Shown piece by piece: positions 1-37,361 of a stretch of DNA of 37,361 bases. The DNA comes from Candidatus Bathyarchaeota archaeon (GTDB taxonomy: Archaea; Thermoproteota; Bathyarchaeia; Bathyarchaeales; Bathycorpusculaceae). A program made the position numbers and the translations under genes. Within the stretch, counting starts at the first letter, position 1, and each line of letters opens with the position of its first letter. The stretch spans positions 1-37,361 of the forward strand of contig JAOUPS010000008.1 in NCBI GenBank assembly GCA_029879735.1. The letters run 5' to 3'. Under the pieces are notes generated by a model. That model was not told the DNA's origin. It did no database searches and saw only the letters and a program-made list of their open reading frames with translations.

Positions 1-1
1 G

Positions 2-859
2 ATGGTACCAATGAACATAACCGTTGGAGTCCCTTCTGGAAACTGGACGATGTTAACCGGCTCAACCCCCCTAAGGACCGGGGGGAATTGGCCCTCTAAA
101 AATGCTTCCGACGAGATCCTAGTTGGATCTTGTCTGACAGACTTGTGCAGTATAGCGGTTAACTCAACGGTAAAGATAGGGGACCATACCTTGACTGTCA
201 GAGGGATTCTGGATACACGTTCTGCCATACTAGGTCGTATGATTATAATGCCTCTGGAGACGGCTCAAGAGATTTACCACTATCCGATGGTCGTTAGCAT
301 GATTGTTGCTAAACCAGAAGAAGATGTGGATGTCGATGAGGTGGCGGATCAAATCGAAAGCGAACTCAACAATCCTGTAGAACGCATCAAGGCTTTGACC
401 AGCGAAGAAAGAAACAATTTGATCGACCCTCTCCTCGATGAAGTTGACATGTGGAACCTTGGAATATCAGGTGTGCTTTTTGTTACGGGCGTAACGATTG
501 TAACGTTGGTCGTCATGATCAACGTGTCTGAAAGAAGGAGAGACTTCGCGACCCTAGACGCGTTGGGGGCTTCGTTCACTTCTAAAGTTCTTATCGTCTT
601 GACCGAGATAGGATTTATTGGACTGCTTGGAAGCCTTATCGGAGTTTTCTTGGGCGCCGTTGCAGCCGTCACGATAATAAGTGTTTACACGAACATTCCC
701 ATCCATATGCTTTTTCCCGACATCTTTACCATAGTCTCTCCACTCTTACTCGCTAAAACCGTGGCTTGCATGGTGACAGCGAGTTGTGTTGCTGGTTTAA
801 TACCGGCAATCGCAGCAGCCAGAACAAGTATTGCAGACGTTTTGAGGGGTGAATATTGA
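2..859 (+). CDS. ABC transporter permease, FtsX/MacB family (5' partial)
   Basis: This is the C-terminal part of an integral membrane permease of a MacB/LolCE-type exporter. The first ~140 residues are a soluble, mixed alpha/beta extracytoplasmic region like the MacB periplasmic core domain. They are followed by three hydrophobic segments (about residues 150-172, 198-228 and 245-272) with a charged loop (SERRRDFATLDALGA) between the first two, which is the typical FtsX signature. The protein ends with an AARTSIADVLRGEY-type tail, as FtsX permeases do. The frame is open to the window edge, and family members carry another N-terminal membrane helix, so the gene almost certainly begins upstream. 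Its stop overlaps the TTG start of the ATPase by 4 bases (TTGA), which indicates translational coupling. The substrate cannot be told from sequence. Confidence 0.85.
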   Translation: MVPMNITVGVPSGNWTMLTGSTPLRTGGNWPSKNASDEILVGSCLTDLCSIAVNSTVKIGDHTLTVRGILDTRSAILGRMIIMPLETAQEIYHYPMVVSMIVAKPEEDVDVDEVADQIESELNNPVERIKALTSEERNNLIDPLLDEVDMWNLGISGVLFVTGVTIVTLVVMINVSERRRDFATLDALGASFTSKVLIVLTEIGFIGLLGSLIGVFLGAVAAVTIISVYTNIPIHMLFPDIFTIVSPLLLAKTVACMVTASCVAGLIPAIAAARTSIADVLRGEY

Positions 860-1530
860 TCGTCAAAACCGTAGGATTAACACGCACTTATCGCCGTGGC
901 TCCTCCCACATAGTGGCACTTAACAATGTGAACATGGAGGTAGAAGAAGCGACCTTTATTTCCATTGTAGGACCTTCTGGATCTGGGAAAACCACTCTTC
1001 TCAATCTTGTTGGACTCAATGACCATCCGACTTCTGGAAAAATTTTGTTCATGGACAAAGATGTCTCTCGTCTGGCTGACAAGGAACGAAGGAAAATCAG
1101 GCTTCAAAACATTGGCTTCGTATTCCAGACCTTCAACTTGCTACCCACACTCACAGCCTTGGAAAATGTTGAGTTGCCAATGGCTTTAGCAAGTGTCCAG
1201 CACAGGATGCAAAGGAAAAGAGCCCTCAAACTTCTAGGAAAAGTTGGGCTTACAGATAGGCTTCAACACCTGCCAAGAGAGCTTAGCATAGGAGAGACGC
1301 AACGAGTGGCGATAGCGAGAGCCATCGCAAATGACCCGTCATTAATCCTTGCAGACGAGCCTACCGGGGAGCTTGATTCAGAAACTGCTAAAGAAACAGT
1401 GAATCTGCTCTTTTCACTAAGCAGGGAACGTAAAACAACGGTGATTGTGGCGACGCATGATGAAAAGATAGTTGAAGTAGCAGACACGACTTATACAATT
1501 CAAGATGGCAAACTGAGGCTTGGAAGTTGA
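856..1530 (+). CDS. ABC transporter ATP-binding protein (LolD/MacB type)
   Basis: A 224-residue ABC ATPase that would power the adjacent FtsX-type permease. Visible motifs are Walker A GPSGSGKTT near residues 39-47, the Q-loop region FVFQTFNLLPTL, the signature LSIGETQRVAIARA, Walker B LILADEPTGELD and the H-loop IVATHD. The length and the FNLLPTLTALENVELPM stretch are typical of the LolD/MacB/FtsE group. The start is TTG, four bases before the end of the permease frame. Nothing in the window indicates a substrate; archaeal exporters of this class are proposed to handle lipids, peptides or antibiotics (family knowledge). The gene is followed by a convergent small gene, so it probably ends the operon. 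Confidence 0.93.
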   Translation: MIVKTVGLTRTYRRGSSHIVALNNVNMEVEEATFISIVGPSGSGKTTLLNLVGLNDHPTSGKILFMDKDVSRLADKERRKIRLQNIGFVFQTFNLLPTLTALENVELPMALASVQHRMQRKRALKLLGKVGLTDRLQHLPRELSIGETQRVAIARAIANDPSLILADEPTGELDSETAKETVNLLFSLSRERKTTVIVATHDEKIVEVADTTYTIQDGKLRLGS

Positions 1531-1542
1531 CGCTGAGCCATT

Positions 1543-1815
1543 TCATAGTAGCGAAAAATCTGTGGATTTTATTCTCCCCTTCTGGTCTATGACGACTTCA
1601 AATCTTTCAGTCCATGGATGTCCTTGCAAGTCTATGGGACATGTGCCGTGGATTATCCAAACAGCATCCTTCTGCTCAATCGACACAACATCTATCTTTT
1701 TCGTGTTTTTCTTTTTCCTAAGGAATTCAACAACTATTTGTTGAGCAGCTTCTTCTGAAACAGCATTCACGCATGCTTTCCTCCACTGCCTTTTACTGTT
1801 TGCATGGGATGGCAT
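1543..1815 (-). CDS. Small conserved-type hypothetical protein
   Basis: I do not recognise this 90-residue protein. It is basic at the N-terminus (SKRQWRKA), then has an amphipathic helix with EEAAQQIVVEFLRKK, and ends in a beta pattern (VWIIHGTCPIDLQG ... ERFEVVIDQKGRI) that looks like a small soluble alpha+beta domain of the 'processed by W-x-V-x-G, F-x-V-x-ID-x-x-G-x-I' type. There is no signal peptide or membrane segment. The opposite-strand frame over the same region lacks protein-like composition, so the minus-strand reading is preferred. A TTTAAT element about 30 bases upstream could be its TATA box. It is convergent with the ABC ATPase gene and divergent from the polymerase gene. Confidence 0.6.
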   Translation of the reverse strand: MPSHANSKRQWRKACVNAVSEEAAQQIVVEFLRKKKNTKKIDVVSIEQKDAVWIIHGTCPIDLQGHPWTERFEVVIDQKGRIKSTDFSLL

Positions 1816-1946
1816 TAAGGGTTATGAATGGAGAATCGTTAGTGAAATTAAACATAGGCTAGTTGTGTACACATCTTATTGCGATAAGTTCAAATTAACA
1901 AACAGGCGACTTTATCTCGGAACAGCAAGTTCGGAAAAGGAATGTA

Positions 1947-3020
1947 ATGAGCGAGAAAAAAAGGATAATATTTCATGTGGACATGGACCATTTTTTCACG
2001 GCTGTTGAGGAAAGGGAATGTCCTGAGCTTAAGGGTGAACCAGTGATAGTGGGCGCTGACCCCAAAGGAGGAAAGGGACGAGGAGTCGTCAGCACCTGCA
2101 ATTATGAGGCAAGAAAGTTTGGAGTAAGCTCCGGCATGCCAATATCAAGGGCCTGGAAGCTTTGTCCAGAGGGCATCTACCTTCCAGTTAACTATGGGCT
2201 TTATGAGAAGGTTTCCAGCGAAATAATGGGCATACTGCGAAAATACCCAGACAAGTTCGAGCAGTGGGGGATAGATGAGGCCTTCTTAGATGTAACCTCG
2301 AAAGTGAAGGACTACGAAGAAGCTGAAGCTTTAGCACACAAAATGAAAAACGAGATTTTCAAGAAGGAAAGGCTTACATGCTCAATAGGCATCGGTCCCA
2401 ACAAGCTCGTCGCAAAAATAGCCAGCGACTTTCAGAAGCCAGACGGCTTGACAGCAGTTAAAGAGGAGGCTGTTGAAAATTTTCTCGCCCCATTGCCCGT
2501 GCGTAAGCTTCTGTGGGTTGGGCGGAAGACCGAGCAGAAACTGAAAAAAATTGGAATTAAAACCATCGGGGACTTGGCAAATTACGACTCCACAGTGCTG
2601 ACTGAAACTTTCGGTGTCATGGGCACTCAGCTTTACTTGATGGCTAATGGAATTGACAGAAGCGAAGTTCAAGAAAGAAGCGAGGTCAAATCCATCAGTC
2701 GCGACATAACCTTCGAAGAAGATACTGCTGATTCCGAGTTCATCCTAAAAACTTTGGATAGGCTTTCGGAAGAGGTGCATAAAGACGTTTTGGAGCAGAA
2801 CCTCTGTTTCAAAACGGTCACCGTTAAGGTGCGATACGAAAATTTTGAGACGCACACGCATAGCAAGACCTTACCGTTCATAACTAATCGTCTACAAGAT
2901 TTGAAGAAGACGACAAGAGAACTGATGCAGGAGTATCTTAAGCCCGACAGAAAAATACGGCTTGTAGGTGTAAGAGTGTCAAACTTTACTTCAGCTCGAA
3001 AACAGAAAACTCTTGTCTAA
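1947..3020 (+). CDS. dinB: DNA polymerase IV (Y-family translesion polymerase)
   Basis: A 357-residue Y-family polymerase, close to the ~350 residues of archaeal Dpo4; it would copy past damaged template bases. The N-terminal motif FHVDMDHFFTAVEE gives the first metal-binding Asp (D12) and an aromatic steric gate (F17). GIDEAFLD supplies D110 and E111. SIGIGPNKLVAKIASDFQKP is the conserved palm/thumb junction, followed by a helix-hairpin-helix thumb (KKIGIKTIGDLANY) and a little-finger domain. The start is ATG with AAGGA just upstream. The C-terminus ends in QKTLV and stops. Archaeal DinB proteins often end in a PCNA-binding Q-x-x-L-x-x-FF box, so only the first half of such a box is present. 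It is transcribed alone, with convergent neighbours downstream. Confidence 0.95.
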   Translation: MSEKKRIIFHVDMDHFFTAVEERECPELKGEPVIVGADPKGGKGRGVVSTCNYEARKFGVSSGMPISRAWKLCPEGIYLPVNYGLYEKVSSEIMGILRKYPDKFEQWGIDEAFLDVTSKVKDYEEAEALAHKMKNEIFKKERLTCSIGIGPNKLVAKIASDFQKPDGLTAVKEEAVENFLAPLPVRKLLWVGRKTEQKLKKIGIKTIGDLANYDSTVLTETFGVMGTQLYLMANGIDRSEVQERSEVKSISRDITFEEDTADSEFILKTLDRLSEEVHKDVLEQNLCFKTVTVKVRYENFETHTHSKTLPFITNRLQDLKKTTRELMQEYLKPDRKIRLVGVRVSNFTSARKQKTLV

Positions 3021-3033
3021 ATAGAACATTCTG

Positions 3034-4056
3034 TCAAGGTTGAATGAGGCTTCGAAATTTAAGGTACTTGCAATAAAATTCAAAAACAGGTTTTTTGTAT
3101 ATCCATTTCATCAGCCTAATGTCTCTGAATAAGCTCCACCCATATGTCTCTCTCCATAGCCTATCAAAAAGTTGCGGGTTGTTTTCAACAACTGCTTGCG
3201 CCGCCAATTTAGCATCCAAAAGAGCATACAATATGCCTTCTCCGATTATTGGGTTTACATGACCAGCAGCATCGCCAATCAACATCCAGTTAGGTCCTGC
3301 GAGTGGAATGCGGAATGTTTTAACGTCTTTGAGATTGGGAATCAAGGCTGTCCATCTAGATATTTTCTCTACACAGGGGTAATGTTGCTCAATGAACATG
3401 TCTAGTTGCCTTTTAAGTCCATAACAACGCGATGTTTCAGCGAAGCCTATGCCTAAGCTTGTGTGTCCAACTCTTGGAAACACCCAAATGTAGCCCATCC
3501 CATGAAACAAAAACCTTATAGTCATATCTTCTTTCTCTAAGCCCCCAACGAAATATCCATAGCAAATACCCTTATCGACCTTCCTCAAGGGCCCAATTAT
3601 ACTTCTCCTAACCAAACTGTTCACGCCGTCAGCGCCAATTAACGTTTTAACAATGTAAGGCCGCCTCGAAGTTTTGACTTTCCATAAATTCCCTTTTCTT
3701 TCTAAGGCTAATACTTTTTCTCTGATCAATTCGGCGCCCTTATTCACGGCCATATTTACCAAAAACCGGTCAAGTTTTAGTCTTGAAAAACAAAGAAGCT
3801 TGCTTTTTCTAAAACTAATGCTTAGTGGTTTTCCACTAGGAGGGATAAGGTGAATTCTATTTCGTTCGTTGCGTTCTATAGGAAGTTCCTTTAGGAGTGG
3901 GAAAACTTTTTGCGCTAAGGGTGATATGAGTCCGCCGCAAGGTTTTTCTCGTGGATGTGTATGGTCGAAGATGACCGGATAAATGTCATTTTCAGTAAGG
4001 CAGCATGCACAGTATGCTCCTGCTGGTCCGCCTCCTACAATTGCGGTTTGAATCAT
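3034..4056 (-). CDS. Geranylgeranyl reductase family FAD-dependent oxidoreductase
   Basis: A 340-residue flavoprotein of the GGR family, whose archaeal members saturate isoprenoid chains of membrane lipids or reduce polyprenols. The N-terminal dinucleotide-binding motif is VGGGPAGAY (residues 7-15). It is followed by the family-typical KPCGGLIS near residue 40, a mid-protein LIGADGVNSLVRRS and a second FAD motif, LIGDAAGHVNPIIGEGI. The length is somewhat short for digeranylgeranylglycerophospholipid reductase (usually about 390-450), so a specific substrate cannot be assigned; menaquinone or dolichol reduction are alternatives. It ends 14 bases from the convergent dinB stop. The upstream DUF6125-like gene is on the same strand, so co-transcription is possible. 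Confidence 0.88.
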   Translation of the reverse strand: MIQTAIVGGGPAGAYCACCLTENDIYPVIFDHTHPREKPCGGLISPLAQKVFPLLKELPIERNERNRIHLIPPSGKPLSISFRKSKLLCFSRLKLDRFLVNMAVNKGAELIREKVLALERKGNLWKVKTSRRPYIVKTLIGADGVNSLVRRSIIGPLRKVDKGICYGYFVGGLEKEDMTIRFLFHGMGYIWVFPRVGHTSLGIGFAETSRCYGLKRQLDMFIEQHYPCVEKISRWTALIPNLKDVKTFRIPLAGPNWMLIGDAAGHVNPIIGEGILYALLDAKLAAQAVVENNPQLFDRLWRETYGWSLFRDIRLMKWIYKKPVFEFYCKYLKFRSLIQP

Positions 4057-4108
4057 ATCTCCTCTTATTCGTACTAGGTAAAACTGTTATAAGAGTTTTA
4101 GAAGGTAA

Positions 4109-4660
4109 CTAGAGCTTGAATTCCCATCTGCACCAGAGATTTGGTGGATGCTTGTCTAGTGGACAGACTAGACAGTTCACTTCCACGTTCGGATTCAAGG
4201 TCTTTGCGAAGTTTTTCAAGGAGCCAAACCGAACTTTTTTGCATGGAAACTCGTCTAAACCCTTTTTCAAGCGTGCCTCTTGCGTTCTGCATCTGTCAAT
4301 GCTTATAATAGCTCTGTTGTTGCTTACTTCAACTGTTTTGAAGGGCTGATCTAAAGCCCAGCTTGACCTCCGCAGAAGACTGATGATTGTTGGGATGTCC
4401 GCGTTTTCGCCAACTTGAAACATTTTTCGCAAATGTTTTGCCTCAATTTTAGCCATAATCTGCCAGACTCCAGCATCGATTTCTGTTGCGGCTTCAGTGC
4501 CGAACTTCTGTTCTATACCTAAAAAGTATAGTCCGTCAACTCTCCACAAGTTCCGAACTCGAAGAAAGAAGAAGTCAAGCAATTTTTCAATGGGCATTTT
4601 AGCAAGTATTTCACGGTCTTCAACGCTTCCAAGGGGATACTCGCTCATGTGCAACACCAT
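4109..4660 (-). CDS. DUF6125-like cysteine-rich protein
   Basis: A 183-residue soluble protein of unknown function. It resembles, from memory, the DUF6125 / L-2-amino-thiazoline-4-carboxylate hydrolase-like group: a helical N-terminal region (LLDFFFLRVRNLWRVDGLYF, then a predicted helical IEAKHLRK segment) and a C-terminal cysteine cluster with C124, C140, C163, C166 and C177 in the context CLVCPLDKHPPNLWCRWEF. Those cysteines could bind a metal. The annotated ATG may not be the real start. A CATATAA element at 4675-4684 (minus strand) predicts transcription starting near 4654, which would favour the in-frame ATG at 4648 on a nearly leaderless mRNA. It is divergent from uppP. Confidence 0.7.
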   Translation of the reverse strand: MVLHMSEYPLGSVEDREILAKMPIEKLLDFFFLRVRNLWRVDGLYFLGIEQKFGTEAATEIDAGVWQIMAKIEAKHLRKMFQVGENADIPTIISLLRRSSWALDQPFKTVEVSNNRAIISIDRCRTQEARLKKGLDEFPCKKVRFGSLKNFAKTLNPNVEVNCLVCPLDKHPPNLWCRWEFKL

Positions 4661-4690
4661 GTGAAGATTAACAAGTTATATGAATTAATC

Positions 4691-4697
4691 TTTTAAA
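4691..4697 (+). promoter_or_regulatory. TATA-like element of uppP
   Basis: TTTTAAA in an AT-rich spacer between the divergent DUF6125-like and uppP genes. It lies about 35-40 bases before the TTG start of uppP, so transcription would begin near 4720. This is a weak match to the archaeal TATA consensus. Confidence 0.4.
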
Positions 4698-4730
4698 CTT
4701 AACCAAAAATAGAAGAGGCGGCGAGAACGT

Positions 4731-5525
4731 TTGGAGCAGCTAATAAAAACGATTATCTTAGGCATAATTCAGGGGTTAACAGAGTGGCTTCCAATATCAA
4801 GCACTGGACACTTGAGGCTGGCTGACCATTTTTTGGGTTTAAAGGTTCCCATAATTTTTGACGTTATTCTACATGTTGGAACCCTAATCGTGGTTTTAGC
4901 ATTTTTCAGAAGAGAAGTTTGCAAAATGCTGTCGGCTCTTGTACACTTAGATTTCAAAACTGAGTATGGGAAAATGGTGCCTTTAATAATTGTTGGGGTC
5001 ACCCCTACAGTACTGATTGGCTTAATTTTTGGTAGCGTAATAGAAGATGCGTTTCAAAGCATCTTACCTATTGGTATAGCATTCATTTTTTGCGGGCTAA
5101 TGCTCTACTCCATAAAGGGTGGAAAAGAGAAAACTGAGAGCATAAGCTATTCAACAGTTATAATGATCGGCATTACACAAGGCGTAGCCATAATCCCTGG
5201 CATTTCAAGAAGCGGAGCAACCATCGCGGTTGCGCTTTTGCTTGGAATCAAGCGGGAAAAAGCTTTTGAATTTTCTTTTCTACTTTCAATTCCAGCCATA
5301 CTAGCCGCCTTAGGTTTAACGGTCTCTACACAGTTTGATGAGTTAGCATCTGCAGGGCTGGATCAGGTTGAAATTCTTGCAGGAGCAACCGTTGCAATGT
5401 TTGTGGGTTACCTTGCCTTAAAACTGCTTTGGAAAATCCTTGCTAAGAAAAAGTTTCACTTGTTTGCGTTTTATTGCTGGCTGCTCGGCGCAGTGCTGAT
5501 AGCACTAATTTTAAGCGGCTTCTAA
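4731..5525 (+). CDS. uppP: Undecaprenyl-diphosphatase-like membrane phosphatase UppP
   Basis: A 264-residue polytopic membrane protein of the UppP/BacA family, which removes a phosphate from polyprenyl diphosphate to recycle the lipid carrier of glycan synthesis. Both active-site motifs are intact: GLTEWLPISSTGHL (E18, S24, H27) near the N-terminus and PGISRSGATI (R160) in the second half. The first acidic position of the Escherichia coli motif is Q14 here, which is common in the family. About eight hydrophobic segments cover the protein. The start is TTG, giving an N-terminal MEQLIKTIILG helix. In archaea the carrier would be a dolichyl-type lipid (inference), relevant to the glycan locus at the other end of the window. 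Its last 15 bases overlap the convergent CCA gene. Confidence 0.93.
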   Translation: MEQLIKTIILGIIQGLTEWLPISSTGHLRLADHFLGLKVPIIFDVILHVGTLIVVLAFFRREVCKMLSALVHLDFKTEYGKMVPLIIVGVTPTVLIGLIFGSVIEDAFQSILPIGIAFIFCGLMLYSIKGGKEKTESISYSTVIMIGITQGVAIIPGISRSGATIAVALLLGIKREKAFEFSFLLSIPAILAALGLTVSTQFDELASAGLDQVEILAGATVAMFVGYLALKLLWKILAKKKFHLFAFYCWLLGAVLIALILSGF

Positions 5526-6935
5526 CCATTTGGGCTTGCCTGATAGAAACTCTGTCAGAAACCTCGCAAACTCGCTGTTCTTCTTGTAAAGTTCTACGAT
5601 TTCGTTGTTGACAAATACCCTGAATCCTTTGCGAAGCACTTGCGAAATTTTTTCAGCTACACCAGCGTTTCTGCCGCCGTCCTTCAATTTTTCATTTAGC
5701 AACGCCACCACATCCGTGTATTTCCTTCGAAGTTCCACAACCCATCTTCCATCTTCAATGTGGGGTCCGGAAACTGCGTTTAGGCTGCTCATGTGTTTTT
5801 GTAGGAATTTTTCGCATTCGCGTTCCTTTTCAAGGGGTGGCCCCAGATGCTTCTTAACCGGTGGAATGAAGTGTTGCTCAAGCTCGAAGATGAACATGTT
5901 AATGGTTTTTTCGTCGCTCCACGGTATGTCTCGCAAAACGTCGAAGCCGCTTAGTTGGACAAGTTTGTGTAGAGAGCGCTGGGACTTGTAGAGTTGCCCC
6001 CATAGAATGTCTGGAACCGCGTCGACTTTTTCAAAAGTTAGGAAGATAATCACTGGGCCGCGTTTCTCTAGTTTTTGTTTCAGCTCTTTCGCTGGTGAGG
6101 TAGCTGTTTTCGGCGGGTAAAAGAACTTCTTGTTTGGGCTCTTTAGAAAGGTTCGTGCAGCAGCTATGAAAGTGTAAAGTTTTTGAGGCTGTACTGCTGA
6201 GGCAACGTTTCTTCCTTTGTCTACTGGGTCAATTATCACCATGGGCTCTTTGAATAGGAGTCCTAGTTCGTTTTCTCTTCCTTCGTAATAACCCTCGATG
6301 TCGATGACTGTTCTTTTCTTGTGTTGTGCGAAGGCTTTCAGCGTGTTTACGAAGGTTTTATGGTGCAGGATTAGGAGTTCGCACAGGTAGCCGCTGAATC
6401 CTCCAACCTTGATTTCCGCGCCGTAAACACCTATTCCCTTCATGAACTTCTTTAGCAGACGCACCTCGCCTCTCATCTGCACTTCTAAGCGTTTCTTCAC
6501 GTAGTCTGTGTGGAATGGTGTTCGGTCTGTGGCGCTTAACCATTCTCCTCGCTTGACCTTGTAGCACGGCACAATGTTCACTCTAGTGTTGTCGACTATT
6601 GCTTCTAAGTATGGGTGTTCAGCGAACCTTTCGATTTGTTTTGAGCCTTCCGTGGCTTTTCTGGCGATTCTTAGGCACGTATCTCCGAGAGACTTGCGAG
6701 GTATGGTGGTTGGCACACGCATGAAAACATCTATGTCTGGCTCTCTGCTGAGCCAGGTGTCCTTCGCAACAGAGCCCTCCACACGCACTTCGGCTTCAAC
6801 GCCAAACTCCTTGGATACTAAGACAACTTTTTTTTCTAGTTTTTCAGCCAAAGCCTCCAGTTTGGCACGCTCTCCTTTTTTCGGTGTAATTCTTTCCAAA
6901 ACGGTTGTGCAGACCTTCTCGATTCTTTCTTGCAT
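5511..6935 (-). CDS. cca: CCA tRNA nucleotidyltransferase (archaeal class I)
   Basis: A 474-residue CCA-adding enzyme, normal length for the archaeal class I type, which builds or repairs the 3' CCA end of tRNA. The polymerase-beta-like motif is VEGSVAKDTWLSREPDIDV (GS at 54-55, D67 and D69). The central domain shows TPFHTDYVKKRL and GIYGAEIKVGGFSGYLCELL, both diagnostic for the archaeal enzyme, and the tail domain follows. At the position where I expect the third catalytic carboxylate the sequence reads RVNIVPCYKV, with Asn120 (I recall Asp in VDVVPCY of studied enzymes). The start is ATG. It lies 15 bases downstream of thpR on the same strand; this cca-thpR pairing is common in archaea. Confidence 0.95.
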   Translation of the reverse strand: MQERIEKVCTTVLERITPKKGERAKLEALAEKLEKKVVLVSKEFGVEAEVRVEGSVAKDTWLSREPDIDVFMRVPTTIPRKSLGDTCLRIARKATEGSKQIERFAEHPYLEAIVDNTRVNIVPCYKVKRGEWLSATDRTPFHTDYVKKRLEVQMRGEVRLLKKFMKGIGVYGAEIKVGGFSGYLCELLILHHKTFVNTLKAFAQHKKRTVIDIEGYYEGRENELGLLFKEPMVIIDPVDKGRNVASAVQPQKLYTFIAAARTFLKSPNKKFFYPPKTATSPAKELKQKLEKRGPVIIFLTFEKVDAVPDILWGQLYKSQRSLHKLVQLSGFDVLRDIPWSDEKTINMFIFELEQHFIPPVKKHLGPPLEKERECEKFLQKHMSSLNAVSGPHIEDGRWVVELRRKYTDVVALLNEKLKDGGRNAGVAEKISQVLRKGFRVFVNNEIVELYKKNSEFARFLTEFLSGKPKWLEAA

Positions 6936-6950
6936 AAACTTGGCCCTTTT

Positions 6951-7520
6951 CTATTTTTGTGGACAGAACTCTTTAAGCGTTGAATAAATCGGTCCTCTAG
7001 GCGTTAAATCGCTTCTTTTGAGCCTTAAACATTCAGCTTTAACGATTCCAAGTTCGCAATTCGCATTTTCAGTAACGCATTTGACAAGTTCAGCCTTGTT
7101 CCTTCCGGATTTCACACGAGCAATGGTTAGGTGAGGACTGAAGCCTCTGGTGTCTGGTGCAAATCCTAAACCGCGTAGGCAGGGTTCCAACTGGTCAAAG
7201 ATGTTTCGCAGCTGATCTGCGCCTTCAGTTATCCCGGTCCATAACACTCTGGGATAGCGTAGGTGCGGGAAGGCACCGATCCCGTGAATCTTGACGTCGA
7301 AGGGAATGAACTGAACTTTTTTCATCCCTTCAAAGATTTTTTCGACCATGTTTGGGGTGATGTTTCCGAGGAACCGCACGGTTATGTGAATGTTTTCAGG
7401 TTTGACAAGTTTCAAACCCGCCCCAGTTTTGATTAGAAGGTTCTGTACACCCGTTATCTTTTTCAGAATTGAATCGCTGTCTATGTCGAAGGCTATAAAA
7501 CTTCTGATGGTTGTCGGCAT
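6951..7520 (-). CDS. thpR: RNA 2',3'-cyclic phosphodiesterase (2'-5' RNA ligase family)
   Basis: A 2H-phosphoesterase of 189 residues from the chosen start. Both H-x-T motifs are present: HITVRFLG (H45, T47) and HLTIARV (H130, T132). Family members open 2',3'-cyclic phosphates on RNA and can seal tRNA halves in vitro. I chose the ATG at 7520 because the protein then begins MPTTIRSFIAFDI, the usual family start, and AAGGA lies 7 bases upstream. An in-frame ATG at 7559 would add 13 residues. It lies 15 bases upstream of cca, consistent with a tRNA-maturation operon. It is divergent from the UPF0200 gene. Confidence 0.9.
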   Translation of the reverse strand: MPTTIRSFIAFDIDSDSILKKITGVQNLLIKTGAGLKLVKPENIHITVRFLGNITPNMVEKIFEGMKKVQFIPFDVKIHGIGAFPHLRYPRVLWTGITEGADQLRNIFDQLEPCLRGLGFAPDTRGFSPHLTIARVKSGRNKAELVKCVTENANCELGIVKAECLRLKRSDLTPRGPIYSTLKEFCPQK

Positions 7521-7619
7521 TTGCCATTCCTTCGCATATCTTTCACTCCTTTCCTTCATAAATGCTTTTAATGTAAAAGAATATCTGCTATTGAAAACAC
7601 ATTAAACCGAGGATATGAA

Positions 7620-8186
7620 ATGATCTCTGACAAGCTTGTTATAGGGTTAGCTGGAATGCCTGGAGCGGGAAAATCCACGGTGGTTAATGTTGCCAAGGAA
7701 GGAGGCTACAAAGTTGTTGTTATGGGTGATGTAGTGCGAGAAGAAGTCGAAAAAAGAAGAATGAAGCCAACCCCGAAGAACCTTGGGAAAATAATGCTCG
7801 AACTAAGACGGATAGAAGGAGAAGCCGTCATAGCTAAGAGGTGTATCCCAAAGATAGAGAAGGTAATGGAGCAGAAGGTCGTTATAGATGGTGTAAGAAG
7901 CTTAAGCGAGGTTGAAGAGTTCAAGAAACATCTCCACCGTTTCAGTCTTATCGCGGTCCACGCGTCCCCAGAAACCAGATTTAGACGACTGTACCGCCGC
8001 AACAGAAGCGACGACCCTAAAAACTGGGAAATCTTCCATGAAAGAGACATGAGAGAACTAAGAGTAGGATTGAGTAACGCTTTAGCCATGGCTGAATACA
8101 TAATAGTGAACGAGGGGGGATTGGAGGTCGTAAAAGATAAGATCCGAGAAGTTTTGAGGAAGGTTGAGGAGAAATGGATGAAGTAA
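7620..8186 (+). CDS. UPF0200 family P-loop kinase-like protein
   Basis: A 188-residue P-loop NTPase resembling adenylate/dephospho-CoA kinases. Walker A is GMPGAGKST (residues 12-20). It is followed by the UPF0200-typical VVMGDVVREEV, TPKNLGKIMLELR and VVIDGVRSLSEVEEFKKH segments, and then an arginine-rich lid (FRRLYRRNRSDDPK). The substrate of UPF0200 proteins is not established to my knowledge. The start is ATG with GAGG 7 bases upstream; a nearby out-of-frame ATG is ignored. It overlaps the next gene (UPF0201) by 13 bases. The UPF0200-UPF0201 pair recurs in archaea, suggesting a shared task, possibly RNA related. Confidence 0.92.
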   Translation: MISDKLVIGLAGMPGAGKSTVVNVAKEGGYKVVVMGDVVREEVEKRRMKPTPKNLGKIMLELRRIEGEAVIAKRCIPKIEKVMEQKVVIDGVRSLSEVEEFKKHLHRFSLIAVHASPETRFRRLYRRNRSDDPKNWEIFHERDMRELRVGLSNALAMAEYIIVNEGGLEVVKDKIREVLRKVEEKWMK

Positions 8187-8575
8187 GCGTACATGTGGAA
8201 GTGGAGATCAACCCGACAGAATCTGAAGATAAAGTGAAGAGGGCTGTTGAAAACATCTTTGGCAGCATACCCGTGCGGATAAAACCTTTACATAAGGGAA
8301 GCCTTCTTGTTGCCGGAGCCAAGGGGTTAGAGGCGCTTACCAAGCTTTACAATTTGTTGCGTCGGGAACGCATCCGCGACTCCGCCAGAAGAGTTCTCTT
8401 TGGAGGATTGCACGGAAATATGATTAGCTTCTATTTAAACAAGCAAGTTGCCTATGCAGGTCACATTTCCTTTTCTGAAGCGGTGGCGGAATCACCTTTA
8501 GGACCAATAAAAGTTGAAATAGAGTGTGAAGACCCTAGGGAGCTTATTGATTGGCTTGCCCCAAGAACAGCGTAG
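8174..8575 (+). CDS. UPF0201 family protein (predicted RNA-binding)
   Basis: A 133-residue archaeal UPF0201 protein. The N-terminal half has the pattern SVHVEVEINPTESEDKVKRA, where a ferredoxin-like strand leads into a helix. The middle contains LYNLLRRERIRDSARRVLF, a basic helix that could contact RNA, and the C-terminal half has SFYLNKQVAYAGHISFSE with strand-like spacing. Structures of this family are ribosomal-protein L5-like (family knowledge, from memory). Function is unproven. It overlaps the upstream UPF0200 gene by 13 bases and is followed by the M20 peptidase gene with one base between stop and start. Confidence 0.88.
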   Translation: MDEVSVHVEVEINPTESEDKVKRAVENIFGSIPVRIKPLHKGSLLVAGAKGLEALTKLYNLLRRERIRDSARRVLFGGLHGNMISFYLNKQVAYAGHISFSEAVAESPLGPIKVEIECEDPRELIDWLAPRTA

Positions 8576-8576
8576 G

Positions 8577-9941
8577 ATGATGGAAATGAGTTTAGAAAAA
8601 GTCTATGCATATATCGACTCTCATACCGATGTTTTTGTTGAAAGCCTCGTTAAGCTTGTTAAGCAACCCAGCGTTTCGGCAAAGGGTGAAGGAATACAAG
8701 AATGCGCAGAACTCGTAGAAAAAATGATGCGAGACACAGGGCTTTCAACAAAAACTCTTCATGAAGAAAAAGGAAACCCCGTTGTCTACGGAGAAATCAA
8801 GTCACAAAAATCTGATAGAACCCTTCTCTTTTATGACCATTACGACGTGCAACCACCTGAACCTCTCGAAAAATGGATGTGCAAACCGTTCAGCGGTAAA
8901 ATAGCCAATGGAAAGGTCTATGGAAGAGGAGCGTCCGACAACAAAGGTAACTTTGTCTCGAGGTTAAAGGCTGTTCAAGCGCTTTTAGAAGTCGCAGGCG
9001 ATGTGCCTGTTAACCTCAAGTTTTTTGTTGAAGGAGAAGAGGAAATTGGAAGCCCACATCTTGAACCAATAATAAAGAGGTATAAGGATCTCTTTTCTGC
9101 AGATGCCGCAATTTGGGAGTCTGGTGGAACTGATAGGCGTGGCAGACCGAATCTGTATCTAGGGTTAAAGGGAGTCTTATCAGTGGAAGTGAGGGCTAGA
9201 GGTGCATCTAGAGATGTTCACTCTGCAAATGCCCCTATAATCCCTAATGCGGCCTGGCGTCTCCTTTGGGCATTAAACCTATTGAAGGATAAGGAAGAAA
9301 ACATCTTGATCGAAGGCTTTTACGAAGATGTTCTTCCTCCCTCTTCCGAAGAGATTGAATGTTTGAAGAATATCCCCTTTGAAGAGGAAGAGACTAAGAA
9401 GGAGTTGGGGTTAAGAGAATTTCTGCAAAACAGGTCGGGATTGGAAGCCCTAAGAACATTGTTGTACCAGCCCACATGCACTATTAATGGTTATGTGTCA
9501 GGCTATACGGGAAAAGGATCCAAAACGGTTTTGCCGCATGAAGCCAGTGCGAAACTCGACTTCAGATTGGTTCCAAACCAAAATCCCACTGAAATATTCC
9601 AAAAACTCGTTAGACACTTGAAAAGGCATGGGTTTGGAGATTTAGAAATAATTAAACATGGTTCTACCGAGCCCACGAGAACACCGGTTAACGATCCTTT
9701 TGTGAAGTTGGTTGCAAGAACCGCTGAGAAAGTCTATTGTAAAAAAGCTGTAATTTATCCCACAAGTGCGGGTTCTGGCCCTATGCACTTATTCCGAAAT
9801 TTCCTGAGCTATCCAGTTGTTTCGGCTGGGTGTAGTCATCCAAAGTCTAATACACACGCGCCTAATGAAAACTTGAAAATTAAAAGCTTTATTAAGGGAT
9901 CAAAGTTAATTGCAACTTTGATCAGTGATTTTGCCTCATGA
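8577..9941 (+). CDS. M20 family dipeptidase / metallopeptidase
   Basis: A zinc peptidase of about 455 residues that would cleave dipeptides or small peptides in the cytoplasm. The metal ligands are visible: H88 and D90 in LLFYDHYDVQP, D121 in GRGASDNKGN, EE at 154-155 in VEGEEEIGSP, an acidic residue in AIWESGG, and the C-terminal His in GCSHPKSNTHAP. A dimerisation domain lies between about residues 200 and 320. A GTG at 8526 would add 17 residues inside the upstream UPF0201 gene. The ATG at 8577, one base after that gene's TAG, gives a family-like N-terminus (MMEMSLEKVYAYIDSH). Amidohydrolase or deacylase activity cannot be excluded from sequence alone. Confidence 0.93.
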   Translation: MMEMSLEKVYAYIDSHTDVFVESLVKLVKQPSVSAKGEGIQECAELVEKMMRDTGLSTKTLHEEKGNPVVYGEIKSQKSDRTLLFYDHYDVQPPEPLEKWMCKPFSGKIANGKVYGRGASDNKGNFVSRLKAVQALLEVAGDVPVNLKFFVEGEEEIGSPHLEPIIKRYKDLFSADAAIWESGGTDRRGRPNLYLGLKGVLSVEVRARGASRDVHSANAPIIPNAAWRLLWALNLLKDKEENILIEGFYEDVLPPSSEEIECLKNIPFEEEETKKELGLREFLQNRSGLEALRTLLYQPTCTINGYVSGYTGKGSKTVLPHEASAKLDFRLVPNQNPTEIFQKLVRHLKRHGFGDLEIIKHGSTEPTRTPVNDPFVKLVARTAEKVYCKKAVIYPTSAGSGPMHLFRNFLSYPVVSAGCSHPKSNTHAPNENLKIKSFIKGSKLIATLISDFAS

Positions 9942-9944
9942 CAG

Positions 9945-10955
9945 GTGCCGGATTTGTCCATGAAGGCTACCGTAACCATCAGAGGCGCGGCTCTGCTAGG
10001 CAAGTACGTGGCTTGTGATGCTTTTAACAAAAGCATGCCGTTAAGGGTCGTTACTCATGCTCATGCCGATCACATGATGGGGTTGCGACAGAGCTTAAGA
10101 ACGTGTGAAAAAGTTTTGATGACCAATGCCACGAAGGATCTGATCGACGTTATGAGGGGTCCGCTTTTTCTTATGGGCGGCTTTGTGGAGACGCTTGATT
10201 ATGGCAGAACTCTTCAACACGAAGAGGAGCGGATAACTTTTTTCAGAGCTGACCATATCTTGGGTGCCGCTCAAGTGCTTGTTGAAGACGCTGAAGGAAC
10301 AAAGATTGTCTTCACCGGGGACTTCAGGATCGATGAAACACCTGTTTTGGATGCTGACGTTCTTGTCATGGAAGCCACCTACGGAAGCCCTGCTTGCAAA
10401 CGCTCTTTTGGAAAAAACGTGAGAAGTTTGCTCGTCTCTTTGGTGGAGGAAGGATTGAAGCAAGGCACCGTTTATGTTTTTGGTTATCACGGTAAACTTC
10501 AGGAAGTCATGCAAATCCTGCATAGGGCTCGCGTGAGTGCCCCCTTTGTTGTGCCCGAAAGGGTTTTCCACGTCTCCAAGGTTTGTGAAAGGCATGGCAT
10601 GCGCCTGGGACGCTTTATTCTGTCTGTAGAAAAGGAAGCGAAGGAGTTGCTGGAAGGAAACGCACCTTGCATAGCCTTTTATCACATGGGGTCGAGAAGG
10701 AAAGTTGGCTTAGGCAGTTTCCGCGTTTACGTGAGTGGTTGGGAGTTCGGTTCCCCATGCCGTATGGTTGCCGACAAGGAGTATGTGGTGGCTTTAAGCG
10801 ATCACTCAGACTTTGACGGATTAATCGAGTATGTTAGACGTTCAAAGCCGACGCTTGTGATCACAGATAATTTCCGCTTTGGTCATGCCGGAACGTTAGC
10901 AAATGAAATCCGCAAGCGTTTTGGGATTTCCACCTTAGCGCTTCCGAAGAAGTAA
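9945..10955 (+). CDS. MBL-fold nuclease-like protein (beta-CASP/exonuclease group)
   Basis: A 336-residue metallo-beta-lactamase-fold protein of the group annotated as exonucleases involved in RNA processing. The zinc motif is THAHADHMMGL (H38, H40, D42, H43), with further ligands in FRADHILGAAQ and FTGDFRIDE. The EATYGSP segment and a late ALSDHSDFDGL match the SNM1/CPSF-like arrangement rather than true beta-lactamases. YVFGYHGKLQEVMQ in the middle also resembles the beta-CASP insert, although the insert is short. The GTG start lies 3 bases after the M20 stop; an ATG at 9960 is an alternative that still keeps all motifs. It is the last gene of the four-gene plus-strand run beginning at UPF0200. 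Confidence 0.87.
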   Translation: MPDLSMKATVTIRGAALLGKYVACDAFNKSMPLRVVTHAHADHMMGLRQSLRTCEKVLMTNATKDLIDVMRGPLFLMGGFVETLDYGRTLQHEEERITFFRADHILGAAQVLVEDAEGTKIVFTGDFRIDETPVLDADVLVMEATYGSPACKRSFGKNVRSLLVSLVEEGLKQGTVYVFGYHGKLQEVMQILHRARVSAPFVVPERVFHVSKVCERHGMRLGRFILSVEKEAKELLEGNAPCIAFYHMGSRRKVGLGSFRVYVSGWEFGSPCRMVADKEYVVALSDHSDFDGLIEYVRRSKPTLVITDNFRFGHAGTLANEIRKRFGISTLALPKK

Positions 10956-10967
10956 AGTTAACGCGGA

Positions 10968-10973
10968 TTTTTT
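10968..10973 (+). terminator. T-run after the MBL nuclease gene
   Basis: Six consecutive T residues begin 12 bases after the stop codon of the last gene in the UPF0200 operon. Archaeal RNA polymerase terminates at short T-runs, so this is a plausible operon end. The remainder of the 68-base gap shows nothing else I can name. Confidence 0.4.
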
Positions 10974-11023
10974 CACAGCCGAATTAGCGGTAAAGCCCCG
11001 CGCGGTCAAGAAATTGCAAGAGG

Positions 11024-11350
11024 TCATTCGGAGTCTCTTTTTGTGTGCTGGTTTGGAGGCCACTCGGGGCAGAAAGCGCATGTTAAATTAGATAGTTCCA
11101 GGTGGCAATGGCCTAGTTCGCCCTCGCAATCTCCTATCCGACAGTCAGTAGCTATCGGTGTCTTCTTCTTCGCGTCGCTCTCAAGGAAGAATAATCCGCA
11201 TTGTCCTTCCTTGGCGTATTTGCACTTTTTCGTTTTCAAGCCGCCGAAAAAAGTCATAGTGCTCATGATTTCTATTAGAGTCAGGGTGTCTTCAAACTCA
11301 TGCTTCTCAAGCATCTCTAAGCGTTCCTCGAGCTCTTCCAGAGTTTTCAT
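11024..11350 (-). CDS. Small cysteine-rich hypothetical protein
   Basis: I do not recognise this 108-residue protein. The N-terminal third is a charged, heptad-like helix (LEELEERLEMLEKHEFED). The rest carries seven cysteines: KKC, GQC, TDC, GDC, GHC and the pair TCAFC, plus a His after GHC. Spacing such as C-x3-C-x6-C-H and C-x2-C suggests one or two zinc sites or an iron-sulfur centre. No membrane segment is visible. The ATG start is preceded by GGTGAG at a good distance. It is followed, convergently, by the MBL nuclease gene. Confidence 0.65.
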   Translation of the reverse strand: MKTLEELEERLEMLEKHEFEDTLTLIEIMSTMTFFGGLKTKKCKYAKEGQCGLFFLESDAKKKTPIATDCRIGDCEGELGHCHLELSNLTCAFCPEWPPNQHTKRDSE

Positions 11351-11506
11351 ACGCGTCTCACCGTGTGTTCATTTTTTTATTGTGTTTGTTCATTAATAAA
11401 CTCGGAATATGATTATGCCAGTTTTACGTAATTATCGAATGGACTTCTATAAAAATGATTTCTGGAATTGGCATTGATTTGTTGATAGTCCACCAGTCAA
11501 AGCGGC

Positions 11507-12310
11507 TTATGATAACTTTTGAAGGGTCTTCTGGCGTCCAGTCAGGATTTGATGCCTTTTTTCCGACATAAGTCTGTTGATTCTACGTTCGTTACTATAA
11601 ACGGTACGACCGGAAATGTGGAACGCTTCACCGATTTTGTCTTTCGACACCTTCATGTTTCTGCTTTTACAAACGAAGTATAAAGCTCCGGCCGCCAATG
11701 ATATGGGATTTCCGCTTATTTGCTTCCGTATATTTTTCAGCATTTGTTCAGCATGTTGCATCAGTTTGGCATCGGCTGTCAGCTGCCATCCGTACTTCCT
11801 CAGGTAGTCTTTGGCCGACTTTCTTAGGTTATCCTTAGTCGGAAGAGAAGTTCCGTGAAATTTGATCATTTTGTGCATGGTCCAAGCATACTTCGTAACC
11901 AGACGGTGGTCAAGAGAGAGCTTTTGACTTATCTCTTTCAAGGGTCGCATCTTATCGTATTCTTTCAGTACTAGATGAACTAGCGCCGCGACGGCTTCCC
12001 TCTTGTTCTTCCCGAATCTTTGAGATCGAAAAAGTACGTTGCTATTCATTCTGATCATGCGAGCCGCCTCTTCCCTGTAGGGAAAATTCGGGACATTCAG
12101 TTGACACGAAATCGTTCGTAATGTTGTCAACCATTCTCTGAGCGTTTCAGAGTCGTCTTCATCCCAGTTGGAAAACCACTTAGGCGCCCACTTGGTGAAA
12201 CTTGGGATGGTTGGGGGCGAATTCACAACCAATCCGCAGTTCTTGCAGACCAATTCTCCATCAGACCCTTTGGGAAAAACAACGGTGTCATGGCATTCCG
12301 GACAATTCAA
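11507..12310 (-). CDS. Divergent TFIIB-family transcription factor
   Basis: A 267-residue TFB paralog, shorter than the usual ~300-310. An N-terminal zinc ribbon is clear (C3, C6, C22, C25: CPEC and CKNCGLVV). Two cyclin-fold repeats follow, roughly residues 55-160 and 165-260, with MKVSKDKIGEAFHISGRTVY as the second-repeat DNA-binding helix. The linker between ribbon and core is short. It lacks the GPEWRAF-like start and the conserved R-x-G-x-P B-reader sequence of canonical TFB, so open-complex functions may differ. The start is TTG with GAGAGGAG upstream. This is probably a special-purpose factor rather than the main TFB (inference). The upstream region has paired repeats that could be its operator. 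Confidence 0.85.
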   Translation of the reverse strand: MNCPECHDTVVFPKGSDGELVCKNCGLVVNSPPTIPSFTKWAPKWFSNWDEDDSETLREWLTTLRTISCQLNVPNFPYREEAARMIRMNSNVLFRSQRFGKNKREAVAALVHLVLKEYDKMRPLKEISQKLSLDHRLVTKYAWTMHKMIKFHGTSLPTKDNLRKSAKDYLRKYGWQLTADAKLMQHAEQMLKNIRKQISGNPISLAAGALYFVCKSRNMKVSKDKIGEAFHISGRTVYSNERRINRLMSEKRHQILTGRQKTLQKLS

Positions 12311-12400
12311 AGCGTTTCTCCTCTCTCCCCAATTTCATTTACGCGGTTCTCTCACATCGCCATATGACGATATAGCGATACATCTGTACGAACGGCTGAC

Positions 12401-12453
12401 ATTTTATAAGAGATATTTCAATCTCGGTAGTAGTATTTTATAAGAAATATTTC
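12401..12453. repeat. Tandem 19-base repeat with TATA and palindrome upstream of TFB
   Basis: The 19-base unit ATTTTATAAGAGATATTTC occurs at 12401-12419 and again at 12435-12453 with a single mismatch. The start-to-start distance is 34 bases, about three helical turns. Read on the minus strand each unit contains CTTATAAAAT, a good archaeal TATA box, next to GAAATATTTC, which is a perfect palindrome in the copy farther from the gene (extended to AGAAATATTTCT at 12443-12454). A third TATAAG lies at 12454-12459. The copies sit about 90 and 125 bases before the TFB start. They look like a double regulatory site. Confidence 0.6.
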
Positions 12454-12493
12454 TATAAGATTCAACTAGATTATGTGATGTGAACAAACTCCG

Positions 12494-12811
12494 TCAAAGC
12501 AGCAGTCTCGAATATACAGCAAGAAATCCTGAGAACACAACGGCACCGATGTATAAGTTTAACACAAATAGAGTCGTTCTCAGCATCCACAACCCTTTCG
12601 GGGAGTATTTAAGGCAAAGCCGATAACAGGCGAAGAACAAGGTCAACATGCACCCTAACAATAGCATCCTAAAAACTATCCAAAACTGAACTCCCCACAT
12701 CGTAACCACCGGATTCAGCTCGATGCATCCAACCCCCATTCCCACCGCGGTAATCAAGGCATCGAGGCAAGTGAACACCCCTAGGGCAACCATGAGAGTC
12801 AGGTATACCAT
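12494..12811 (-). CDS. Small membrane protein, DUF5658-like
   Basis: A 105-residue protein with about three or four hydrophobic helices and the motif CIELNPVVTMWG after the first helix, which is the hallmark (E-x-NP) of DUF5658-type small membrane proteins. Function is unknown. The ATG has no ribosome-binding site, so a leaderless transcript is possible; an AATAATTGCGCGCGC element lies 18-36 bases upstream. It lies downstream of the region that separates it from the TFB gene on the same strand, but the spacer with repeats suggests the two are controlled independently. Confidence 0.75.
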   Translation of the reverse strand: MVYLTLMVALGVFTCLDALITAVGMGVGCIELNPVVTMWGVQFWIVFRMLLLGCMLTLFFACYRLCLKYSPKGLWMLRTTLFVLNLYIGAVVFSGFLAVYSRLLL

Positions 12812-12829
12812 TTTTCAAACCAGCAGATA

Positions 12830-12837
12830 GCGCGCGC
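12830..12837 (-). promoter_or_regulatory. GCGCGCGC element upstream of the DUF5658-like gene
   Basis: On the minus strand the sequence reads AATAATTGCGCGCGCTAT, ending about 16 bases before the ATG. This TATA-like/alternating-GC combination recurs in several spacers of the glycan locus (see findings). Role unknown. Confidence 0.35.
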
Positions 12838-12998
12838 AATTATTGTAGTGCGAAGCGACAGATAAGACTTGCCGTTTTCCGAGATTCCAAAAAAAGCCTT
12901 GAGGGATGTAACCCAGGTCAGTGCAGCATTACCGCTTGAATTTGAATCATATGAAAGAATATAAGCAAACCTCTGTGAAGAAAGTATGAGGCGTGGTT

Positions 12999-13157
12999 AT
13001 GGGTGAAATCCGGGGAGTCATACCCAAGAAGATTGAGCAGAAGTTTAGAAAGTTAGCTATGAGGAAGTTTGGATATGGAAAGGGTAGCCTTTCCAAGGCT
13101 TTAGAAGAAGCCCTGCGCAGATGGATTGAGCTTCTTGAAGCTGAAAGCTCTGCATGA
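12999..13157 (+). CDS. 52-aa ribbon-helix-helix-like protein
   Basis: A short gene that translates to 52 residues: an N-terminal strand (MGEIRGVIPKK), a helix (KIEQKFRKLAMRKFGY), a GKGSLSKALEEAL turn and a second helix ending in RRWIELLEAESSA. The strand-helix-helix plan, the IPKKIEQKFRKLA start and the GKGSLSKALEEAL element match archaeal CopG/Arc-like DNA-binding proteins. An in-frame GTG at 12993 would add two residues. It lies 130 bases upstream of the first pilin gene in the same direction, separated by a T-run and a TATA box, which makes it a candidate regulator of the pilus locus (inference). Confidence 0.72.
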   Translation: MGEIRGVIPKKIEQKFRKLAMRKFGYGKGSLSKALEEALRRWIELLEAESSA

Positions 13158-13171
13158 CTAGTTTCACGAAC

Positions 13172-13178
13172 TTTTTTT
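13172..13178 (+). terminator. T-run after the RHH gene
   Basis: Seven T residues begin 14 bases after the stop of the ribbon-helix-helix-like gene, followed by a second TTTTT a few bases on. This is a plausible termination site separating that gene from the pilus operon. Confidence 0.45.
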
Positions 13179-13233
13179 ATCGTTTTTAAACTCTCACCGG
13201 ATTAGTTTTTCTTGCATAATGAAGCTTTCACAC

Positions 13234-13240
13234 TTTATAA
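13234..13240 (+). promoter_or_regulatory. TATA box of the pilin operon
   Basis: TTTATAA within CACTTTATAAGTG, predicting a transcript start near 13263. A strong ribosome-binding site, GGGAGGTGG at 13278-13286, precedes the ATG at 13291. The flanking CACTT/AAGTG makes the box an 11- to 12-base near-palindrome that could also be an operator. Confidence 0.6.
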
Positions 13241-13290
13241 GTGAACACCCTGAATGAAACAACGAAGAAAAAACGTAGGGAGGTGGAAGG

Positions 13291-13743
13291 ATGAGAGGAC
13301 GCATTACTAAGATCAAAAGAGATGTTAGGGCTCTTTCACCAATCTTTGCTGTTTTGATACTCATTGCTATAGCTGTGATCGCCGGCATCATCGTATACAT
13401 GTTCACGTCTGGATACCTCGGCACAATGATGGGTGGAGGCACCGCTGGACAAGAAAAAGTCGCAATAGAAGCAGTTGAATGCCCAACAGTAAACTCAGTC
13501 ACTGCATGGGCTAAAAGTACGGGCGGAGGCCCCGTCGAAATCACCGAGGCTATACTTAAAGATACTTCGGGGCAGGTAGTAAGCGTTGCCCAGTCGGTTA
13601 CGAATGGTGGTCTTCTTGCCGATGGAACATTGACAAACGTAGGAATCACTTTTACTGGCATGAACGCTACTACTCTGTATACAGTGGCACTTGTTAGCAA
13701 AGAAGGAAACCAATTCGTATCTCCAACATTCAAAAGCCCATAA
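13291..13743 (+). CDS. Archaeal type IV pilin-like protein (small, major-pilin candidate)
   Basis: A 150-residue preprotein with a class III signal peptide. A positively charged leader (MRGRITKIKRDVRA) is followed by LSPIFAVLILIAIAVIAGII, so cleavage is expected after A14. The hydrophobic helix (about 15-36) would form the filament core, and the remaining ~110 residues form a beta-rich head with a glycine-rich linker (MMGGGTAGQ). The RALSPIFAVLI start is typical of the archaeal Pilin_N/DUF1628 class. The very strong ribosome-binding site and first position in the operon suggest this is the major subunit (inference). An antisense frame covers it but lacks protein-like character. It lies 20 bases before the next pilin-like gene. 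Confidence 0.88.
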   Translation: MRGRITKIKRDVRALSPIFAVLILIAIAVIAGIIVYMFTSGYLGTMMGGGTAGQEKVAIEAVECPTVNSVTAWAKSTGGGPVEITEAILKDTSGQVVSVAQSVTNGGLLADGTLTNVGITFTGMNATTLYTVALVSKEGNQFVSPTFKSP

Positions 13744-13763
13744 CTGATCGTAGGGTGGAAACA

Positions 13764-14225
13764 TTGAAGACAAACAGCAATTGCAAAGCCCTTTCCCCTA
13801 TTTTCGCCACTCTTATAATACTTGCGATTGTGACTGTGCTTTTCATTCCAGTATTCATTTGGTCCACGGGGCTTACAGCAGAGACAAAGTCTTTCTGGAA
13901 TATTTCGGGTGAGATAGCCACGGAACGAATAGTGATTGAGGAAGTCAATTTGAGAGGTGGGATACAGAACTGCACGATGTATGTCAGAAACATCGGTAAG
14001 ACAGCGATCACAGCGAGTGATGTTTTCATCTCTTCACCGGATGGCGCTCTGCACATTTACGGGAAAGCCGATTTTGTCACAGATCCTGACTCCGTGGTTC
14101 AGGGAGACTTAACGACTGTCACAATTTCAGATCTTGGCGGCTTCAATCCCGTCGGTAACGTGACTTACACGGTTAAAGTCTTCACGTCCAGAGGGGTTGG
14201 TGACACGTATCAAGTAGTGGCGTGA
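13764..14225 (+). CDS. Archaeal type IV pilin-like protein (small)
   Basis: A second small pilin of about 153 residues. Its leader MKTNSNCKA precedes LSPIFATLIILAIVTVLFI, almost the same processing site as the first pilin (KA/LSPIFA versus RA/LSPIFA). The head domain is beta-rich, with VIEEVNLRGGIQNCTMYVRNIG resembling the N-terminal Ig-like head of other archaeal pilins. I chose TTG at 13764 because GGGTGG lies 5 bases upstream; a GTG at 13755 would overlap that site. It ends with a GTGA overlap with the next gene, so translation is probably coupled. Confidence 0.85.
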   Translation: MKTNSNCKALSPIFATLIILAIVTVLFIPVFIWSTGLTAETKSFWNISGEIATERIVIEEVNLRGGIQNCTMYVRNIGKTAITASDVFISSPDGALHIYGKADFVTDPDSVVQGDLTTVTISDLGGFNPVGNVTYTVKVFTSRGVGDTYQVVA

Positions 14226-15220
14226 CTGTGATGAAGATGCTGCATGTGCGTAAGAGTCTGCGATGCCGAAAGGGCGTTTCAACTATTACCTCCCTATTTC
14301 TGATTCTTTTAATGTTCTCTATACTTATCGGGATTTTCCTAGCTTTCTTCGATTACAATTTTGTTGTGTTGGAGCAGATGAAGATTGAAGACGAACGTTC
14401 ACAGGAGAGAATTGTCCTCTCAGGACTAGAACTGGACAATCAGACTTGCCTTTACAATGTGACCGTCAAGAATACCGGAACAATCGAGGTTAGAGTGAGA
14501 GCCATATACGTTGCTGACGGGACAACGACGGCCTTCATATGCGATCCTTCAGCATACATGGACACGTACATCCCTCCTGATAGATCCCTTAACATAAGTC
14601 TTCCAAGTGGAGTTCCGTTTAAACCTGAAGCAAAAATCATAGCGGCAACAGAGAGAGGTGTAAAGACAAAAGAGTACGAGGCTCTACTAGTTTATGGACC
14701 ACCGAAACCCGTCTGGGAATATGATCCTACAAAGCTTTACATAGGTCCACTGATGCTGCAGTTTGACGCATTTTGGTATCGAAAAACCCTTGGAGATGGA
14801 ACATTAGACCCGAATGAACCTTGGAATCCCGGCTGGAGCATCCCGAAAGGCTTCGGATACTGCGCTTGGAACATAACCGTTATGAACATTGACGACAGAA
14901 ACATAACGATAAACCGATTCTCAACCTTCAACGTAGTGCCGAATGACTCTCCATCAACTGAACTACCCTGGTACCTAGAACCAACTAACCAAACAGACCT
15001 CACACAGTTCTTACCCGTAAACCAAACTCGAAACATAATCTACATTTGGGCCGACCCAAAAGAAGCATCTGGGGATAGCCGTCCTCAAAAGATGACTCTC
15101 CCAGAGTGCACATGCATGGTTTTCCTCACCTTTTTCGGGGTCTTCCATGAGCATGACGGAACAACAACGACCTACGCTCAAACAATACCATTCGAGGCCG
15201 CAATAACCGTTGTAGGGTGA
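14222..15220 (+). CDS. Large pilin-like surface protein (LPF member 1)
   Basis: A 332-residue protein starting with a class III signal peptide: basic leader ending RCRKG (G18), then VSTITSLFLILLMFSILIGI. It is about twice the size of normal pilins. After the helix come an E-x-ER-x-QERIVL segment, an Ig-like domain (LYNVTVKNTGTIEVRVRAIYV, FICDPS) and a second beta domain with GPLMLQFDAF, AWNITVMNIDDRNITI, WYLEPTNQ, NIIYIWADP and a C-terminal FLTFFGVFHEHDGTT...QTIPFEA. The second domain is shared with the two following genes and is not one I recognise. Many N-x-S/T sequons occur. The start may be GTG 14222 or ATG 14231. Possible minor or tip pilin. Confidence 0.8.
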   Translation: MTVMKMLHVRKSLRCRKGVSTITSLFLILLMFSILIGIFLAFFDYNFVVLEQMKIEDERSQERIVLSGLELDNQTCLYNVTVKNTGTIEVRVRAIYVADGTTTAFICDPSAYMDTYIPPDRSLNISLPSGVPFKPEAKIIAATERGVKTKEYEALLVYGPPKPVWEYDPTKLYIGPLMLQFDAFWYRKTLGDGTLDPNEPWNPGWSIPKGFGYCAWNITVMNIDDRNITINRFSTFNVVPNDSPSTELPWYLEPTNQTDLTQFLPVNQTRNIIYIWADPKEASGDSRPQKMTLPECTCMVFLTFFGVFHEHDGTTTTYAQTIPFEAAITVVG

Positions 15221-15235
15221 ATAGGAGGAGCGAAA

Positions 15236-17386
15236 TTGAAGAAACTGGGAAACAAGGCGGTCTCTTCCGTGTTCGGTTCAATACTCTTCCTCATATTAGT
15301 GGTGACTTTAGCTTCAATCCTCTTCTTTACGCTCCACAGATACAATAGCTTGGCTAAAGAGTCAATCACACTTGAACAAGAGCGAATGCAGGAGAGGGTG
15401 GTTCTTTACGCGTTAGCCACACAAAACGTCAGTGAAACCGAGTATGTCGTTGCCATTTATGTCAACAACTCGGGTTCAATAACGTCTCGGATAAGAGCGG
15501 TGTATGTAGACAACGAATTCCTGTGCGACCCTTCAAACAAAAGTTTGAACCCAGATGACACTTACATAAACGCCAAAGAGTCGTTGGGTATTTGGCTGCC
15601 ACCTGGAGTAGAATATGAGCCAATGGCCAAAATAACGGTTGCAACGGAAAGAGGCATCAGATCAACAGAATACCAGTGGAAACTGAAAGGTGGTGGCGGA
15701 GAGCCTCCTCAGTACAAACAAAAAGGATTCTACTATGGACCCTTAATGCTGGATTTCAACAAATTCTACTATACGGAGTGTCCAAGCGGCACGCCAATTC
15801 CTCCGTGGAAGGAAGGTTGGCGCATAGAGATTGGCACAGGTGAAATAGCTTGGAACATAACAGTAACTAATGTCGACGACAGAAACATAACGATAAACCA
15901 GTATTCATGTTTCACTTTGTTTCCCAACAAGTCGCCTTCCAACCGAAGGGCATGGTACTTAGAGCCACGTCAAGAACCTTTCACCCAGTTCATCGCAGTC
16001 AACGAAACCGTTAACCTAATATACATATGGGATAAGCCGAAATCCATATCCACCAAAGTGCAGGACGTATACACTACTGTATGCCGCAACAAAGTTTTCT
16101 TAACCTTTTTCGGCGTTTTCCATGAGCATGACGGCACAACAAAACCATACGGACAAACAATACCTTTTGAGGCTGTTCTATGCTTAAAGACATTTCCTGT
16201 GGCAAAATTCACGGAGTCGGCGCATACAGTTTATACTGGCGAGGTAATAACATTCAATGCTGAAAACAGCTTTGACCCTGATGGTCAAATCGTCAGTTAT
16301 TTATGGAGCTTCGGAGACGGTGTAAACGCTACTGGTGTGGTTGTGGGCCATGCGTACAGCGACGACGGAACCTACACCGTTACACTTACCGTAACAGATA
16401 ATGACAACAAAACTGGGTCAGCAACAGCCGTCAAGACGGTTCTGAACAGACCTCCAATAGCGTCCTTCACAGAATCTGCAGAAACAGTTGACATTGACGA
16501 GGTTATCTACTTCAACGCGTCCGAAAGCTATGACCTTGATGGCCAAATCGAGAGCTACTTCTGGGACTTCGGGGACGGCAACAACGCTACGGGTATTACA
16601 AGCAGCCATTCCTATGCCCAAGACGGAGTCTATACAGTTACTCTTACAGTCACCGACGACGACGGCGACACGGGTTCTGCCTACTCCACCAAAACAGTTT
16701 TGAATAAGCCTCCTGTTGCGTCATTTACGGAGAGCGCCACTCTAGTTCTCACAGGCGAAATCATTCACTTTGATGCTTCAGGCAGTTACGATCCAGATGG
16801 CACCATCTCCAGCTATCTGTGGAGTTTTGGAGACGGCTCCACCGGAACAGGCAAGACTGTGGATCACTCGTATGCTGATGATGGAATCTATACAGTTACC
16901 CTAACGGTGGTAGACAACGACGGAGGAACAGCCTCCACAAGTGACACAAAGACGGTTCTGAACAGACCCCCTGTAGCCCTATTTAACGAGACCGCAGAGA
17001 CAGTTCACATAGGCGAAGCAATAACGTTTAATGCTAGTGACAGCTTCGACCCTGACGGTTATATCGTCAGTTATTTCTGGAGTTTCGGAGATGGCACAAA
17101 CGCTACAGGCGCGGTTGTGAGTCACGCGTACGGTAACAACGGAACCTACACCGTTACACTTGCCGTGACAGATGATGATGGTGCAACCGCGTCTGCAACA
17201 GCCGTCAAGACAGTTCTGAATAATTCAACAACTTCTTTCATTCAGTCTGCAAAATCAAAGCCAGATTTGGGTGAAAGTACAAGTCACAGGCAAGTCAGAA
17301 ATTTTTGCTCTAACGCTGAAAGTGGAAGGTGCATGTTAGTCCTTGTGGCGACAGCAGAAGTAGAGGAGGTGGATGAAGAATGGTGA
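15236..17386 (+). CDS. PKD-domain pilin-like adhesin (LPF member 2; probable 3' frameshift)
   Basis: A 716-residue protein. The class III signal is MKKLGNKA/VSSVFGSILFLILV (cleavage after A8), then QERVVL, the Ig-like and second beta domains shared with its neighbours (FLCDPS, GPLMLDFNKF, AWNITVTNVDDRNITI, FLTFFGVFHEHDGTT, QTIPFEA; to about residue 315). Four PKD domains of 86 residues each follow (about 320-660), each with a SFGDG or DFGDG core and a TYTVTL or VYTVTL strand. The last ~43 residues look out of frame and are translated through the next gene's ribosome-binding site; the +1 frame (17253-17339) reads like the real C-terminus. TTG start with GGAGGAG upstream. It is probably a surface-exposed adhesin anchored in a pilus (inference). 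Confidence 0.82.
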   Translation: MKKLGNKAVSSVFGSILFLILVVTLASILFFTLHRYNSLAKESITLEQERMQERVVLYALATQNVSETEYVVAIYVNNSGSITSRIRAVYVDNEFLCDPSNKSLNPDDTYINAKESLGIWLPPGVEYEPMAKITVATERGIRSTEYQWKLKGGGGEPPQYKQKGFYYGPLMLDFNKFYYTECPSGTPIPPWKEGWRIEIGTGEIAWNITVTNVDDRNITINQYSCFTLFPNKSPSNRRAWYLEPRQEPFTQFIAVNETVNLIYIWDKPKSISTKVQDVYTTVCRNKVFLTFFGVFHEHDGTTKPYGQTIPFEAVLCLKTFPVAKFTESAHTVYTGEVITFNAENSFDPDGQIVSYLWSFGDGVNATGVVVGHAYSDDGTYTVTLTVTDNDNKTGSATAVKTVLNRPPIASFTESAETVDIDEVIYFNASESYDLDGQIESYFWDFGDGNNATGITSSHSYAQDGVYTVTLTVTDDDGDTGSAYSTKTVLNKPPVASFTESATLVLTGEIIHFDASGSYDPDGTISSYLWSFGDGSTGTGKTVDHSYADDGIYTVTLTVVDNDGGTASTSDTKTVLNRPPVALFNETAETVHIGEAITFNASDSFDPDGYIVSYFWSFGDGTNATGAVVSHAYGNNGTYTVTLAVTDDDGATASATAVKTVLNNSTTSFIQSAKSKPDLGESTSHRQVRNFCSNAESGRCMLVLVATAEVEEVDEEW
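16191..17222 (+). repeat. Four tandem 258-base PKD units
   Basis: Four consecutive units begin at about 16191, 16449, 16707 and 16965, each exactly 258 bases (86 codons), and each encodes one PKD domain. Units 1 and 4 are the most alike at DNA level (shared runs such as GGAACCTACACCGTTACACT and GCAACAGCCGTCAAGAC), which points to duplication or conversion within the gene. A fifth unit seems to start after 17222 and then break off. Confidence 0.85.
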
Positions 17387-18357
17387 AAGTGAGAAAGTTT
17401 GCTGAGGACAAAAAAGGGATATCTCCCTTGTTTATTTCGCTGTATCTAGCCTTGATAGTGATTCTCCTCATCTCGATGCTTTTCTTCGCTGTTGAAGTCT
17501 CCAGTTCAGGGTTGAACAGTCGATTGAAAGTGGAACAAGAGCGAATGCAAGAGAGAATAGTCCTGGTTGGACCCGAAGCCTTAGAGTTGACGGATGCTTC
17601 TGTAGTTGAAAGGGTGCGGGTTGATAACGTTGGGTCTATAACTGTTAGAATAAGAGCTTTGTACATTGGGCACGAGTTCATATGTGATCCGTCAGAATTT
17701 GAGGGAGACGCCTACGTAGAACCTAAGGAAAGCCTTTGGATTAACTTGTCTAGTGTTACCCCTGCGATCATATTCAACGATAAGACAGCCAATGCTTATT
17801 GGACCATGACTACAGAAAGGGGTTCAAAGGCATCCGAGATTGGCGGAAAACTGAAGTGGGGAGAACCTGAAATTCCATACACCGCAAACAAGTTCTATTT
17901 TGGCCCGCTCATGCTTGTCTTCGACATGTTCCATTGGAGAAGCGGGTCAGGCCCTTGGACAAGTGGGTGGAGTGTCCCCAAAGGCACAAAAGATGTGACT
18001 TGGCGTATACTGTGTGTAAACATAGACAACAGAGACATCGTATTAACCGACACGTGTTGTTTGACTTTGATCAGCAATGACAACTCTCCGAAAGACCCTC
18101 TGCCATGGTACATCGATCCAACTTTCCCTTATCAGACCATGGCGCTCAAGCCAGGAGTCTTCAACTTCATCCATTACACTTGGAGTAAACCCTTCAGCGC
18201 GGGAGGTACCAAAAGGCAAGCCGTGACCGGTATGCAGGATTTAACCACGTGTATTACCTTCCTCACGTTTTTCGGTCAATTTATAGAAGTAAATAATACC
18301 CTTACGCCCTTCGGTCAAACGATACCTTTCGAAGCTGTACTTGTAACTTCAGAATAG
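17380..18357 (+). CDS. Large pilin-like surface protein (LPF member 3)
   Basis: A 325-residue paralog of the two preceding large pilin-like proteins. The leader MVKVRKFAEDKKG precedes ISPLFISLYLALIVILLISM, with cleavage expected after G13. It shares QERIVLVG, FICDPS, ATTERGS-like TERGSKASE, FYFGPLMLVFDMF, TWRILCVNIDNRDIV, PWYIDP and the C-terminal CITFLTFFGQFIEV...FGQTIPFEAVL. No PKD domains follow, so the family is modular. The ATG is preceded by GAGGAGGTGG at 17363-17372. It is the last of five pilin-like genes; a 79-base spacer with its own TATA box separates it from the ATPase gene. Confidence 0.8.
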   Translation: MVKVRKFAEDKKGISPLFISLYLALIVILLISMLFFAVEVSSSGLNSRLKVEQERMQERIVLVGPEALELTDASVVERVRVDNVGSITVRIRALYIGHEFICDPSEFEGDAYVEPKESLWINLSSVTPAIIFNDKTANAYWTMTTERGSKASEIGGKLKWGEPEIPYTANKFYFGPLMLVFDMFHWRSGSGPWTSGWSVPKGTKDVTWRILCVNIDNRDIVLTDTCCLTLISNDNSPKDPLPWYIDPTFPYQTMALKPGVFNFIHYTWSKPFSAGGTKRQAVTGMQDLTTCITFLTFFGQFIEVNNTLTPFGQTIPFEAVLVTSE

Positions 18358-18392
18358 CCACGCCACAATATGATGCTTCCAAGTTTACACCG

Positions 18393-18399
18393 TTTATAT
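18393..18399 (+). promoter_or_regulatory. TATA box of the pilus-machine genes
   Basis: TTTATAT in the 79-base spacer before the ATPase gene predicts a transcript start near 18420, giving a short leader to the ATG at 18437. It would allow the machine genes to be transcribed separately from the pilin genes. Confidence 0.5.
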
Positions 18400-18436
18400 C
18401 AGCTCCTCGGAAATAAATAATAGAGATGTAGACCAG

Positions 18437-20059
18437 ATGAAAAAAATAAGGGTGAAAGTTGCGTTCAGGAGAAGGAAGGACAAGCAACAGGAAACAAAAA
18501 AACCCGAGTCGGAAGTCTTTCTAGAGACTGAACAATTTTTGGAGACTGGACATTTCATGGCTGAAAAAGCCAAGGAAACTTTCAAGGAGCATTATCCTTT
18601 ACTCAAGCCTTACTCTTACGCTGCGATCGTGAAGAACGCCAGCGATGAAACCAAATATCTAGTATTAGAGCCTACGATGACTTCAACCGATGAAATGTGG
18701 ATTCGCGAAATCAAGGATATTCTTTGGGATGAACTCTCATTAGGGGCTAATGGGTTCAAAGACAAGGAAGAAGCCGAAGAGTTTTTGAAGAACAAAGTTG
18801 AGGAGGCTGCAAGGAAGTACAAGAAAGAAGTGGATCCCCACACGCTAGAGAAATACCAATATTATATTGCACGAGATTTCCTGAACTTCGCCAAGATAGA
18901 CGCTCTAATGCGCGACGAGCATATAGAAGACATTTCATGCGACGGCACAGACATCCCCGTATACATTTGGCATCGCAAATATGAATCCATCCCAACCAAC
19001 CTCGTTTTCAAGACAGATGAAGAACTTGAAAGTTTCATACTCAAGATCGCCTACCTCTGCGGCCGAAATATCTCCATCGCTCAGCCCCTACTTGACGGTT
19101 CACTGCCGGATGGAAGTCGAGCTCAACTCACCTTTGGCAAGGAAGTCACTCCTAAGGGCAGCACTTTCACCATAAGAAAATTCAAGAAAAGCCCGCTCAC
19201 AATAACAGACCTCATCATTTACAAAGCATTATCCCCGGAAATGGCAGCCTACTTTTGGTTTCTCATCGAAAACAGACATTCAGTGATGATTGGGGGAGAT
19301 ATTGGAGGAGGAAAGACGACGATGCTCAATACGTTCAGTCTTTTCATCAGACCAAACTTGAAAATTGTAAGCATCGAAGACACGCAGGAAATCCAACTGC
19401 CACACGAGAATTGGCAGATGATGGTTACTAGACAAGGACTGGGAACGGGAGCAGGTGCAATCGGGGAAAGCGGTCGCGGCTCCATCAGCATGTTCGACCT
19501 TTTGAGATCAGCCTTTAGGCAGAGGCCAGACTACATTATTGTAGGTGAGATTCGAGGAGAAGAGGCGTACGCACTGTTTCAAGCCATGTCTACGGGCCAT
19601 CTTGGTTTGACAACGATTCACGCTGAGAACGTTCAAGGCGTGCTACATCGCCTCACGACGAAGCCGATGAACATCCAGCACACTCTAGTTGAGAACCTCG
19701 ATGCTATTGCAGTAGTCCGCAAAATGGTTGTCAACAACGTTTCGTTAAGGAGGACGATTGCGGTTTCAGAGATGCTCGGATGGGACGACGATAAAGACAA
19801 CTTCAAGGTTCATGAAGTGTTCAGGTGGAACGCTGAGAAAGATGTCTACAAGTCCACGGCGCAGAGCTATTTATTGAAGGAAATCGCGGATCAATGGGGC
19901 TATTCCAAAAGGGAGATCGATCAAGAATTGAAAAAGAGAAAAGTTATTGTTGACTACATGGTGCGTAGACACATCCGCACCTATGAAGATGTTTCGAGAG
20001 TTGTTTTAGACTACTTCTCTGACCCTAAGGCTGTTTACCGCAAGGCGAAGGTGAGTTAG
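18437..20059 (+). CDS. Type II/IV secretion system ATPase (TadA/GspE-like pilus motor)
   Basis: A 540-residue secretion ATPase of the VirB11/TadA/GspE superfamily, the cytoplasmic motor that drives pilin assembly. The N-terminal ~130 residues are charged and probably act as an adapter. The conserved core has DALMRDEHIEDISCDG, the Walker A GGDIGGGKTT (about 286-295), VSIEDTQEIQLPHENW (Asp-box), SMFDLLRSAFRQRPDYIIVG with Walker B and GEIRGEEAYALFQAMSTGH, and TTIHAENVQGVLHRL (His-box). The wording resembles archaeal TadA/EpdA-type motors more than archaellum FlaI, and no FlaH or other archaellum genes are adjacent. It is followed by two membrane proteins, 2 bases and then a 4-base overlap apart. 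Confidence 0.93.
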   Translation: MKKIRVKVAFRRRKDKQQETKKPESEVFLETEQFLETGHFMAEKAKETFKEHYPLLKPYSYAAIVKNASDETKYLVLEPTMTSTDEMWIREIKDILWDELSLGANGFKDKEEAEEFLKNKVEEAARKYKKEVDPHTLEKYQYYIARDFLNFAKIDALMRDEHIEDISCDGTDIPVYIWHRKYESIPTNLVFKTDEELESFILKIAYLCGRNISIAQPLLDGSLPDGSRAQLTFGKEVTPKGSTFTIRKFKKSPLTITDLIIYKALSPEMAAYFWFLIENRHSVMIGGDIGGGKTTMLNTFSLFIRPNLKIVSIEDTQEIQLPHENWQMMVTRQGLGTGAGAIGESGRGSISMFDLLRSAFRQRPDYIIVGEIRGEEAYALFQAMSTGHLGLTTIHAENVQGVLHRLTTKPMNIQHTLVENLDAIAVVRKMVVNNVSLRRTIAVSEMLGWDDDKDNFKVHEVFRWNAEKDVYKSTAQSYLLKEIADQWGYSKREIDQELKKRKVIVDYMVRRHIRTYEDVSRVVLDYFSDPKAVYRKAKVS

Positions 20060-20061
20060 AA

Positions 20062-20937
20062 TTGAAAATTGAGCCGTGGACGTTTGCTTACAGACTGCTG
20101 GGCAAGAGAGTTCCGAAACTTCTACCACATTTCAAGGATTTGCACATCCAATTGAGGAAAGCCGGGTTAAAGATAGCCTTTTCAGCGTACGTGTCATTTA
20201 TGATACTGGTTTCCATTGTTGTACTCATCTTTATGATAGTTGTTCTGCCTTTTTCGTTGCCGTTAATCCTGCACACTAACTTTCTTTCGGTGGAAAACTT
20301 TGCACTCAGCATGATGTTCGCAGCCTTATCGTCAATAATCACGTTCATGCTGGTCTACATTTACCCAGGAATGAAAAGTAGCAACAGGAGAATACCGATA
20401 GAAATCAATCTTCCTTACATTTCAAGCTTCTTGACGTTACTTTCGAGTTCAAACGTGTCTCCAAAAACAATTTTCCGTTCTGTAGCTAGAATAGACACGC
20501 TTCGCGAAGTTCGACAGGAATTCAGCAATATGGTTAGGGATGTGGAAGTTTTCGGTCAAGACTTGTTGACTTCCATTTTGGAAAACGCTAGGTACACGCC
20601 AAGCGACAGGCTGCGGGAGATTCTTAACGGATATGTGGCAACGGTCAGAACAGGCGGCGACCCAACAGAGTACTTGCGAATATCCACAAGAAACATCATG
20701 AAGGAGAAAATGGTTAAGCTAGATTTGATGCTAGAGTCGCTTTCAGCCCTAGCTGAAATATATATAATGGTGCTGGTAGCCATGCCGCTTCTTTTCGTGG
20801 TGATGTTTGCTACCCTTGGAATGTTAGGTGGAGGAACCATGGACCCATCACTAATGCTTTATCTCCTAGCGTATGTGGGCATACCTATCATGGCCATCGT
20901 TCTAATCGTAGTCATGTCCACTTACACGGTGAAGTGA
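20062..20937 (+). CDS. Type II secretion F / TadB-C-like pilus membrane protein 1
   Basis: A 291-residue integral membrane protein of the GspF/TadB/TadC/FlaJ fold, the platform on which the ATPase acts. Two N-terminal hydrophobic segments (about 40-70 and 80-105) precede a cytoplasmic helical domain (INLPYISSFLTLLSSSNVSPKTIF through ILNGYVATVRTGGDPTEYL), and two more segments lie near the C-terminus (about 230-260 and 265-290). The helical region with a R-x-GG motif is family-typical. It starts with TTG directly after the ATPase stop, and its own stop overlaps the GTG of the next membrane gene (GTGA). Confidence 0.9.
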   Translation: MKIEPWTFAYRLLGKRVPKLLPHFKDLHIQLRKAGLKIAFSAYVSFMILVSIVVLIFMIVVLPFSLPLILHTNFLSVENFALSMMFAALSSIITFMLVYIYPGMKSSNRRIPIEINLPYISSFLTLLSSSNVSPKTIFRSVARIDTLREVRQEFSNMVRDVEVFGQDLLTSILENARYTPSDRLREILNGYVATVRTGGDPTEYLRISTRNIMKEKMVKLDLMLESLSALAEIYIMVLVAMPLLFVVMFATLGMLGGGTMDPSLMLYLLAYVGIPIMAIVLIVVMSTYTVK

Positions 20938-21770
20938 ACATTATGAAAATCACGAGAGCAACATTAAGAAGGACCGCTATAGTGTCTTCTATTGCAGCAG
21001 TCGCTATATTCATAGCCTCAATATTCTTTTACGGCTTGTCTCCAGACTTAGACTATCTCCTTATAGTAGCTTTCACTGTAGGTGTCGGACCAGTAAGTTT
21101 GGCGAGCATAATCCACAAGAGATGGAAGAACAAGATAGAGAAAGCCGTGCCAGAGTTCTTAAGAGACTTAGCGACTTCCATTCGAACTGGAATGCCTATA
21201 CAAGCAGCTTTGGAGCATGCCTCAAAACGAATGTATGGTCCACTGACGGATGAGCTCAAGTTAATGGTGGCGCACATGAGTTGGGGAATGAATTTTGATG
21301 AAGCTTTGAAAGAGCTCAGCGAGAGAATTGACTTACCACTAGTCGAAAAAGCAACTGTTCTAATCCTAGAGGCGAGCAGGCATGGGGGAGATCTTTCTGA
21401 CATTTTTAACTCGACCGCTGAATACGTGGAAAACGTCAACACTTGGGGTTTGAGAAGGAAAATGCAGACGATGCCTTATGTAGCCATATTCTACTTTTCA
21501 GTCGCTCTCTTCCTATTCATAGTCATATTGATTTCAAGAATGATATTCGTCCCCATAAGCGAACTGGCTGAAGGCGGCGTCCCCATGATTAACCCGGTCC
21601 TCACTTCAACGCAGACTAGGAGAGTGTTTCTGCACACGTCTCTGATGGAGGCCTTCTTCGGAGGCATTCTAGCTGGGAAGATCAACGAAGACTCGTTTCT
21701 AGACGGGTTAAAACATGCGATGGTTCTGGCGATAGTCTCAGGCGTGGCGTTCTTCCTTTTCTTCCGATAG
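20934..21770 (+). CDS. Type II secretion F / TadB-C-like pilus membrane protein 2
   Basis: A second GspF-fold membrane protein of 278 residues, overlapping the first by 4 bases. Hydrophobic segments lie at about 15-35, 37-55, 190-210 and 255-277. The cytoplasmic domain carries VPEFLRDLATSIRTGMPIQAAL and VLILEASRHGGDLSDIFN, the classic GspF/TadC pattern. An archaellum uses one FlaJ, while Tad and archaeal Epd systems use two smaller F-type proteins, as here. The start may be GTG 20934 or ATG 20943. A 57-base gap containing a TATA box follows. Confidence 0.9.
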   Translation: MNIMKITRATLRRTAIVSSIAAVAIFIASIFFYGLSPDLDYLLIVAFTVGVGPVSLASIIHKRWKNKIEKAVPEFLRDLATSIRTGMPIQAALEHASKRMYGPLTDELKLMVAHMSWGMNFDEALKELSERIDLPLVEKATVLILEASRHGGDLSDIFNSTAEYVENVNTWGLRRKMQTMPYVAIFYFSVALFLFIVILISRMIFVPISELAEGGVPMINPVLTSTQTRRVFLHTSLMEAFFGGILAGKINEDSFLDGLKHAMVLAIVSGVAFFLFFR

Positions 21771-21786
21771 ACAGCGCTTTTCTCAG

Positions 21787-21794
21787 TATAAATA
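21787..21794 (+). promoter_or_regulatory. TATA box before the zinc-ribbon protein gene
   Basis: TATAAATA, a near-consensus archaeal TATA box, predicts a transcript start near 21815. That places the TTG at 21828, with GTGGGA upstream, in a better position than the TTG at 21813. It suggests that the downstream gene can be transcribed independently of the pilus genes. Confidence 0.55.
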
Positions 21795-21827
21795 GATTCT
21801 CTGCAAAATGAATTGTGGGATTCCGAT

Positions 21828-23207
21828 TTGAAAAAAAGAGCGAAACAGCGCGAAGCCAATGGAAAGGCTGAAGGAAAAGGACAGTTGTATGACCAGTTGA
21901 GCTTGAATGAGATCAAAGAGCTCGCGCTTGTAAAACCAGGCTCGGAAGAAGAAATCGAACTTAAGAGAAGGGAAGCCTATATCGAACGTCCTGCACAGAA
22001 ACTTCTGCGGAATCTTCTAGAGAGTGGGAAAAAGGCGGAGATTCTGCCTACTTATGATCCGTCCTCTAGTTTCAGATATGAAACCGTTGAGTCAGTTTTC
22101 GATGAGAATGTTTCACCGGCAAAGGCGGAAGAGTTTCTGGAACGCCTCTGCCACCTAGAGATTCTGAGAAAGAGTTTTTTCGACACAGTTTCAGCTTGTC
22201 CTGTGTGCGGCTCAACATGTATCACCTTACACTACAGCTGTCCAGGATGCACCAGCCGCCACATTATCAAGACAGGCTTGACTGAGCACATCCCATGCGG
22301 AAACATTGAGGAAAGAGACAAGTACATTCAAGGTCATCGGATGCCCACGTGCCCTAAATGCGGAACCAGATTGGTTGAAGGCGAATACAGAGATATGGGT
22401 CTCTGGTATGTCTGCAAGGAATGCGGAGAAAAGTTTGAACACCCCCACCTAGACGTGACTTGCCGCAAGTGTGACAACAAATTCAAAGTTGAAACGGGAA
22501 TCATACGGGAAATATCCAAGTACGCTCTTAATCCGGATAGAGAACAGGAGATCAGGCAGAACGTCACGAGCTTGGAGAGTATTCACAAGCTTCTAACCGA
22601 GCTGGACTTCAGCGTGGAGATGCCCGCCTCAGCGACCGGAGAAAAAAGTGGCATCCAACACAAGTTTAGTCTCATAGCCAAGAAGAAGTTCGGGGGCCGT
22701 GAAAACATTGTGGCTGTCGATCACGCTGTCGGAGACGTCGACGTAAGCGTGTCACCCCTGATACTCTACATCTATAAGATTTCGGAAGTGAGGGTTGATT
22801 TACCGATATTCGTTGCCATTCCAAAACTGGGTGAGACTGCGAGAAGGATAGCGCAAGGCTACAATATATTGGTCATTGAGGGCATCCCGAAAGAAAAGGA
22901 ACGACTAGCCATGCTGAACGATGAAATCCAAAAGAGGCTGAGTGAAAGAACCATGATCTCGGAGGGTGAAATCGTGCATCAGTGGATCTTTCGCAAAGGC
23001 AAGAAAGTAGATGTCTGGAGAAACGGCAGAGGCAAGTTTGTAAAGGGAGAGCATTATCGGAGCCAAATGAGTTTACAGAAATTGCCCTTAACCCAGAGCT
23101 TATCGAATCCGCAACTACACGCAGAACCCGAACCGAAGAAAACACGGTTAATGCAAAGAATAAAAAAAGCAATAAAGAGAAAATCAAACCACAAAGAAAA
23201 ACAATAA
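21828..23207 (+). CDS. TackOD1-like zinc-ribbon protein with nuclease-fold-like C-terminus
   Basis: About 459 residues. The N-terminal ~110 are charged and helical. A zinc region (about 120-215) has the cysteine arrangement CPVCGS, CPGC, a HIPCGN segment, CPKCGTRL, a WYVCKECGEKFEHP stretch and CRKC, which matches from memory the TackOD1 (thaumarchaeal output domain 1) pattern. The following domain (about 250-370) has NIVAVDHAV, then LPIFVAIPKLGETARRIA and NILVIEG, resembling restriction-endonuclease-like folds, although a clear D-(D/E)xK triad is not visible. The tail is basic (KKTRLMQRIKKAIKRKSNHK). Start TTG 21828 is favoured over 21813. It follows the pilus genes and may sense or regulate something (inference). 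It ends convergent to the membrane zinc-ribbon gene. Confidence 0.75.
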   Translation: MKKRAKQREANGKAEGKGQLYDQLSLNEIKELALVKPGSEEEIELKRREAYIERPAQKLLRNLLESGKKAEILPTYDPSSSFRYETVESVFDENVSPAKAEEFLERLCHLEILRKSFFDTVSACPVCGSTCITLHYSCPGCTSRHIIKTGLTEHIPCGNIEERDKYIQGHRMPTCPKCGTRLVEGEYRDMGLWYVCKECGEKFEHPHLDVTCRKCDNKFKVETGIIREISKYALNPDREQEIRQNVTSLESIHKLLTELDFSVEMPASATGEKSGIQHKFSLIAKKKFGGRENIVAVDHAVGDVDVSVSPLILYIYKISEVRVDLPIFVAIPKLGETARRIAQGYNILVIEGIPKEKERLAMLNDEIQKRLSERTMISEGEIVHQWIFRKGKKVDVWRNGRGKFVKGEHYRSQMSLQKLPLTQSLSNPQLHAEPEPKKTRLMQRIKKAIKRKSNHKEKQ

Positions 23208-23357
23208 GCAAAACATTTTTCCATCAACGTTAGTCTGGCCTGAGAGGGAGATCCCCCCCACCTCCTTATAAAGCTAAAAATATACCAAAGCTTCCCCGTA
23301 ATCCTTTTATTCCGTGTGGTGTCGCATTTTTGGTTTTATAGGCTTGTATGGTGTTGA

Positions 23358-23858
23358 TCAGAATGTCCGAGGGGCTCGCACCTCTACTATCTTGGGGCGG
23401 GTGAACCTTCCGCAAACTGGACATTTTCTCCGAGAGATTGTTCGGTTTCGGGGAAACCCCATGGATTCTAGTTGTGTTTGCGAGAAGATTTCTTTCCATT
23501 GATATCCGCAAACGGTGCATTCTAGAGTGGTTGTTACATCGTCTGTTATGACGGTCACCTCTTCAATACGTTCCGTTCTGCGAGCCAACAGAGAGACGCC
23601 TAACAGGATTGTGACAGCGCCCGCGATAATGAGGTAGATGAGTTCGAATTGAATTCCGAATCCGGTGTTGAGACGGTTTGTCCACAGAAATTCATTGAAC
23701 GCTGAAAGATTCAAGAAAGAAACTCCTGAGGCCCAAGCGTAGGACAATACGGCAATTATGAATGACGACCCTAAGAAAGTGAGAACCAGACCAGAAATAC
23801 GAGTGGGACTTTGTATAATCATGGTTTTTCGCACGGATCTCGACAATAACCTCACCAT
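23358..23858 (-). CDS. Membrane protein with C-terminal zinc ribbon
   Basis: About 167 residues from the chosen ATG, with two predicted transmembrane helices (ISGLVLTFLGSSFIIAVLSYA and a LIYLIIAGAVTILLGVSLLA segment) and a cytoplasmic zinc ribbon, TLECTVCGYQW ... RKCPVCGRFTRPKIVEVR, with two C-x2-C knuckles. The frame stays open 69 codons further upstream, but that stretch overlaps the promoter region. A TTTAAATA box at 23879-23886 predicts transcription starting near 23856, so the ATG at 23858 or TTG at 23846 is favoured, giving an almost leaderless mRNA. Function unknown. It is divergent from the secreted-protein gene. Confidence 0.72.
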   Translation of the reverse strand: MVRLLSRSVRKTMIIQSPTRISGLVLTFLGSSFIIAVLSYAWASGVSFLNLSAFNEFLWTNRLNTGFGIQFELIYLIIAGAVTILLGVSLLARRTERIEEVTVITDDVTTTLECTVCGYQWKEIFSQTQLESMGFPRNRTISRRKCPVCGRFTRPKIVEVRAPRTF

Positions 23859-23878
23859 AAGGTTATTCCCTGAGAATC

Positions 23879-23886
23879 TATTTAAA
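23879..23886 (-). promoter_or_regulatory. TATA box of the membrane zinc-ribbon gene
   Basis: On the minus strand the sequence is TTTAAATA, close to the archaeal consensus. Counting about 26 bases gives a transcript start at the ATG at 23858, so the message is probably leaderless. Confidence 0.6.
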
Positions 23887-23967
23887 CAGAGAAAATGATT
23901 CTCGTGCGTGTTTGTGTTCTCTTGCACTATTGCATGTTTCGGAATATTGAGGATTTCTGCGTACGTG

Positions 23968-23975
23968 TTTATAAG
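23968..23975 (+). promoter_or_regulatory. TATA box of the secreted-protein gene
   Basis: TTTATAAG predicts a start near 23998. AAAGGAGA at 24007-24014 is a ribosome-binding site 7 bases before the ATG at 24022. This decides the start of the secreted protein and excludes the longer open frame from 23908. Confidence 0.6.
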
Positions 23976-24021
23976 GGAACGTCTGAAAATTATTATTGAA
24001 GAGAAGAAAGGAGAATCAAGA

Positions 24022-25653
24022 ATGAAACCAAAAGCAATCGTAATAGTATTGCTTCTTACGAGCATGCTAAACGTTGCATTGAATGCTATGCCTGTTCAGA
24101 CCAGCAATGGCGGAAACATCGTTGTCAACGGCGGCTTTGAGGACCCAGTGGTGGAACATGCGGAAAAATGGGATATCTACAATTCAGCGGAGATACCTGG
24201 ATGGAGTGTGGAGTGGATGCCGTCGGTGCCTGCGTCGTGGAGTGGTGAGACAAGACCTTCTGACGCCAGCATTGAGCTGCAGAGACTAGTGTTTGATTGG
24301 ACGGCTATCGAAGGAAGCCAGTGGGCGGAGCTGGACTCCGACTGGGACGGCCCTACGAACGGCCTTAATAATGAACCGGCTTCCATCAAAATCTACCAAG
24401 AGCTCCATACGGTGCTACATGGCGTTTATAACCTGAGCTTTGCCTTCTCCCCACGTCCCGCTGTGGAGGAAAACAAGCTCGAGGTCAGGTGGGGTGGGGA
24501 AGTTGTCGCTGTTCTTGAGGCGAATGGCACGGAACTCTCAGACACGGATTGGACATACTACGAGTACATGGTGATTGCCACGAGCACGAGGACTCACTTG
24601 GAGTTTGCTGACCTGAGTGCATCTGACGCGGTTGGCACATTCTTGGATGACGTAAGCGTGAAGCTGAAAGGCGAGCCCACCGTCACGGATCTCATCGCCG
24701 GTCAGCACATAAAAGCTGGCACAGTCCTCGTTTGGAACGACGGGACGCATCTTTACGTTCAGTACAGCACTATGCTTGGCTGGTTCTTGACCAAGACGCA
24801 CCTAGCAGTTGCCACTTCTCTGGGTGGCATCCCGCAGACCCCTGGTGGCAATCCGATCCCAGGTCTATTCCCCTACCAAACGATTCACGATCCGTGGGTT
24901 ACACAGTACACATACATCATCGAATTGGACGGATGGAGTGTAGGCACTAATCTTTACATAGCAGCCCATGCCGTGGTAAAGAAAACGTGTACTTCTGGAT
25001 CACAAAATGTCGTTGTTAACGGCGGGTTTGAGGAGCCAGTGGTGACGAATGCGGAAGACTGGGATATCTACGCTTCATGGGAGATATCTGGATGGAGTGT
25101 GGAGTGGATGCCAGGACCTGACACGTATGAAGGCTACACAAGACCTTCTGACGCGTACATTGAGCTGCAGAGACTAGTGCTTGATTGGACGACTATCGAA
25201 GGAAGCCAGTGGGCGGAGTTGGACTCCGACTGGGATGGCCCTACGAACGGCCTTAATAATGAACCGGCTTCCATCAAAATCTACCAAGACCTCGTAACAG
25301 TGCCTGGTGGAGAGTATCGCCTCAAGTTCTACTTCTCCCCGCGCCCAAACACAGACGCTTCTAACAATGTCCTAAAAGTAACGTGGGACGGGATGGATAT
25401 TGATACCATAAGCCTAGCTGGAGGCAGTGACACCATATGGACGTATCACACATATACACTAACCGCGACAGGTTACACAACTCGCCTGGAGTTCGCTGAT
25501 ATGGGAACCTCTGACGCACTTGGACCGCTTCTGGATGACGTTAGGGCTTGCGGACCAACATTTTGTGGTTGCGAGACAGCTTGGGGTGACGGAGAAGACT
25601 TCCCTGGCACCGACTGGTCAATGTACTTCACTCACACCATCTACGACCCGTAA
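24022..25653 (+). CDS. Secreted surface protein with duplicated carbohydrate-binding-like domain
   Basis: 543 residues from the ATG with a good ribosome-binding site. It starts with a signal peptide (MKPKAIVIVLLLTSMLNVALNA). Two homologous domains follow at about residues 30-215 and 328-512; each begins VNGGFE(D/E)PVV and contains GWSVEWMP, SQWAELDSDWDGPTNG and DALG-like LLDDV segments. This matches the jelly-roll DUF642/CBM-like pattern. Between them is a linker domain (HIKAGTVLVWNDGTHLYVQY), and a short C-terminal cysteine region (CGCETAWGDGEDFPG) ends the protein. No PKD, anchor or sorting motif is present. It is probably an extracellular glycan-binding protein (inference). Confidence 0.8.
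   Translation: MKPKAIVIVLLLTSMLNVALNAMPVQTSNGGNIVVNGGFEDPVVEHAEKWDIYNSAEIPGWSVEWMPSVPASWSGETRPSDASIELQRLVFDWTAIEGSQWAELDSDWDGPTNGLNNEPASIKIYQELHTVLHGVYNLSFAFSPRPAVEENKLEVRWGGEVVAVLEANGTELSDTDWTYYEYMVIATSTRTHLEFADLSASDAVGTFLDDVSVKLKGEPTVTDLIAGQHIKAGTVLVWNDGTHLYVQYSTMLGWFLTKTHLAVATSLGGIPQTPGGNPIPGLFPYQTIHDPWVTQYTYIIELDGWSVGTNLYIAAHAVVKKTCTSGSQNVVVNGGFEEPVVTNAEDWDIYASWEISGWSVEWMPGPDTYEGYTRPSDAYIELQRLVLDWTTIEGSQWAELDSDWDGPTNGLNNEPASIKIYQDLVTVPGGEYRLKFYFSPRPNTDASNNVLKVTWDGMDIDTISLAGGSDTIWTYHTYTLTATGYTTRLEFADMGTSDALGPLLDDVRACGPTFCGCETAWGDGEDFPGTDWSMYFTHTIYDP
24253..24402 (+). repeat. Internal duplication, copy 1
   Basis: A 150-base segment in the first domain, matching 25141-25290 with about 8 mismatches (roughly 95% by eye). 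The wider repeat starts near 24118 and lies 888-891 bases from its partner. Confidence 0.8.
25141..25290 (+). repeat. Internal duplication, copy 2
   Basis: Copy of 24253-24402 in the second domain. The similarity is much higher than in the rest of the two domains, as expected for recent gene conversion or duplication. Confidence 0.8.
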
Positions 25654-25665
25654 GAAGTATCCTCC

Positions 25666-25673
25666 TTTTTTTT
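25666..25673 (+). terminator. T-run after the secreted-protein gene
   Basis: Eight T residues begin 13 bases after the stop, followed by ATATAAG. This is a plausible transcription end. The overlapping TTTATATAAG could also act as a promoter element. Confidence 0.5.
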
Positions 25674-25791
25674 ATATAAGAAATTCTGAGAACTCTGACT
25701 CGATGTGCGGAAAAAGCCACGAAAATGGCACGCATCAAAAAATAGCAAATGCTAGGACAGATGCACATGCCACTCAAATCGACCCGCGCTA

Positions 25792-26502
25792 CTACATTGG
25801 ACCCATCCTCTTTCTAAATATAAATAATCCCAAAGCATAATTATGCTCGGAGGGAATTACTCTTCTGGCTTCATTCTCTGAGCATTTAACCCAGACATCT
25901 TCCGAATTATTCTTATAAAATTCCTCAACTTCAACTTTGAAATTATCATAAACATATTTTAGCAATCTACTGTTTTTGTTATAAACCCTATGTAGAGGTT
26001 TTATTGTTTTTTCTCTTCCATAGGGAACTGTAAGAATTAAGATCCCCTGAGTGTTCAAAAGTTGCTTTACTTTCTCAATAGCCTTCATGTCCCCATCTTC
26101 AATATTTCTGGACCCATATCTGCCCCCAAGACCAATATGCTCAATTGTGGAACACAACACTACAACATCATATGAAACTTTGAAATCTAATGAAAGAAAA
26201 TCACCTTGGAGATGATTTACTCCTTGATAAACGTAAGGAGACGGAAGAAGGTCCACTCCATCCACGGTAAAACCGAGCTCTCTGATTATCGTTGTTAAGG
26301 GCGATGCGTAGCAACCTATATCGAGAACACTTCTGTATCTGCTCCTATCGAGACCTATCAAGTTTTTGATAACAAAACCATACTCAATGCATCGATCGCC
26401 ACTTAATGGGTTCAAGATCGGATTTGATTCGAAGAAAACACTTCCTAATTTTAATATCAACTCACGAATTAACATTCTTAATTTAATCTTCACTCTAATC
26501 AT
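25792..26502 (-). CDS. Class I SAM-dependent methyltransferase
   Basis: A 236-residue methyltransferase with motif I in VLDIGCYASPLTTIIRELG, motif II around VDGVDLLPSPY, motif IV in YDVVVLCSTIEHIGLGG and the post-I region ILILTVPYGREK. It is the type found in glycan loci, where such enzymes methylate sugars or phosphates, but the substrate cannot be read from sequence. It is the last gene of the minus-strand glycosyltransferase run, 137 bases after the preceding GT2. A GCGCACGCAAT element and AT-rich spacer lie just upstream of its ATG, so it may have its own promoter. Confidence 0.82.
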   Translation of the reverse strand: MIRVKIKLRMLIRELILKLGSVFFESNPILNPLSGDRCIEYGFVIKNLIGLDRSRYRSVLDIGCYASPLTTIIRELGFTVDGVDLLPSPYVYQGVNHLQGDFLSLDFKVSYDVVVLCSTIEHIGLGGRYGSRNIEDGDMKAIEKVKQLLNTQGILILTVPYGREKTIKPLHRVYNKNSRLLKYVYDNFKVEVEEFYKNNSEDVWVKCSENEARRVIPSEHNYALGLFIFRKRMGPM

Positions 26503-26528
26503 TTTGACTCACGATTTTTGGTCTCTCC

Positions 26529-26539
26529 GCGCACGCAAT
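26529..26539 (-). promoter_or_regulatory. GCGC element upstream of the methyltransferase gene
   Basis: Read on the minus strand: ATAATAGATTGCGTGCGCGG, lying 26-45 bases before the methyltransferase ATG. It belongs to the recurring TATA-GCGC motif described in the findings. Confidence 0.35.
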
Positions 26540-26589
26540 CTATTATGAGAATTATTCTTGTACAAGATTTCATAAGACCTCAGACTGAA

Positions 26590-26616
26590 AAGCGTTACCG
26601 AACTTGGATAACGCTT
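26590..26616 (-). terminator. Hairpin after the first GT2 gene
   Basis: A perfect 8-base inverted repeat (AAGCGTTA / TAACGCTT) with an 11-base loop lies 23 bases downstream of the GT2 stop on the minus strand, followed by TTCAG. It may be a transcription terminator or mRNA-end stabiliser; a small structured RNA is also possible. Confidence 0.4.
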
Positions 26617-26639
26617 CTAAATTCTGTGATCCTAGGCGA

Positions 26640-27719
26640 CTAGCGTTCGGGCTCTAACTTGAACGTAAATCGTTCATTTGAAAATCTTAATCTCTTATCC
26701 TGTATTGCGTGTGCTATCTTTGTGAACGATTTATAACGGGCACTCACCGTGCTTCTTAGATTCTTGAAATTCCAAAAAATTGCACTAACAGATGCCTTGT
26801 AGGACAACCATGGATCAGCCAAGGTGCCTCCCATCACAATTGAATAAAGGCGTCGATTATATAAAAGAAATTTATCTATATGAAGCAGTGAAAGAAGAGC
26901 TCTGAACGATTCCATCAAGCCTCCTAAAACTACGTATCTTGAAAAGTGAAAAAACATTAAGAGACAAGGAAAATTCTTGACTATGAACCTGATGTGATTT
27001 CTATAGTAGAAATATTTCTTCCTGTAATTCCATTTTCCAATAGTCGAGCTCCCTCGATGCCAGAAAATGGCGGAAGGCTCGTATATTATTCTGAAACCTG
27101 CTTTTTTGGCCCTAAAACAAAAATCAGTGTCTTCGTAATAGAAGTAATACGCTGGATCGCAGAGACCGACCTTTTCGAATACTTCTCTCTTGACTGCAGG
27201 GACTGTAACGTAATCAACTTCCATCCGAACGCCATATTGCTTCGAGTCGTGTTCTAGACATCCTATGAGCGGGGTTGTTCCTCTTAACAGGTTCACCCTT
27301 CCAGCTGAACCATCTAGTATCTCGTTAGAACCCCAACGGAATCTCTTCCCGCAAACTATCCCAATCTCCGGCGAGCTCACCAATGTTTTAACTATATTTG
27401 TCATCCATAATTCGTCTACCTTATCATCATTGTTTAAGTCAAAGATAATTATCTCTCCCCTTGCCAGTTGAACCCCAAGATTAATAGCTTCGCCTATGCC
27501 TATCCTCTTCTCTTCTACAAGTCTTACGTTCGAAAATTCTCTTCTCACCATTGCGGGTGAGCCATCAGTTGAACCGCAATCCACGACAATGACCTCATAG
27601 TTTGGATATCGCAATTTTGTCAGAGAATTCAGACACTCTTTCAGCAAGTCTCGGCCATTGTAATTTGATATAATCACAGAAACTAATCGGAGCCTGTCAT
27701 TCATTAAATCACACTGCAT
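26640..27719 (-). CDS. GT2 family glycosyltransferase
   Basis: A 359-residue family 2 glycosyltransferase. The GT-A fold is shown by SVIISNYNGRDLLKECLNSL, the NDP-sugar binding VVDCGSTDGS, an acidic IIIFDLNNDDKVDE (metal-binding Asp cluster) and YYEDTDFCFRAKKAGF, the ED-type acceptor/base motif. The C-terminal ~100 residues after WHRGSSTIGKWNYRKKYFYYRNHIRF are partly hydrophobic and may dock on the membrane. It is close in sequence to the GT2 at 31775 and less so to the one at 34078, suggesting local duplication. It belongs to the minus-strand glycan cluster. Donor and linkage are not predictable. Confidence 0.9.
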   Translation of the reverse strand: MQCDLMNDRLRLVSVIISNYNGRDLLKECLNSLTKLRYPNYEVIVVDCGSTDGSPAMVRREFSNVRLVEEKRIGIGEAINLGVQLARGEIIIFDLNNDDKVDELWMTNIVKTLVSSPEIGIVCGKRFRWGSNEILDGSAGRVNLLRGTTPLIGCLEHDSKQYGVRMEVDYVTVPAVKREVFEKVGLCDPAYYFYYEDTDFCFRAKKAGFRIIYEPSAIFWHRGSSTIGKWNYRKKYFYYRNHIRFIVKNFPCLLMFFHFSRYVVLGGLMESFRALLSLLHIDKFLLYNRRLYSIVMGGTLADPWLSYKASVSAIFWNFKNLRSTVSARYKSFTKIAHAIQDKRLRFSNERFTFKLEPER

Positions 27720-27737
27720 AGAGTAGATATGCTCTTC

Positions 27738-28709
27738 CTATTTCTTGTGACGTCTCAGCATCGGTTTTAGGCATTCGAGCAAGAGCAAAGTATAAGATTT
27801 AAGAAAACCTCTTTCTATGGAGACTCTTACAAAAGTAAGCACGAAAAGATACCTGCGTAAGATGTTCCATAATCCGAAACGTATTCTATTCAAACTTCTT
27901 TCACAGGACATATCCTCTCTTAACGAAAAGAGTATGAACACTGGCACAAATATGGCAAGCAAAGAACCAAAAAGGGGAATACAGATTTCATCATACCAGA
28001 AGTTTTCCTTGTTTCTTATGACCTTTTCAATGAACAATGGTAAAGTTCTTGCATACCAAATGGTCTGTGAAACAAATTCTTTTCTAGTGTGACAGAGATG
28101 TCTTCCTAGTGTTACATCACAAGTCACATCCAAGTTTACCCGAATATCTTTATAAATTCTAAACCAAAAGTCTCTATCTTCTCCATACCCTAGGCTAGGA
28201 TCAAATGTCACCTTTCGAAGAATTTCTTTGCGATACGCACAATAATGGAGTTTTCCATAAGTTAGGCTCAATTGCCGTTCTAACTCCGTGTCCACTGCGA
28301 ATTTTACTTTTACCTTCGTAAATTGATGCCTTCTAAGCTTAGTTACAATCTTATCTATAGAGTCATCATCTATGAAGAAGAAGTCTGCGTCTAGGAGAAT
28401 TATGTAATTACCCTTGGCGTTTTTTATGCCAATATTTCTTGCATTCGCTGGTGAAGTAACGTTTCCAAGAGTTTCCTCGTGGAGCAAATGTATTTCAAAA
28501 AGATTGTCAGCAAGGGCTAGGGCGAATTTTCGAACGATCTTTGTAGTTTGATCAACACTTCCTCCATCCACAATTATCAACTCTAGAGGCCTATATGTTT
28601 GGGCATACGAACTTGTTATTAGATCCCCAATATGCTCTGCTTCATTCATGGTGCTTACGATAATCGAGACTAGGGAATTGTCTTCATTATCCCTGTGATT
28701 ACTGGCCAT
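27738..28709 (-). CDS. GT2 family glycosyltransferase
   Basis: A 323-residue GT2 from a different subgroup than its neighbours. It has VSIIVSTMNEAEHIGDLITS, IIVDGGSVDQT, the metal-binding IILLDADFFF and a GYGEDRDFWFRIYKDI acceptor motif. A hydrophobic segment near the C-terminus (IPLFGSLLAIFVPVFILFSL) suggests membrane association. The N-terminus overlaps the 3' end of the large membrane protein gene by 11 bases, so the two are co-translated. The downstream spacer to the next GT2 is only 18 bases. Confidence 0.9.
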   Translation of the reverse strand: MASNHRDNEDNSLVSIIVSTMNEAEHIGDLITSSYAQTYRPLELIIVDGGSVDQTTKIVRKFALALADNLFEIHLLHEETLGNVTSPANARNIGIKNAKGNYIILLDADFFFIDDDSIDKIVTKLRRHQFTKVKVKFAVDTELERQLSLTYGKLHYCAYRKEILRKVTFDPSLGYGEDRDFWFRIYKDIRVNLDVTCDVTLGRHLCHTRKEFVSQTIWYARTLPLFIEKVIRNKENFWYDEICIPLFGSLLAIFVPVFILFSLREDMSCERSLNRIRFGLWNILRRYLFVLTFVRVSIERGFLKSYTLLLLECLKPMLRRHKK

Positions 28710-31605
28710 ATTGTTTCAAATCCCATATAATATTGTCTGTTGAAGAAGTGACCGTTGCATCGGTAATCATTGTTCTATCTCCTCCAGTGAAAAAAGCAAC
28801 CGCACCTGCAGTTGAAGATTGATCCATGAGATCAAAATGTAAAGCATCATCCACATAACACATTATTCTCTCCCCAGAAACTTTGACTGTAATATTTGCT
28901 AAATTCTCTGGAATCACATACGGTTTTTGTGCGAGTATCTCTGAACGCCCGTTTGTGAACTTGATTAGGGCAGTTGCGTTCCAATCTTTGTGAAAAATAG
29001 CAAACATGTAAAACGTTCTGTTCTCTAGATCGAAATTTTGAGCCCCAAAAACAAGACCGAGACGAGTATGACCACTCGTTTCTTCGATCACTTTAGCGCA
29101 AATTGATGCCTTGAAGTTCGATGCGACCAATGGCAATATGAAGAAATTTTCGCCAAAAGAAGATCTATTGACTGCGTTCATTTGCAGCAGAAGTCCATCT
29201 TGAAATCTCCAGTTGTACGTCACCTCGTACAGTTGAAACAGATCGTACTCTGCAACCTTTCGCAACAAACCGCTAGCAGTCAATATTGTAAGCATTTTCG
29301 AAATCTTTTGAAATCTATCGAAATAAGTATAGCCATAAGCGATGGGGTTCGGCACTAGCAAGTAATGAACTTTCAATTCTTGCATTGCTTTCTCGAGGCT
29401 AAACGTATCTGCAGCTTCGACGGCTTTCCTGATAGTTGGGATTTGTCCAATAGACACAAGCGGTCTACTGATGTGAAGCCCATGCAACAAATCTATGTAC
29501 TTGAAGTCAAGAAAATAGAAAGCATTGAAAAAGAATGTCAACACCACATCGTTCCCATTCACTTTATTGTTTAGATCATTAGCGATATGGATCTCCTGAG
29601 CATAGTACGAGCCAGTGGTCTCGAATGCAAGCAAATTGCCGGCAGACTTATTTTCAGCAAACTGACCGAAAGGTACTATCATAATGGTTGAACAACAAAG
29701 AAGCAAAATAGCCGCAGAATAGTACACCCTTCTAGGGGATGAATGAGTCAAGCATATTCTCCTTTTGAGTATTTTTATGTACACTGCTTTGATTTTCATT
29801 GTTGAAAGAAGCTTTAACATAAACATTATTAGAACAAATAGACCAACGGCTATTGCAAAATAGACAAATGAATTCTTGACGAGGTGAACGGCTTCATATT
29901 CGGCCCATGGAGTGTTTACACGGACATATTGCAGAAGGTACTTATCAGCGACTGCTATTGCTGGATTAGTGGATTCTTCAATCCATAAGTTAAATGTTGG
30001 GCTCTGAAATGTTCCCAGAATTCCGTACATCAAAACAAAGCACGTCAACAGTCCTGCAAAGAAGGAATCTCTTCTAGAAGTAAGGCTGGAGATGCTCATT
30101 GAAACCACAGGATATAGAAAGTAGGAAGCAATTAGTAGATGGCGAACGGTAAGAACGGTGCCCATCATAAAGAAAAGGAAATAGGAGAAAATGAGCAGAA
30201 ATCCCACAATTTTATAGCGCTTGTTCATGAAGCTATTAACCAGTCCTACAACCTTGTAAGGTGTAAGGTAGATATCTGTAAGTGGATGATAGAAGAGTAT
30301 GAAAACGTATGACCAGTTTATTAGCATCTCGGGTTGAGGTGCAATCAGACGTGAGAATTCACCTAGCCAAGCAAGGTCAGGGTTCAAGGTAGACTGTGAA
30401 AAGAAGGAGAGCACAGGAATACCAAGCGGTTCACCTCCCATGTAGACCTGACGAGTCACCCAGGACATAAGTGGGATTAGGCACATCACTATTTTCAACA
30501 AGCTCCATCGATTGACAGTTCGATTTTCAATATGATTCCTCCATATCTTAACAAAAACAGTCGCTAATGCCACAATTAAAATACTTCCCAATAGAATCAG
30601 GATGTAAAAGGATTCTGATAAGCCATATGCCAATCTCCAGAAACAGACAAAGCCCAATATAATCGACAAAAATGTTGTAAAAGCCAGAATGGCCACTTTT
30701 AGTTTCAATACTGCTAAGTAGAATGAAATTAGGAAGATTAACGCAACAATTCCATAGGCAGGCTTAAACAGAAAGGAAAGACACAGGGACAACCCTATGT
30801 AAAAATCGTAGTGAGGGGTCTCAGGCGTCTTAATTTTCTTAAGAAGAAATAAGGCAATCGCTACAACGAATGTTGCACTATAAATATCTGGATACAGCGC
30901 ATAGAAATACAAGATTGAATCGATAAACGGACTGAAACACGATAAGGCCATAGCCACCATTGCATATCGCTTACCTAAACACGTTTTCGAAATGGCATAG
31001 ATCAGAATAGGATAGCTTAGTACAAAAACTGACGGCAAGAGTCTGAAAGGATCAGTAGACCGGAGGAAAATTTCCGTCCATGAATAAAGGAGACTTACTG
31101 CTGGCGCGTCTGTAAATAGGCCAACACCATCTTGTCCCTTGAAGTACTTTGAAGTTGGTAAATAATACGCTAAAGCGTCTGCATCGTTCAATGGTCTAAA
31201 GGAAAGGATTAAAATAGTCTTAATAAGAAACACGATAAAACTGATAAGAAATGCCCGTTCCAATAAATCTCCTCTTAGAAGATTTTTCACTACGCTTAAT
31301 GCTTGAGACATATCATTCTTTATTCGCTGGCGCTGACTAATGAAAATCCAACAATCAAATAAGATCAAGAAGACTGTTAGACTGAAGTAAAAAACATTCA
31401 GATATCTGTTTACGAGTATACACAAGAAAAGAGGTGGCACTTCAACCGCGGTTATTCCAAAGATAAGTGAAACTAGCCACTTCTCCACTAGGGCGTGAGG
31501 CTGTTCATGGGATTTGAATAGGCAGACATATAGAGCATAACCTGAGATTGTTATTATCACAGGTGGGAACAAGTTCATCAAAAGGTCTAATAACGTCAGC
31601 ATCAA
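28699..31605 (-). CDS. GT-C-like membrane glycosyltransferase with C-terminal lectin-like domain
   Basis: A 968-residue protein. The first ~630 residues form 12 or so hydrophobic helices. An early extracytoplasmic loop carries RPLNDADALAYYLPTSKYF (D141, D143), matching the GT39/GT-C acidic catalytic loop pattern of dolichyl-phosphate-sugar transferases. After another helix the soluble part (to about 800) includes VLTFFFNAFYFLDF. The last ~160 residues (from NWRFQDGLLL) look like a concanavalin/3-keto-disaccharide hydrolase-like jelly roll, with VKVSGERIMCYVDDALHFD. The organisation suggests transfer of a lipid-linked sugar outside the cell (inference). It overlaps the downstream GT2 gene by 11 bases. 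Confidence 0.75.
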   Translation of the reverse strand: MMLTLLDLLMNLFPPVIITISGYALYVCLFKSHEQPHALVEKWLVSLIFGITAVEVPPLFLCILVNRYLNVFYFSLTVFLILFDCWIFISQRQRIKNDMSQALSVVKNLLRGDLLERAFLISFIVFLIKTILILSFRPLNDADALAYYLPTSKYFKGQDGVGLFTDAPAVSLLYSWTEIFLRSTDPFRLLPSVFVLSYPILIYAISKTCLGKRYAMVAMALSCFSPFIDSILYFYALYPDIYSATFVVAIALFLLKKIKTPETPHYDFYIGLSLCLSFLFKPAYGIVALIFLISFYLAVLKLKVAILAFTTFLSIILGFVCFWRLAYGLSESFYILILLGSILIVALATVFVKIWRNHIENRTVNRWSLLKIVMCLIPLMSWVTRQVYMGGEPLGIPVLSFFSQSTLNPDLAWLGEFSRLIAPQPEMLINWSYVFILFYHPLTDIYLTPYKVVGLVNSFMNKRYKIVGFLLIFSYFLFFMMGTVLTVRHLLIASYFLYPVVSMSISSLTSRRDSFFAGLLTCFVLMYGILGTFQSPTFNLWIEESTNPAIAVADKYLLQYVRVNTPWAEYEAVHLVKNSFVYFAIAVGLFVLIMFMLKLLSTMKIKAVYIKILKRRICLTHSSPRRVYYSAAILLLCCSTIMIVPFGQFAENKSAGNLLAFETTGSYYAQEIHIANDLNNKVNGNDVVLTFFFNAFYFLDFKYIDLLHGLHISRPLVSIGQIPTIRKAVEAADTFSLEKAMQELKVHYLLVPNPIAYGYTYFDRFQKISKMLTILTASGLLRKVAEYDLFQLYEVTYNWRFQDGLLLQMNAVNRSSFGENFFILPLVASNFKASICAKVIEETSGHTRLGLVFGAQNFDLENRTFYMFAIFHKDWNATALIKFTNGRSEILAQKPYVIPENLANITVKVSGERIMCYVDDALHFDLMDQSSTAGAVAFFTGGDRTMITDATVTSSTDNIIWDLKQYGQ

Positions 31606-31684
31606 TAGTTCACATCAAAGCTTTTTTGGAGCAACGAAACTCCTTCTAGATTACTATCTCACCTAAGAACTCTACCAATTTAGA

Positions 31685-31692
31685 GCGCGCGC
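31685..31692. promoter_or_regulatory. GCGCGCGC element in spacer 31606-31774
   Basis: GCGCGCGC followed by TAGTTTAG in the 169-base spacer between the large membrane protein and the next GT2 gene. The spacer holds no gene that I can see. Confidence 0.3.
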
Positions 31693-31750
31693 TAGTTTAG
31701 ACTTGTTAGCAATCTGTGTTGTGCGTCTAGCCGCGAAATATTTTCTTCAT

Positions 31751-31758
31751 GCGCGCGC
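31751..31758 (-). promoter_or_regulatory. GCGCGCGC element with TATA-like flank
   Basis: Minus strand reads GATAAACATTGCGCGCGCAT, about 150 bases before the start of the GT-C-like gene. This is the clearest example of the recurring TATA-GCGC motif. Confidence 0.35.
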
Positions 31759-31774
31759 AATGTTTATCGCTTTC

Positions 31775-32776
31775 TCATCTGATAAATCTATTAATCCTTG
31801 ATACCTGTTGCCTCGCAAAAATAGTGGATTTGAAATTTCTAAAGTTCCAACGAATAGCTTCTATGATTGCCCGATAATTTTTTCGGTTGGCTCTTTGTGA
31901 AAGAAAAACTAATCTTGAATCTTTTGAGCTAAGAATTCGCTTGATAAATGGAATAAACACAATTGCTTCTATGGCAGTAAGCAAGAAAACATGCCAAAAT
32001 AATGCTAAAAACATTCGCATCAATGGAAAATTTTTAATTATAAACCTAACATGATTACGTCGCTCATAATAAACAGATAGAGGAGAATCTTTTCCAATAG
32101 TTACACTACGTCTATGATAAGAAATTGCTTGCGGAATATGAAGAATATCATAACCAGCTCTCTTTACCCTAGCACAATAGTCTTCATCCTCCGAGTATAT
32201 AACATAGGTCTCATCACATAAACCAACAATATCCAATAATTTTCTACGAAAAAGCGGTGCCCCTACGTAATCTACTTTCCTTGGCTCTTTTGGAACGTCC
32301 GAAAGCTTGACCCGAATATAACTTGAGGGAATTCCAAGATAATTAAAAGTTGCACCTGCCTCGTCGATGACATCTTTTGTTCCATATAGTATACGTACCC
32401 CCCCAACAACCCCTGCATCAGGGTGTCTTAGAAGAGCGTTTACCAGAGTGCGAAGCCAACTTGATGAGAAAATTTCATCGCTGTTGATATCAAATGCTAA
32501 TATGGTACCTCTTGCAATACGGAAACCCAAGTTGACCGCTTTTCCTATTCCTATACGGCTTTCTTTTATTAGCTTGACTTCAGCAAATTCTTGTTCTATC
32601 ATTTCTGGAGCACCATCAGTTGATCCTGCATCTATCACTATGATCTCATATGAAGCAGCGTAGTCCTGACAAAGTAGAGAGTTTAAACAGTCTCGCAAAA
32701 GATCTCTTCCGTTAAAATTGGATATAATCAACGACACTTTTGGAAGTTTCTTCTTATGATTAGCCACTTTCCTCAT
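31775..32776 (-). CDS. GT2 family glycosyltransferase
   Basis: About 333 residues from the ATG at 32776, which has AAAGG upstream; an ATG at 32842 would add 22 basic, unconserved residues. It is a close paralog of the GT2 at 26640: SLIISNFNGRDLLRDCLNSL, VIDAGSTDGAP, metal-binding ILAFDINSDE and IYSEDEDYCARVKRAGYD are all present, with YERRNHVRFIIKNFP afterwards. The C-terminal half has a hydrophobic stretch (MFLALFWHVFLLTAIEAIVFI). It follows the GT4 gene with a gap, and lies in the AT-rich glycan locus. Confidence 0.9.
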   Translation of the reverse strand: MRKVANHKKKLPKVSLIISNFNGRDLLRDCLNSLLCQDYAASYEIIVIDAGSTDGAPEMIEQEFAEVKLIKESRIGIGKAVNLGFRIARGTILAFDINSDEIFSSSWLRTLVNALLRHPDAGVVGGVRILYGTKDVIDEAGATFNYLGIPSSYIRVKLSDVPKEPRKVDYVGAPLFRRKLLDIVGLCDETYVIYSEDEDYCARVKRAGYDILHIPQAISYHRRSVTIGKDSPLSVYYERRNHVRFIIKNFPLMRMFLALFWHVFLLTAIEAIVFIPFIKRILSSKDSRLVFLSQRANRKNYRAIIEAIRWNFRNFKSTIFARQQVSRINRFIR

Positions 32777-32867
32777 CAAGGAGCCTTTTATTACATGATT
32801 TCTCACTTCTGTGCAACGCCGTGTAGTTCGTCTGCACAGCATGCGCTAGCATTGTTAAGGTTAACAA

Positions 32868-33956
32868 CTAGTATGGTAACCTCAGGTTTATGCAAACTTT
32901 TCCCCTAATTAATTTTTGATAAAGCGCAATTAATCCTTCTGATGCGATAGCCCAATTGTAACTGTTCTTTACTGCTATCAGTCCATTTAAACCCATTTCA
33001 ACTCCAACAGAGGGGTTTTTCAACAAGTAGTTTAGAGCCTCAAAGAGGGAAGCAGCAGTTGGCTCTTCTATATAGATACCGCAACGCTTAGAAAGGACAA
33101 CTTCGGCGCAAACATTGCTTATGACAGGAACACCCAACATTAAAGCCTCAAACAATTTTGATGGAGCCGCCATATAGGAGAGTCTCTTGTTGTACAGTAC
33201 AGGAACTACGTCAGCCTTAGATACGAACCTTAGAGCTTTCTTGTATGGCAAAACTCCTATATAGAAAGCGTTACAATCTTTGATTTCACGGCGTATTTTT
33301 TCTACGTTTCCTACAATTCTCCCTGCAAGTTCTAATTTTATCCTTCGAGATTTTTTGCAAGCTTTCAATAATAGGTTCGTTAAAAATTCGTCACCAATCC
33401 CTCCCGCATATCTAACAAGTAGCCGATTTTTGAATGTAGAACGTTGAGCTTTTATTTTAACTAGTATAGGGAAGTTAGGCACTATACTGGCAAGCTTTAC
33501 GCATTCGGATTTAAAGAGCGCCAAACGTTGTGGACTGGGTGCTATCACCGCGTCAGAAATCGAAACCATTATTGTCTCAAGTCGTCTTATTATGGCAAAC
33601 ATGGCTTTATTGTCACGCCAAAAGAGAGAAATAATATCGTACATATCATAGATAATTCTTGTGTTTGGTCTCAGAAAGCGATAGAACACCGCTGCGAACA
33701 TCGCGTGAAGGTCCGTAGAATGAACATAATTTGGCGAGTACTTGAAGAGTTTTACAAGTAGCCAGATCCAGAAAAGAGGCAGTGCAAATACAATAATTAT
33801 GCTACTATGCGGAATACGTAATGAAAACTCAGCAAAAGAAACTTCATCTTTTGTCTTTGAAGGATGTTCTCTTGACCAAGTGAAGGCCATAACGTCGCCT
33901 ATAGCTGAAAGAGCGTAATACTCCTTGATCAAACGAGAATCATATTGTTCAGACAT
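32868..33956 (-). CDS. GT4-like glycosyltransferase
   Basis: A 362-residue GT-B-fold enzyme. The acceptor domain includes SPNYVHSTDLHAMFAAVFYR and IIYDMYDIISLFWR, and a hydrophobic LPLFWIWLLVKLF stretch could touch the membrane. The donor domain has KLFEALMLGVPVISN, with the E-x7-E region partly replaced, and a C-terminal IAVKNSYNWAIASEGLIALY. These features match GT4 family members, though the glycine-rich P-x-G-x-G-x-P segment is weak, so the family call is moderate. It is 121 bases after the next GT2 gene, with a GCGC element in between. Confidence 0.8.
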   Translation of the reverse strand: MSEQYDSRLIKEYYALSAIGDVMAFTWSREHPSKTKDEVSFAEFSLRIPHSSIIIVFALPLFWIWLLVKLFKYSPNYVHSTDLHAMFAAVFYRFLRPNTRIIYDMYDIISLFWRDNKAMFAIIRRLETIMVSISDAVIAPSPQRLALFKSECVKLASIVPNFPILVKIKAQRSTFKNRLLVRYAGGIGDEFLTNLLLKACKKSRRIKLELAGRIVGNVEKIRREIKDCNAFYIGVLPYKKALRFVSKADVVPVLYNKRLSYMAAPSKLFEALMLGVPVISNVCAEVVLSKRCGIYIEEPTAASLFEALNYLLKNPSVGVEMGLNGLIAVKNSYNWAIASEGLIALYQKLIRGKVCINLRLPY

Positions 33957-34002
33957 GGCTCTGATAATTGCAATTCTTATTCTGAAACCACTCCATGTAG
34001 AA

Positions 34003-34014
34003 ACACGCGCGATC
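34003..34014 (-). promoter_or_regulatory. GCGC element upstream of the GT4 gene
   Basis: Minus strand reads TGCTATAGATCGCGCGTGTT, ending about 45 bases before the GT4 ATG. It is a degenerate copy of the recurring element. Confidence 0.3.
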
Positions 34015-34077
34015 TATAGCACAAAAAGCTTTCAAGAACCTTAGTAATATCCAATGACGTTAAACATTTCGGCGTAT

Positions 34078-35142
34078 TTATTTGACAAGTGGCTTAGCAA
34101 TTCTAGAAAGAAATCTTAAAAGCCTACTAGCGACTTTTGCGAATCTACCAAGGTATGGATGATCGAGTTCGTGGCTAAAAGACTTTAGGACAATGCTATC
34201 CGGAATCTTTCTCTTTTTTTGCAACTCTATTCTTTGACCAAGTATGATTTTTCTGTTTTTTAAGATATCTGAATATGATCTTATCTTTTCTGACGCAAAA
34301 CCATTCATTAGACTGTATAACAGCACTAATAACTCTATAAAAAGAAGCAACGGAAAAGCATTGACTAGTGTGCAGAGAGAGTAGTTTCTAAAGACAGTTG
34401 CAAGCCTACTACGTTCAACAAAAAAGAATTTCTTGGATGACATTATGTTTCCCCAGCTACTTCCCCATCTATGATAAATAACTGCAGAGGGAACGTAGAT
34501 TGATTTATGTCCAAGCATTAATGCTCTCCACCCCCAGTTAACATCTTCATAAAAGGTGAAAAAACCTTCATCAAGAAGACCTATCTTCTTAATAAGCCGT
34601 TTAGATGCAAGTACACAAGCTCCTGATGCATAACTTATTTCACATTTTTTGTCATACTGACCAGTATCTGGCTCGCCTATTCCACGAGGAAAAGCAAAAC
34701 CAAACAATTGAATAAGATTACCTGCCGAGTTTATTATTTTACTTTCAGCAAATAGGATTTTAGGTTGATAGAAACACTCAGGATTTAGCTTAGCTCCTAT
34801 AAGTAACTTAGATAACCACGAAGGATGCACAATCGTATCGTTATTCAAGAGCACTATGAACTCGCCTTTGGATCCAAGAATACCTATATTATTGCCCTTG
34901 GAATATCCAAAATTTTCTTGATTCTTTATGACCTGAACATTTAAGAATCCTTTATTAATCATTGCGCAACTTCCATCCGTAGAACCATTATCAACTACAA
35001 TGACCTCGAAGTTAGAGTAATTCGTCTTAAAAACCGATTTCAAACATTCACAAAGCACACTTCTACCATTAAAATTCAATACAATGATACTTACCAGTGG
35101 TTCTTCTTTTCTAAGAGACTTGTGAAGTGCCGCCCTGTTCAT
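34078..35142 (-). CDS. GT2 family glycosyltransferase (rhamnosyltransferase-like)
   Basis: A 354-residue GT2 with VSIIVLNFNGRSVLCECLKS, VVDNGSTDGSCAM, metal-binding FIVLLNNDTIVHPSWL and FFTFYEDVNWGWRALMLGHKS. The LNNDT and FxYxEDVDxxxR wording is like WbbL-type rhamnosyltransferases, but specificity cannot be assigned. After the catalytic domain a hydrophobic stretch (LVNAFPLLLFIELLVLLYSL) and a basic tail follow. A 271-base gap separates it from the GDP-fucose synthase-like gene; I see no convincing gene there, only a GCGCGC element. Confidence 0.88.
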   Translation of the reverse strand: MNRAALHKSLRKEEPLVSIIVLNFNGRSVLCECLKSVFKTNYSNFEVIVVDNGSTDGSCAMINKGFLNVQVIKNQENFGYSKGNNIGILGSKGEFIVLLNNDTIVHPSWLSKLLIGAKLNPECFYQPKILFAESKIINSAGNLIQLFGFAFPRGIGEPDTGQYDKKCEISYASGACVLASKRLIKKIGLLDEGFFTFYEDVNWGWRALMLGHKSIYVPSAVIYHRWGSSWGNIMSSKKFFFVERSRLATVFRNYSLCTLVNAFPLLLFIELLVLLYSLMNGFASEKIRSYSDILKNRKIILGQRIELQKKRKIPDSIVLKSFSHELDHPYLGRFAKVASRLLRFLSRIAKPLVK

Positions 35143-35384
35143 GGTCTAAGAATGAATCCTTTTAGTACAGATGCAAGGAAGCAGATATGGTATTCCAGGT
35201 ATCCATAGCACCCTTAAAATTTGTCTTCAACAACAAGCTTATCAATAGACACGATAATATCAACAATATGCATAACCATTTCATGGGTAGAACTCTTCCC
35301 CATTGTTATAATTGCAAGAAGAAGAAACCTCACCAACATTTGCATCTGGCTTCCTAGTTCGCCTAACAATGTTTGAATTGTTGA

Positions 35385-35394
35385 GTGCGCGCCA
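35385..35394 (-). promoter_or_regulatory. GCGC element in the 35143-35413 spacer
   Basis: Minus strand GATTATGGCGCGCACTC, about 245 bases before the GT2 start. The rest of this 271-base spacer shows no gene, repeat or RNA I can support; a 63-codon frame here has no ribosome-binding site or family resemblance. Confidence 0.25.
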
Positions 35395-35413
35395 TAATCA
35401 ACCAAATACCTCG

Positions 35414-36400
35414 TTAATGAGTGTAGGATGAAACGCGTGCGCTATTGTCTGCTCTATTCTTAGGATGTTTTTCCTTGTACCATTCAATTGTCCTTCGGAG
35501 ACCTTCCTCAAAACCAATTGTCACTTTGAACCCAAATTCTTCATTAGCTTTACTGGTGTCAAGGCATCTCCGTGGTTGCCCGTCTGGCCTTGAAGCATCC
35601 CATACAATTTCTCCATTATATCCAGTAAGCTTCGCTATTAAATCGACAAGTTCTCTTATCGTTATTTCTTTGCCTGCACCTAAGTTAGCGGGGCCTGGTT
35701 TATTGTATCTTTCCGTGGCTAGAAGAATACCTTCAGCTGCATCTTCCACATACAAGAACTCTCTAGAGGCCTTTCCAGTACCCCATACGGCAACTTCATT
35801 TTTTCCATCTAATCTTGCATCAACCATTTTCTTTATAAGTGCCGGAATCACATGCGAGCGTTCAGGGTCAAAATTGTCCCTAGGTCCATACAAGTTAACT
35901 GGCAACAGATAAATAGCATTAAAACCATATTGCTCTCTGTAAGCTTGAGCCTGAACGAGCAGAATCTTTTTAGCAATACCATAGGGCGCGTTTGTTTCCT
36001 CTGGGTACCCATCCCAAAAGTCTTCTTCCTTGAACGGTACAGGAGTGTACTTCGGATAAGCACACACAGTCCCTACAGCAACAAATTTTTGCACTCCCTC
36101 TTGTCTAGCAGCTTCCATCAGCTGAATCCCCATCACAGCATTATCATAAAACAAAGTTGCAGGATACTTCCTGTTAAATCCTATACCACCAACTTTAGCT
36201 GCCAAATGAATAACAACATCCATATCCTCGACGGCTTTTACACAGTTCTCCCATTTTCTTAGATCCGTCTCTTTGCTTCTTGGAATCCGAATGCTTTTAG
36301 GATTTACCTTCCTTTCATTTATCAGCTTCTCAACAACAAAAGAGCCTAAGAATCCGGCCCCACCAGTCACCAGTGTCTTCTTGTCCGCCCAAAATCCCAT
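35414..36400 (-). CDS. fcl: GDP-L-fucose synthase-like epimerase/reductase
   Basis: An extended short-chain dehydrogenase of about 328 residues from the chosen start. Features are the Rossmann motif [33 protein letters not shown] (a GDP-fucose synthase hallmark), the [15 protein letters not shown] segment, the catalytic pair in NAPYGIAKK, and [20 protein letters not shown]. It would convert GDP-4-keto-6-deoxymannose to GDP-L-fucose. I chose the ATG at 36400 because it comes one base after the upstream stop and starts just before the Rossmann motif; a frame from 36463 would overlap the gmd gene. The tail [13 protein letters not shown] looks non-conserved. Confidence 0.88.
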
Positions 36401-36401
36401 G

Positions 36402-37361
36402 CTAATCCGTCTTCCACCATCTACCCGGAAACTTCTTTTCCACGATTTCATCTCCCTCTCCAATGGATTCTAAACCCACTTTGCGCATGTCAGCATCCAC
36501 CATCACCTTCATCAAGTCTTCAAATTTAATCTTCGGCTCCCAGCCCAATCTCTTCTCAGCCTTCCCCGGATCAGCAACCAATTCCTCGGTTTCAGTAGGC
36601 CTAAAATACCTCGGATCAATCTCCACGTGTTTTTCGAAGCGAAGATCAACATAAGACAAGGCTTTTTCAACAAACTCTCTAACCGAATGCGCTTCACCGG
36701 TTCCCATCACAAAATCTTCCGGTTCATCAAGTTGTAGGATTCTCCACATCACCTCCACATACTCTGGAGCATATCCCCAATCTCGTTTTGCATCGAGGTT
36801 CCCCAAATAAAGAACCTTCTGTTTCCCAGCCAAAATGTTCGCTATCGCCCTACTCACCTTTCTCGTTAAGAACGTTTCACCCCTGCGAGGCGATTCATGA
36901 TTAAACAAGATTCCATTAGATGTAAACATGTTGTAACCTTCTCTATAATTGACAGTCGCCCAGTAAGCATAAAGTTTAGCAATCGCGTAAGGACTCCTCG
37001 GTCTGAAAGGAGTTTCCTCACTCTGAGGCGGAGAAGAATTCCCAAACATCTCACTGCTGGAAGCTTGATAAAACTTAATCTTGTTTCCGCTATTTTTGAT
37101 GGCTTCTAGAATTCTTGTGGTGCCTAATGCAGTGATATTTCCCGTGTATTCTGGAATATCAAAACTCACTCTGACTTGACTCTGAGCCCCTAAATGATAA
37201 ACCTCATCTGGTTTGACATTGTAAATTATGTTCGATACCTGCTCGGAATCCGAAAGATCCCCATAATGAAGAAAAAGTCGCGCGTAAGGCTCATGCGGAT
37301 CCACATAAATGTGGTCAATCCTCGCAGTATTAAAAGTACTAGCTCTTCGAATGATCCCATG
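36402..37361 (-). CDS. gmd: GDP-mannose 4,6-dehydratase (5' partial)
   Basis: About 319 residues of a protein normally ~340-370 long; the N-terminal Rossmann segment lies beyond the window edge. The frame runs from the edge ([24 protein letters not shown]), so the apparent GTG at 37304 is not the start. Diagnostic motifs are [26 protein letters not shown] and [12 protein letters not shown] (catalytic S-Y-K), [17 protein letters not shown] and [17 protein letters not shown]. It makes GDP-4-keto-6-deoxymannose, the substrate of the adjacent synthase, and the two genes are separated by one base. The pathway would yield GDP-L-fucose, or GDP-rhamnose/perosamine-type sugars with other enzymes. Confidence 0.93.

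Follow-up and report, generated by a model that had tools for sequence, protein, structure and literature searches.

Organization of the locus

The window, that is, the whole 37,361-nucleotide stretch of DNA analysed here, corresponds to contig C97 in a Bathyarchaeota MAG of 2.14 Mb from an uncultured host. Its forward strand carries a run of genes in a single direction, in which those for five prepilins of 150, 156, 332, 716 and 325 aa (pilins A to E) precede those for a secretion ATPase and two T2SSF proteins of one domain each; every gene that the first-pass annotation had placed between 13291 and 21770 agrees exactly with the ORF list. A gene in the same direction at 21813..23207 encodes a TackOD1 zinc ribbon protein (PF18551, 1.3e-26), probably a regulator or accessory component. 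TackOD1 genes stand near many other loci with a split platform (split F) across the phylum, and TackOD1 proteins are known from thaumarchaeal pilus loci (PMC5847659).

Promoter and terminator scans of the window gave nothing beyond what shuffled sequence gives, Rfam and tRNA searches of the window returned zero matches, and viral copies were looked for and none were found. Just downstream of the pilus operon and in the same direction, positions 23908-25653 encode a secreted protein with two stretches of DUF642, a family often called galactose-binding-like. Positions 25792-37304 hold a run of glycosyltransferases together with a PMT_2-type membrane protein and sugar-nucleotide epimerases.

Class III prepilins and the two small pilins

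Canonical class III sites are present in all five pilins (KRDVRA/LSPIF, NCKA/LSPIF, RKG/VSTIT, NKA/VSSVF and KKG/ISPLF). The rule applied was a strict motif rule made for this analysis rather than a trained predictor, and about 0.04% of shuffled N-termini pass it; it was passed by 5 of the 59 window ORFs of at least 90 aa, exactly the five pilins. The first-pass annotation, which had described five genes with class III signal peptides, two encoding small and three encoding large pilin-like proteins, is borne out by this rule. A prepilin peptidase gene (Peptidase_A24) is located elsewhere in the genome, on contig C81.

Pilin A (13291..13743, forward strand; 150 aa, about 136 aa when mature) is the candidate major pilin and the only one of the five above the cut-off of TIGR02537, the archaeal pilin N-terminal model. 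Among solved structures, that of the Pyrobaculum calidifontis pilus lies nearest to it (8fk7, E 1.8e-8), and its orthologs stand first in loci L014 and L015 of two other Bathyarchaeia genomes. Because pilin A is the closest of the set to solved archaeal pili and its gene is preceded by a ribosome-binding-like GGAGGTGG, it would be the best candidate for the shaft subunit. Pilin B (13755..14225, forward strand; 156 aa), whose true start may be the TTG at 13764, is a putative minor pilin or adaptor. It shares 75% identity with its ortholog in L014 and 57% with that in L015; its matches to UpsA and UpsB are weak and far under cut-off, and those to BasA and ArlG are weak too (for ArlG, 18.5 bits against a cut-off of 110).

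The assembly motor

The pilus assembly ATPase (18437..20059, forward strand; 540 aa) contains a T2SSE domain (PF00437, 6.4e-36) with the P-loop GDIGGGKT. It is followed on the same strand by platform protein F1 (20062..20937; 291 aa), an N-half type matching residues 30-227 of UpsF, and platform protein F2 (20934..21770; 278 aa), a C-half type matching UpsF residues 264-437. Each of the two membrane proteins bears a T2SSF domain (PF00482), so that the secretion ATPase and two F-type membrane proteins recognised in the first pass are confirmed by Pfam. Among solved structures the ATPase is closest to the Archaeoglobus fulgidus GspE (2oap, 390 bits), followed by FlaI (258 bits) and CpaF (141 bits).

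It is very improbable that the locus encodes an archaellum or a Tad system of the bacterial type. FlaI is the best NCBIfam model for the ATPase, with 408.7 bits, and two F proteins are present as in Tad; the FlaI score nevertheless falls under the cut-off of 550, and the TadA score of 147.7 bits under a cut-off of 373. The genome possesses a separate archaellum on contig C32, the ATPase of which scores 531.6. At the locus itself Pfam and NCBIfam models find no archaellum genes, in agreement with the reported absence of flaH, flaF and flaG: there is no ArlF, ArlG or ArlH, nor any Flp pilin or TadZ. A phylogeny of the kind proposed in the first pass, a tree of 55 rows, places the window ATPase with those of L015, L067 and L068 (100/100), a group that falls among the split-F Thermoproteota pilus ATPases, while the archaellum rows form a separate 100/100 group and Tad a 100/100 outgroup. 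On the strength of this tree and the model scores, both identities were rejected. The label "Tad/Epd-like" fits just the split platform, since the tree excludes the archaellum and bacterial Tad; the two single-domain F proteins speak for the likeness to Tad and the ATPase speaks against it. Tad is further characterized by a short Flp pilin and TadZ, and Epd by a short major pilin (PMC6668835), whereas the smallest pilin here, the candidate major pilin, has about 136 aa in its mature form, and no TadZ-like gene was found among the annotated genes of the locus. Split platform proteins are common in Thermoproteota. Judged from its sequence, the locus encodes a type IV pilus of the archaeal, split-platform kind, with class III prepilins, an ATPase of the archaeal pilus clades, a T2SSF platform and a prepilin peptidase encoded in the same genome.

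Two further pilus loci accompany the archaellum in this genome, one with a split F (contig C94) and one with a fused F (contig C81). The C94 locus (3702-9840) includes a TackOD1 gene as well as a 475-aa pilin that has a large head and belongs to another family, and relatives have such loci too. On C81, positions 4569-7469 encode a 966-aa surface protein with beta-helix, PKD and Big_1 domains, whose gene immediately precedes that of the fused-F pilus ATPase.

Large pilins with a shared head and an old triplication

Large pilins C (14222..15220; 332 aa), D (15236-17386; 716 aa) and E (17380..18357; 325 aa), all on the forward strand, constitute one family with 41-47% identity across about 320 aa, and their named relatives are Candidatus Bathyarchaeota records. 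An AlphaFold model of C (mean pLDDT 80.5) displays a long helix followed by two beta domains with a linker between them. The first beta domain is a pilin domain that matches the archaeal pilus 8fk7, as does the profile of the whole C/D/E family (E 7.9e-11). The same two-domain head makes up E, which has no arm, and occupies 15236..16189 of D, where it is delimited by alignment with C and E and its second domain is modelled at pLDDT 88.7. This second domain has no match in the PDB at E <=0.001; it is named just "Ig-like" because its best fold matches are Ig-like sandwiches (ApaG and Kir channel domains) at a TM of about 0.4-0.45. N-glycosylation sequons number 8 in C, against 2.4 expected by composition, and 17 in D, against 7.9.

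The family is homologous to a 335-aa pilin of the C81 locus and its relatives (hhalign 99.5%). In a pilin tree with the C81-type proteins as outgroup, C (93/98), D (99/98) and E (99/99) each form one clade across three genomes, and the triplication must accordingly predate the divergence of those genomes. An old triplication of the two-domain pilin is thus read from the tree, and three separate roles of C, D and E have probably been kept.

The search of related genomes for this pilin set, as proposed in the first pass, was run class-wide and detected the tight C/D/E family in 4 of 257 Bathyarchaeia genomes spanning three families: the window genome, G144, G152 (which holds L014) and G239 (which holds L015). 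Across a sample of the phylum, the wider pilin family was matched in full only within Bathyarchaeia, with two partial matches elsewhere. L014 and L015, the sole two loci besides the window that show pilin order, retain the gene order A-B-C-D-E. The order in G144 was left unused because Ns adjoin the locus and the ATPase is present in two near-identical copies; these copies (L067 and L068) lie in the same MAG, each with a large pilin, and Ns interrupt the locus. An independent cluster of three large two-domain pilins occurs beside a fused-F platform gene in L070 (8262-13088).

Among the loci sampled, the wider pilin family elsewhere sits with fused-F motors, including at loci with two or three copies, and the window locus therefore joins a split-F motor to that family. 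The C81-type locus has a homologous two-domain large pilin and a similar small pilin; it differs from the window in the clade of its ATPase, in its fused F and in its large pilins, which number one to three and in the copies seen bear neither PKD nor Big_1 arms.

PKD and Big_1 arms

Behind its head, large pilin D of the window carries an arm of four tandem PKD domains (16199..17218, forward strand; PF18911, 1.3e-92, in 4 stretches), which are 59-73% identical to one another in a repeat comparison, and E of the window carries none. The D protein of L014 has a Big_1 plus four PKD, and its E, a gene that runs off the contig, has a Big_1. In L015 it is E that bears an arm, of two Big_1, and D that lacks one; in G144 a PKD lies beside the E gene, with E itself devoid of an arm. 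As differing arms are found on like heads, the arms vary while the carrier heads and the visible gene order stay. A pilin module is here fused to extra non-pilus domains, as in modular tip pilins. From their domain type alone the arms would be adhesive; PKD and Big_1 are structural Ig-like modules, and the arms may be mere spacers.

The last 57 or so residues of D (17219..17386, forward strand) have no homology and are possibly out of frame, a GGG-stop tail resembling that of L014 being present in another frame of the window. The D proteins of L014 and G144 end soon after the last PKD with a Gly-rich tail. The tail in the window may reflect a frameshift in the MAG, or else genuine decay.

The first-pass annotation had regarded the large, modular pilins as the unusual part of the locus. 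They are modular and likely bear adhesins, but their size alone is less unusual, since each of the three pilus loci in this genome includes large pilins and a split F is common; what is unusual is that the triplication is old and that the arms vary.

A proposed shaft with an armed tip, and its alternatives

The reading preferred here, to which we assign a probability of roughly 0.6, is that pilin A forms the shaft, B is a minor pilin or adaptor, and C, D and E make a three-subunit tip with outward adhesive arms, the turnover of which would change what is bound. The prepilin peptidase would cleave the five prepilins, and the ATPase with F1 and F2 would assemble a shaft in which pilin A predominates. 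The other four would serve as minor pilins, B as the adaptor, and a complex of C, D and E would prime assembly and cap the tip. Adhesion would fall to outward-pointing PKD or Big_1 arms of D and/or E, and turnover of these arms among lineages would alter the binding of the pilus. The one-to-one clades of C, D and E imply three positions kept apart since before the genomes split; placement of those positions at the tip is by analogy with PilABC of Streptococcus sanguinis (PMC9934059), its modular PilB (PMC8179133) and the Kil tips on the Tad pili of Myxococcus (PMC12075869), and we infer it as such. Because the adhesin-like row of domains moves or changes between relatives, the filament probably carries an exchangeable sticky tip. 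The earlier suggestion of a filament that may display big adhesin-like heads is probable given the PKD and Big_1 domains on the large pilins.

With archaellum and Tad set aside, two other arrangements would make different use of the same proteins. C, D and E could be shaft subunits of a heteropolymeric filament decorated along its whole length by heads and PKD arms, as they retain the full pilin helix and an 8fk7-like pilin domain, and archaella of two alternating subunits as well as heteropolymeric bacterial pili have been described in the available text of two reports (PMC8821640, PMC10628169). This is unlikely, though it deserves more weight than the others: the bulky heads and arms of some 400 aa would crowd a shaft, ordinary small pilins are already provided by A and B, and paralogs kept one-to-one suit a defined complex better. 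Less probable again is a short surface scaffold like the Sulfolobus bindosome, on which the Ig and PKD arms would bind substrates such as polysaccharides. The match of the ATPase to BasE (226.9 bits) falls far under its cut-off of 1000, the pilins have no substrate-binding protein domains, and pilin A resembles an ordinary filament pilin, all of which weigh more than the BasE match itself, the weak BasA match of pilin B and the nearby secreted DUF642 protein and glycosyltransferases.

Comparison with known pili

Thermoproteota pili with a split TadC-like platform share with the window, in the part of the archaeal census drawn upon here, class III pilins, a VirB11/PilB-type ATPase, two single-domain platform proteins and a nearby TackOD1 (PMC4858521). 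Minor pilins of variable length, along with large proteins that are potential adhesins, are already on record there for archaeal pilus loci (Makarova et al. 2016, PMC4858521); the passages drawn upon contain no triplicated two-domain pilin set with PKD or Big_1 arms, and the text of the paper mentions neither Bathyarchaeota nor PKD. The P. calidifontis flagellar-like type IV pilus (8fk7) matches pilin A and domain 1 of C, D and E in sequence and fold, but its pilin is single-domain, with no second Ig domain and no arms.

Among bacteria, the tip PilABC of Streptococcus sanguinis, with its modular pilins PilB and PilC, likewise has several minor pilins within a set of five pilins, with binding modules grafted onto some of them (PMC8179133, PMC9934059); it belongs to a bacterial T4a pilus, however, and its vWA and lectin modules are not homologous to the parts grafted here. 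The Kil tips (LMN) of Myxococcus and the TadEFG of Tad pili comprise three minor pilins whose C-terminal domains vary, borne by a split-platform pilus as in the window, and differ in being bacterial, with a Flp-type major pilin, unrelated head domains and a role in predation (PMC12075869). Such exchangeable-head tips exist in bacteria; for archaea none comparable came up in the literature retrieved, nor did anything specific on Bathyarchaeia pili. What is new at this locus is the old one-to-one triplication, the turnover of arms between D and E, and the combination of split-F motor and pilin family. The fullest statement, a dedicated tip of an anciently triplicated two-domain pilin, with PKD and Big_1 arms exchanged between two of its three subunits and a split-platform motor joined to a pilin family that in the loci sampled is otherwise served by fused-platform motors, as an archaeal counterpart of the Kil/TadEFG and PilABC tips, is put forward tentatively and falls somewhat short of an even chance.

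If true, archaea would gain a defined set of tip subunits, and the binding of the pilus would evolve through the swapping of Ig-type arms on conserved carrier pilins. The locus would also offer a concrete handle on the attachment of uncultured Bathyarchaeia to particles or partners.
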